39,769 bases of DNA from a virus. A program made the position numbers and the translations under genes. Of the stretch, positions 1 to 39,769 are shown piece after piece. Each line of letters starts with the position of its first letter. Within the stretch, counting starts at the first letter, position 1. The stretch is from positions 1 through 39,769 of IMG/VR virus record IMGVR_UViG_3300035703_004069, one strand, 5' to 3'. The notes below the pieces were generated by a model. The model worked only from the letters and a program-made list of their open reading frames with translations. It did no database searches and was not told the DNA's origin.

Positions 1-1221
1 ATGCAAAAACTTTATTCCGGATGTTCATTCACTGACTTGTGGGTGTCTCCAACTAATTGGAAAACGATTACAGGCAAGAAAGCCATGCAATCGAATTGGT
101 ACGTTCAATGTTATTTCTACGATCCTGTGTTTAAAGACAAATATCCGAAAGGATTTCCATACAGAAAAAAATTGAATAGTCTTAAAACTTTAGAAGATAG
201 AAAAGCAGCTGTACAATTATATCTCGAAGAAATTCCGATGTTATTCCTGGACAAAGGTTATAATCCAATAACCAAAAGTTATATGATTGAAGTTGTAGAG
301 GAAATGAAAGAACCTATTGAATTTACCGAATTGCTTCCAGGAACTCCTTTTCCAATTGCTTTAGATTTAGCATATGGGAAATTGAATAAGTCTGAAAGAA
401 CTATGTCTGATTTGAAATACATATTAATGCACATCAAAAGAGCTATCATAGCTTTAAGATTTGATGAAAAGAAAATTAGTGAAGTTACTCGTAGAGATAT
501 CAAATTAATCATTCAGTATCTGGAGAAAGAAGATGGTGAATTTTCGGCCCATAAATACAATAAGTACATTGCTAATCTTAGTATTGTTTTTTCAGAACTG
601 GTAGAGTGGGAGTGTGTAGACACAAACATACTGCGAGATATAAAAAAGAAAAAAGTTATAACTGAATTAAGAGAAGTTCTTACAATAGATGAACGTAGGA
701 AAGTAGTCGGCCATCTAAAAATAAATTGTCCTGAGTTTTATTACTTTGCTCAAATATTCTTTCATTCAGGAATTCGCATAACGGAATTACTTTCAATTAA
801 AGTAAGTGATGTAGATTTAAAAAACCAAAAGTTTAAATACCTAATGAAAAAAGGTGGTCGGTATATTTGGAAATCTGGAGTCATAAAAGATATTGCTTTG
901 CCTTATTGGAGTAAAGTTTTATTAATTGGTAATCCTGATGATTTTGTTTTCTCAAAAGGATTAGTTCCAGGATCAAAACAATTAACCTATAATGCAATTC
1001 GCTTGCGCTGGAAAAGAAATGTAAAAGTTAAGTTAGGAATTACTGCAGATTTCTATTCTTTGAAGCATTTGAATTTGGATGAAACCACAAAACTATTATC
1101 TTTGAATGATGCAGCTCGTATGGCTAATCATACAACCACTGAAATGGTAGAGAAAGTATATGCTATTGGAGAGCGCGATAGACAAGATGAAAGATTACGA
1201 AAACTAGCAAACGAATTATAA
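1..1221 (+). CDS. int: Tyrosine-type site-specific integrase
   Basis: A 406-residue tyrosine recombinase that would integrate and excise the phage genome at an att site. The N-terminal ~100 residues look like an arm-binding region. Residues ~110-215 match a SAM-like core-binding domain and ~225-406 the catalytic domain. Visible catalytic residues are Arg259 (HSGIRITEL), Lys355-His356 (YSLKH), His377 (ANHTT) and nucleophile Tyr387 (EKVYA). The usual second arginine of the HxxR box is replaced by Leu359 (HLNL). I recall this replacement in a Bacteroidetes integrase subfamily with KHLxTxE-like boxes, so it need not mean inactivity. The ORF starts at the first base of the window, so its promoter is not visible. 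A 28-codon ORF and a bidirectional terminator follow it. Confidence 0.93.
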   Translation: MQKLYSGCSFTDLWVSPTNWKTITGKKAMQSNWYVQCYFYDPVFKDKYPKGFPYRKKLNSLKTLEDRKAAVQLYLEEIPMLFLDKGYNPITKSYMIEVVEEMKEPIEFTELLPGTPFPIALDLAYGKLNKSERTMSDLKYILMHIKRAIIALRFDEKKISEVTRRDIKLIIQYLEKEDGEFSAHKYNKYIANLSIVFSELVEWECVDTNILRDIKKKKVITELREVLTIDERRKVVGHLKINCPEFYYFAQIFFHSGIRITELLSIKVSDVDLKNQKFKYLMKKGGRYIWKSGVIKDIALPYWSKVLLIGNPDDFVFSKGLVPGSKQLTYNAIRLRWKRNVKVKLGITADFYSLKHLNLDETTKLLSLNDAARMANHTTTEMVEKVYAIGERDRQDERLRKLANEL

Positions 1222-1222
1222 T

Positions 1223-1309
1223 ATGGAATGGTATGATTGGATATGTTTAATATTACTATGGGCTTTGTCGGTAATATTTATTGGTTACATCAGGGATAAA
1301 GGAAAATAA
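1223..1309 (+). CDS. Small single-span membrane peptide downstream of integrase
   Basis: A 28-codon ORF that starts one base after the integrase stop (TAA-T-ATG), so it is probably co-translated with it. It begins MEWYDWICLILL, has one hydrophobic span (residues ~6-22, Trp-rich) and a basic tail ending RDKGK, suggesting an N-out/C-in single-pass peptide. I recognise no family. Its placement between the integrase and the terminator at 1312-1335 makes it the last element of the rightward lysogeny transcript. It could be a small membrane effector or simply a chance ORF; tight spacing and the clear transmembrane pattern favour the former modestly. Confidence 0.45.
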   Translation: MEWYDWICLILLWALSVIFIGYIRDKGK

Positions 1310-1311
1310 AA

Positions 1312-1335
1312 AAGGTGCTCTACAAAGGGCACCTT
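1312..1335. terminator. Bidirectional intrinsic terminator between integrase and lysis operons
   Basis: Perfect 7-bp arms AAGGTGC (1312-1318) and GCACCTT (1329-1335), extendable by a G-T pair, around a short loop. The + strand continues into a T-rich stretch (1335-1349) and the - strand into six Ts (1311-1306). It lies between convergent genes, the rightward integrase unit and the leftward lysis operon ending at 1340, and so probably ends both. Confidence 0.8.
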
Positions 1336-1339
1336 AATT

Positions 1340-1960
1340 TTATTTTTTCTTTTCAATTTTCATTGTTTTACTTTCTCCACAATCTGAATAGTTTACTGCA
1401 GTAAATTGTTTCTTGCCTAGAAATCTTGTTTTTATTCCTAAAAACTTCCATTGCCTACGTTCCCAGTATGCAACCGCATCAGTTTTATTATTGAATGTCT
1501 TTTCAGTAAAAATAACTTTCAAACTATCATTCACATATTCTACATAACCTTTATTGGTTTGGCATTTGGTAGTATCAATAAACGGTGTTTTATTAGGAAC
1601 CTTATTTTTTATAGCTTCCAATATTGGAGAAACATCCAAAACCACTTTTGAAGTATCGCGATACTTTAGTGTCTGAGAAACTATGCTTTCAATTCTTCCA
1701 AGCTTGATATTATCGGCAAGTAGTTTTTTTTCTAAATCAGGATTTGAGTATTTCAAGTAATCTTGAATTTCTTGACTTGTCAAAATTTGACTAGTAAATC
1801 TTAGACTATCCATTTTTCTTAATTGAGAAGCATTTTCGGTCTGCCTGATGTTTTCGGCTTTTTGAAATTGGTAATCTTTGTAGAACCAAACCAAAGCAAT
1901 TATTAAAATAATAACAGCTATTTGCTTGATGTTGTTTATTACAATGTTTGGATTTATCAT
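1340..1960 (-). CDS. Membrane-anchored periplasmic protein, spanin candidate
   Basis: A 206-residue protein with one N-terminal transmembrane segment (residues ~10-27, IKQIAVIILIIALVWFY) followed by a charged, probably periplasmic region. Residues ~30-100 are Gln/Glu/Lys-rich and likely helical. It is the last gene of the leftward late transcript, six bases after the amidase. Position, N-in anchor and extended periplasmic domain resemble inner-membrane spanins (Rz type), which help breach the outer membrane after peptidoglycan hydrolysis. I see no sequence motif that proves this, and no separate outer-membrane spanin lipoprotein follows. Two cysteines in the C-terminal half could form a disulfide. 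Confidence 0.55.
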   Translation of the reverse strand: MINPNIVINNIKQIAVIILIIALVWFYKDYQFQKAENIRQTENASQLRKMDSLRFTSQILTSQEIQDYLKYSNPDLEKKLLADNIKLGRIESIVSQTLKYRDTSKVVLDVSPILEAIKNKVPNKTPFIDTTKCQTNKGYVEYVNDSLKVIFTEKTFNNKTDAVAYWERRQWKFLGIKTRFLGKKQFTAVNYSDCGESKTMKIEKKK

Positions 1961-1965
1961 AATAT

Positions 1966-2553
1966 TTATTTTTTAATTGGTAATTGATTTGCTGGATTTC
2001 CGTTTCTTATTAAAAGCCAACGGAACTCTTTTTTCGCATCGTAACTCGGACACTCTTTATTTCTTTCCCATGTATCAATTATTCCATTTCTGTTTTTATC
2101 AACAGAATAATGATAATGACCATCAATTGAAATTTTAGAAACATCTCCACCATTCGCTTTCAGCCATTGAAAGTATTTATCAAGCACAATTAATTGACTT
2201 GCTTTTTGTTCAGGTGTTCTCGTGTCCTTTGCTCTCCAAATAGGATGTTTAACAGTTCCTACATTCTCAACTCCACCAATAGTAGCAGCGCTTACTATTT
2301 GTTCATTGAATCCTTTTACTCCATTAGTGATAAACTCAAAGCATTTAACATCAAACTCTTTTGAATAACCAGTTGTTTTTCCTTTTGAATTTCTATGCAA
2401 CCACCATGTTGTCCCATCAAGTTCAATAATTGCGAAATAACCTTTTCCATTCCATCCTAAAGTATTGTGCCAAAAATTTTCGATTGATTCTATATTGCCG
2501 AATCCAGCAGTACAATGCCACACGAAATCGGGATTTTGTTTTGCTCTACTCAT
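1966..2553 (-). CDS. Endolysin: N-acetylmuramoyl-L-alanine amidase (Amidase_2/PGRP fold)
   Basis: A 195-residue zinc amidase expected to cut the lactyl-Ala bond of peptidoglycan at lysis. It shows the N-terminal zinc histidine (WHCTAG, His13), the GW..GYF core (residues 33-40) and a late His/Cys pair (GHYH, His146/148; ECPSYD, Cys168). There is no signal peptide, so release probably needs the neighbouring holin. Unusually, a 12-residue segment between the second histidine and the cysteine (residues 152-163, DKNRNGIIDTWE) fits the EF-hand calcium-loop pattern D-x-N-x-N-G-x-I-D-x-x-E. It sits two bases downstream of the holin gene and six bases before the spanin candidate, a compact lysis cassette. 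Confidence 0.9.
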   Translation of the reverse strand: MSRAKQNPDFVWHCTAGFGNIESIENFWHNTLGWNGKGYFAIIELDGTTWWLHRNSKGKTTGYSKEFDVKCFEFITNGVKGFNEQIVSAATIGGVENVGTVKHPIWRAKDTRTPEQKASQLIVLDKYFQWLKANGGDVSKISIDGHYHYSVDKNRNGIIDTWERNKECPSYDAKKEFRWLLIRNGNPANQLPIKK

Positions 2554-2554
2554 A

Positions 2555-2995
2555 TTAGTTAAAAAATTTATCTATTACAGATTTCATTTTGTTACCAGCG
2601 CTTTCAATAGCTATTCCGATGAAATCATCTGTTTTAATATCTTTATTTGATTTGATACTTCTGTAATTATTAACTATCGAAAAGAACTCGTTCACAATAA
2701 ATAGTTTCATGAAACTATTTACATAAAGTGAAAAATCCAAGTTCAACCCTTTTGCTGCTATCGCAGAAGTAAATACAACAAGTAACACAAGTCCTTTCTT
2801 TAGAAATCCTTTTTTCGCTTCCTCTATTGAAAAAGTTAATTCATCAACCATTGAATACTTAATCATTCCGATTATGAAATCAAAAAATAAAAGAACAGTT
2901 AAAGCGTAAGCGATATCTAAATCTATCCTATAAGTCAAAGCTATTCCGCTCAGAAACAACTTTATTTCATTTACATATTTTGTCATTTTGTGCAT
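2555..2995 (-). CDS. Holin (Bacteroidetes phage holin family)
   Basis: A 146-residue membrane protein with hydrophobic segments at ~13-25, 28-45 (ALTVLLFFDFIIGMIKY) and 68-85 (LVLLVVFTSAIAAKGL), a charged loop between them, and a hydrophilic C-terminus. The pattern of hydrophobic helix, D..IG(M)IK, amphipathic loop, then KKG before the last helices is that of the Holin_4/Cph1-type holins of Firmicutes and Bacteroidetes phages. It would open the inner membrane for the signal-less amidase encoded next. The start may be the Met at codon 1 or codon 4 (2986). It follows the 3002-3499 membrane protein gene by a few bases. Confidence 0.75.
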   Translation of the reverse strand: MHKMTKYVNEIKLFLSGIALTYRIDLDIAYALTVLLFFDFIIGMIKYSMVDELTFSIEEAKKGFLKKGLVLLVVFTSAIAAKGLNLDFSLYVNSFMKLFIVNEFFSIVNNYRSIKSNKDIKTDDFIGIAIESAGNKMKSVIDKFFN

Positions 2996-3001
2996 CTGTT
3001 T

Positions 3002-3499
3002 TTAATCTAATTTCCCTGTTGATTCTCCGATATAATGAATGCAAATAGGAAGTATACCAATCCATTCAGCCCACAATAAACTATACCAGTTGAAAGCAAA
3101 ATGTCCTACTAATCCAAGTATAACCATTACACCTAAATATGCTTTTAGTGGGCGTTGTTTTGCGCTTGAGAAACCTATCATAACAGCTACAGAACCTAAA
3201 AAGAAAAGTGATGCAAAAAGGTAATGAATTATAGTGTAATCAAGGTGAGGTGTTAAGGATACTCCAATCAATGAACATCCTAAAATAATATTGTACCAAC
3301 GTGAATTATAAGCTGTACCATTGAAGATAAACATCATTCCAGCTATAGATAGTAACATTACAAATAAGTAGCTTAAATTGGAGTAAGCATAGTTAGAGAT
3401 AGAGCTCCTAACTTCTCCAGTAGCGATAATTAATATCAAAGGAATGAATAGCAAAAGTGTTGCTAAAATTAGTTCGAGTTTGATTATTCTTTTTTCCAT
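3002..3499 (-). CDS. Polytopic membrane protein
   Basis: A 165-residue protein, starting at MEKRIIKLELI, with about six predicted transmembrane segments (residues ~5-27, 38-58, 64-80, 85-105, 112-128, 135-155) and short loops. An upstream in-frame Met at 3526 would overlap the preceding gene by 14 bases; the MEK start leaves a normal gap. The arrangement loosely recalls DUF998-like membrane proteins. It is not a standard lysis gene, yet lies between the fibre genes and the holin. It could be an antiholin, a superinfection-exclusion factor or a host-derived cargo gene. Function unknown. Confidence 0.7.
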   Translation of the reverse strand: MEKRIIKLELILATLLLFIPLILIIATGEVRSSISNYAYSNLSYLFVMLLSIAGMMFIFNGTAYNSRWYNIILGCSLIGVSLTPHLDYTIIHYLFASLFFLGSVAVMIGFSSAKQRPLKAYLGVMVILGLVGHFAFNWYSLLWAEWIGILPICIHYIGESTGKLD

Positions 3500-3512
3500 G
3501 TTTATAGGGGTG

Positions 3513-3974
3513 TTATAAATTACCATTAATAAAAATTTCGTCTATTTGCTCTTGAGTTAAGCCTTCCATTGTAGCAACAAAGTTCAATTCCCCATTAGTT
3601 CTTTCAAAACTCGTAGCGGTTTTGTACTTAATTTTAGCTTTTTCTTTCTCTGAAACTGAGAACATTATTTCAGGAATTGAATCAATATCATCAAATATGT
3701 CTTGGTCGGTAATTCCCATATCAAATAGTTGAAGCTTTAATCGCATTGCTGATATAGTTGAGGGAACTATTGGCTTGTTAGTCTGCTCTATTTCTTCTGG
3801 AGTAGCACCTTCATGCCATAATTCTTTTTCAAAAATCCACCTTCTTTTGTAAAAAAAATCCGCACACAAAGGAACTTCAAACATTCCTGAAGTATTTCTA
3901 TATCTTTCTATTATTGAAGGCGTTTCGCAAACTGCCAAACTAAAACCTTGCTCATTTACAAATTCTACTATCAT
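3513..3974 (-). CDS. Fibre-associated protein of unknown function
   Basis: A 153-residue soluble protein immediately after the tail-fibre gene (2-base gap). It has no signal peptide or transmembrane span. The middle is rich in KRRW, GATPEEIE and GITDQDIFDDID segments, acidic and probably helical, and the C-terminus is acidic (LTQEQIDEIF). Its place directly downstream of the fibre is where fibre chaperones or adhesin caps are often encoded, but I recognise no chaperone motif. Well-supported as a gene by length and tight spacing, unassigned in function. Confidence 0.75.
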   Translation of the reverse strand: MIVEFVNEQGFSLAVCETPSIIERYRNTSGMFEVPLCADFFYKRRWIFEKELWHEGATPEEIEQTNKPIVPSTISAMRLKLQLFDMGITDQDIFDDIDSIPEIMFSVSEKEKAKIKYKTATSFERTNGELNFVATMEGLTQEQIDEIFINGNL

Positions 3975-3976
3975 AA

Positions 3977-5134
3977 TTATTCTCTTTCAAATTCTATATA
4001 AGTGCTAATTTGTGGGGATACAGCAATATTTGGTCGATTATAACCAAGAAATAAAACTACTCCATGATTCTGTGGCACTACTACACTAGAAGATGAAGGA
4101 TAGTTTACAAATAAGTTTGTAACGTTGGCAACTGGAACTGCTAATGAATGACTGAAATCTTCAATTACTTGACTATCTAAATTCGAATAAAATGAAGAGT
4201 TTGTTTGAATTGTTCGGTTACTGCCAATAACACATCTAATATCATATCCTTGCCAACTATTAAAAGTTTGTCGCCCTTCTAAAATCACTCGCTTTAATTT
4301 CATATTGAAAGGAGCCACGCCTATAGGCATAGACGCAGAAGTACTATTTATAGCCGTAAGGGCGTCGCTAGTGCTAGAATTTAAGTTAGCGGTAGTACCC
4401 TCGAAATTACTTGAAGAAATCAAAGGAAACGGCGCGGATGCTACATTTGGAAATGTCCAAGTACTACGATTATAAAAAATAACTTTTTCTTTGGAAGAAA
4501 ATGAAATATAAAGTGTACCACTCCAGCGATATTGTAAATTAGTCGATAAGTCTACATATATTTTGCCGCTTTCTCCAGTTACAGGAAATGTAGCCAAATT
4601 AGCAAACTCCAAAACATCATCCACATAAGATGGCAGTTGCGATGCGGGTACTTTTCCACCAACTAAATCGGCTTTTAAATCTAATGCATTTTGAGTCGCT
4701 GTCGAAATTGGTTTATCAGCATCAGAAGTATCATCCACATTACCTAAACCTACCTGAGATTTTGTAACATTGTGTGGATTCGAAGTATTCGTTAAATGAT
4801 TTAATAAATTAGTTCCATTTGTTGAAATCCAATTCACCGCGCTATTATAGGCATTCTTTAAAGTTGTAGTGAATGATTCTTCAGTAGCATCTAAAACCGA
4901 TTTATTAGAATGTGTGTGTGCTTGATTTATCGCTTCAGTAGTATCCAAATTTGGAACACTACCCAAACCAACATCTTGCTTTGTAGTTCCGTGTGGATTA
5001 GTTCCATCATCTAAATTTAATTGGCTATGGTTACTTACAGATTCAAATTCTTCTATATGCACAATGTGAATGATTGAATTATCTTCAACATTCACATTAT
5101 TATTACTTACTATTTCTTCAATTATTATTTTCAT
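3977..5134 (-). CDS. Tail fibre / receptor-binding protein
   Basis: A 385-residue protein with two copies of the phage-fibre repeat NPHGTTKQDVGLGSVPN (residues ~46-62) and NPHNVTKSQVGLGNVDD (~118-134), the second followed by a DKPISTATQNALDLK segment typical of trimeric fibres. Residues ~165-190 and onward (PASQLPSYVDDVLEF, GKIYVDLSTNLQYRW) match the collar commonly seen before fibre tips. The last ~170 residues, Ser/Thr/Asn-rich and beta-predicted, are the likely receptor-binding tip. It overlaps the upstream gene by 4 bases. Confidence 0.85.
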   Translation of the reverse strand: MKIIIEEIVSNNNVNVEDNSIIHIVHIEEFESVSNHSQLNLDDGTNPHGTTKQDVGLGSVPNLDTTEAINQAHTHSNKSVLDATEESFTTTLKNAYNSAVNWISTNGTNLLNHLTNTSNPHNVTKSQVGLGNVDDTSDADKPISTATQNALDLKADLVGGKVPASQLPSYVDDVLEFANLATFPVTGESGKIYVDLSTNLQYRWSGTLYISFSSKEKVIFYNRSTWTFPNVASAPFPLISSSNFEGTTANLNSSTSDALTAINSTSASMPIGVAPFNMKLKRVILEGRQTFNSWQGYDIRCVIGSNRTIQTNSSFYSNLDSQVIEDFSHSLAVPVANVTNLFVNYPSSSSVVVPQNHGVVLFLGYNRPNIAVSPQISTYIEFERE

Positions 5135-5484
5135 CTGGTCACATCTGGTTTAAGAATGAATTCGCCTTGAAATAAAGTGAACACAGTATCATCGTTGTAC
5201 GTAAACTGTAAGTCATACACATATTTTGAAGCTTCATAATCCATTAATCTTTCCGTTAAACTAAATTCGTTTCCGTTTACATCTGGAATAACGATAGTAT
5301 CGTCACTTGTTGAGAATGTAAAAGCCGGGCAAGGACTTAAGAATGACTTTCTAAAATGACAATCAATAGCCTTTACATCTGTTAATGGAATAGGAGTGTC
5401 ATCATCTTGAGTTAATTTAATTTTCAACCCAGTAAACGTATCACCTCTGAACATCGAACGAAAATTATATACTTGTGAACTCAT
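5131..5484 (-). CDS. BppU-like baseplate/fibre-attachment protein
   Basis: A 117-residue all-beta protein beginning with a segment (MFRGDTFTGLKIKLTQDDDTPIPLTD) that resembles the N-terminal domain of BppU baseplate proteins, where a GDT motif starts an Ig-like sandwich of the form 'polynomial plus property'. It overlaps both its upstream connector gene and the downstream fibre by 4 bases. This suggests it anchors the fibre to the virion. The BppU link is by pattern only, so confidence in function is moderate. Confidence 0.65.
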   Translation of the reverse strand: MSSQVYNFRSMFRGDTFTGLKIKLTQDDDTPIPLTDVKAIDCHFRKSFLSPCPAFTFSTSDDTIVIPDVNGNEFSLTERLMDYEASKYVYDLQFTYNDDTVFTLFQGEFILKPDVTR

Positions 5485-5987
5485 TTTCCTATATGATTAA
5501 ATCTAAAACTTCTTTTGTTTGTGCAATTTGCTTTACCCCACAACTCATATAAATCTGAATTTCGGTTTAAATATTTTTGAACTTCACCCCAATACTGCAT
5601 AGCAGTTTGTTGGTGTAGCTTATAGGTTTCTTTTTTGTCGCTTCTGCCTACTGGAGTAGAATCTTGTGATGTTTTTTGAACTAAACCGAAAGGAGTATCA
5701 GTTTGACTACCATGCATTGTATATCTTGCATAAGCAAAGTCAATCAATACTCTTTTTATTCCTGGACTTTGAACTTCAAATCCGTTGTACTCGTAGTTTT
5801 TCTTGTTTAATAAGTCAGCATAGTCTTGAGGATTTTTTTTTATATCAGAATAAAGGAATTCTCCAAGCAAAGGCTTCAAGTCTAACAGCTCTGCATCTTC
5901 AATAAACTGATTTATCACCACTTCTTTTACTGAATTGCTTATTTGTCTATATTGAGCTATCTCTGTTTTGTTAATTAGTAATGACAT
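5481..5987 (-). CDS. Head-tail connector / adaptor (DUF6712-like)
   Basis: A 168-residue protein with the opening pattern LLINKTEIAQYRQIS...FIEDAELLDLKPLLGEFLY, which I associate with the Bacteroidetes phage family DUF6712, thought to be a gp6-like head-tail adaptor sitting under the portal. The middle has IKRVLIDFAYARYTM, a helical segment usual for this fold. It starts within the 3' end of the portal gene (17-base overlap), in line with joint expression and assembly. Confidence 0.7.
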   Translation of the reverse strand: MSLLINKTEIAQYRQISNSVKEVVINQFIEDAELLDLKPLLGEFLYSDIKKNPQDYADLLNKKNYEYNGFEVQSPGIKRVLIDFAYARYTMHGSQTDTPFGLVQKTSQDSTPVGRSDKKETYKLHQQTAMQYWGEVQKYLNRNSDLYELWGKANCTNKRSFRFNHIGK

Positions 5988-7377
5988 CTTCTTTTAATTT
6001 TGGGGTTCCGACTAATTTTCTTGCATTAACTTCATCAACTCCGTAAATCTGTATTACCATCTGAACTGCAGCTTCTAAATCTGTCGTACCTGCAGCTACT
6101 GACTGTTGTAAAGAAATCAATGCAGTAACACCACCAACTGAACCTCTTAAAGTTGCTTGAGCTTCTTCTGTTTTATTGGAAGTTGCTGTATCAATTAACG
6201 GTAAAATATTGATTCCATCTTGAGGCATTGTAAAACCTTCAAAATGATTTAAAATTGGCGTCAAAATTTCTTTTGCAATTATATTTCGTTCCTCTTCTGT
6301 TTGTTCTTGATAAAATACTTTTGCTTGTTTTAGCATTTCACCACTTTGACCAAACACCGAGTTATCACTATTCTCAATTAAAATTGAAGGAATGTTATTA
6401 TAGGCTTTGCGAATATTGTTCGCTGTTGATTTCTCCGTATATTCAAAAAGCTTATCGTTGATATTAGTTTCAACATCTATAAATTTTAATTCTTTTTCAA
6501 TATCATCACCGTCTAAATCTAATTCCATATGGAATAAACCATCAATCTCATCAGCTCCGATAAACTTTTTTAAGTTTTTATTGAAAGCATCTCTTTCTGA
6601 AATTTGATTTCTTTTTTCTACTAAAGCTTCAGTCGGTAAAGCTGTATCATCAACTCTCAAATTATCATCAACCATTGGAGGAGTGATAAGTATTTTTTTA
6701 CCAAAGAATCCTTTTCGTAGCGATCTATTTTTAAACACTGAGCTCATATACTCCGAATCAGCGTCATTGATTACGTTATCAATTGGAGATAAAGGGTAAA
6801 TTAAGTTATAAGGATTGTAGTAAAATATTTGTCCTTTGTAATTTTCTATATCTCCGGCTTTCTCAATTTGAGATAGCACTACTTTTTTATTTGGATTGAA
6901 AACATCAATCACATGAAATTTCTTTTTATCAATAGTCCCTTTCGAACCATCCCAATTGTCGTAAACTATTATTTTACCACTGTACTTTTTATCATCAGCT
7001 TTACCGATTCGGCAATCTTCAAATGGTAGCACATCACCACTAATAATTTTTCCTTCTAAATTGTAATTTACATGAACGAAACATCCTGCATGATAAGAAT
7101 ATGAATCGCCAATATTTAAAATAGCATTCCACAAAGACAATTGTTTGTCTTTATTAAAAACAAATGAGTTCAAAGTATCGCCTAAACCTTTGCCTACTAT
7201 GTACTTTCTGAAAAGTTTAGCAGATGGTTTGGCAGTAGCGGAGTTGTTTATAACTCTCATTACTCTTTCAGAGTATAGGTTGTCAAATCCGTTTTTATAG
7301 ATTCCGATTGTTTTGTCGAAATCTACTACACGTTTATCTAACTCTACTATACCTGTATGTATTAATTTTGAACTCAT
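5971..7377 (-). CDS. Portal protein
   Basis: A 468-residue protein with the features of Bacteroidetes phage portals. It has an N-terminal wing domain with AKLFRKYIVGKGLG, a mid region LPFEDCRIGK and YNLIYPLSPIDNVINDADSEYMSSVFKNR, and a long helical stem ending in the Gln/Thr-rich part near residues 320-400 (NIPSILIENSDNSVFGQSGEMLKQAKVFY). It would form the dodecameric ring through which DNA enters and leaves the capsid. In this genome it comes after the major capsid gene, not before it. Downstream it overlaps the connector gene. Confidence 0.88.
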   Translation of the reverse strand: MSSKLIHTGIVELDKRVVDFDKTIGIYKNGFDNLYSERVMRVINNSATAKPSAKLFRKYIVGKGLGDTLNSFVFNKDKQLSLWNAILNIGDSYSYHAGCFVHVNYNLEGKIISGDVLPFEDCRIGKADDKKYSGKIIVYDNWDGSKGTIDKKKFHVIDVFNPNKKVVLSQIEKAGDIENYKGQIFYYNPYNLIYPLSPIDNVINDADSEYMSSVFKNRSLRKGFFGKKILITPPMVDDNLRVDDTALPTEALVEKRNQISERDAFNKNLKKFIGADEIDGLFHMELDLDGDDIEKELKFIDVETNINDKLFEYTEKSTANNIRKAYNNIPSILIENSDNSVFGQSGEMLKQAKVFYQEQTEEERNIIAKEILTPILNHFEGFTMPQDGINILPLIDTATSNKTEEAQATLRGSVGGVTALISLQQSVAAGTTDLEAAVQMVIQIYGVDEVNARKLVGTPKLKEDVITN

Positions 7378-7393
7378 TGTTTCTTATGATTAA

Positions 7394-7993
7394 TTATTCT
7401 TGGTCTTCTTCCTCTTCTTCCTCTTCTTCTTCAATTACTTCAGTTGTTTCTGGAAATAAACTCAAGTACAATTCACCTTTTTGTTCTTCTTTTAGTTTAG
7501 AAATAGCTGTCGCAATTCCTTCTGTAGTAGTAGCTTTAGTTTTTACACCTAAACACTTTAATGATTCAACTACTTTATTCAAGCTTACTTCTTTCTCAAG
7601 AACTAAAATTGTAGACGAATCTTCCTCTTTTAAACCTTCAGGGATCACATCGAATAAATCCTTTCCTCTTGGGTGATTTTTCAATAAACCTAAAGCAAGC
7701 TCATCGGTAATGTTATTGTTGTTTACAAAAATTGGGCTTCCAAAAGAAGCGGGAATATTTTGATACATTGGTTTTAATCTAAAACCACATGTGTTTTCAG
7801 TATCTTTTATCATGATATAATACTTTTGAATGAATGAATTGAATTTTTGAGTAAATGAATTACAAGTATGACAAATGTCGTTTCCTGTAATTTTTTTAAA
7901 ATCTCTAGCGAATAAAGAAATCAAACGACCTCCGTTCTCATTCATTCCTGATAGAACTTCAGCCGCTTGATATTTTCCCCAATCGATATCCAT
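7394..7993 (-). CDS. Structural-module protein with acidic C-terminal tail
   Basis: A 199-residue protein between the putative tail-tube and portal genes. Residues ~38-48 include a CHTC pair that, with Cys70, could bind metal. The last ~20 residues are an almost pure run of glutamates before DQE. A C-terminal Glu run is encoded by GAA/GAG repeats, a slippage-prone tract. Position suggests a head-completion or DNA-packaging role, but I recognise no family. The acidic tail could mimic DNA or interact with basic internal proteins. Confidence 0.75.
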   Translation of the reverse strand: MDIDWGKYQAAEVLSGMNENGGRLISLFARDFKKITGNDICHTCNSFTQKFNSFIQKYYIMIKDTENTCGFRLKPMYQNIPASFGSPIFVNNNNITDELALGLLKNHPRGKDLFDVIPEGLKEEDSSTILVLEKEVSLNKVVESLKCLGVKTKATTTEGIATAISKLKEEQKGELYLSLFPETTEVIEEEEEEEEEDQE

Positions 7994-7995
7994 AA

Positions 7996-8601
7996 TTAAG
8001 GAACTACAGGTCCTGCAAATTTGTTGTTAAATGCAGTTTTAGAAGTTTCGTAATCTGTATCACGATAGATATGTGGTAAATAAGGCTCTTTAAATCCTGC
8101 TGGAGTAGCTAATGAAATCATTATAGCACCATCATTCTCATCGGAGTTATCTACAAGTTCCGCAAGTTCTAAACCGAATTTCATTCCAAAGAACAAAAAT
8201 GCGTACTTGTTATCCGGACCTTTCCATTTTCTCTCAAGAACTGCAAATACTTTAGCACCTGCTAAATATTTGTTTATCTGAGTTCTACACTCTTCTGAGT
8301 TATCAAAGAATTTGATACCAATTAACTGATGTTTCATTCCATTGAAAGAATCTTCTGGAATTTCGGCCGCATTGGTAAACTTCATGATTTGCTTGATTCC
8401 TTGAATTTCATAACCAACTTTGTTAGGCAATAATTCTAAACCAGTAATTAATGATGTTGGATTAGTAACATCTAGTGTAATACCTGCAGAAGTCAAATCA
8501 TCAACATTGATTAAAGTCAATCTTTGTTCAATGCCTCCAACTGGAATATTATCACAGTCTACTACTACATCATCTGATACTCTTGCGCATAAATTTGACA
8601 T
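7996..8601 (-). CDS. Putative major tail tube protein
   Basis: A 201-residue protein starting MSNLCARVSDDVVVDCDN, followed by GGIEQRLTLINVDDL, a pattern I have seen in Bacteroidetes phage structural clusters. The size, mixed beta content and C-terminal EPYLPHIYRDTDYETSK segment suit a tail tube or a capsid-decoration protein. It lies directly after the major capsid gene (38-base gap) and two bases before the acidic-tail protein. Tail tube is my preferred reading because no other gene in the tail block has that profile. Decoration protein is the main alternative. Confidence 0.6.
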   Translation of the reverse strand: MSNLCARVSDDVVVDCDNIPVGGIEQRLTLINVDDLTSAGITLDVTNPTSLITGLELLPNKVGYEIQGIKQIMKFTNAAEIPEDSFNGMKHQLIGIKFFDNSEECRTQINKYLAGAKVFAVLERKWKGPDNKYAFLFFGMKFGLELAELVDNSDENDGAIMISLATPAGFKEPYLPHIYRDTDYETSKTAFNNKFAGPVVP

Positions 8602-8639
8602 ACGTTTATTTTTTAAATATTAAAGAAAACCGTAACCGC

Positions 8640-9713
8640 TTAGTAAGCGGCTACAGCTAAATAGTCCTGTAAAAACTTCGCATCCATTTTTAAAGCGAAA
8701 TCCATAAAGTTCACTTGGTTATAAGCATCATACTGAGATAACAATTTATCGAAATCTTCTGTTGATACTGTACCAATTGGAATGTTACCCGGAGTGGTCA
8801 ACAAAGCTCTGTTAGGTAAATTCCATTTCGTTCCGTTATCTTGGTAAGATGTAATAACTTCTTCCCAATCGTAACGTGGAATCACTTTTAATTTTCTCCA
8901 CAAATCCACATAACCACCATTCTCAGCTTTATCTAAGGTGAAAGCTAAAGATTTATCTTCGCGATAATCAACCCAGTTTTCATAGATACCTGGAGTAACG
9001 TGAATGTGAATTTCTAAACCACTTCTAACCAATTGTTTTAAACGGCTGTCAGCTTTTCTCCACATAGAGCGGAATAACTCATAAGCGAAATCATCAGCTA
9101 AAGTTTGCTGTAAAGCATAAGAAGCTGTATTATTTGCCGCAATAGACACATGGTACTGAGAACCTGAAGGAATATCAGTCGACATGATTTGTTTCCAAAT
9201 ACCATCTAACATGTTGAAGAAAGTAATATCTGTACCATTAGTAAGATATCCACCATCAACTACATTTTCCACAGTAGTATCAGAGAACCAAGCTAAACGG
9301 ATTAACATTTCTTTAAGCGCTTGCTCAACTCTCATCTTAACGATTCCTAATTCTTCAGAATCAATTCTGTTGAAATAGTCTGGATTCATTTTTTGAGCTT
9401 TTTTGAAAAGCTTTAACAAAGGATCTAAATCAGTTGCACAATGTTCGAATCTATCTCCAATTAAAACTGGGTCCCAGAATTTTTCAGAGAATGGGATTTG
9501 ATTTCCATTCGCATCAGGCTTACAGCCTAAAATCTTTTTACCAACTAAACCTAAAGTTCCAATGAATGGAATTTGAGTTTTGTGTTGAATACCTGTAACT
9601 ATATCGTGATGCTCTGCTAAATCAGATTGCTCTAGCACATCAACGAAAATAGCTTTTCCAACTTCGTTCGCTTCTTCAGCGTTTAACGTTAAATCTTCTA
9701 AATTTAAATTCAT
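8640..9713 (-). CDS. Major capsid protein
   Basis: A 357-residue protein directly downstream of the protease/scaffold gene, the usual position for an HK97-fold capsid subunit. N-terminal residues 1-30 are acidic and helical (LNLEDLTLNAEEANEVGKAI) and could be scaffold-like. Later regions (WDPVLIGDRFEHC, ALKEMLIRLAWFSDTT, ELFRSMWRKADSRLKQLVRS, and IPIGTVSTEDFD near the C-terminus) match capsid proteins of Bacteroidetes siphophages as I know them. No signal or membrane segments. Codon use and GC look slightly higher than for neighbours, as expected of a highly expressed gene. Confidence 0.87.
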   Translation of the reverse strand: MNLNLEDLTLNAEEANEVGKAIFVDVLEQSDLAEHHDIVTGIQHKTQIPFIGTLGLVGKKILGCKPDANGNQIPFSEKFWDPVLIGDRFEHCATDLDPLLKLFKKAQKMNPDYFNRIDSEELGIVKMRVEQALKEMLIRLAWFSDTTVENVVDGGYLTNGTDITFFNMLDGIWKQIMSTDIPSGSQYHVSIAANNTASYALQQTLADDFAYELFRSMWRKADSRLKQLVRSGLEIHIHVTPGIYENWVDYREDKSLAFTLDKAENGGYVDLWRKLKVIPRYDWEEVITSYQDNGTKWNLPNRALLTTPGNIPIGTVSTEDFDKLLSQYDAYNQVNFMDFALKMDAKFLQDYLAVAAY

Positions 9714-9725
9714 AATTTCTTAATT

Positions 9726-10838
9726 TTATTTTTCTTCCTTGAACAATCTTCTTTTACCATCTCCGACTTCTTCTTTTTCTTTACGCTCTTTTTCAGATTT
9801 GTAATTAAAAGTAGAGCCTACGCTTTTCTTTAAATTTTTTAAATCAGTTTGTAAAGATTTAAGAGCAGTAACTGCTTCTGATAAATCAGACTTAGCCTCA
9901 TTCAATTCATTGGTTAATTCTTCTTTTTCAGTTCTCAAGTTTTCCAACTCTTCTTTCATAGCTTCGGTATCTTCTTCAGCTGGTTTGATTTCTGTAAGTT
10001 CACCAGTTGTAAAAACATAAGTTTCACCAGTTGGCATTACTACTTCACCTTCAGCATCTTTACCATCGATGGTCGCTTTATCTCCAACTTTTGGAGTATC
10101 ACCTTCTGATAAATCTGGGAAATTGATTTCTCCACCATTAGCATCTTGTACCATTAAAGCCTTAGGGTCAGCCCCTTTGCCTTTACCTTTTACCGAAAGT
10201 TTATTTAGAATTTTTTCTAATAAACTTTCGGATTTTTGGAAGCGTTTTTCAGCTTCTTCCTTAGTTAAATAACTCATTTTATTTGATTTTGAATTTAAGT
10301 ACGCAACTACATTGTGTTCTATCTCGTAAGAGGTAGCAAACTTTAAATCGAATGCTTCTTCTGCAGATAAAAACGTTTCTCTTTTTAATAGAGGTTTAAG
10401 AGCTTCCTCCGTTAAGTTTGTGGTTTTTTTGTAGAAATCGAGTAATCTCTTTTCACATTCAAGAACTAAATCTGAATAGTTTTTTATTTCCTCTGCAGTA
10501 CCTTGAACACTTCCAGTAGGTAAATGGATCATGAATTCAGTTTTAGGAGATAACACTCTTTCATCTCCTGCCATGAAAATAACAGTAGCTATACTCGCAA
10601 CTGTTTCGATACCTATTGTTTTAATAGGTTTTTTTAAAGAGCGTATGTAATCGTAGATATCAAAACCAACATCTACAAAACCGCCCGGTGATTTGATAAT
10701 TACATCAAAGCTCTCAGCAAACGGCTGTCCTTGTACTTGTTGGATAACATCTATTAATTCAACGCCTTTAGTAATGGAACCATCATCATTAACGATGTTA
10801 CCAATAAAGCCAGTAATGTATATATATCCTTTGTTCAT
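9726..10838 (-). CDS. ClpP-type prohead protease with C-terminal scaffold
   Basis: A 370-residue fusion. Residues 1-~185 form a ClpP/S14 serine protease: SPGG at 50-53 (oxyanion strand), nucleophile Ser82 in TVASIATVIFMAGDER, and His105 in EFMIHLPTGS. Residues ~185-275 are a linker rich in Lys, Gly and Asp. Residues ~285-345 are a long charged coiled coil (EELENLRTEKEELTNELN) that probably acts as the scaffolding domain and is removed during maturation. It lies immediately upstream of the major capsid gene. A TAATTTTG box (10850-10843) sits five bases before its ATG, so it may open its own transcript. Confidence 0.88.
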   Translation of the reverse strand: MNKGYIYITGFIGNIVNDDGSITKGVELIDVIQQVQGQPFAESFDVIIKSPGGFVDVGFDIYDYIRSLKKPIKTIGIETVASIATVIFMAGDERVLSPKTEFMIHLPTGSVQGTAEEIKNYSDLVLECEKRLLDFYKKTTNLTEEALKPLLKRETFLSAEEAFDLKFATSYEIEHNVVAYLNSKSNKMSYLTKEEAEKRFQKSESLLEKILNKLSVKGKGKGADPKALMVQDANGGEINFPDLSEGDTPKVGDKATIDGKDAEGEVVMPTGETYVFTTGELTEIKPAEEDTEAMKEELENLRTEKEELTNELNEAKSDLSEAVTALKSLQTDLKNLKKSVGSTFNYKSEKERKEKEEVGDGKRRLFKEEK

Positions 10839-10842
10839 GTTT

Positions 10843-10850
10843 CAAAATTA
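10843..10850 (-). promoter_or_regulatory. Candidate Bacteroidetes -7 box before the head module
   Basis: On the minus strand TAATTTTG matches TAnnTTTG and ends five bases before the ATG of the protease gene, implying a leaderless or very short leader. No convincing TTG was found at the right distance upstream. It may make the head module an independent transcript. Confidence 0.4.
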
Positions 10851-10871
10851 CCTTTGAATCCTTCCTAAATG

Positions 10872-10903
10872 TTGCCATGTTTTTGTCAAAAAGTGTATCT
10901 TTG
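10872..10903 (+). promoter_or_regulatory. Promoter of the isolated rightward gene
   Basis: A TTG at 10872-10874 and TATCTTTG at 10896-10903 fit the Bacteroidetes -33/-7 consensus with a ~21-base spacer. The ATG at 10908 follows the -7 box by four bases, so the transcript is probably leaderless. This rules out the in-frame upstream Met at 10869. Confidence 0.55.
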
Positions 10904-10907
10904 CTAT

Positions 10908-11210
10908 ATGACTGTATTGATAATCATATTACTAACTATAATCGCAATTGCTTTTGTTATTCAGAGAATAGCAAAGTACATGTTAAGAAAATACTATAGT
11001 GGTAATAATGATAACCCGTACATCAACTACCACAAGAATAAAATGGCTAATGATAAACATTACGATGATTATCTTGAGTGGACTAAAAACAAAGAAGTGT
11101 ATGGTGTTCCAGTTGAGAAAGTAGAAGATATTCAAGAAGCCAAAGCAAGTAAGAAAGTAAATAGGTTAGTACCCCGTAGAAAGTTTACTGAAGATGATAA
11201 ACTATTTTGA
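10908..11210 (+). CDS. Single-span membrane protein encoded against the late operon
   Basis: A 100-residue protein, beginning MTVLIIILLTIIAIAF, with one N-terminal transmembrane helix (residues ~2-20) and a highly charged cytoplasmic part (NKMANDKHYDDYLEWTKNKEVYG, ending PRRKFTEDDKLF). It is the only rightward gene inside the leftward structural region and has its own promoter. Its 3' end overlaps the convergent gene 11202-11426 by nine bases. These are features of a moron, a lysogeny-expressed cargo gene such as a superinfection-exclusion factor. No family recognised. The start chosen follows the -7 box. Confidence 0.65.
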   Translation: MTVLIIILLTIIAIAFVIQRIAKYMLRKYYSGNNDNPYINYHKNKMANDKHYDDYLEWTKNKEVYGVPVEKVEDIQEAKASKKVNRLVPRRKFTEDDKLF

Positions 11211-11426
11211 TTCCATCTGTGCTATAATTCTATAGATTGTTCTCTCTGGTGTTTTTGTTTCAATCGATGTGTTTGTGATTGCTTGAGATTTTGAATTACT
11301 TTTCATCTCTTTTAAGTATACTTCATATATTAGTTTGTGTCCTGCTAAAGTTATAGGCACAATTCCCTTTTTGACTAATAAATCAAGTAGGTTTCTTTTC
11401 TCCAACAGTTTAAGATATTCGTACAC
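11202..11426 (-). CDS. Small helix-turn-helix protein, regulator candidate
   Basis: A 74-residue protein with a GTG start placed directly next to a 21-bp palindrome. The C-terminal part (AITNTSIETKTPERTIYRIIAQMESK) looks like the turn and recognition helix of a transposase- or phage-type HTH (pattern S-x-x-T-x-Y-R-I-I). The N-terminal half is helical and contains LLDLLVKKGIVPITLAGHKLIYEVYL, a form seen in small Bacteroidetes phage proteins. An in-frame stop inside the palindrome excludes a longer N-terminus. Because its own promoter carries the palindrome, it is the best local candidate for the protein that binds the three sites, possibly autoregulated; this is inference. Confidence 0.6.
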   Translation of the reverse strand: MYEYLKLLEKRNLLDLLVKKGIVPITLAGHKLIYEVYLKEMKSNSKSQAITNTSIETKTPERTIYRIIAQMESK

Positions 11427-11455
11427 TTGTAATATATTATATTACAAATATAGTA
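11427..11455 (-). promoter_or_regulatory. Promoter with downstream 21-bp palindromic operator (site A)
   Basis: The palindrome at 11427-11447 has 10-bp arms TTGTAATATA and TATATTACAA around one base, without a mismatch. On the minus strand it follows immediately on the -7 box TATATTTG (11455-11448), covering the expected start site, and abuts the GTG of the HTH gene. This placement suits repression. The stretch TTTTACTATATTTG is shared with site C at 24.15 kb. Confidence 0.65.
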
Positions 11456-11459
11456 AAAT

Positions 11460-11711
11460 TTACCACTTACCTAACGGACACTTATAATCTTTTGAACGTG
11501 TGGATGTTGATAACGGACAATTGCAAACTGAACACTTCAATCCTTGAATTTCTTTTATTTGAAAATCTGGAAGTATTATTTCAAAATTTGTGTGTACTGG
11601 ATTGTCACAATCACCACATATTTTTGCTCTTTCTTTTGCAATAGATAAAGCCACCTCATCATTGATAAGGTAGGCTTTCCATCCATTGTAAATATCTTTT
11701 GCTTTACTCAT
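11460..11711 (-). CDS. Zinc-ribbon protein
   Basis: An 83-residue protein with CGDC (residues ~32-35), CSVCNCPL (~60-67) and a final CPLGKW. Four to six cysteines are placed to bind zinc, with the conserved S-T-R-S before the last cysteine. Short zinc proteins of this exact layout, ending CPLGKW, are common in Bacteroidetes phages and follow tape-measure or baseplate genes. The role is unknown; nucleic-acid binding or structural metal site are both possible. The start overlaps the small membrane ORF 11704-11850 by eight bases. Confidence 0.75.
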   Translation of the reverse strand: MSKAKDIYNGWKAYLINDEVALSIAKERAKICGDCDNPVHTNFEIILPDFQIKEIQGLKCSVCNCPLSTSTRSKDYKCPLGKW

Positions 11712-11850
11712 GCTTTGTTTTATTTAACAAATAAATTGATAAAACAAAAGTGATTGATAAAATTGAAACACTAAGTAGGTTCCAATAAAATACAGCTATT
11801 CCAAATCCTATTACTTGAGCTGTTGCTAATAATCTTAAAAATTTTCTCAT
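11704..11850 (-). CDS. Small two-span hydrophobic protein
   Basis: A 48-residue ORF that starts one base after the tape-measure stop and overlaps the zinc-ribbon gene start by eight bases (ATGAGTAA). It begins MRKFLRLLATAQVIGFG and is strongly hydrophobic, with two likely transmembrane segments (residues ~10-23 and ~27-43), ending LNKTKHE. Tight packing on both sides supports it as a real gene. I recognise no family. Position after the tape measure might suggest a role in DNA injection, or it may belong to the accessory island. Confidence 0.55.
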   Translation of the reverse strand: MRKFLRLLATAQVIGFGIAVFYWNLLSVSILSITFVLSIYLLNKTKHE

Positions 11851-11851
11851 G

Positions 11852-14761
11852 TTATTTTAAATTAGCCATTTGTACCACATTATTATAATCATCTGCTGTA
11901 TCTATAATATCAGTAACTCCAACGATAGGACTTGGTAAAGAGCGGTTTGATTCTGCGATTTTACTCGCTAACAAATCAACATCCAAAGCGCTCTCTACTT
12001 GTTGTGTAACCATGTTCTGTCTGAAGGCAATACCGCCACTTGCAAATACATTCGCTCTTGTACTTCCTACTGATGGGTATGAGTTATTGAAATCCATAAA
12101 AGCTTTAGATGCATTTCTATTCATTACTCCTAATATTTCTCCACGTTCAGCTTCAAAAGTAGTGCCGTCTTCTCCATAGAATTTTGTCCCTCCAGCACTA
12201 TGTCTATTACCTCCAATATTAAACAAAGCCCCTTTCTCAGCTTTAGGAATAGAAGCGCTACCAATTTGCCCTACACCAGAAGCTACAGAACCTAATCCAG
12301 AAGCAGCACCTTCAGCACCTTTAACCCCCATGATTTTAGCTACACTTGCCAAACCTGATGCAATTGTTACAGCTGCCGCTATTCCTCCATAAGGCGGAGG
12401 TAATGTAGCAAGTGCCATTGTTGCACCTTGATAAGTATTGATGGTAGCTTGTGCTATACCAAAAGCTTTTCCTAATGCAGATTGTTCACCTGCCAGTTGT
12501 GCTAGTCCTCCAGCTACTTGCGCAGCTCCTTGAAGCTGTGCATTGTTAACTGCTTGGTTTACTTTATTCCTTGCAATTGCAGCAGCGTTAACAACATTGT
12601 TTACCTTTTGTTGATATGTAGATTCAATTGCTAACTTTCTATTGTTATATTCCTCTTCAGTAATTAAATTAGCTTCTTTTGCTTCAAGCTCAGATGCTAA
12701 TTTAGCTTCTTTGATTGGAAGTTCTATTTCTTGAAGAAGTAATAATTTTTCATTTTCCTCAAAAGCAATTCTAGATAACTCTTTTTCAAATTCACTAGCA
12801 TTACGAGATTCTTGCTCTAAAGTTTGAGTTTCAAAATCAAGCGCTCTTTGTAAAGCTAACTCAGCTCTTAGTTGTTCATCGTATTGTTTTTTTAATGCGA
12901 GTTTTTGCTCTTCAAAGCTTTGTTCTAATTCTAATGATTTGATTTGATACTCTTGTTCAGATATCAATTTATCAGCTAAACGTTTTTGGTTGATAGCGAC
13001 ATCTTGGTCGTATATTTTTTGTAAACGTTCAGCTTCCTCATTAACTAAGTATTCAGTTAAAGTTTTGGCTTCAGCTAATTTACTTTCATTTTGTAACTTG
13101 AATAAAGCCACTTCATCCTCTAAAGCTTTGACAGCTATTTCAGCCTGCTTGCGTTTAGCTTCTACATCAATAAGAATCTTTTGCTCTTCATATTTTTGTT
13201 TAGAGATTTTTCCATATTCATATTCTTTGTCCAGGATCGATATTCTTTTTTTACTAACCTCATCCTCATACGATAATGATTCCTCTAGAGTTTTCTTTTT
13301 TAAAGATTCCTTTGCAATAAATAACGAAAGCTCATCATTCATGTATGCGATTTCTTTATCGCGTTTTTCTTTTTGCAATTGAATAGCTTTCTCTTGAGCT
13401 TGAATAGCTTTCTCTCTGTTTTTTTCAGCTTCTGCTTCTTGGTCTTCAATTAATTTATTTTGCTTATTGATAATCTTTTCCTGATTAGAATAGAATTCGT
13501 TTTCAACTTCTGTTGATTTCAACAAAGCCTCTTTAAGGTTTTCGTATAACTCATCCTGATTAGTTGCTTTTTGTTCAGTAACTTCTTTATAAGTAAGACC
13601 GGACTTTTTTAATTGTTGGAATTCTTGCTCTGATAAATCAGCAGAAATGCGAATCTCCTCATATGCAATTCTAAGTTTCTCATCACTTATTTTTTTTCTT
13701 TGTTGGAAATCTTGCTCTTCTAATTTTGCCGCTTTGTTTAATAATGCCAAACGCTCTTCTTCTGATTTGGTTCTATCCTTTGCCTGAATGTTTAATCGAT
13801 TGATTTCCGCTCTTGTTTTTGCAGTTTGCACTTCTTGTTGTTCCATCGCATCCTCAAGGTCTTGCTGTGCTTTTTTCAAGTTAGCCGCATCATTAGCCGC
13901 ATCTTTCATCGAATCACCTAAACCACTGAAAGCTTCAGTTAATGATTTGGTACCAGTAACTAAAGCAATAACTGTATTCTTAACCACATTTAATACAGCA
14001 CCAATAGCCGCTACAGCTTGTTCCGCCTTGTCAACTACTGGAGTAAATGATTTGAATACACTATACAATATTCCTAATGTGATAGCTAAAGCTGCTATTA
14101 TTGCTCCGATTGGATTGGCTACAAATCCCCAAGCCGATTTAGTGGCCGCATTGATACCTGTAGAAATTCCCATGAATGCATTCTTTAACATCGGACCAAC
14201 TCCTCCAGCTTCTTGAGAACGTTGAATAAAACCACCAATACCACCATTAAAGATATTCAGTTCTTGAAATGCTTCAGTAATAGCTTCTTTGTAGTTTCCT
14301 ACATTCATTACCTGTTGCTTTTGAGCATCTGAATTTTCTTTTATAAAGACGGTATTCTTATCAATCTTTTCATTGATTTCTTCAATTGCATCTCTACCAG
14401 CTTGAGTGTCTGTAGTAATTTGACTTCTAATTATAGAAAGCCTTTTATTTACTTTTTCAGCCTCACCAACTGTAGCAGTTTCTTTGGATAGCATTTCTGC
14501 TAAATCTCTAATACCTGTTGTATTTTCTGCTAAAACCTTTTTATTATTTGCATACTCAGTATTCAAAGCTTTTAGTTGAGCATCATTTTCTATGAAAGCT
14601 CTGCTTTGCTCTTCAGTTGCATTGGTTAAATTTCCCGTCTCTGTTTTTAAATTCTTTTGCGCTTCTCTTAAAACAGCAATCTGTTGAATGATTTTAGTGT
14701 TTGAATCTTGTAGTGATTTGGTGTTTAATTCCAACTCAGCTATTACTATTTTTTCTGCCAT
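11852..14761 (-). CDS. Tail tape measure protein
   Basis: A 969-residue, mostly alpha-helical protein, the longest in the window. Residues ~1-160 are coiled coil. A hydrophobic stretch (~210-240, GAIIAALAITLGILYSVF) is typical of tape-measure membrane segments. Residues ~285-720 are long Glu/Lys/Gln-rich coiled coils. A glycine/alanine-rich hydrophobic region follows (~770-830), then a C-terminal part with GALFNIGGNRHSAGG and GEILGVMNRNASKAF, which I associate with Bacteroidetes tape measures. At roughly 0.15 nm per residue the length predicts a tail of about 145 nm, so a siphovirus. It starts two bases after the preceding tail gene. Confidence 0.9.
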   Translation of the reverse strand: MAEKIVIAELELNTKSLQDSNTKIIQQIAVLREAQKNLKTETGNLTNATEEQSRAFIENDAQLKALNTEYANNKKVLAENTTGIRDLAEMLSKETATVGEAEKVNKRLSIIRSQITTDTQAGRDAIEEINEKIDKNTVFIKENSDAQKQQVMNVGNYKEAITEAFQELNIFNGGIGGFIQRSQEAGGVGPMLKNAFMGISTGINAATKSAWGFVANPIGAIIAALAITLGILYSVFKSFTPVVDKAEQAVAAIGAVLNVVKNTVIALVTGTKSLTEAFSGLGDSMKDAANDAANLKKAQQDLEDAMEQQEVQTAKTRAEINRLNIQAKDRTKSEEERLALLNKAAKLEEQDFQQRKKISDEKLRIAYEEIRISADLSEQEFQQLKKSGLTYKEVTEQKATNQDELYENLKEALLKSTEVENEFYSNQEKIINKQNKLIEDQEAEAEKNREKAIQAQEKAIQLQKEKRDKEIAYMNDELSLFIAKESLKKKTLEESLSYEDEVSKKRISILDKEYEYGKISKQKYEEQKILIDVEAKRKQAEIAVKALEDEVALFKLQNESKLAEAKTLTEYLVNEEAERLQKIYDQDVAINQKRLADKLISEQEYQIKSLELEQSFEEQKLALKKQYDEQLRAELALQRALDFETQTLEQESRNASEFEKELSRIAFEENEKLLLLQEIELPIKEAKLASELEAKEANLITEEEYNNRKLAIESTYQQKVNNVVNAAAIARNKVNQAVNNAQLQGAAQVAGGLAQLAGEQSALGKAFGIAQATINTYQGATMALATLPPPYGGIAAAVTIASGLASVAKIMGVKGAEGAASGLGSVASGVGQIGSASIPKAEKGALFNIGGNRHSAGGTKFYGEDGTTFEAERGEILGVMNRNASKAFMDFNNSYPSVGSTRANVFASGGIAFRQNMVTQQVESALDVDLLASKIAESNRSLPSPIVGVTDIIDTADDYNNVVQMANLK

Positions 14762-14763
14762 AA

Positions 14764-15051
14764 CTAAATGATGTTTATATTTAATTTGTTGCTTTGCATT
14801 TTTTCGATTCCGTTTTGAATAATGATTGATTTACTTCCTGTTGTTGTAAATCGAAGTATAATTTTATTAAAATCTTTATACATAATTTCTGCATCCGTTG
14901 TATTTACAATCATAAAATTTAAATCATACTCTTTATTATTGTATAATGTATCTTGCCATACCACAACATCTTGACTCACTTCAGATGTAAGAGTTTGTCT
15001 ATTAAAACCAAAATGAATAAATGGTTTTGCTTTTCTTATTTCTACTATCAT
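14764..15051 (-). CDS. Small tail-module protein
   Basis: A 95-residue predominantly beta protein without membrane segments (MIVEIRKAKPFIHFGFN at the start). It overlaps the large tail gene upstream by four bases and ends two bases before the tape measure. The position suggests a virion component or tail-assembly factor. I do not recognise the family. Confidence 0.7.
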   Translation of the reverse strand: MIVEIRKAKPFIHFGFNRQTLTSEVSQDVVVWQDTLYNNKEYDLNFMIVNTTDAEIMYKDFNKIILRFTTTGSKSIIIQNGIEKMQSNKLNINII

Positions 15052-17186
15052 GCTGTTATTAAAATAGTGTTAGTAATTATATCTCCAGATACATTTATAA
15101 ATCTAACAAGCGTATCTATTATAACTGGATAAATTATCGGTTCGTTTGATGTAATAAATAAAGCCCCATTACTCCATGAGTCTCCATTGTTTGTGCTGTA
15201 TTGAAAAATAATAGGATACGACTCATCGTAGCCGCTAAATACTATTTGACCTTCAACATATGATATAGTGACAATAAAACCACTATCACTATCTTCTTCA
15301 ATAAACGGAGAGTATTTAACTCTTATCAATTCACATTTTACTAATCCATTATCAGTAAAGTTTGGAACTTTGTTTAATATAAAATAGTTTGACAACTCCT
15401 CGATGTAGTAAAGTTTCTTGAAATCTATATTCACTACATCAGCTTCGTTTAAAAATATCTCTGCAATAATAACCTTGCTTTTATTTAATATCTGATAAAT
15501 TGAATTGTAGTAATCCTGAATGATATCATTAAAATTAAGTTTGAAAAAACTTTCAAAAGGAGCTTCTGTAATTATTGTTTCTTCAGATAAAGTTTCGCTA
15601 CCAATAGTTACAGGATCATTAAACGTGTAATTATCGAATCGCATAAAATAAAATCTTTTATCCAGGGCTTTATAAGTAACATTTCCATCATCTTTAATTT
15701 CTTTATTCCATAGTTTGTAAATATTTGTCTCTTTTCCGAAAGGATTAGTTTTTACTTTCTCTGGAGCATATATTTGAGAATCTATAATGGTTTTAGAATC
15801 ATCAAGGTTAACATTTTCGATTTTTAAAGAACCATTATAGTAGTCACTTAAATCATTATTATATTGATAGCTCATAATATTGTTTTGAGCATACGAACCG
15901 TAGATATATTTTTCAGATAATAGTTTATGGAAATATCCATTTTTCTGTGACCAGTTAACTATCTCAGATGTTTGTAGCACTTCTTGAAGTGTTAAGAATT
16001 TTATATGCTTGCTATATTTATCTGTATATGGTGTCAAACCAAAGCGCCACATTACTTCATTGATAAATGATTTTGTTTTGAAATCCAAGAACGCTCCTTC
16101 AAAGTCAATTGTAGAACTTTCTACTTTTGAAATTTTCACATTCAAATTATTATTTGCAAAATATATTGATGCCGTGGCTCTTATAAATAAACATAAACTT
16201 TCATCAGAATCAATTGTGATTAATTGATTTATACCTATCGTATGACTTCCACTTGTTGGATGAGTTACCAAGGTAGTAAAAGAAGATATATCTGCAGAAT
16301 TAGTATTTGATTGCTGATTTTTTGATAAGTTAATACTGAATTCTCTTGTGGATAAAGTTAGTATAGAAATATCTCCTGTTATTTCTAATCGATATGTTCC
16401 TGATTCTGGGAATATAATATGTTTATAGTTAAACAAAGTAAGAGGCGCATCGATGGTATAAGTATTATATTTAAAGTATCTACTTTTATTATCTCCACCC
16501 TCAGGAAGATATGTAATATCAGAACTATCAAACATCTCATCATCTGCAATAGTAGAGGTTGTACCTTTAGGAAATGACATCCATAAGTTCTGAAAATTAA
16601 AAGTATTAAAAACACCGCCTTCGTAAGTGAATCCGTATTGCTCAAAAATCTTATCCCATAAATAACTAACCTTTGCTGATGGAACCAAGTAATCAATATT
16701 GATTTTATTTGCATCATACAAAGCTTTCCCATTGTAATCAGCAAGGATATACTTATACGGACTATCGACATCCCAACTCGCTACAACATTAGTCAAGTTT
16801 TTAACGTGATTTATTTCAGCTAAATCTAAATCACTTAAGAAAGTGTTTTCAATTGCTTTGTGAAAATCAATAAATCCATCATACACAGCAATTTTATAAA
16901 CATCATTTGTCTCGTTGATAACACACCATCCTTTGTATACAAAACATTCACCCGTATTCCCAAATAGAAAGGTTTCATTTCTTTGATATGGAACATTAGA
17001 ATCATTACCAACAACTCCAAGCATTTTCATTTTTTTGATATTGCCAGGTGTTTTTGGTAAACCAAAAGCATTCGTATAATTTGTCTGTCTATCAGATAAA
17101 TCAAGTAAATCATTCACTTGCTTAGTTTGAGATATTTTTGATTTATTATCTAACTCAAACGTATATCCGTTTATAATTAGTCTCAT
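15048..17186 (-). CDS. Large tail/baseplate protein with C-terminal Ig-like domain
   Basis: A 712-residue protein starting MRLIINGYTFELDNKSKISQTKQVNDLLDL, with LSDRQTNYTNAFGLPKT, a pattern typical of a conserved Bacteroidetes phage tail protein next to the tape measure. The core is mixed beta, as in baseplate hub proteins. Residues ~635-712 (SYVEGQIVFSGY, FQYSTNNGDSWSNG) look like an Ig-like or fibronectin-like beta module often found exposed on phage tails. It overlaps both neighbours by four bases. In Gram-negative siphophages this place holds the Tal/hub protein, which is my preferred role. Confidence 0.72.
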   Translation of the reverse strand: MRLIINGYTFELDNKSKISQTKQVNDLLDLSDRQTNYTNAFGLPKTPGNIKKMKMLGVVGNDSNVPYQRNETFLFGNTGECFVYKGWCVINETNDVYKIAVYDGFIDFHKAIENTFLSDLDLAEINHVKNLTNVVASWDVDSPYKYILADYNGKALYDANKINIDYLVPSAKVSYLWDKIFEQYGFTYEGGVFNTFNFQNLWMSFPKGTTSTIADDEMFDSSDITYLPEGGDNKSRYFKYNTYTIDAPLTLFNYKHIIFPESGTYRLEITGDISILTLSTREFSINLSKNQQSNTNSADISSFTTLVTHPTSGSHTIGINQLITIDSDESLCLFIRATASIYFANNNLNVKISKVESSTIDFEGAFLDFKTKSFINEVMWRFGLTPYTDKYSKHIKFLTLQEVLQTSEIVNWSQKNGYFHKLLSEKYIYGSYAQNNIMSYQYNNDLSDYYNGSLKIENVNLDDSKTIIDSQIYAPEKVKTNPFGKETNIYKLWNKEIKDDGNVTYKALDKRFYFMRFDNYTFNDPVTIGSETLSEETIITEAPFESFFKLNFNDIIQDYYNSIYQILNKSKVIIAEIFLNEADVVNIDFKKLYYIEELSNYFILNKVPNFTDNGLVKCELIRVKYSPFIEEDSDSGFIVTISYVEGQIVFSGYDESYPIIFQYSTNNGDSWSNGALFITSNEPIIYPVIIDTLVRFINVSGDIITNTILITA

Positions 17187-18325
17187 AATCTTCGTGTTGT
17201 TCGTTCTGGTAATTCAACTTGTAAGTCGATTTTCAATGCATCGCGTTTAGCTGCTTTTATTTTCAAAGAACCAGCTTTGATATTCACTTCAACGAAATCA
17301 TTAAAACTAGATGTTCCGGGTGTTCCTATATACAAGTAAGTTTTGTTTGTTTCAAATAAGTCCTCAAGGATTTCTCTTTCTTCAGGAGTTGTAATATCAT
17401 AGGTTAATGATATTACATCATCTGATTCCTTTCCTGTGAATACATAAGGACTTATGGTGTCTTCAATATTATTATTATCATTATTTATAAATCCTAATGA
17501 TTTTGTTGTTCGATTAGTTTTTCCTCTTTTAAATAGCCAATAGCTCCATTTACTATACCGGTTTAAGAATTTAAAATAATATACATCTGAACAATCAGGT
17601 TGTATTTTTTCTAATTCAATAGTATGTGATGTTGATTCTGTAGATACTTCAATAATAGTAGTCCCATATCCAATTATTAAAGTATTATCTATTGATTGTT
17701 CAGATGGATTACCATTTGATATAATCGCTCTTACTATCTTTTCTGGATCACCAAAACCTATTAATTCATCATTATCTAAATTTTTAATCTCAATACTATC
17801 TGTGTTTCCACAATAAATTGGAATGTCAAAAGGGAATCCGGACCAGTATTTTAAATATGATTTATTTGTATTTATATCTAATTGAGGTATCAGAGCTATT
17901 GTTTGTGAAATATTAAGATTACTTATGTTTGTTCTTTTGTATTCTAATAATTGAGTATATGAAGCCATCCAATTAGTATCTCTTGTTATAGTAATATTTG
18001 TATCATCATCAAGAAATATTTTAAATGATATATTGTAGTTTTTATAAGAGTTTGTTTCATGATTATAAATCAAAGAATTATCAACGTCTATAATTAAATC
18101 ATCCGAGTAATTACTTTGATTAATTAAAGATGTGATTATTTGTTTGAAGTTGTATGTGAATACACCATCAGGATCAGGATAAAGAGTAAGTGTTGTACCT
18201 CCGATTAATATCTCAGCTTTTAACGCTACGCGTACTAAATCATTTTGGTAAAATATAACTACGTTGTTGTTGAAAGCATTCAACAGTTTATTTGTTTCTA
18301 TGTCATTTATAAATACTATTGCCAT
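17183..18325 (-). CDS. Tail protein, distal-tail/baseplate candidate
   Basis: A 380-residue beta-rich protein without signal or membrane segments. It begins MAIVFINDIETNKLLNAFNNN and carries FLNRYSKWSYWLFKRGK in the middle, a fragment that recurs in Bacteroidetes phage tail proteins in my recollection. The last ~40 residues (VEVNIKAGSLKIKAAKRDALKIDLQVELPE) form a basic beta segment. It directly precedes the large tail protein with a 4-base overlap and follows the completion protein with a one-base overlap. A distal-tail (Dit-like) function would fit the order. Confidence 0.65.
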   Translation of the reverse strand: MAIVFINDIETNKLLNAFNNNVVIFYQNDLVRVALKAEILIGGTTLTLYPDPDGVFTYNFKQIITSLINQSNYSDDLIIDVDNSLIYNHETNSYKNYNISFKIFLDDDTNITITRDTNWMASYTQLLEYKRTNISNLNISQTIALIPQLDINTNKSYLKYWSGFPFDIPIYCGNTDSIEIKNLDNDELIGFGDPEKIVRAIISNGNPSEQSIDNTLIIGYGTTIIEVSTESTSHTIELEKIQPDCSDVYYFKFLNRYSKWSYWLFKRGKTNRTTKSLGFINNDNNNIEDTISPYVFTGKESDDVISLTYDITTPEEREILEDLFETNKTYLYIGTPGTSSFNDFVEVNIKAGSLKIKAAKRDALKIDLQVELPERTTRRL

Positions 18326-18798
18326 TATGCTACTTCTTTTAATTGTTGAGTAATTCCTTTAACTATTACATCTAAATTTATTTCGGACACTCGATTGATT
18401 ATGCTCTGAATTCTTTGAGGTGTAATCACTGATGAAACTAAATCAGTACCTCCTTTTTGATATATCTTAGTTCCTTCATTCGCTATTTTTCTAGCGATAA
18501 GAAAAGCAAGTGAACTGATACTAATTTCTTTTCCTATTGCTCTGATGCCTTTATCATAAATCCACTTTTCAATTGATTTAATAGGTGGGAACTTGCCCGG
18601 CTCTCTACCTTTAATTAATTGCTCAGTATAATTATTTCCATAAAGCTTGATATTAGTAATGTGGTCTTTTTCATTAATAACGCTCTCTAACGAATTAGCC
18701 CAGTCACCTGATGCTCTCAGATTGAGTTCATCATATTTTTTTATCAAATCAACTTTGATACTTTCAAACTCTATTTCTAAAACTTCTGCAGTAGTCAT
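18325..18798 (-). CDS. Head-tail or tail completion protein
   Basis: A 157-residue protein with the core GREPGKFPPIKSIEKWIYDKGI (residues ~65-88), then SLAFLIARKIANEGTKIYQKGG. The PG-x-FPP...W-x-x-x-KG(I)...I...GT pattern occurs in a widely distributed Bacteroidetes phage family annotated as neck/tail completion (HK97 gp10-like role). The start codon overlaps the previous stop by one base. Confidence 0.7.
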   Translation of the reverse strand: MTTAEVLEIEFESIKVDLIKKYDELNLRASGDWANSLESVINEKDHITNIKLYGNNYTEQLIKGREPGKFPPIKSIEKWIYDKGIRAIGKEISISSLAFLIARKIANEGTKIYQKGGTDLVSSVITPQRIQSIINRVSEINLDVIVKGITQQLKEVA

Positions 18799-19250
18799 TA
18801 CTCAAACATTTTGAATTTAAAGCTCACGAGTATGCCGTCGAAATTATCATCAAATATATTTATCACATCAGTTGATTTCATTCTCAAAATCTGAATGTTA
18901 TTACAAAACAACTTACTTTTAAAATTGCTCAATAACGATTCTATCTTTGGTTTGATATTCTTTTTATATTTACCAAGTGAAGGATCGGTTTCTTTTTGAT
19001 TATCATATGTCTCATCTAATTCTGATTTTGAAAGAATCATAAATGTACCTTCGAAATCAGTTTGTCCTAATGAACCGCCTGTAGGAGAAAATAAAGGGTC
19101 TCGACTGACTGGGTCAAGAAAGAAGAAAGTGGATGTGTCATTTTCACTATCTGCTTCCATTAAATTTTGAAAGTCACTTCTGCCATAGGTAAACTTCCAA
19201 GACAAATCTGTCTCAGTAATTTCTCTCAAGATGTCAACTATATCTGTCAT
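18798..19250 (-). CDS. Tail-module protein of unknown function
   Basis: A 150-residue protein (MTDIVDILREITETDLSWKFTYG) with the segment STFFFLDPVSRDPLFSPTGGSLGQTDFEG in its first half and a beta-rich C-terminus (GILVSFKFKMFE). Size and position, between the gene after terminase and the completion protein, suit a tail terminator or neck protein, which are small beta proteins. No motif proves it. It overlaps the upstream gene by four bases and the downstream gene by one. Confidence 0.68.
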   Translation of the reverse strand: MTDIVDILREITETDLSWKFTYGRSDFQNLMEADSENDTSTFFFLDPVSRDPLFSPTGGSLGQTDFEGTFMILSKSELDETYDNQKETDPSLGKYKKNIKPKIESLLSNFKSKLFCNNIQILRMKSTDVINIFDDNFDGILVSFKFKMFE

Positions 19251-19795
19251 GGTTTTTTAGGTGTTATGATTTCTTGGTATTTCTTGTTTATCTCGTAGGA
19301 TTTCTTTTGATGAAGCATAAGTGTAAACACTAGATTGTAATTCCAGTTCTCAACTTCTTGAGGTGTCTTTCCAAACTTCTCACCAATTGCGATAAGTGTA
19401 TTCATTTCACCAAATACACTCATTTGTTCTATACCAGCTTCTTTTAATTTTGAATCAGGTTCAGATGCTAGGCTTTTTTGTTCGCGATCAATGATTCCTT
19501 TGATTTGCTCATTTATCCAATTCAAAGAATGAAAGAAGCTCACAGCATCTAATGAATAGAAATCTTTGTCCTCAATCCCAAATATCACTTTATAGATACT
19601 TAACAGATTTTCAATACTTGGTTTTTGAATATCCATTTTAATAGTAGCAACTTCACCGAAAGTAAGCTCTGTTAATGATTGAACCTTTTGATATTTCTTA
19701 AGAGGTTTTGGATATAGATGATGCAGCACATTGTAGTACTCGTTGAATCTTTCAGCAGGTAAACTAAATAATTTTTTTACTTTAAGGTTAATCAT
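19247..19795 (-). CDS. Helical protein after large terminase
   Basis: A 182-residue mostly helical protein beginning MINLKVKKLFSLPAERFNEYYNVLHHLYP and ending with a charged tail (YEINKKYQEIITPKKP). Around residues 140-170 it has KTPQEVENWNYNLVFTLMLHQKK, a pattern similar to tail-assembly chaperones, in which a short helical domain precedes the tape measure. I see no slippery frameshift site linking it to the next ORF. It overlaps the terminase gene by eight bases. The chaperone reading is tentative. Confidence 0.65.
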   Translation of the reverse strand: MINLKVKKLFSLPAERFNEYYNVLHHLYPKPLKKYQKVQSLTELTFGEVATIKMDIQKPSIENLLSIYKVIFGIEDKDFYSLDAVSFFHSLNWINEQIKGIIDREQKSLASEPDSKLKEAGIEQMSVFGEMNTLIAIGEKFGKTPQEVENWNYNLVFTLMLHQKKSYEINKKYQEIITPKKP

Positions 19796-21029
19796 GATTT
19801 CTAACTTTAAACGTTTTTGATTTTTTTAATTTCAATATTTTATATGCACAATATCCTCCAGCTTCTGTAACGTGGTCAAATCCACTTTCTTTGTCAGGGG
19901 CTCCTTTTTTATATGCTATTTTCTCTAGTCCTTCTGTATAAGTAGGGCAGGTGTGAATATTAACGTAATATGATATATTACCGTTGCCATCCAAAAAACC
20001 AGCGTTAAGAGTTGTTATCCTATCTCTTACAGATGGATTAGAATCATCAACTTCAATCTTAAATCCTGCTTTCTTCAAAAGTAATATATCTGTGTCAGAA
20101 CTAGATGTCTTTCTATTGTCACCAGACGCATCAGGATAAATAACTATTCTTCTATTTGGATATCTTTCTTTGATTAACGAAATCATATCAGCTGTATCGT
20201 AGGCATTCACAAATTCATCTACTGCAGTAAGCTTACCGAAATCGGTTACATGTACAACTGCGTGCATTTTCTCAACGTTAAAATCCATACCGATATGTAA
20301 TACATCTGAAAGCTTTTGAACTCGCTCGCTGTGATTTCTAGTTCTGTCGAATTTATGATACACATTACCTGTATTCAGATTCACAAACTCACCACCTAGA
20401 TAAGCAAGCAGCTCATTCTCCGAATATGTTTCTTTTAGCGATTCGATGTAATCATCAGGTAAGAATGGATTATCAGAAGTTTTACCTTTAACTATTTTTC
20501 TTCCTGGCTTTTTCTCTCTAACAAAGAACTTATACGCCCACTTAAAACCTTCAGGAGTAGAAACAATATCCAAACAATTCATATCTTCATTGGGTAACTT
20601 CTTACGATTACGTGCAAGTATCTTCTTAAACACGTTTGTCATTTTTTCAGTCTCCAAAATATCAGCTTCATCAATCAAACTATAACCTACCTCATAACCT
20701 ACAATTCTTTCAGGGTTTTGCAATGAACGTAAAATAAACTTACCATATGGAGTTATAAACTCATGCTTTGATTTATTGAGTTGATAACTCAATCCAATTG
20801 CTGTGAATACTTCCTCAAATCTTGGATATGCAATATCTTCAATAAGTCCGTAAGTAGGTAAGTAGTATGCAACTGGAATTCCCGGGTATTGTAATTTTTT
20901 AATTGTCGTTTTGTAAACACCTGCCAAAGTTTTACCTGAACCATATCCAGCAATCAAACCAGTATGTCTTTCTTTGCTTTCTATGAATTCAGCTTGATGT
21001 GGTAATACTTCAATAGTTGTATAGTCCAT
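19788..21029 (-). CDS. terL: Terminase large subunit
   Basis: A 413-residue DNA-packaging motor. The ATPase domain has Walker A AGYGSGKT (residues 27-34) and Walker B YSLIDEAD (~116-123), then ARNRKKLPNEDMNCLDIVSTPEGF containing the coupling motif. The C-terminal RNase H-like nuclease has its acidic residues at GMDFN (~247), IYPDASGD (~300) and FDHVTEAGGY (near 390). This is a Terminase_6C-type arrangement of normal length. Its ATG overlaps the small-subunit stop by one base, so the two are likely translated together. Confidence 0.93.
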   Translation of the reverse strand: MDYTTIEVLPHQAEFIESKERHTGLIAGYGSGKTLAGVYKTTIKKLQYPGIPVAYYLPTYGLIEDIAYPRFEEVFTAIGLSYQLNKSKHEFITPYGKFILRSLQNPERIVGYEVGYSLIDEADILETEKMTNVFKKILARNRKKLPNEDMNCLDIVSTPEGFKWAYKFFVREKKPGRKIVKGKTSDNPFLPDDYIESLKETYSENELLAYLGGEFVNLNTGNVYHKFDRTRNHSERVQKLSDVLHIGMDFNVEKMHAVVHVTDFGKLTAVDEFVNAYDTADMISLIKERYPNRRIVIYPDASGDNRKTSSSDTDILLLKKAGFKIEVDDSNPSVRDRITTLNAGFLDGNGNISYYVNIHTCPTYTEGLEKIAYKKGAPDKESGFDHVTEAGGYCAYKILKLKKSKTFKVRNHD

Positions 21030-21436
21030 TACTCATTCTTTTTGATAATTACAAATTCAATAGGCTTGACACCAGTATTGATATTGATATTCTTATCAGG
21101 TTCTAAACCTTCTAGTTTATTTATCTCTTTCTCGATTGCTATCTCAACTGCCAAACCTGCAGGGGTTCCTTTGAACTCACTTTTTAAAGAACGTGCTTTT
21201 TGCTTTAATCTGGCTATTGCCATTTCGCGCTTCATGTCAATATTCACACCTTCAATCTTCTTCCAGTTCTCATATGCTTCCTTCACATAACGCTCTGCCT
21301 GTCTTACACTGATATCCCACAAAGTAGTAGACTGCTTAATAATCAATCTATCCTGAACACCTTCGAGCATCCAAGATTGAATTGTGAAAATTCGCTTTTC
21401 CTTTTCTATTTGCGTGCATCTTTGTTCTTTGCTCAT
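21029..21436 (-). CDS. terS: Terminase small subunit
   Basis: A 135-residue helical protein immediately before terL. Residues ~15-65 (FTIQSWMLEGVQDRLIIKQSTTLWDISVRQAERYVKEAYENWKK) form an HTH-like DNA-recognition region. A helical oligomerisation part follows (KREMAIARLKQKARSLKSEFKGTPAGLAVEIAIEKEINKLEGL), then a short beta-like tail that probably contacts the large subunit. It selects the packaging site and stimulates the ATPase. It overlaps the preceding gene by four bases. Confidence 0.82.
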   Translation of the reverse strand: MSKEQRCTQIEKEKRIFTIQSWMLEGVQDRLIIKQSTTLWDISVRQAERYVKEAYENWKKIEGVNIDMKREMAIARLKQKARSLKSEFKGTPAGLAVEIAIEKEINKLEGLEPDKNININTGVKPIEFVIIKKNE

Positions 21437-21669
21437 GATTCACTTGGAAACATTTTCTTTATAACTGCAACATCTCGCAATCCTTTGTTTATTTCAGTTC
21501 TCAACTTGATAGCTTCAATCTCTCTCATACGTCTTAATTCAGAATCGCTATCTTGAATAATAGTATTATCATATGTTTGAAGTGCGGCTCTATTGCGCTC
21601 AACTTCTTCCATTAGGTATTCAATTATATTATTTCTCATCTCGATTAGCATTTGATAGTTTGGACTCAT
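21433..21669 (-). CDS. Small helical protein before terminase
   Basis: A 78-residue protein that is almost entirely alpha-helical and charged (EYLMEEVERNRAALQTYD, ELRRMREIEAIKLRTEINKGLRDVAVIKKMF). It starts inside the 3' end of the methyltransferase gene (41-base overlap); a later Met (MLIEMRNN, 21651) would shorten that overlap. It ends four bases into the small terminase. A packaging accessory role is plausible from position alone. Confidence 0.62.
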   Translation of the reverse strand: MSPNYQMLIEMRNNIIEYLMEEVERNRAALQTYDNTIIQDSDSELRRMREIEAIKLRTEINKGLRDVAVIKKMFPSES

Positions 21670-23104
21670 TAGTGAAATCGTTTAGGGTTAAGCTTCCATT
21701 TAAGTGGGTAAAGTTAACATCAATTCCGTTTCGTTTGCAATAATTTATATATCGAATAATATCCGATTGCACATACATTGGTTCAATCTCGGTAAACCTT
21801 CCTTTGCGTTTGGTATGCTCACAAGCTATAAGTGCAGTACCAGAACCAAGGAACCAATCAATTACAATATCACCTACATTGGTTGTGTCCAGAATAGAAT
21901 CAGCGATCATAACAACTGGCTTTGGAGTAGGGTGGTTCTTTAATTCAAATCTATCTGGATTTGCCATTGAGGTTGCAGATGGATATTTCCAAACGTTTGA
22001 GCGTATACGGTTCTTAAGTTCTAAGTGAGATAGATGCTTTGCCTTGTCTCCATTCTTGAATATGAAACACCATTCGTTATTATCTTTGTAGAACTCACCG
22101 CCCTCATCTAACATATCTTTCTGCCAAAGTGATTTTGCTTTCTCATCTGAGAATATGAAACAAAGCTCATGTTGAGCACGATAGAAACTACCATTTGCAA
22201 ACATATCCTTTTCCCATACACATACTTGCTTTGGTTGAGGATTACCATAAATGCGACGTGCTGCTTCAGTCATATGCCAGCTGTGTCTGAAATCCATAAA
22301 GATGTAATGAATCGCTCCGGGCACTGAATGCTCTTTCGAGCGTTGCATGATTAAAGCAAGGAACTGTACAAACTCTTCATCTGACATTTCACCACTTCCC
22401 ATTGCAAAGTCTTTATGTCTCTTCTCATCTTTATTGGTAAAGAAGTTAGCAGGTAAGTTATACGGTGGGTCGCAATTTATAATACGTGCAAGCTCTCCCT
22501 GCATCAATGCGTTTACATCATCAGGATTGGTGAAAGAACCACATATGATACGATGGTCGTTTAATTGGAATATGTCACCAGTCTTTACAATTGGCTCAGA
22601 TGTAACAATCACATGCGGCTCTTCAGCATTGTTGGTATCATACAAATCAAACTTTTGCTCAAAGCGTTCCATTGAGAATTCAGGAATATTGATAACTGCT
22701 TTTACATCTGGTAAATCGATATTGAATGTGCTTACGAAATCGAATAAACCTTGCTGTGTGATTTTTGCATAAGTAGATGAATACACCAAAACCAACTCGG
22801 CCGCTTCTTTCTTATTTTCACACTCAACGAATGTAGCTGGTAACTCATCAGGAACCTCATAACCTAATTCTCTGACACGTAATAAATCTAAAAAACGATG
22901 CTTTCCATCTAAACAAAATAGCTTTCCTTCATTTTCCCATACCTTAAACGGGTCAATAAATTGATATTTTAGTATGGATTCAGTTAGCTTTATGTCGCCT
23001 TCTTGTATCCATTCCTTGAAGTTTTCTTGCTGGATAAACTCTAACTGCTCCCATTTTATCAAAGCAGTTTTTAAAATTCGAGAAGTGATTGATTGAGTAC
23101 TCAT
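21629..23104 (-). CDS. DNA methyltransferase with N-terminal ParB/Srx-like domain
   Basis: A 491-residue protein starting MSTQSITSRILK. Residues ~10-110 form a ParB/sulfiredoxin-like domain (WIQEGDIKLTESILKY, FCLDGKHRFLDLLR). The catalytic part has motif IV DPPY at ~212-215 (RIINCDPPYNLP), then a C-terminal AdoMet motif DWFLGSGTALIAC (~445). DPPY and the order of motifs indicate amino (N6-adenine or N4-cytosine) methylation. ParB-MTase fusions are common in phages and usually lack a partner nuclease, acting against host restriction. The upstream in-frame Met at 23179 would place the start ahead of the promoter, so it is rejected. Operator-like repeats sit directly upstream. Confidence 0.88.
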   Translation of the reverse strand: MSTQSITSRILKTALIKWEQLEFIQQENFKEWIQEGDIKLTESILKYQFIDPFKVWENEGKLFCLDGKHRFLDLLRVRELGYEVPDELPATFVECENKKEAAELVLVYSSTYAKITQQGLFDFVSTFNIDLPDVKAVINIPEFSMERFEQKFDLYDTNNAEEPHVIVTSEPIVKTGDIFQLNDHRIICGSFTNPDDVNALMQGELARIINCDPPYNLPANFFTNKDEKRHKDFAMGSGEMSDEEFVQFLALIMQRSKEHSVPGAIHYIFMDFRHSWHMTEAARRIYGNPQPKQVCVWEKDMFANGSFYRAQHELCFIFSDEKAKSLWQKDMLDEGGEFYKDNNEWCFIFKNGDKAKHLSHLELKNRIRSNVWKYPSATSMANPDRFELKNHPTPKPVVMIADSILDTTNVGDIVIDWFLGSGTALIACEHTKRKGRFTEIEPMYVQSDIIRYINYCKRNGIDVNFTHLNGSLTLNDFTNESKLSNANRDEK

Positions 23105-23106
23105 AG

Positions 23107-23135
23107 ATTTGTGTCTGACGTTATTAGACACAAAT
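23107..23135. promoter_or_regulatory. Perfect 10-bp inverted repeat at the methyltransferase start
   Basis: Arms ATTTGTGTCT (23107-23116) and AGACACAAAT (23126-23135) are separated by nine bases. The repeat overlaps the -7 box (23138-23131) and reaches to within three bases of the ATG. It could be an operator at the transcription start, or a hairpin in the short leader that masks the start codon. No T-run follows, so it is not a terminator. Confidence 0.6.
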
Positions 23136-23166
23136 GTAATGATTTTTGTAATATGATATATTACAA
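23131..23166 (-). promoter_or_regulatory. Methyltransferase/late promoter with upstream 21-bp palindrome (site B)
   Basis: The -7 box TACATTTG lies at 23138-23131. Seven bases upstream of it lies the palindrome 23146-23166 (arms TTGTAATATG and TATATTACAA on the + strand; one mismatch). It occupies the place where a -33 element would be, an arrangement that suits an activator as well as a repressor. This is the only evident promoter ahead of the methyltransferase-terminase-tail block. Confidence 0.6.
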
Positions 23167-23207
23167 ATTGTTTTTGCAATGTTTGAATGAAAGAATTGAA
23201 ATAGGAT

Positions 23208-23477
23208 TTATTCGTATTGCTCTATGATAGAAATAGCTTCGTTGATTAGTTTTAGAATGAATACTAAATCTGCATTTGATTTTATTTTTCTATTGAAGTC
23301 GAAAGGATCATCAGTAGCTTCAATCTGGGTTATGATTTGAGAAAGTGTTGTTTTATCTTTTTCGTTTTTGATTCTTGAAATAGCGAATTGTATTTTAGGA
23401 ATACATGTGTATTTCATATATGGGTTTTGGTAGGAGCAAAGGCTTTCTAGTTCCTGTCTGGTTTGCTTAATAGTCAT
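23208..23477 (-). CDS. Small helical protein of unknown function
   Basis: An 89-residue protein (MTIKQTRQELESLCSY at the start) that is charged and helical (FAISRIKNEKDKTTLSQIITQIEATDD, VFILKLINEAISIIEQYE), without signal peptide or membrane span. It has its own candidate promoter at 23494-23501, just below a terminator, so it is a one-gene unit or the first gene read into the methyltransferase region. No family recognised. Confidence 0.65.
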   Translation of the reverse strand: MTIKQTRQELESLCSYQNPYMKYTCIPKIQFAISRIKNEKDKTTLSQIITQIEATDDPFDFNRKIKSNADLVFILKLINEAISIIEQYE

Positions 23478-23493
23478 TATGGTAAGTTTGTAC

Positions 23494-23501
23494 CAAATAT
23501 A
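23494..23501 (-). promoter_or_regulatory. -7 box of the 23.2-23.5 kb gene
   Basis: TATATTTG on the minus strand, 16 bases before the ATG and directly after the terminator at 23505-23533. The following TTTGGTACAAA is a near-palindrome at the expected start site. The -33 element is weak. Confidence 0.45.
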
Positions 23502-23504
23502 AAC

Positions 23505-23533
23505 AAAAAAGCGTATCCGTTAGAATACGCTTT
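23505..23533 (-). terminator. Intrinsic terminator after the tRNA-like gene
   Basis: Perfect 9-bp stem AAAGCGTAT (23508-23516) / ATACGCTTT (23525-23533) with an eight-base loop; on the minus strand it continues into six Ts. It ends leftward transcription coming from the tRNA-like RNA, 44 bases downstream of its 3' end. Confidence 0.8.
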
Positions 23534-23576
23534 AATGAAACAAAAAAACTAAATACCCAATTTTACTAATATGTTG

Positions 23577-23675
23577 TGGAATAGGAGGAATCGAACCTAC
23601 CTTGAAAAGTTACAATCTTATAGTCATCTAGTTTGTCCTAGCCCGGCTATTAGCATCACTTAACCCTTTTATTCC
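23577..23675 (-). tRNA. tRNA-like RNA of 99 nt, possible tRNA-Tyr(GTA), irregular
   Basis: On the minus strand GGAATA (23675-23670) and TATTCC (23583-23578) pair as an acceptor stem, followed by discriminator A (23577). The T-arm is canonical, GTAGG-TTCGATT-CCTCC with one mismatch. The best anticodon arm is AAGA-TTGTAAC-TTTT, giving anticodon GTA (Tyr) with U33 and A37. The variable region is then short, unlike normal class II tRNA-Tyr. Between the acceptor and this arm lie ~49 nt instead of ~19, with extra hairpins (TAGC-CGG-GCTA and CTAG-GACAAA-CTAG), and no standard D-arm is obvious. CCA is not encoded, as is usual in Bacteroidetes. It is therefore tRNA-like; it could be a functional odd tRNA, a degenerate one, or a mimic with another task. 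Terminators flank both sides. Confidence 0.55.
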
Positions 23676-23680
23676 GTTTT

Positions 23681-23710
23681 AAAAAAAGCCATCCATTTAG
23701 AATGGCTTTT
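23681..23710 (-). terminator. Intrinsic terminator after the exported-protein gene
   Basis: Stem AAAAGCCAT (23684-23692) / ATGGCTTTT (23702-23710), 9 bp perfect, nine-base loop, followed on the minus strand by seven Ts. It lies 13 bases after the stop of the gene at 23723 and only five bases ahead of the tRNA-like 5' end. Confidence 0.8.
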
Positions 23711-23722
23711 ATATATTTTTCT

Positions 23723-24106
23723 TTAACAGCTAAACCGCTTATTTATCAAACCGAGATAACTGAGAATTTGTTTTTTATCGATTACATAATCTGTATGCAG
23801 TTTTTCTTTATGTGGAATATTACTGTAAACTGCTTTCCTGCTTTGCCATCCCACATCTGTGATGATGGCTACAAATTCGTAAAGGATGCTTGACTTCAAA
23901 AGAACTTGGGTAAAAACCCCTTGTTTGATTGTTGGTGTTTCCACTGCAACAAAATCAAAATTGCTTTCTACATTTACAGTATACACTAACTCGATGGGTT
24001 GGTCTGTGAATACTGGGTTTTGTTTTTGCTCCGGTTCGCTTGTAGTTGCGAATGCCGTCATACTCATCATACCGATGAGAGAGATAAAGAGCGCTCTTGA
24101 TTTCAT
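23723..24106 (-). CDS. Exported protein, moron candidate
   Basis: A 127-residue protein with a clear Sec signal peptide: MKSR, hydrophobic core ALFISLIGMMSMTAFA, cleavage probably after TAFA. The mature part is mostly beta (PIELVYTVNVESNFDFVAVETP) and ends with IDKKQILSYLGLINKRFSC. The start at 24106 is fixed by the -7 box at 24147-24140; the longer frame (24142) would begin within the promoter. With its own promoter, a palindromic operator and a terminator, it is an independent unit in the middle of leftward phage genes. This is the typical form of a lysogenic-conversion gene. Function unknown. Confidence 0.75.
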   Translation of the reverse strand: MKSRALFISLIGMMSMTAFATTSEPEQKQNPVFTDQPIELVYTVNVESNFDFVAVETPTIKQGVFTQVLLKSSILYEFVAIITDVGWQSRKAVYSNIPHKEKLHTDYVIDKKQILSYLGLINKRFSC

Positions 24107-24139
24107 TAAAGTTTGAGAACTTTTGTACTTTCGTGATAA

Positions 24140-24173
24140 CAAATATAGTAAAAATGTAATATAATATATTACG
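24140..24173 (-). promoter_or_regulatory. Promoter of the exported-protein gene with palindrome (site C)
   Basis: The -7 box TATATTTG is at 24147-24140. The palindrome lies seven bases upstream at 24155-24173 (core GTAATATA-A-TATATTAC without a mismatch). Its geometry is the same as site B and its -7 surroundings (TTTTACTATATTTG) the same as site A. Confidence 0.62.
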
Positions 24174-24184
24174 ATGTAAACAAT

Positions 24185-24433
24185 TTAATTTAAATTATTT
24201 AATTTAATTGCTTTAAAATCTATCCACTCATTGTAATAATTATCTCCAAAAATTGGTGCATAACCAAAATAATTGCAAGTCAATATAATAACATCTTTAT
24301 TTGATAAATGAATAGGAAAGCCGTTATTATCTATAACTTCAATTCCTTTTTCAAATCTTTCTAAAAGCCGTCCATATTCAACACCAGCAGTAAAAGAATT
24401 TGAGGTATCTGTAAATTTTATTATTAATTTCAT
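24185..24433 (-). CDS. Small protein of unknown function
   Basis: An 82-residue protein (MKLIIKFTDTSNSFTAGVEYGRLLERFEKG) of mixed alpha/beta pattern, with FPIHLSNKDVIILTCNYFGYAPIF in the middle and no membrane span. It ends the leftward replication-associated operon, two bases after the endonuclease gene. No family recognised. Confidence 0.68.
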   Translation of the reverse strand: MKLIIKFTDTSNSFTAGVEYGRLLERFEKGIEVIDNNGFPIHLSNKDVIILTCNYFGYAPIFGDNYYNEWIDFKAIKLNNLN

Positions 24434-24435
24434 AA

Positions 24436-24855
24436 TTACGTTTTAATTAGCTTTGTCAAATCCTGTTCAAAGTTCAGATAGTTAGCAGCAGTATAACGTA
24501 GAACACTCCAGCCTTGAGTAGTAGCAAGATTGTATTTCTCTACATCAGTGGAATATCCGCTTACAGTTGTATGCCTTGATTTCTTAGAGAATATACCTTC
24601 GTATTCAATCGCGAGCTTCATATCTGGTATAGCCCAATCAAACCTAAACCTTCTTACATCATCGAATTTCATTTCGGTAACAAAATCAGTGATGAGGTTT
24701 TTATTTTTGAATTGTTCCAGGATCAATTGAATTGTTTGTTTTTCGATTGACACCTTTTCGATTTTGATTTTGATTTTCTTTTTAGGTTTGATTTGTTCCT
24801 GAACTTTCAATCCTTTAGATTTTAGTTTCTCAAGGTCTTTTTCTGTCCACGCCAT
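24436..24855 (-). CDS. PD-(D/E)XK-type endonuclease domain protein
   Basis: A 139-residue protein with a basic N-terminus (KPKKKIKIKIEK) and a nuclease-like core: FRFDWAIPDMKLAIEYEG (D and E-x-E, residues ~75-92), a lysine in the GYSTDVEKYNLATTQGW segment, and VLRYT. This order (FDwa...laiEyeG...rH...D..K...GW.vlRyT) is that of DUF559/Vsr-like and phage Holliday-junction-type nucleases. It could process recombination or replication intermediates, as RusA does in lambdoid phages. It starts two bases after the ASCH gene. Confidence 0.75.
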   Translation of the reverse strand: MAWTEKDLEKLKSKGLKVQEQIKPKKKIKIKIEKVSIEKQTIQLILEQFKNKNLITDFVTEMKFDDVRRFRFDWAIPDMKLAIEYEGIFSKKSRHTTVSGYSTDVEKYNLATTQGWSVLRYTAANYLNFEQDLTKLIKT

Positions 24856-24857
24856 AA

Positions 24858-25520
24858 TTAATCATCATCTGGTTCAATTTCTCCTTTAGCTACCATTTCC
24901 TCATATTCTGCTTGCATGATTGGGAAAAGTTCATCAGCGCATAGTTTACAGAAATAGTTATCATCTCCATCACGTTGCATGTTATCAATATCAAAATCTT
25001 TCTCACAGCTTTCACAAGTTTGTTCACATCCATGCCATTCCCAAAAAGATAGTTTTCCTTTTACGTTTAGGATTGGCTTATCGTATAGAACAGGATTAGC
25101 GAGTACCCAATTGTAAATTGGTTTGATTCCTTTATTCCTTTCCCATTTAGCAATATCTTTTTCGTATTGGTTGGTTGTCAAATACTTTTCCCATGAATAA
25201 TCAGCTGGAGTTGGTATTGGAACTTCAATGCTTTGTTCAGCCCAAATACTCGGATGATTAACTACACAATCGATTATGTCAACTTCTCCGATGATTGCGG
25301 AAAAATGATGCTGTTTTCCTAAAGTAATATTATCATACATTACTTTAAAATCATTTTTTTGAATATCATTTAATAATTCGTCATAACTCCCTGCTTGTTT
25401 TGCCGAAGCATGAATAAAAATTCTACCTCGAAAATTCGTTCTCCAAGTTCTGTTTTCGATGTCTTTGATTCCATGAGCTATCAGTGAAGCCCACGGTTGT
25501 TTTATTGAAAGTGCTTTCAT
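24858..25520 (-). CDS. ASCH-domain protein with C-terminal zinc finger
   Basis: A 220-residue protein. The N-terminal ~110 residues are an ASCH domain: MKALSIKQPWASLIAHGIKDIENRTW, then GRIFIHASAKQ and IIGEVDIIDCV, the signature of this PUA-like RNA- or modified-base-binding fold. Residues ~165-205 add a probable zinc-binding region with C-x-x-C pairs (CEQTCESCEKDF, FCKLCADELF). ASCH proteins are frequent in phages; some act as nucleases or recognise modified bases. The acidic tail (EIEPDDD) ends the protein. It lies in the replication operon. Confidence 0.85.
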   Translation of the reverse strand: MKALSIKQPWASLIAHGIKDIENRTWRTNFRGRIFIHASAKQAGSYDELLNDIQKNDFKVMYDNITLGKQHHFSAIIGEVDIIDCVVNHPSIWAEQSIEVPIPTPADYSWEKYLTTNQYEKDIAKWERNKGIKPIYNWVLANPVLYDKPILNVKGKLSFWEWHGCEQTCESCEKDFDIDNMQRDGDDNYFCKLCADELFPIMQAEYEEMVAKGEIEPDDD

Positions 25521-25524
25521 AGTT

Positions 25525-25833
25525 TTATTCTGCTATATAAATTGTGTTTTCTCTTTTTTCTATTTTCGGAACTTCATCAGTAACATTTATCTCTGTTTGA
25601 ACTTGCTTTGGTTTTGTTTCAGTTTTAACTGCATAGTGTATCTGACATCCAGCCACAATAACATGATTTTCTTCAGTACCTACTTTTGCATACCAATTAG
25701 AACTTCGTGCATTTGTTTTGATTCCTAAAATCGAATCTTCAATAATTTTCACTTCTCCCCAAACTGCTCTGTATTGAAATCCATCAGGACCAAAGAACCA
25801 ATTATCCGTTGTTATTAAATATTTTCCTTCCAT
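25525..25833 (-). CDS. Small phage protein, beta-rich
   Basis: A 102-residue protein beginning MEGKYLITTDNWFFGPDGFQYRAVWG, with beta content up to residue ~75 (VAGCQIHYAVKT) and a charged tail. The opening WFFGPDGFQYRAVWG is of a kind I associate with short Bacteroidetes phage proteins in the replication region. No function known. It overlaps the previous gene by 19 bases. Confidence 0.68.
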   Translation of the reverse strand: MEGKYLITTDNWFFGPDGFQYRAVWGEVKIIEDSILGIKTNARSSNWYAKVGTEENHVIVAGCQIHYAVKTETKPKQVQTEINVTDEVPKIEKRENTIYIAE

Positions 25834-26114
25834 TGTTCTAGTTTATTAAATTCTTGCCAATCTTTTTTACTCCAACTAATTACTGGTTTACTCCACAAGT
25901 AATGAGTTTTATCTTTTCTTAACACATCAAGAACCTCATCCAGTTTTCTAGTTTTAGGTTGTAGCTCTTTCACTTTTCTAATAGACAAATCCTTACTAGT
26001 GATTTTGTGCCTTTCCATAATTTTCTTTTTGTTCCGCTGGTAATACTCACGTTTTTGCTCTAATCGTTTAACTCGATTTCGATAGTAAGATTTCATGTTT
26101 GCATTTTGTTCCAT
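25815..26114 (-). CDS. Basic small protein of unknown function
   Basis: A 99-residue, strongly basic protein from MEQNANMKSYYRNRV; the helical N-terminal half (KRLEQKREYYQRNKKKIMERHK) suggests nucleic-acid binding. The C-terminal half has YLWSKPVISWSKKDWQEFNKLEQW. The start is set at 26114, one base after the helicase-loader stop; the longer frame to 26276 lies entirely inside that gene and is improbable. Confidence 0.62.
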   Translation of the reverse strand: MEQNANMKSYYRNRVKRLEQKREYYQRNKKKIMERHKITSKDLSIRKVKELQPKTRKLDEVLDVLRKDKTHYLWSKPVISWSKKDWQEFNKLEQWKENI

Positions 26115-26115
26115 A

Positions 26116-26991
26116 CTACTTCCTGAATGATTTACCTTTAAACTCAATGATATTGTACATCTCAAAAACTCTATCGTAAACGCGACCTCCGTACTTCTCA
26201 CCAAACTCCTGTAATCCGATTTCAATATTTCCATTGAATCCATCTTTGAAATTACAAGTAATGTGTGTTTTAGCATTTCGATTGTAACGCTCCTCCAGAA
26301 TGTCTTTGAAAATATTTACTTTGCCATAATTGGAAGCAATGCGCTCGGTTTTCAAATCATCAAAGTATCTAACACCATTGAACATAATTGATTCAAATTC
26401 CTTACGTGTGCATTCTCCGTCTTCGTTTGAAATCTTTTCAAACATGGTTACCACCTCGTTAGCAGAATATCCTTTGAATCCAATTCCTTTAACACCTCTG
26501 AACATAGATTCAAATGCTTTCATGACTGAAGTCTTACCATTACCAAAAGCTCCAATAATTAAAAGTCCTTTATCAAAGCTTGGTTCTGATAATCTGGTTA
26601 AGTTTGCACACTTGAAAAATCTTTCATCCTTTGCGAAATAGTATAGAATTGGCTCCAAGTTCTGAATTGTTTCTGGAGTTTTTAAGAATGGCTTACCATG
26701 GATCAATTGGAAATGTTTTTTAAACAATATCCAAAGCTCTCTGGAATTGAGAGATACTTCTGTTTTTTCTTTTACTTGAAATATTTTCTCAAAATAGTCA
26801 GCGCTTTTTAAAATTTGCTCTTCTGGAGTAAAACTTCTTTTTTCTTCAAAAGCTTTCATTTGTTCCTTCTGATCTTCAGTGAGTAATTCAGGCTTTAAAC
26901 TTTTAAGATGATTGTATTTGTTTATGCCGATTGTATTATCGATTCGTTTCGAAAGCTCCTGAGGACTGTCTATTATCTTTTCTTGTTCCAT
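26116..26991 (-). CDS. DnaC-like helicase loader ATPase
   Basis: A 291-residue AAA+ protein from MEQEKIIDSPQEL. Walker A GAFGNGKT is at residues ~147-154, Walker B in VRYFDDL (~205), then a sensor-type region DILEERYNRNAKTHITCN. This is the DnaC/DnaI pattern for loading the host replicative helicase. The first ~100 residues should bind the helicase. An earlier Met at 27021 is also possible. The gene begins 56 bases inside its upstream partner, the initiator, so both are probably translated in a coupled way. Confidence 0.82.
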   Translation of the reverse strand: MEQEKIIDSPQELSKRIDNTIGINKYNHLKSLKPELLTEDQKEQMKAFEEKRSFTPEEQILKSADYFEKIFQVKEKTEVSLNSRELWILFKKHFQLIHGKPFLKTPETIQNLEPILYYFAKDERFFKCANLTRLSEPSFDKGLLIIGAFGNGKTSVMKAFESMFRGVKGIGFKGYSANEVVTMFEKISNEDGECTRKEFESIMFNGVRYFDDLKTERIASNYGKVNIFKDILEERYNRNAKTHITCNFKDGFNGNIEIGLQEFGEKYGGRVYDRVFEMYNIIEFKGKSFRK

Positions 26992-27715
26992 TGTGTAAAT
27001 TTTTAGGTAACCAGTTAACAAAATGCGTTATAAATTCTTTTTTGTTTTGATGTGATTTAAAAATTGTTCTTAGGTACAATTCAAATTCATCTAGCTTTTT
27101 TGGAATTACTTCTGGTGTTGTTTTTTGTTGCATCGAAATTGTTTCTATCCAAGTAGGTGATTCTTTAAGAGAATTTAAGTGTTCTAAATTTTTGGTGTTG
27201 TCGAAATTTTCTTCTTTTATCTTCTCTTCTTTACTTTCCTCTACTTTACTCTTCTTTTCTTTAGGGATAACTTCCGCCGTATTGGTCGGTTTGAGTGTCA
27301 AACTTCCGCCGTATTGGTCGTTTTTTATTCCTTTTTCGTTTAATACGTCGGAGTATTGGAAAATTTTATTCTTTCTTTTACGATATGCATCCTCAATAGA
27401 GTTCACAAATTTCTCACTCCAAATTATCTTATGCTCTTCATAAAGAAATTTATCAATAGCATTCAATTTTGCTAAATCAGAAAGTATGTTCAAAGTCATT
27501 TCTTCACTTATTTTGAACGTGGAAGTAAGAAACATTAATGTCATATCATCAGAGATATCGATATAATGATTATTAGCTTTACCTAGCTGCTCTAATAACT
27601 TAAACCAAGTTGCATAACCATCATTCCCGTACTTTGATTCAATGATATTCATTTTACGTCCATGTGTGCAATCATGTGGAAAGTAGTCTACATCTTTTCT
27701 TTGTTCTCTTGCCAT
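26936..27715 (-). CDS. Replication initiator / replisome organiser (Lin1244/DUF4373-like)
   Basis: A 259-residue protein. Residues ~1-100 (DVDYFPHDCTHGRKMNIIESKYGNDGYATWFKLLEQLG) match the N-terminal domain of Lin1244/Lin1753-type proteins, a winged-helix form in phage initiators of the DnaD group. A variable Lys/Glu-rich linker follows. The last ~60 residues (ELYLRTIFKSHQNKKEFITHFVNWLPKNL) are probably DnaB/loader binding. Together with the overlapping loader it would direct host DnaB to the phage origin. Origin repeats inside the gene were not evident to me. Confidence 0.78.
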   Translation of the reverse strand: MAREQRKDVDYFPHDCTHGRKMNIIESKYGNDGYATWFKLLEQLGKANNHYIDISDDMTLMFLTSTFKISEEMTLNILSDLAKLNAIDKFLYEEHKIIWSEKFVNSIEDAYRKRKNKIFQYSDVLNEKGIKNDQYGGSLTLKPTNTAEVIPKEKKSKVEESKEEKIKEENFDNTKNLEHLNSLKESPTWIETISMQQKTTPEVIPKKLDEFELYLRTIFKSHQNKKEFITHFVNWLPKNLHNGTRKDNRQSSGAFETNR

Positions 27716-27716
27716 G

Positions 27717-27896
27717 TTACTTATTGCCTATTATATTAGTATTTATATACTCTTTTTCTATTTCGGTTAATTTGTGAGTAGTGTAAGTGGTTTTACCGAC
27801 TATCTGTATTTTCACTTCAACTCCAGAACTTCTAAAAATGAAGTATGTATTTTCTTCGTGAAGTGAATCACAGATAACCACTTTTAAAGCATTCAT
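27717..27896 (-). CDS. Small protein between helicase and initiator
   Basis: A 59-residue ORF (MNALKVVICDSLHEENTYF at the start, TNIIGNK at the end) filling exactly the gap between two genes: its ATG overlaps the helicase stop as TAATG, and its stop lies one base before the initiator ATG. Composition is mixed beta/alpha with VEVKIQIVGKTTYTTHKLTEIEKEY. Packing leaves little doubt it is translated. Function unknown. Confidence 0.68.
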   Translation of the reverse strand: MNALKVVICDSLHEENTYFIFRSSGVEVKIQIVGKTTYTTHKLTEIEKEYINTNIIGNK

Positions 27897-29557
27897 TACT
27901 TGAATAGATTAATCACATTATCAACAAAACTCATATCCATTTCATCAGTAGCTCCAGTAATAGTATTTCCAATATGGCGCTTATCCTGAATCATCTGATA
28001 CATTTCCTCATCGATAGTGTTTTGACCAAGGAAGTAAGTACACATCACATTGTTTTTTTGACCAATACGGTGCGCTCTGTCCTCACATTGAGCACAATCA
28101 GCATAAGTCCAAGGGTACTCGATAAAACCTACACGTGATGAAGCTGTAAGAGTAATACCCACACCTGCAGCTTTGATGTTGCAAACAATCAATTTTACAT
28201 TAGGATCGTTTTGAAATCTGTCAATTGCTTTTTGTTTTTCATCAGAAGTCATTCGGCCATTCACACTTACTGCAGCAGGAAACATTCTACGGACCTCATC
28301 ACCAATTTCATGTAGGTTATGGAATAAGATTAGTTTTTCTCCTGAATCCATTACTTCCTGAACAAACTCCTTCACTTCGTTAAGTTTACCTTTTGCAGAA
28401 ATTTGTTTCAGTACTCCCATACGTACCATGATTTCACCTCTTAACTTTCTTGCGATTTCCTCATTATCACAACCATTATCTTCCATCCATTTAACAAAGT
28501 CATTCTTTGCTTTGTTGTACTCAGCTCTGTTGGTAATATCACATAAAATCGTTTGACGTTGTTTCTCTGGCAAATCCTTTGCTACATCTTTTTTCTCACG
28601 TCTGAAGAAACAATGTTGATTCAGTTTGTAGTTTAGTTCTTTTAGGTTGCTTGCACCTTTACCACCTTCACAATATCTTTCACGAAATACTTTCTCATTA
28701 GCAAGCTTTCCGATAATAGCCAGTTGAGGTAATGTATCGATTGGTTTATTAACGATCATGGTTCCAGTCAATCCAATTCGATATAGTTTACCTAAAGCGA
28801 TTTGAAGTGCTATTTTTGTTTGTTGGGTATTTCTATCTTTACATCTGTGAATCTCATCAATGATAACTGAATTGAATAGTTTTACTCTTGGATTCATTTC
28901 GATGTCAGATGACTTGTATGTTTTTTTTGTTGGCATTTTATGAACGAAGTACTTACGTAATGATTCGTAGTTTACGATGAAAATATCCACACCAGCTACT
29001 TCATGATATCGGTGCCAGGTGTCTTTAATTTTATCTTCAAGAATCATAGCTTTTTTACCGGTCCACATTTGCCATTCACGTTGCCAGTTAATTTTAGTAG
29101 TAGCCGGGCAAATGACTAAACAAGGATATACAATTTCATTATTGTATTTATCTGCTGTGTAAATAGTAGCTATCGATTGCATTGTTTTACCAAGTCCTTG
29201 CTCATCACCATTGATAAAACGTTTTAATTCTAAACCTCTAGCGACTCCTTGATATTGATATGGTCTAGGAGTAAAACCATTTTCTCTATTTACAATGTCG
29301 ATTTCAAATTCTAACTCAGGCATTGGAGGTATCTCCCCAATTTCTTGAGGAGATGTATTTCCAATAACCACCCATTCCGCTTTAGTCTTCTTTTGTATTT
29401 CCTGAAGCTCTGCTCTTCTTGTTAAAGGCAAAACCCATGACTTAGAAGTCCAATCAAAATTAGCTCCAATTCCTTTGAGCATATTTTGATTAGTTACACG
29501 AAATCGATTGTAGTCGATTTTGACATGAAACATAGTTGGGTGTTCAATTATTTGCAT
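27896..29557 (-). CDS. SNF2-family DEAD/DEAH helicase
   Basis: A 553-residue SF2 ATPase. A ~90-residue N-terminal region with HVKIDYNRFRV and FDWTSKSWVLP resembles the HARP-like domain of SMARCAL1-type annealing helicases. Motif I is GDEQGLGKT (residues 117-125; Gln instead of the usual Met), motif II DEIH (near 240), then LTGTMIVNKP (III). The C-terminal domain carries VNGRMTSDEKQKAIDRF, AAGVGITLTASS (V) and QCEDRAHRIGQK (VI). It probably remodels replication forks or recombination intermediates rather than unwinding processively. Often encoded next to phage replication genes. Confidence 0.9.
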   Translation of the reverse strand: MQIIEHPTMFHVKIDYNRFRVTNQNMLKGIGANFDWTSKSWVLPLTRRAELQEIQKKTKAEWVVIGNTSPQEIGEIPPMPELEFEIDIVNRENGFTPRPYQYQGVARGLELKRFINGDEQGLGKTMQSIATIYTADKYNNEIVYPCLVICPATTKINWQREWQMWTGKKAMILEDKIKDTWHRYHEVAGVDIFIVNYESLRKYFVHKMPTKKTYKSSDIEMNPRVKLFNSVIIDEIHRCKDRNTQQTKIALQIALGKLYRIGLTGTMIVNKPIDTLPQLAIIGKLANEKVFRERYCEGGKGASNLKELNYKLNQHCFFRREKKDVAKDLPEKQRQTILCDITNRAEYNKAKNDFVKWMEDNGCDNEEIARKLRGEIMVRMGVLKQISAKGKLNEVKEFVQEVMDSGEKLILFHNLHEIGDEVRRMFPAAVSVNGRMTSDEKQKAIDRFQNDPNVKLIVCNIKAAGVGITLTASSRVGFIEYPWTYADCAQCEDRAHRIGQKNNVMCTYFLGQNTIDEEMYQMIQDKRHIGNTITGATDEMDMSFVDNVINLFK

Positions 29558-29579
29558 AATTTTCTTTGATTGTTTTGGG

Positions 29580-30188
29580 TTATTCTACAGACTCAACTGC
29601 TTTCTTTTTTGAAGTCTTAGTTTGTTTTGGTATGTCAGTTACATCTCCAAAAGCTTCACCGCTTTCTTCATCTCCTTCGAACATTTCCAGCTGTGCTTTA
29701 GGAGCTTGTTTTCCTTGCATGTATGCAAGAACTTCACGTTTTAAGACTTCTACTGCTTCTTTTAATTCATACATGAATTTGTAATTACCACCATCTAAGT
29801 CAATGGCAGGAGCAGAGAAAGAAACTACATCACCATCAGTCAATTGTTTATTTCCTGAAATAGTAACGAAGTTCAAACCTTTCTTATCTATGATACTGAA
29901 TTCATTCACATAGAATTTAAAGAAGTCTAAACTTGCAGAATTTTCTCTGTCTTCAAGATAACTCTCTGGTCTTTCAATGGCATCCTGTACCAGGTCCTCG
30001 TTTGTAATTTCTTCACAGATAAAAGCAAAGTGAGGGATAAGCGCTCTGAATGCAGCTTTTAAATCATCATGAATTGGTGCATCTGATGAGGTTTTGATTC
30101 CATTTTTTACATCAGCATCATGCTGGTCGAATTCATACGTAAGGAAAATTGAATTTCGAATTGCGGCTTTTTTAATAACAATGTTCAT
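29580..30188 (-). CDS. Replication-region protein of unknown function
   Basis: A 202-residue protein, MNIVIKKAAIRNSIFLTYEF at the start, mixed alpha/beta to residue ~160, then an acidic stretch (LEMFEGDEESGEAFGDVTDI) and a basic tail (KQTKTSKKKA). The helix ELKEAVEVLKREVLAYMQGK precedes it. Proteins of this kind stand next to the SNF2 helicase in Bacteroidetes phages in my recollection. The acidic tail is like those of single-strand DNA-binding proteins (QLEMF plus acidic residues), but no OB-fold pattern is visible. Confidence 0.7.
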   Translation of the reverse strand: MNIVIKKAAIRNSIFLTYEFDQHDADVKNGIKTSSDAPIHDDLKAAFRALIPHFAFICEEITNEDLVQDAIERPESYLEDRENSASLDFFKFYVNEFSIIDKKGLNFVTISGNKQLTDGDVVSFSAPAIDLDGGNYKFMYELKEAVEVLKREVLAYMQGKQAPKAQLEMFEGDEESGEAFGDVTDIPKQTKTSKKKAVESVE

Positions 30189-30210
30189 AATTTATATAGA
30201 ATTTAATTAA

Positions 30211-31884
30211 TTACTTTTTAGAAGCTATTTCTTTGGCTTTGTCTTTGATTCTTTTGGCTGGAGTATCTGCAGGAACTTCTTCTGATTCTATTACAGCATC
30301 AATCACATCTACATCTTTGGCTTGGTTTAATCCTAAAGCTTCGTAGTATTTATCAATCGTGAATTCCCAAGGCTCTCTATCTGTTTCTCTGCCTGAATCA
30401 GAATCAAAATCATCAATAATAATATTATCAATAGCTATTAGATTTAAACAAAATGGGATTGGGTATTCATTCACAATAACATTTGCTATATTGCCTAGTA
30501 ATTGCTCTCTTTCTGCATAGGTTATGTTTTCTGTGAAATCTCTAATACTTGAGCCTTCAAGTGTTATTTCTTTGATTTCTTGAATATCTAAATAAAGAAG
30601 CTTTGCAATCACTACAGCATTAACACAAGTGATATTTTGAAGCATTTCGTGGATAAAATGTTTTACAGCTTCAGATGTATCAATTTTGTCTTTTAATATT
30701 TTACTGAAAATCAATTCTACTCTTGGTATAATTACCTCATCAATTTCGATAGCTCTTCGTAATTGATAACTTCCTGTACTTGGTTTTGATTCCTGAGTTT
30801 CTTCTTTCTCTTCAATTTTCTCCAACCAAATAAGTTTCCCTAAATCTTTTTGACTGTAAGCATCAGTCTTTTCAATGATAGCTGGTTCTGTGAATTGTTC
30901 TGTTTTTTCATTATTAAAACGTACCGATTCAATTTTACCATTATCTCTTTTAACTCTTGCAGTGTGGCTACTCCATTGGTCTTTCTCAACCATTGCAACA
31001 GGACAACCTAATTCTTTAACTGCATTAACTGCATTTAAGGTAACTTGAGCTTTTATTTTTTCTTTAAAACAAAAGCTATCAGTACACATATCATTTTCAG
31101 TAATATCTCCAAACAGAATATTTTCATTGATAGTACGTTTAGGACATGTTTGACAAGCTCCAGCTTTAGGTAATAATTCAGCATCGTTCAAATCAAAGTT
31201 CACTCTGTCAAAAGACAGCATCACTTCTGACTGAATAATCTGTTTTAATTGAGCGTGAGTTTTGGTGCAGTGGCATTGTGATAAATCTTTCCATTTATTT
31301 GTTTCCAAATCTTTCACACCTCCATAAAAGAAATCTTTTTTAAGAATACTCTCTTGTTTTTGTTTATCAATTTTTGATAATAAAACAGCATGTCCTAATG
31401 GTAACACTCCAACTTCTAAAGCTTCCATTGCATAATCACACAAATCAAGTAGTTTAATCCTGTCTAAAACATATTTTTTTGATTTATTGATTTTAGATGC
31501 AAGCCAGTCGATGGTCTCTTTTTGCATCAATGAACTGAAAGCTCTCGCTTCATCCAAAGGAGATACATCTTCTCTTTGTAGGTTCTCAAGTATCTGAGCT
31601 TCGAATGCTTCAATGTGTGTAAGTTCTTTTACCATTGCAGGAATCTCTGTTAACCCTGCTAATTTTGAAGCTCTGAATCTACGCTCACCACACACTAACT
31701 CATACTTTACTTTACTTGTGTCTAATGGCGGAATAGGTCTCACAAGGATTGGCTGTAACACGCCATGCTCTTTTATGCTTTCTGATAATTCAGCCAAAGT
31801 GCTATCATCAAAATGCTTTCGAGGATTAGTCAGAGATACTTTTATTTCTCCAACTGGAATTAATTTAAAATTTGATTTACTCAT
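30211..31884 (-). CDS. ParB-like nuclease/partition-domain protein
   Basis: A 557-residue protein. Residues ~8-100 are a ParB N-terminal domain: IPVGEIKVSLTNPRKHFD, LAELSESIKEHGVLQPILVRP, and the GERRFRASKLAG box responsible for CTP binding. A KorB/ParB HTH follows (~100-190; LASKINKSKKYVLDRIKLLDL, VGVLPLGHAVLLSKI). Beyond are cysteines (GACQTCPKRT, CTDSFCFKEK) probably binding zinc, and an acidic C-terminal half. No ParA is in the window, so plasmid-like partition is not shown. Bacteroidetes mobile elements and phages often carry such lone ParB proteins, for which DNA-binding, transcription or nuclease roles are proposed. Confidence 0.85.
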   Translation of the reverse strand: MSKSNFKLIPVGEIKVSLTNPRKHFDDSTLAELSESIKEHGVLQPILVRPIPPLDTSKVKYELVCGERRFRASKLAGLTEIPAMVKELTHIEAFEAQILENLQREDVSPLDEARAFSSLMQKETIDWLASKINKSKKYVLDRIKLLDLCDYAMEALEVGVLPLGHAVLLSKIDKQKQESILKKDFFYGGVKDLETNKWKDLSQCHCTKTHAQLKQIIQSEVMLSFDRVNFDLNDAELLPKAGACQTCPKRTINENILFGDITENDMCTDSFCFKEKIKAQVTLNAVNAVKELGCPVAMVEKDQWSSHTARVKRDNGKIESVRFNNEKTEQFTEPAIIEKTDAYSQKDLGKLIWLEKIEEKEETQESKPSTGSYQLRRAIEIDEVIIPRVELIFSKILKDKIDTSEAVKHFIHEMLQNITCVNAVVIAKLLYLDIQEIKEITLEGSSIRDFTENITYAEREQLLGNIANVIVNEYPIPFCLNLIAIDNIIIDDFDSDSGRETDREPWEFTIDKYYEALGLNQAKDVDVIDAVIESEEVPADTPAKRIKDKAKEIASKK

Positions 31885-31894
31885 GATTATTAAT

Positions 31895-32080
31895 TTAATT
31901 GTACATTTTTACTATTTGTCTGTTGCAACTACTCCGTTGCCTGTAGACTTTTTTAATTTCGGAGTTAACAATGAATTCGTAAGTAATTTGCTTTCTTCTT
32001 CCTATTCTATTGATATAGATAACTACACCTTTGGAATCTAACTCACCACACATTTTCCGATACTTTTTACTGCTACTCAT
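31895..32080 (-). CDS. Small basic protein
   Basis: A 61-residue, Lys/Arg-rich protein, MSSSKKYRKMCGELDSKGVVIYINRIGRRKQ, that is probably nucleic-acid-binding by charge. It lies two bases after its upstream gene and ten bases ahead of the ParB-like gene. No family recognised. Confidence 0.55.
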   Translation of the reverse strand: MSSSKKYRKMCGELDSKGVVIYINRIGRRKQITYEFIVNSEIKKVYRQRSSCNRQIVKMYN

Positions 32081-32082
32081 AT

Positions 32083-32472
32083 CTATTGTTTAAATGCAGA
32101 CATTTCAGCTTTTGCTTTACTTACTAATGTTCTGCACCATTCCAGTTGATGAGTACAAGTTCTGTTCAATCTATCTGCCCAAGTCATTAAGTAATTTTCT
32201 TTCTCTACTAATGTGTCAACAAACTTCACAGCTACACTTGGTGGAAGTTTTACAATCTGCTTTATCTCAGAAACCACATCACTTCTTAACTTCTTTTCTT
32301 TGTGGTATTTTGCATCTGCTAAAAGCTTTCCGGAACGTGCGATATATACCGCTAAAACATTTCCTCTTTCAACTGCTTCATCAATATTGTCTGAAATCTC
32401 TACTTCGATATTAGACTGCATTTCTTGAAGCTCTTTTACAATGTCATTGAATGGTGTAATTAGTTCTGTCAT
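32083..32472 (-). CDS. Helical phage protein of unknown function
   Basis: A 129-residue almost all-helical protein. Parts are LQEMQSNIEVEISDNIDEAVERG, LLADAKYHKEKKLRSDVVSEIKQIVKLPPSVAVKFVDTLVEKE and LNRTCTHQLEWCRTLVSKAKAEMSA. A similar helical profile is found in DUF-type proteins near phage recombinases. It overlaps the upstream gene by four bases. Confidence 0.68.
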   Translation of the reverse strand: MTELITPFNDIVKELQEMQSNIEVEISDNIDEAVERGNVLAVYIARSGKLLADAKYHKEKKLRSDVVSEIKQIVKLPPSVAVKFVDTLVEKENYLMTWADRLNRTCTHQLEWCRTLVSKAKAEMSAFKQ

Positions 32473-32675
32473 ACCCCAGCTTCTAAGAAAACTATATCAA
32501 CCATACCTGTTAATTTTTTCCAATTTCTTGCACTCAATGATATTTCATTTCCATCATGAGTTACAGTCATCCATACCTCGCAAGGGTCTTCTGTATCCAA
32601 ATAAACTTCTTGAGTTCCGATGTTTGTTTCATCTTGGAAAAGTTTTACTTCTTGTGTTTTTTCAAATTTTGGCAT
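32469..32675 (-). CDS. Small protein of unknown function
   Basis: A 68-residue protein, acidic in its first half (VKLFQDETNIGTQEVYLDTEDPCEVW), with a beta pattern WMTVTHDGNEISLSARNWKKL in the second. It starts two bases after the repeat-protein stop. No membrane span or signal. Function unknown. Confidence 0.62.
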   Translation of the reverse strand: MPKFEKTQEVKLFQDETNIGTQEVYLDTEDPCEVWMTVTHDGNEISLSARNWKKLTGMVDIVFLEAGV

Positions 32676-32677
32676 AA

Positions 32678-33613
32678 CTAATCGATTATTTCAATTGTAA
32701 AATTGTCTTTCTTTACTGAAATTGTTCTTGTGTTGTGATTTCGAATGAAAGAATTCGATCCTTCTACTTTTGTTTCTAGCTTACTTGAGCTACCCAACGT
32801 TTTCACATTAGCACTTGAGCTACCCCACGTTTTCACATTAGCACTTGAGCTACCCCACGTTTCCACATTAGCACTTGAGCTACCCCACGTTTCCACATTA
32901 GCACTTGAGCTACCCCACGTTTCCACATTAGCACTTGAGCTACCCCACGTTTCCACATTAGCACTTGAGCTACCCCACGTTTCCACATTAGCACTTGAGC
33001 TATCCAACGTTTTCACATTAGCACTTGAGCTACCCAACGTTTCCACATTAGCACTTGAGCTACCCCACGTTTCCACATTAGCACTTGAGCTATCCAACGT
33101 TTTCACATTAGCACTTGAGCTATCCAACGTTTTCACATTAGCACTTGAGCTACCCAACGTTTCCACATTAGCACTTGAGCTACCCCACGTTTCCACATTA
33201 GCACTTGAGCTATCCAACGTTTCCACATTAGCACTTGAGCTACCCCACGTTTTCACATTAGCACTTGAGCTACCCCACGTTTCCACATTAGCACTTGAGC
33301 TACCCAACGTTTCCACATTAGCACTTGAGCTACCCAACGTTACGATATACGCGTTCCCTTCGGTCACGCTAACCTCATTAACTCCCTGAGTATAGATGTG
33401 GTTTTCTTTCAGTAATTCTAATCCGAAAATATCTTCTAAGGATTTTGCATCAAGCATTCCGTTATTTATACACCATCTTAAATTATCTTTTACAACTACA
33501 ATTAGTTCGTTTACATTTTCTGAAGACACTGCTTTTTTGAATTCAGTTTGACATGCATCAGAAGCTTTAGCTCTTTTAATAATCTCTTCTTTTTGTTCTT
33601 TAAAATTTTCCAT
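32678..33613 (-). CDS. Decapeptide-repeat protein (beta-helix-like)
   Basis: A 311-residue protein in three parts. Residues ~1-90 are a charged helical N-terminus (MENFKEQKEEIIKRAKASDA). Residues ~91-277 hold 18 exact copies of the core SSSANV in a ten-residue unit T-(W/L)-(G/D)-S-S-S-A-N-V-(E/K), plus a truncated nineteenth. The last ~35 residues (EGSNSFIRNHNTRTISVKKDNFTIEIID) cap the end. The unit, alternating a polar SSS turn and a short A-N-V strand, is like the pentapeptide and S-A-T-V-x-A repeats found in prophages, and should form a narrow right-handed beta-helix. Such helices can mimic DNA or serve as spacers. It lies in the early-middle operon and has no signal, so it acts inside the cell. 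The partner is unknown. Confidence 0.78.
   Translation of the reverse strand: MENFKEQKEEIIKRAKASDACQTEFKKAVSSENVNELIVVVKDNLRWCINNGMLDAKSLEDIFGLELLKENHIYTQGVNEVSVTEGNAYIVTLGSSSANVETLGSSSANVETWGSSSANVKTWGSSSANVETLDSSSANVETWGSSSANVETLGSSSANVKTLDSSSANVKTLDSSSANVETWGSSSANVETLGSSSANVKTLDSSSANVETWGSSSANVETWGSSSANVETWGSSSANVETWGSSSANVETWGSSSANVKTWGSSSANVKTLGSSSKLETKVEGSNSFIRNHNTRTISVKKDNFTIEIID
32783..33340. repeat. 30-bp coding minisatellite, about 18.6 units
   Basis: Tandem direct repeat with a 30-bp period; the unit in + orientation is roughly ACTTGAGCTA-CCCCACGTTT-CCACATTAGC. Of 30 columns, 27 are invariant in all complete units. The three variable ones are C/T, C/A and C/T, each changing an amino acid (G/D, W/L, E/K on the coding strand). 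It lies wholly inside the decapeptide-repeat gene and is expected to vary in copy number. Confidence 0.95.
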
Positions 33614-33618
33614 TTTTA

Positions 33619-33894
33619 TTATTGGATTTTGATTTCTACTTCTTTTTTAAACTCTGTTAAACCTGTGATTAATGATTCAATTTTTGTAATCATTTCTCTG
33701 CATTGCTTTTTATCATTCAAATCGTTCCAAATTTTAATTGAACGATTACAGTCTGAAATCCTTATCGAAGCTTCACCATCAGGTTTAATCTTTGTATGGA
33801 TTGCCGCCATTGATAAAATACTGTCAGGAGCTAAAAAGCTTTTTTTATTGTAACTTACATGCAGAGGTTTCTTTTTTGTTTTATTTTTCGGCAC
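33619..33894 (-). CDS. Small protein of unknown function
   Basis: A 91-residue protein with a very basic N-terminus (MPKNKTKKKPLHVSYNKKSFL), a mid region AAIHTKIKPDGEASIRISDCNRSIKIWNDLND and a helical C-terminus (MITKIESLITGLTEFKKEVEI). It lies upstream of the repeat protein (5-base gap) and downstream of a structured gap. Function unknown. Confidence 0.65.
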   Translation of the reverse strand: MPKNKTKKKPLHVSYNKKSFLAPDSILSMAAIHTKIKPDGEASIRISDCNRSIKIWNDLNDKKQCREMITKIESLITGLTEFKKEVEIKIQ

Positions 33895-33908
33895 TTGATT
33901 ATTTTTTA

Positions 33909-33973
33909 AACGGCTGGATGTTTCGGTCCCAAATTTTATGATGTTGTTTTATATCATTGAAAGTCCAGCCGTT
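33909..33973. other. Long-range inverted repeat in the gap before the 33.6-33.9 kb gene
   Basis: Perfect 10-bp arms AACGGCTGGA (33909-33918) and TCCAGCCGTT (33964-33973) enclose 45 bases. Within this, ATGAT and ATCAT could close an inner hairpin on the minus strand. The arms are GC-rich in an AT-rich gap of 87 bases. No T-run follows the distal arm on the minus strand, so simple termination is not favoured. It could be an RNA-processing or leader structure for the downstream genes. Confidence 0.55.
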
Positions 33974-33981
33974 GGTTAATA

Positions 33982-34716
33982 TTATTTTACTACTCCAAAT
34001 ATTCTTTCGTCTGTGATTTTATCGCGATGTAGTTCTATAAACTCGATAAATCTTTCACAATGCTCTCTCAGTTTTGGCACATCCTTAACTTCATTATACA
34101 CATACAACTCAGTCCAGTTACTTTTGAAATCTGTAATTACATATTCAAAGTCATTTATATGAACTCCGTTTTGATGTAAGCAGAAAGGATATACAATGTG
34201 TTGCCAGTTGTTTCTAAATTTGAACACTGAATACTTGCCTAGTGTTTTAGTATCACAAATTTTAAAAGGTAGCAACTGGTCAATACATCCAATCAGTTTT
34301 ACAGTTCCTTTAGAAGTTTCAAGTACACCATCTGTCCATTGTTGAGTAAGAGCGCCTTTTAAATATTTTCCAAATTCAATACATATATCAAGCGGAAAAT
34401 TGAAAAGATGTTCTTTAAACCCAACCGCAATAGTATTTGTTTCAGGATAACTTTTGATTGTCATTGTTTCAGAAGTTCTATTCTCGATTATACAATCTAC
34501 CACTTCGTTAAAAGCAGTTCCTTTGTCGGCCGCTTCACTTTCAAATGGAACTCGATTAATCATATCGATTAATCCTTGAAATTGTTCTTGCTCAAATTCT
34601 GCTTCTGACTTTGCTGGGTCTTCTGAGAATCCCCAGTACTCGTTGTATATTCGAGAGCTATTGATATAGCCCTCGAATTTGTCAAGTAGTGATGGAGAAA
34701 ATCTATAATTACTCAT
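33982..34716 (-). CDS. PD-(D/E)XK exonuclease (Cas4/RecB-like)
   Basis: A 244-residue protein from MSNYRFSPSLLDKFEGYIN. The nuclease core shows KGTAFNEVVDCIIE (helix with an acid, residues ~60-75), GCIDQLLPFKICDTKTLGKYS (the D...D-x-K pair, ~135-155) and a Gln/Tyr helix WQHIVYPFCLHQNG. This is the phage-type PDDEXK_1 exonuclease that makes 3' single strands for an annealing protein. The start is placed so that ATGAGTAA overlaps the DUF1351 stop; a Met further upstream (34749) would overlap by 41 bases. It forms a recombination module with the next two genes. Confidence 0.82.
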   Translation of the reverse strand: MSNYRFSPSLLDKFEGYINSSRIYNEYWGFSEDPAKSEAEFEQEQFQGLIDMINRVPFESEAADKGTAFNEVVDCIIENRTSETMTIKSYPETNTIAVGFKEHLFNFPLDICIEFGKYLKGALTQQWTDGVLETSKGTVKLIGCIDQLLPFKICDTKTLGKYSVFKFRNNWQHIVYPFCLHQNGVHINDFEYVITDFKSNWTELYVYNEVKDVPKLREHCERFIEFIELHRDKITDERIFGVVK

Positions 34717-35584
34717 TTTCGATTTTTTCAAATGTGATATTATTTTCATTCATAAAGTCCCCCAAAGCAACCAACTGGTCGTAAGTCGCAGTAACTTTCA
34801 TAGTTCTGACAAGTAGAATAGGAGGTTCTGTACTTGCTGGAGCTTCTGTACTAACTTCTGTACTTACAGGAGCGAAAGGATTTTCATCTGCAGGAACTTC
34901 TGTTTTGGCTGTAGAAACCCCACCATGTCCATTAAAAGAAGTGGTAAGTTTTTCTTTGTTTTGCTTTAGTGTATTTGCGTATTGAATAGTTTTATTGATA
35001 TCCAAGTTTTCTAAATACATCGCTTTTAAAGTTTCTGTATCTCCTTCAATAGCTTCCAATGTTTTGATATCATCATTGATTTTATTGATTGTAGTATCAA
35101 TTTCAAATTTGATGTCTTTCATTTTAGAAGTTTTGTTCAACCACTTCTCGTCAAATACTCTATCTAAACAAACAAGACCAAAGTTTTTACTAGACCAGTA
35201 AATATTGATTTCCTGTTTTTTAGCATCTTTAGCTTTAGCTTCAGAATCCTTTACAACTGTATCAATCTTATCTGTAGCAGATTTAATAAGTTTACAAGTA
35301 TCAGAAATGATATCCTTAAATTCTGTGAATGGCACCATCCACTCTTTTTCAATTTCAATACGCTTATCATTTAAAGCTTTTGCACTTGAATTAAGTAAAG
35401 CTTTGTCTTTTTTAGCACTATCGATGTTACTTTCGTTGTAATTAGCAACATCGTATCTTGGAAGTATTTCCTCAACCTTAGTCTTAATTTCTAAGGCGTT
35501 AGTTGTTAATGCTCCTAATTCTTTTTTCCCGATTTTAAGTTCTAATGTATCTGCAGTTAGAACTAATGCATTTGTTACTTCCAT
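34709..35584 (-). CDS. DUF1351-like protein of the recombination module
   Basis: A 291-residue protein. Residues ~1-230 are mostly helical coiled coil with the DUF1351 feel (LNDKRIEIEKEWMVPFTEFKDIISDTCKLI, VFDEKWLNKTSKMKDI). Then comes a Pro/Ala/Thr/Glu linker with repeated VSTE-STEAPASTE, then ~35 residues of alpha/beta (VRTMKVTATYDQLVALGDFMNENNITFEKIE). DUF1351 proteins are encoded next to phage annealing proteins and nucleases and presumably support recombination. It lies between the ATPase and nuclease genes with one-base and eight-base overlaps. Confidence 0.78.
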   Translation of the reverse strand: MEVTNALVLTADTLELKIGKKELGALTTNALEIKTKVEEILPRYDVANYNESNIDSAKKDKALLNSSAKALNDKRIEIEKEWMVPFTEFKDIISDTCKLIKSATDKIDTVVKDSEAKAKDAKKQEINIYWSSKNFGLVCLDRVFDEKWLNKTSKMKDIKFEIDTTINKINDDIKTLEAIEGDTETLKAMYLENLDINKTIQYANTLKQNKEKLTTSFNGHGGVSTAKTEVPADENPFAPVSTEVSTEAPASTEPPILLVRTMKVTATYDQLVALGDFMNENNITFEKIENE

Positions 35585-36558
35585 TATACTAATGATGGTT
35601 TAGATGTTGTTTGTGCTGAAGCTTCATAATTTTTAGCCTCTTTATTGTAAACTAGTCCAATAGTTTTAGTTTGAGTAGCTAATAATTGACCAGCTACAGC
35701 TTTTGAGTTTCCAATATGCTCAAAGGCATCAATTCTACTTACAAAGTCATTAGCAGAATCCGCATCGTGAATCAACACAATCTCATATTTCAATTCTTCG
35801 ATTAGTGCATTGTATTTTTCACCTAACTCTTTACGAGCTTCTAATCTTTTAGCATAAGATTTAATTACATGCTCAGTAAAAAAGTTGTTAGGTGCTGTAG
35901 GATTTCCATTTTCATCAACGATAACTGGTATTTTCATAATCGATGGAAGATTACAAGTGTTTTTACCATCGTTTCTACTTGTAGGATCAAACGTAATTGT
36001 TCTCTCACGTCCGTTTGCTTCCATGTAACCTACTAAATCAAGTTCAGTTACTAAACTATCGTAAGAGCTACCACCAAATTGCGGCACATAACGAGTATCA
36101 TCACCTTCAGTTTTAGTATCTCTGTGAGCTACGAAAATAACGTGTTTACCCATGATAGATATTTTCTTTACTAATGCAGAAAACAATCCTTTTCTTTCTC
36201 CGTAACCTTGAAGTGTCAAAGCTCCGTTACCACGTCCCATCTTAGGATTGTTTTTGATTATGAATTCACTCATAAAATCTAAACACTTTCCTCCAGTATC
36301 AATTACAAGTGTTTCATATGCTGATAAATCTTCAGTTTCCAGTACATCAGAAAAATCTTGATAGCTTGAAATTTGTACCGTATCTACTCCGTCAAGGTGT
36401 GCGAAGTTTACACGATGTACACCATTGTCAAAATCAAACAATAAAGGCTTTGGAGCCGATAACGCTATGGTAGTTTTACCCATACCTGGTTGACCATAGA
36501 TTAATGCTTTGATTTTGTTTTGAATTGTAAGCTCGTTGGCTTTTTTAATTAAACTCAT
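35584..36558 (-). CDS. Sak4-like RecA-fold ATPase (AAA_24), single-strand annealing
   Basis: A 324-residue protein. Walker A is YGQPGMGKTT (residues 21-30). PLLFDFDNGVHR follows, typical of AAA_24 phage nucleotide-binding proteins. Walker B is TLVIDTGGKCLD (~83-95), and HVIFVAHRDTKTEGDDTRYVPQFGG is the sensor part. Sak4 proteins anneal single strands in phage recombination, often with an SSB. The C-terminus (YEASAQTTSKPSLV) is disordered. It is followed by the DUF1351 and exonuclease genes. RecA-like DNA-repair ATPase of another class is the alternative. Confidence 0.85.
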   Translation of the reverse strand: MSLIKKANELTIQNKIKALIYGQPGMGKTTIALSAPKPLLFDFDNGVHRVNFAHLDGVDTVQISSYQDFSDVLETEDLSAYETLVIDTGGKCLDFMSEFIIKNNPKMGRGNGALTLQGYGERKGLFSALVKKISIMGKHVIFVAHRDTKTEGDDTRYVPQFGGSSYDSLVTELDLVGYMEANGRERTITFDPTSRNDGKNTCNLPSIMKIPVIVDENGNPTAPNNFFTEHVIKSYAKRLEARKELGEKYNALIEELKYEIVLIHDADSANDFVSRIDAFEHIGNSKAVAGQLLATQTKTIGLVYNKEAKNYEASAQTTSKPSLV

Positions 36559-36597
36559 GATTTTAAAATTTGATTATTATTAATTACTTTGATTGTT

Positions 36598-36723
36598 TTA
36601 TTTTACTTGTGCAATTATCATTTCAACTTTTATGAGAATTGCAAACATTCTTTTATCTACTGCATTTAGTTCGTGAAATGTTCTTTTATTAAAGAGCCAT
36701 CTTCCATTGATTAACTCTACCAT
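36598..36723 (-). CDS. Small basic ORF in early operon
   Basis: A 41-residue ORF, MVELINGRWLFNKRTFHEL at the start and MIIAQVK at the end, one base after the stop of the gene at 36725. The helix from ~18 to 40 is amphipathic. It fills most of a 166-base gap that would otherwise be empty. Support comes from spacing and coding-like composition only. Confidence 0.5.
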   Translation of the reverse strand: MVELINGRWLFNKRTFHELNAVDKRMFAILIKVEMIIAQVK

Positions 36724-36724
36724 A

Positions 36725-36940
36725 TTAAAACCATTTAAAATCTGTTAAGGAATAATCATCTAACATCTCACCAAGCTGTGGAATTTGATACTTGTACGCT
36801 AATTGAAGTAGCTCAAAAGCTTTGGTTTCATTATCTGTAGCGTCAAATTCCTTACGTATAATTTTGCCTAAAATCTCAAGAGATTTCTCATTGCTTAAAA
36901 AAGTGTTTTTAAGACTTTGCATAAGTTTCGTTTTACTCAT
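36725..36940 (-). CDS. Small helical early protein
   Basis: A 71-residue protein, MSKTKLMQSLKNTFLSNEKSLEILGKIIRKEF, helical throughout, ending DDYSLTDFKWF. It overlaps the upstream gene by four bases. No family recognised; early-gene position suggests takeover or regulatory factors. Confidence 0.6.
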   Translation of the reverse strand: MSKTKLMQSLKNTFLSNEKSLEILGKIIRKEFDATDNETKAFELLQLAYKYQIPQLGEMLDDYSLTDFKWF

Positions 36941-37146
36941 AGCTGTGATGGTTTAAAAGTTAGGATACCGCATTCAAGTGAAAAAGGTATTTTGCTTCTT
37001 GAAGGATAAAGCTCTAATGATTTTTTTAGTGCTTCTTTTAAGCTTAAAGCTTCTACTTCATGCATGTCGTAATCTTTCTCTTGTTCACCAAATACTACAT
37101 ATCTATACCAAACAGCTATTTTGAAAATTTTATTTATCTTTGTCAT
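36937..37146 (-). CDS. Small early protein
   Basis: A 69-residue protein with FKIAVWYRYVVFGEQEKDYDMHEVEALSLKEALKKSLELYPSRS, a beta-alpha pattern sometimes found in small RNA- or DNA-binding folds, and a short C-terminal strand (LECGILTFKPSQL). It starts 46 bases downstream of the hairpin at 37192. Function unknown. Confidence 0.6.
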   Translation of the reverse strand: MTKINKIFKIAVWYRYVVFGEQEKDYDMHEVEALSLKEALKKSLELYPSRSKIPFSLECGILTFKPSQL

Positions 37147-37191
37147 TCTAAAGGTTTTTAATTATTACTCGTGATTAAAACTTTGATTGTT

Positions 37192-37218
37192 AAACCGCTT
37201 TCCAGAGCGGTTTTTTTT
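37192..37218 (+). terminator. Hairpin with + strand T-run in early region
   Basis: Stem AAACCGCT (37192-37199) / AGCGGTTT (37206-37213), six-base loop, followed by Ts to 37218 on the + strand. On the minus strand, where the genes lie, only three Ts (all in the stem) follow, so it is a much better terminator for antisense than for sense transcripts. It starts at the stop of the 37217-37435 gene. Confidence 0.55.
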
Positions 37219-37435
37219 ATTTTGTTAAGCCAGCTCTAAGCTTTGTTTGTAATTCCGTTGATAACACATTACCCTTTCGGGTGCGCTCTGGTTTATTCCC
37301 CAACAATTCCAGAGCGCGCTTTGCTTCACTTTCGAGACGTGTAGCTAGATTATAGTTCTGCATAGAAATTTCTTGTAAATCTTTTGCTGTTTGTTCTTGT
37401 TTTTTGTAGAACATTATTTTTTGCATTTTATTCAT
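37217..37435 (-). CDS. Small coiled-coil early protein
   Basis: A 72-residue helical protein (MNKMQKIMFYKKQEQTAKDLQEISMQNYNLATRLESEAKRALELLG) with a basic tail (PERTRKGNVLSTELQTKLRAG). It starts eight bases inside the upstream gene end. No family recognised. Confidence 0.6.
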   Translation of the reverse strand: MNKMQKIMFYKKQEQTAKDLQEISMQNYNLATRLESEAKRALELLGNKPERTRKGNVLSTELQTKLRAGLTK

Positions 37436-37613
37436 CTTTAATTTCTTTATAGATTTCGCTTAATAACTGAGTTTCATTTTCGTTTAAAATTTTAATAACA
37501 TTGGGAGATACATTCGATTCAACACTTATAATTTTCATAAGAGTTTCTTTGAAAGTATTTACCTCATCGCCTTGCAATTCAATACTAAATAAAACTTGTT
37601 TTTTCGCTTTCAT
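37428..37613 (-). CDS. Small early protein
   Basis: A 61-residue protein (MKAKKQVLFSIELQGDEVNTF at the start) with one early beta strand and a long acidic helix (VIKILNENETQLLSEIYKEIKDE). It follows the HTH gene by one base. Function unknown. Confidence 0.58.
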   Translation of the reverse strand: MKAKKQVLFSIELQGDEVNTFKETLMKIISVESNVSPNVIKILNENETQLLSEIYKEIKDE

Positions 37614-37614
37614 T

Positions 37615-37845
37615 TTAATTATTTGAAACTGATTTGTATGCTACTGGTTCAAAGAATTCTTCATCTGTAAGTCCAGTATGTTCTTTGATTATTTGAGCTA
37701 CTTTGTAGAACCCAACTTTCGCATGTTGTTTTCGATACGACCACGATGCGACACTTGTTTCTCTTAAACCTAATTCATCACATATTTTTTTACGTAACTC
37801 ATAATCGGTTCTTAATACCTCGAATACTGCTTCTTTAACGTTCAT
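37615..37845 (-). CDS. Helix-turn-helix early regulator
   Basis: A 76-residue DNA-binding protein. Residues ~14-50 (YELRKKICDELGLRETSVASWSYRKQHAKVGFYKVAQIIKEH) form an XRE-like HTH with recognition helix ETSVASWSYRK, and the C-terminus is TGLTDEEFFEPVAYKS. Size and position in the leftward early operon suit a Cro- or CII-like regulator. The preceding 18-77 bases contain the candidate pseudoknot 37864-37922, which may control its translation. Confidence 0.72.
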   Translation of the reverse strand: MNVKEAVFEVLRTDYELRKKICDELGLRETSVASWSYRKQHAKVGFYKVAQIIKEHTGLTDEEFFEPVAYKSVSNN

Positions 37846-37863
37846 GATATTTTGTTTTTATAC

Positions 37864-37922
37864 TGACAGGTGGTAGCCCCTAACCACCGTGTCAATATGT
37901 TTTACTATGAAAACTGGGGCTA
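37864..37922 (-). other. Candidate structured RNA (pseudoknot) overlapping a stop codon
   Basis: On the minus strand, in order: TAGCCCC (37922-37916; its TAG is the stop of the upstream gene), a small hairpin GTTTT...AAAAC, then TGACA-C-GGTGGT pairing with ACCACC-TGTCA (37864-37894). The loop GGGGCT can pair with the first TAGCCCC. The outer stem is 11 bp with one bulge and the loop pairing 6-7 bp. It is by far the most GC-rich intergenic spot here. It lies before the HTH gene start at 37845. Confidence 0.5.
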
Positions 37923-38162
37923 TTTTATTCTCCAAACTCTTAAAGCTTGTTTTAATGATTGTGTTACAAATTTTTTATCAGGATTGTTTTTACTAAATCT
38001 CCAAATCGCTAAATAAATTTTCTGTTTTTGCTTATAGACATTATCTTTTTCATTAAAGCTTGCTAAAAAACTATCTCCTATTTCCATTTCTTTAAATGGA
38101 TAAACCGAGCCTCTTATTCTTGTAGGAATCGGTATATTCTTTTCGATTACTAAAGCATTCAT
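37920..38162 (-). CDS. Conserved phage early protein (GSVYPFKEMEIGDSF type)
   Basis: An 80-residue protein with the pattern IPIPTRIRGSVYPFKEMEIGDSFLASF, then IYLAIWRFSKNNPDKKFVTQSLKQALRVWRIK. I know this pattern, YPF..M..GDSF...FvT......RVWR, from many phages of diverse hosts, usually in the early or regulatory region, without a known function. The fold appears to be beta plus helix and basic, suggesting nucleic-acid binding. It ends inside the pseudoknot candidate. Confidence 0.72.
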   Translation of the reverse strand: MNALVIEKNIPIPTRIRGSVYPFKEMEIGDSFLASFNEKDNVYKQKQKIYLAIWRFSKNNPDKKFVTQSLKQALRVWRIK

Positions 38163-38163
38163 G

Positions 38164-38385
38164 TTACGCTAAAACTAAAGCTCCTGACTCTTCTAAATCG
38201 TTGTTTTTATATCTATTTACATTTCTTGTGTAAACTGTATATCTGATATTAGATAATTGTTGTTTGCGATTTTGTACTGATTCGATATATTCATCGATAG
38301 TCATTTCTGCTTCTGTTTTTTTTATTCCTAAAACTTTTTTAGCTCCGAAATAAACTTTACTGAATAATGTGTTAAGTGTTTTCAT
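38164..38385 (-). CDS. First gene of the leftward early operon
   Basis: A 73-residue protein from MKTLNTLFSKVYFGAKKVLG, basic at its N-terminus, with a helix TIDEYIESVQNRKQQLSNIRY in the middle. The start is set at 38385, ~37 bases below the -7 box at 38429-38422. The longer frame to 38448 would begin upstream of the promoter's start point. It ends one base before the next gene. No family recognised. Confidence 0.62.
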   Translation of the reverse strand: MKTLNTLFSKVYFGAKKVLGIKKTEAEMTIDEYIESVQNRKQQLSNIRYTVYTRNVNRYKNNDLEESGALVLA

Positions 38386-38421
38386 AATTTTAGATATATT
38401 TGTTATTTCATATTGACAAAA

Positions 38422-38451
38422 CAAATTTACGAAACTTTTTGAAACCACAAA
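38422..38451 (-). promoter_or_regulatory. Leftward early promoter (PL-like)
   Basis: The -33 element TTTG lies at 38451-38448 and the -7 box TAAATTTG at 38429-38422 on the minus strand, with an 18-base spacer: the best complete Bacteroidetes promoter in the window. The operator palindrome 38446-38461 covers its -33 element. Confidence 0.7.
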
Positions 38452-38470
38452 ACTTTTTGTGAACTTTTTT
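38432..38470. promoter_or_regulatory. Repressor operator cluster between the divergent operons
   Basis: Direct repeats AAACTTTTTG at 38432-38441 and 38450-38459 and a weaker GAACTTTTTT at 38461-38470. The middle one is part of a palindrome with 7-bp arms CACAAAA and TTTTGTG (38446-38461). They overlap the -33 region and spacer of the early promoter, as expected for binding by the adjacent repressor. Confidence 0.6.
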
Positions 38471-38496
38471 TAAATTTTTTCAAATAACTAATTCGT

Positions 38497-39138
38497 ATGA
38501 TAGAGATAAACAAAGATGATAACCTGAAAAAGTTTAATGAGTTAATGAAAAATTTAACTTTTAAATTTCCTGTTGCTGAGATTTCAAGCGCCACAGGATT
38601 CAGTAAAGGGAGTGTTAGTGAGATACTAAAAGGGAATAGAGCGCCGAGTAATGCTTTTTTAGATAAGTTTATATATGTGTATGATTTAGCAAAAAAAAGC
38701 GATACAAAACTTTCTGAAACTAAAGTAACTAATGAAACAAATGTGACGGGATATTATTTACCTAATGTATCTGCTGCAGCTGGGCTAGAGAATGAAATGC
38801 AAAACGATGAACTAAATAAAATACCAGTAACTATTCCAGGTTGGGAAAAAGACATTGTGTTTATAAACGTTTTTGGGGATTCAATGTATCCAAAATTCAA
38901 TGCTGGTGAAGTAATAGGGGTAAAGCCTATAGAGGTTCAGTATTTAAACTATGGCTATCCTTATGTAGTTGTACTTACTAATGGAGATACTTATATCAAA
39001 ATTGTGCAACCTGGAACAGATAAAGAGCATTTATTGCTAGTGAGCGTAAATGAATTCTATAAACCAAAAGAATTTCATTTGAGTTTAATTAAAAGTTTTT
39101 ATTCAATAAAAGGGGTTATTAAAAAAGAAATGATGTAA
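38497..39138 (+). CDS. LexA/CI-type phage repressor (XRE HTH + S24 peptidase)
   Basis: A 213-residue protein. The N-terminal HTH (residues ~22-68; VAEISSATGFSKGSVSEILKGNRAPS) binds operators. A linker contains NVSAAAG, where self-cleavage is expected between Ala95 and Gly96. The peptidase has nucleophile Ser129 in FGDSMYP and general-base Lys168 in GDTYIKIV. This is a RecA-triggered repressor that holds lysogeny and is destroyed by DNA damage. It is divergent from the early operon with operators in between, and heads a rightward three-gene unit. Confidence 0.92.
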   Translation: MIEINKDDNLKKFNELMKNLTFKFPVAEISSATGFSKGSVSEILKGNRAPSNAFLDKFIYVYDLAKKSDTKLSETKVTNETNVTGYYLPNVSAAAGLENEMQNDELNKIPVTIPGWEKDIVFINVFGDSMYPKFNAGEVIGVKPIEVQYLNYGYPYVVVLTNGDTYIKIVQPGTDKEHLLLVSVNEFYKPKEFHLSLIKSFYSIKGVIKKEMM

Positions 39139-39140
39139 TT

Positions 39141-39536
39141 ATGAAAAAAGTATTATTAGGGTTATCCGCTATTGTTTTGTTTTCTTGCTCATCTAACAAC
39201 GAACAAGTTTCCGTTGTAAAGTCGGCTTTATTAAAAAGAAACGTTACTAAAGATGAATTAAGTAAAATGAATTTTGATGTAGTGAAAATTGCGGGAAAAG
39301 ATGCTTATAAATCTATGTTTGATAAATTCTCAAAAGAGCATGAGAATTTAACTGAGGTTCAAGATTTTGATGGAGCGACAAGAATAATGCAAAAAATAGA
39401 TTCATTATCATTAAGTTATGATAAAATAAAAACTAAAGAGTATTATAGAGTTCATTCTTATATCGTAGATAAAGACACTACGTTTAATGAAACTTATTTT
39501 TTAACAGATAAAAATACCATTTACGGTTTCAAGTAA
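39141..39536 (+). CDS. Lipoprotein in the repressor operon
   Basis: A 131-residue protein with signal peptide MKKVLLGLSAIVLFSC and lipobox LFSC (Cys16), so attached to a membrane. The mature part is charged, with KRNVTKDELSKMNFDVVKIAGKDAYKSMFDK and, towards the C-terminus, beta elements. It starts two bases after the repressor stop, so it is expressed in the lysogen. Prophage lipoproteins in such positions often block superinfection or alter the host surface, but nothing in the sequence proves it. Confidence 0.8.
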   Translation: MKKVLLGLSAIVLFSCSSNNEQVSVVKSALLKRNVTKDELSKMNFDVVKIAGKDAYKSMFDKFSKEHENLTEVQDFDGATRIMQKIDSLSLSYDKIKTKEYYRVHSYIVDKDTTFNETYFLTDKNTIYGFK

Positions 39537-39769
39537 TGGAAAATATCGATGCTAAAATATTATTCTTGATTGAAAAATTAAAAGAGCTTGAGATTATTAA
39601 ATCTGAGATGAAGTTTTGTGAATCGATAGAACTCAAAAGACAAAACCTAACACGAATAAAAAAAGGAGTTGCACATTTTACTCCAGTACATATTCAAAAT
39701 GTTTGCAAAGTTTTTAAAGTAAATGCAAACTGGATTTTTGATATAGAAAAAAATACTTTTTTAAAATAA
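39536..39769 (+). CDS. Small XRE-like DNA-binding protein
   Basis: A 77-residue protein with helices KILFLIEKLKELEII and a HTH-like section (KFCESIELKRQNLTRIKKGVAHFTPVHIQNVCKVFKVNANWIFD) that matches the XRE group often seen in Bacteroidetes (FxxxxxLxRxNLxxIKxG...T..HI...CKxFxVNAxWIF). Its ATG overlaps the lipoprotein stop as TAATG. Its TAA is the final base triplet of the window, so what follows is not visible. It may regulate lysogeny or excision with the repressor. Confidence 0.8.
   Translation: MENIDAKILFLIEKLKELEIIKSEMKFCESIELKRQNLTRIKKGVAHFTPVHIQNVCKVFKVNANWIFDIEKNTFLK

Follow-up and report, generated by a model that had tools for sequence, protein, structure and literature searches.

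The question raised by this locus is what acts at a palindrome that recurs at minus-strand promoters of a temperate phage, and whether it switches them on or off. The DNA analysed (the window) is an IMG/VR virus record of 39769 bases whose left end carries an integrase and whose right end carries both CI and an XRE-type gene; early genes are transcribed leftward from 38448 and late genes leftward from about 23100. The initial annotation of this DNA took three copies of the palindrome to define a regulon and named a small HTH protein encoded beside one of them as its candidate regulator. The reading favoured here, at a probability of roughly 0.75 and on the basis of sequence comparison, is that a phage-encoded repressor controls a regulon through the palindromes as its operators, and that this repressor is most likely a different protein, a 77-residue protein of Cro/C1 type encoded at 39536-39769, which would act as a second lysogeny repressor silencing late and accessory genes.

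The palindrome family in the window

All three near-perfect palindromes described initially are indeed present, matching TTGTAATATANTATATTACAA with 0, 1 and 2 mismatches (operators 1 to 3 below). Dinucleotide shuffles of the window gave a mean of 0.01 such matches each, and three matches were reached in none of 100 shuffles. In an unbiased search of the window for recurrent 17-bp palindromes a family of four was found, where shuffled sequences reached at most three (in 3 of 60 cases), the fourth member being one that had been overlooked, within the terminase gene; unseeded searches for short inverted repeats, on the other hand, were swamped by AT-rich noise. It is appropriate to regard 17 bp, rather than 21 bp, as the conserved unit, because relatives of this phage keep the core GTAATAT-N3-ATATTAC but not the outer TT/AA of the 21-mer, which varies. 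The sites are as follows:

Operator 1: 11427-11447 (core 11429-11445), 0 mismatches; overlaps the minus-strand -7 box TATATTTG (11445-11452) of the gene for the 74-residue HTH protein
Operator 2: 23146-23166 (core 23148-23164), 1 mismatch; 9 bp upstream of the minus-strand -7 box TACATTTG (23131-23138) of the methyltransferase/terminase late operon
Operator 3: 24154-24174 (core 24156-24172), 2 mismatches; 8 bp upstream of the minus-strand -7 box TATATTTG (24140-24147) of the exported-protein gene
Operator 4 (core only): 19965-19981, inside the terminase coding sequence; candidate transcription roadblock

The genes that are tied to these sites, together with those of the lysogeny operon, are:

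11202-11426, minus strand: 74-residue HTH protein, probable target of operator 1 and the regulator proposed in the initial annotation
19788-21029, minus strand: terminase large subunit (PHROG terminase large subunit), containing operator 4
21629-23104, minus strand: DNA methyltransferase (PF01555, 4e-25; PHROG DNA methyltransferase), the first gene 3' of operator 2, with the terminase genes next
23723-24106, minus strand: exported protein with a signal peptide, predicted target of operator 3
38497-39138, plus strand: S24-family CI repressor (Pfam PF00717, 4e-11; PHROG transcriptional repressor), first gene of the lysogeny operon
39141-39536, plus strand: small exported or lipoprotein-like protein, between CI and the 77-residue protein
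39536-39769, plus strand: 77-residue Cro/C1-type HTH protein, proposed regulon repressor, with recognition helix 35-42 including Q36, N37 and R40

No annotated ncRNA or tRNA was found that would explain the sites. Some other features of the window may be recorded at this point. At 23110-23136 another inverted repeat, TTTGTGTCT...AGACACAAA, extends over the beginning of the methyltransferase operon, and TTTGTGTC recurs directly 3' of the late -7 box in L063, L016 and L017 (L and G numbers denote the related phages and contigs throughout). There is a tRNA-like remnant (with a GGTTCGATTCC arm) on the minus strand at 23573-23660, where neither ARAGORN nor Rfam calls a tRNA, and tandem 30-nt repeats at 32663-33472, within a 311-residue ORF (32678-33613), correspond to 10-residue repeats in the protein.

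Operators and promoters in related phages

Relatives were gathered by scanning with the terminase, with the Zn-ribbon protein encoded next to the 74-residue HTH gene, and later with the 77-residue protein; they are prophages, mostly of Flavobacterium, plus viral contigs. A search using an exact 18-base pattern reached six contigs, just one of which (L013) has a promoter site in a related phage, the other five being dismissed as hits within coding sequence or a palindrome located at the end of a contig. Taken over all relatives, operators are found before the small HTH gene in eight phages (the window, L046, L016, L017, L018, L019, L021 and L022), before the methyltransferase or terminase operon in nine (the same eight and L033), and before a head gene whose product begins like MSxKYFxSLPNF in L013, L016, L017, L019, L021, L022 and L046. 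The layout of operator 2 is repeated at the methyltransferase of L046/L063, which is 81% identical. Exported-protein genes are preceded by operators in the window, L016, L019 and L021, the last three having the counterpart of operator 3 at the orthologous gene (when used as a query against viral contigs the exported protein found no relative), and in L017 it is a different exported gene that is preceded by one; in L016, L017 and L019 there are also operators after orthologs of the gene at 24436.

Sites mostly agree within any one phage, and it is between phages that the half-site differs. It reads GTAATAT in the window, L046, L016, L018, L021 and L013, GTAATAA in L019, GTAATAC in L017, GTAACAA in L022 and GTAAAC in L033; among the phages found later, G726 has GTAACAT (three sites), G809 has GTAATTA (six exact sites), and G430 and G817 have sites resembling GTAGCAT. 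Even the sister phages L021 and L022, whose terminases are 91% identical, have GTAATAT and GTAACAA respectively, at four sites each. In L033, a Cruoricaptor prophage, five operators of GTAAAC type stand some 30 bp apart before the methyltransferase gene (7704-7853).

A half-site that is private to each phage leads one to expect a factor encoded by the phage. When the palindromes were searched for across hosts and relatives, as the initial annotation had suggested, the sites in whole host genomes lay inside the prophage in 6 of 7 cases (hosts of L017 and L019) and in 3 of 3 (host of L022), and a host factor is unlikely because the sites are nearly all so placed. In particular, control of these promoters by a host regulator such as the Bacteroidetes SOS (LexA-like) repressor seems extremely improbable: host SOS repressors do govern late or induction genes in some phages, and one diverged Bacteroidetes SOS site is TTAC-N5-GTAA (PMC8565304), but the main motif, CTAA-N5-TTAG, differs from the present sites in both sequence and spacing (PMC8565304), the sites are almost confined to the prophage, and the operator sequence varies among phages of a single host genus. 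The existence of a phage regulon joining late genes, the exported-protein gene and the small HTH gene, which had been put forward from the window, is strongly supported by the operators at orthologous promoters in relatives. The comparison indicates that the operator regulon is real and phage-encoded, and that the palindrome is a predicted binding site at late-gene promoters across a group of prophages of Flavobacterium and related bacteria.

For the site inside the terminase gene the evidence is of a different kind. An operator falls on the same terminase codons in the window, L016, L017 and L019, and in L017 the site reads GTAATACATTGTATTAC, which fits the arms of L017's own operators despite the difference in encoded residues (GNTLYY vs GNIIYY); under synonymous resampling, the probability of an equally good site was 0.03, 0.004, 0.006 and 0.03 for the window, L016, L017 and L019 respectively. 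This site is only suggestive, however, because it has been lost in L018, L020, L021, L022 and L033.

In Flavobacterium psychrophilum the TAnnTTTG box occupies -12 to -5 (PMC9723704). Such a box is present at set spacings from 35 of the 49 operators tabulated, compared with 1.3% of random positions and 4% of AT-rich positions; it lies downstream of the operator at spacings of -3 (6 operators), 0 (10), 8-10 (11) and 18 (1), or upstream of it at -1 to 2 (7). With the box placed at -12 to -5, 34 of the 35 are located from about -38 to +15, and the remaining one, in G726 with spacing 18, at about -47 to -31. No recognisable box accompanies the terminase site, the sites after the 24436 gene or four members of the L033 array. 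The earlier statement that each palindrome in the window touches a TAnnTTTG box is correct for the copy at 11427 and incorrect for the other two; at the latter the box starts 9 and 8 bases 3' of the core, or 7 and 6 bases 3' of the 21-mer, which is near the seven bases claimed. The placing of the 11427-11447 copy over the expected start point of the small HTH gene was borne out, and that copy overlaps the -7 box there.

Such positions, over the start point or the -7 box, are consistent with steric repression by the bound factor and not with activation, and the occurrence of the operator on either side of the box, at the same kind of gene in different phages, also suits a repressor. The alternative, allowed for in the initial annotation in respect of its two upstream sites, is that the factor activates, or that an activator at sites upstream of the box doubles as a repressor over the start point. 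The clustering of the upstream spacings at -3, 0 and 8-10 bp could in principle reflect contact with RNA polymerase, but operators spaced at -3 or 0 overlap the -7 box or lie directly against it and should exclude sigma, and nearly all of the operators to which a box is assigned overlap the core promoter; only the G726 site with spacing 18 extends upstream of -40. In addition, at the small HTH gene the operator covers the start point in the window but is upstream in L017, L019, L022 and L046. Activation is for these reasons judged quite improbable.

The candidate repressor

The 74-residue HTH protein (11202-11426), proposed to repress its own gene together with the other promoters, has some attractions as regulator, being small and HTH-like, with an operator directly upstream of its gene in eight phages; furthermore, its orthologs in L021 and L022, whose operators differ, are just 67% identical, as against 93% for the adjoining Zn-ribbon protein. 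However, the 74-residue proteins of the window and L046 are only about 19% identical, yet the operator is identical in the two, and in many Bacteroidetes phages homologs of this protein are encoded within the late operon (ATGGTAATG overlap), where neither a separate promoter nor a palindrome accompanies them. The G726 prophage provides a further case, having been read from the integrase to the 77-residue gene (L158, L142 and L143): the genes it has in common with the window are the methyltransferase and the early genes, its other late genes matching no window protein, and in this complete prophage three operators occur but no protein matches the 74-residue one at E 1 or better. The proposal is not sustained by these comparisons and is considered unlikely; the protein is probably a target of the regulon. 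The small HTH gene and its Zn-ribbon neighbour (11202-11711) occur side by side as a conserved pair across many Bacteroidetes phages and frequently show the ATGGTAATG overlap.

CI (the S24 repressor, 38497-39138) is the classical prophage repressor, and phage repressors with dispersed operators are already known, as in mycobacteriophage L5 (PMC6550527) and for MrpR of SPbeta (PMC10516654), so that CI might conceivably bind the 17-bp sites besides its own switch. That it does so is very unlikely: the CI/early divergent switch region of the window (38385-38496) contains no copy of the operator, the best match having 4 mismatches, and there is none near CI in L063 or in the early regions L064, L066, L068 and L071 (of relatives L046, L017, L019, L022 and L033), and CI DNA-binding domains diverge strongly among phages that have one and the same operator (27% identity between the window and L046). 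More generally, CI and the Cro-like proteins other than the 77-residue protein were rejected as regulators, being too divergent among phages sharing the operator.

The 77-residue protein is encoded by the third gene of the lysogeny operon, after CI and the small exported protein, its start overlapping the stop of the preceding gene as TAATG in the window, and all five relatives in which the CI region was examined have this gene order in the CI operon. The protein was found in the window and in the eight operator-bearing relatives examined (L046, L016, L017, L018, L019, L021, L022 and L033), and was not found in eight terminase relatives in which no operator was detected (L020, L023, L024, L025, L026, L027, L028 and L029). 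An alignment of nine homologs proved too diverse for scanning the collection, for which a closer set was used instead. The palindrome family was undetected in seven other carriers of 77-residue homologs (G715, G487, G747, G717, G640, G612 and G573), implying either that the protein family is wider than the regulon or that the sites take another form there. In the Riemerella phage RAP44 (L182, 43722-46582) the order CI, small gene, HTH, integrase is kept, and the palindrome family is absent.

An AlphaFold model of the protein (pLDDT 93.8) has five helices, with residue 37 within the recognition helix, in the compact helical arrangement of the Cro/C1-type (lambda-repressor-like) HTH fold. The top PDB matches of this model in Foldseek are Cro/C1-type regulators, including 434 Cro, with probabilities of 0.9-0.97 and weak E-values (0.1 and up). 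Against Pfam HTH_26 the window protein scores 15.8 bits, below the cut-off of 22, and its relatives in L111 (22.4) and L121 (22.5) score above it; the S24 peptidase domain present in CI is absent. In 434 Cro, the residues that align with 36, 37 and 40 are on the DNA-facing side of the recognition helix.

Two of these positions, 37 and 40, covary with the operator. From residue 37, which follows a conserved Q, the base at operator position 5 can be predicted in 13 of 13 phages, N going with T (GTAAT), T with C (GTAAC) and H with A (GTAAA). This rule had been set down before four further phages were found using the 77-residue protein alone, and all four fit it: G726, G430 and G817 (T) and G809 (N). 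In G430 and G817, where some sites read GTAGTAT on one side, position 5 was taken from the majority half-site of these variable sites. A permutation test of the mapping over the 13 phages gives p 1e-4, which is generous because the phages are related and p overstates their independence; the contrast between N and T represents at least two separate changes, one in L022 and one in the G726/G430/G817 group. Column 37 is the sole column of the alignment that splits the two large classes, and the cleanest contrast is between the sisters L021 and L022, most of whose proteins are 70-93% identical. Residue 40 tracks operator position 7, being R in the five GTAATAT phages for which the protein is known. 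The covariation points to the 77-residue protein as the candidate regulator of these operators and, more indirectly, suggests through residue 37 and position 5 that a dimer may contact the short palindrome by its third helix.

A proposed second lysogeny repressor and its known counterparts

The scheme that we infer for binding, dimerisation, repression and timing builds on the operators, their targets and conservation, the covariation, the predicted fold and the operon position described above. In a lysogen, the 77-residue protein would be made together with CI, and its dimer would bind GTAATAT-N3-ATATTAC. Bound there, it would block RNA polymerase at the promoters of the late methyltransferase/terminase operon and of the exported-protein gene and at the small HTH gene, and it would have one more site within the terminase gene; the role of CI would be confined to the early switch. 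Once the phage is induced, the lysogeny operon would fall silent, and the small repressor would presumably be diluted as phage DNA and its operators multiply, opening the late and accessory promoters. A broader proposal, offered tentatively and at somewhat less than even odds, is that temperate phages of Bacteroidetes use two lysogeny repressors from one operon with separate jobs, CI for the early switch and the 77-residue Cro-like protein for late, methyltransferase and accessory promoters plus the terminase roadblock, late timing being set by titration on replicating DNA rather than by a late activator or antiterminator.

To our knowledge, the timing of late genes in temperate phages of Bacteroidetes has been little described, and in a limited literature search no comparable operator regulon turned up for these phages. 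What is gained here is a defined operator, a named candidate repressor gene in the lysogeny operon and an ordered list of target promoters, including those of a methyltransferase and an exported accessory protein; the residue-to-base rule should also be usable for finding the operators of further Flavobacterium prophages from the sequence of the repressor.

Several known systems invite comparison. In proteins of the 434 Cro/C1 type, positions in the recognition helix specify bases of a short AT-rich palindrome, and those from phages work at one switch region only. The 77-residue protein is like the 434 Cro/C1 repressors and controller proteins such as C.BclI (PDB 2cro, 3cro, 2b5a) in predicted fold and in size, but the sites here accompany late and accessory genes, and the switch has none. 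The non-canonical LexA of Bacteroidetes belongs to the same phylum and also combines a CI-like DNA-binding domain with short palindromes; however, it has an S24 protease domain and recognises CTAA-N5-TTAG (PMC8565304), neither of which applies to the 77-residue protein or its sites. In SPbeta, MrpR (YopR) is a repressor that maintains lysogeny and binds a repeated element (SPBRE) at dispersed prophage promoters (PMC10516654), but it has a tyrosine-recombinase fold and a 15-bp motif (PMC10516654), whereas the present protein has a small HTH fold of predicted Cro/C1 type and is apparently a second repressor.

Rep of the Cluster A mycobacteriophage L5, with its stoperators, similarly involves a lysogeny repressor and many sites genome-wide, in a version specific to each phage (PMC6550527; PMC9283540), and here too repressor and sites change together between phages (13 of 13). 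Most L5 sites, of which a genome may have up to about 30, lie away from promoters and follow the direction of transcription, and the L5 repressor is monomeric, two-domain and the sole immunity repressor (PMC6550527; PMC9283540); in contrast, there are about 3-7 palindromic sites here, mostly at promoters (35 of 49 tied to a -7 box), and the 77-residue protein has one domain and stands beside a separate CI. Judged from sequence, then, what would set the present system apart from those known is a second, very small Cro-like repressor beside CI, whose sites occur at promoters of late and accessory genes rather than in the switch.
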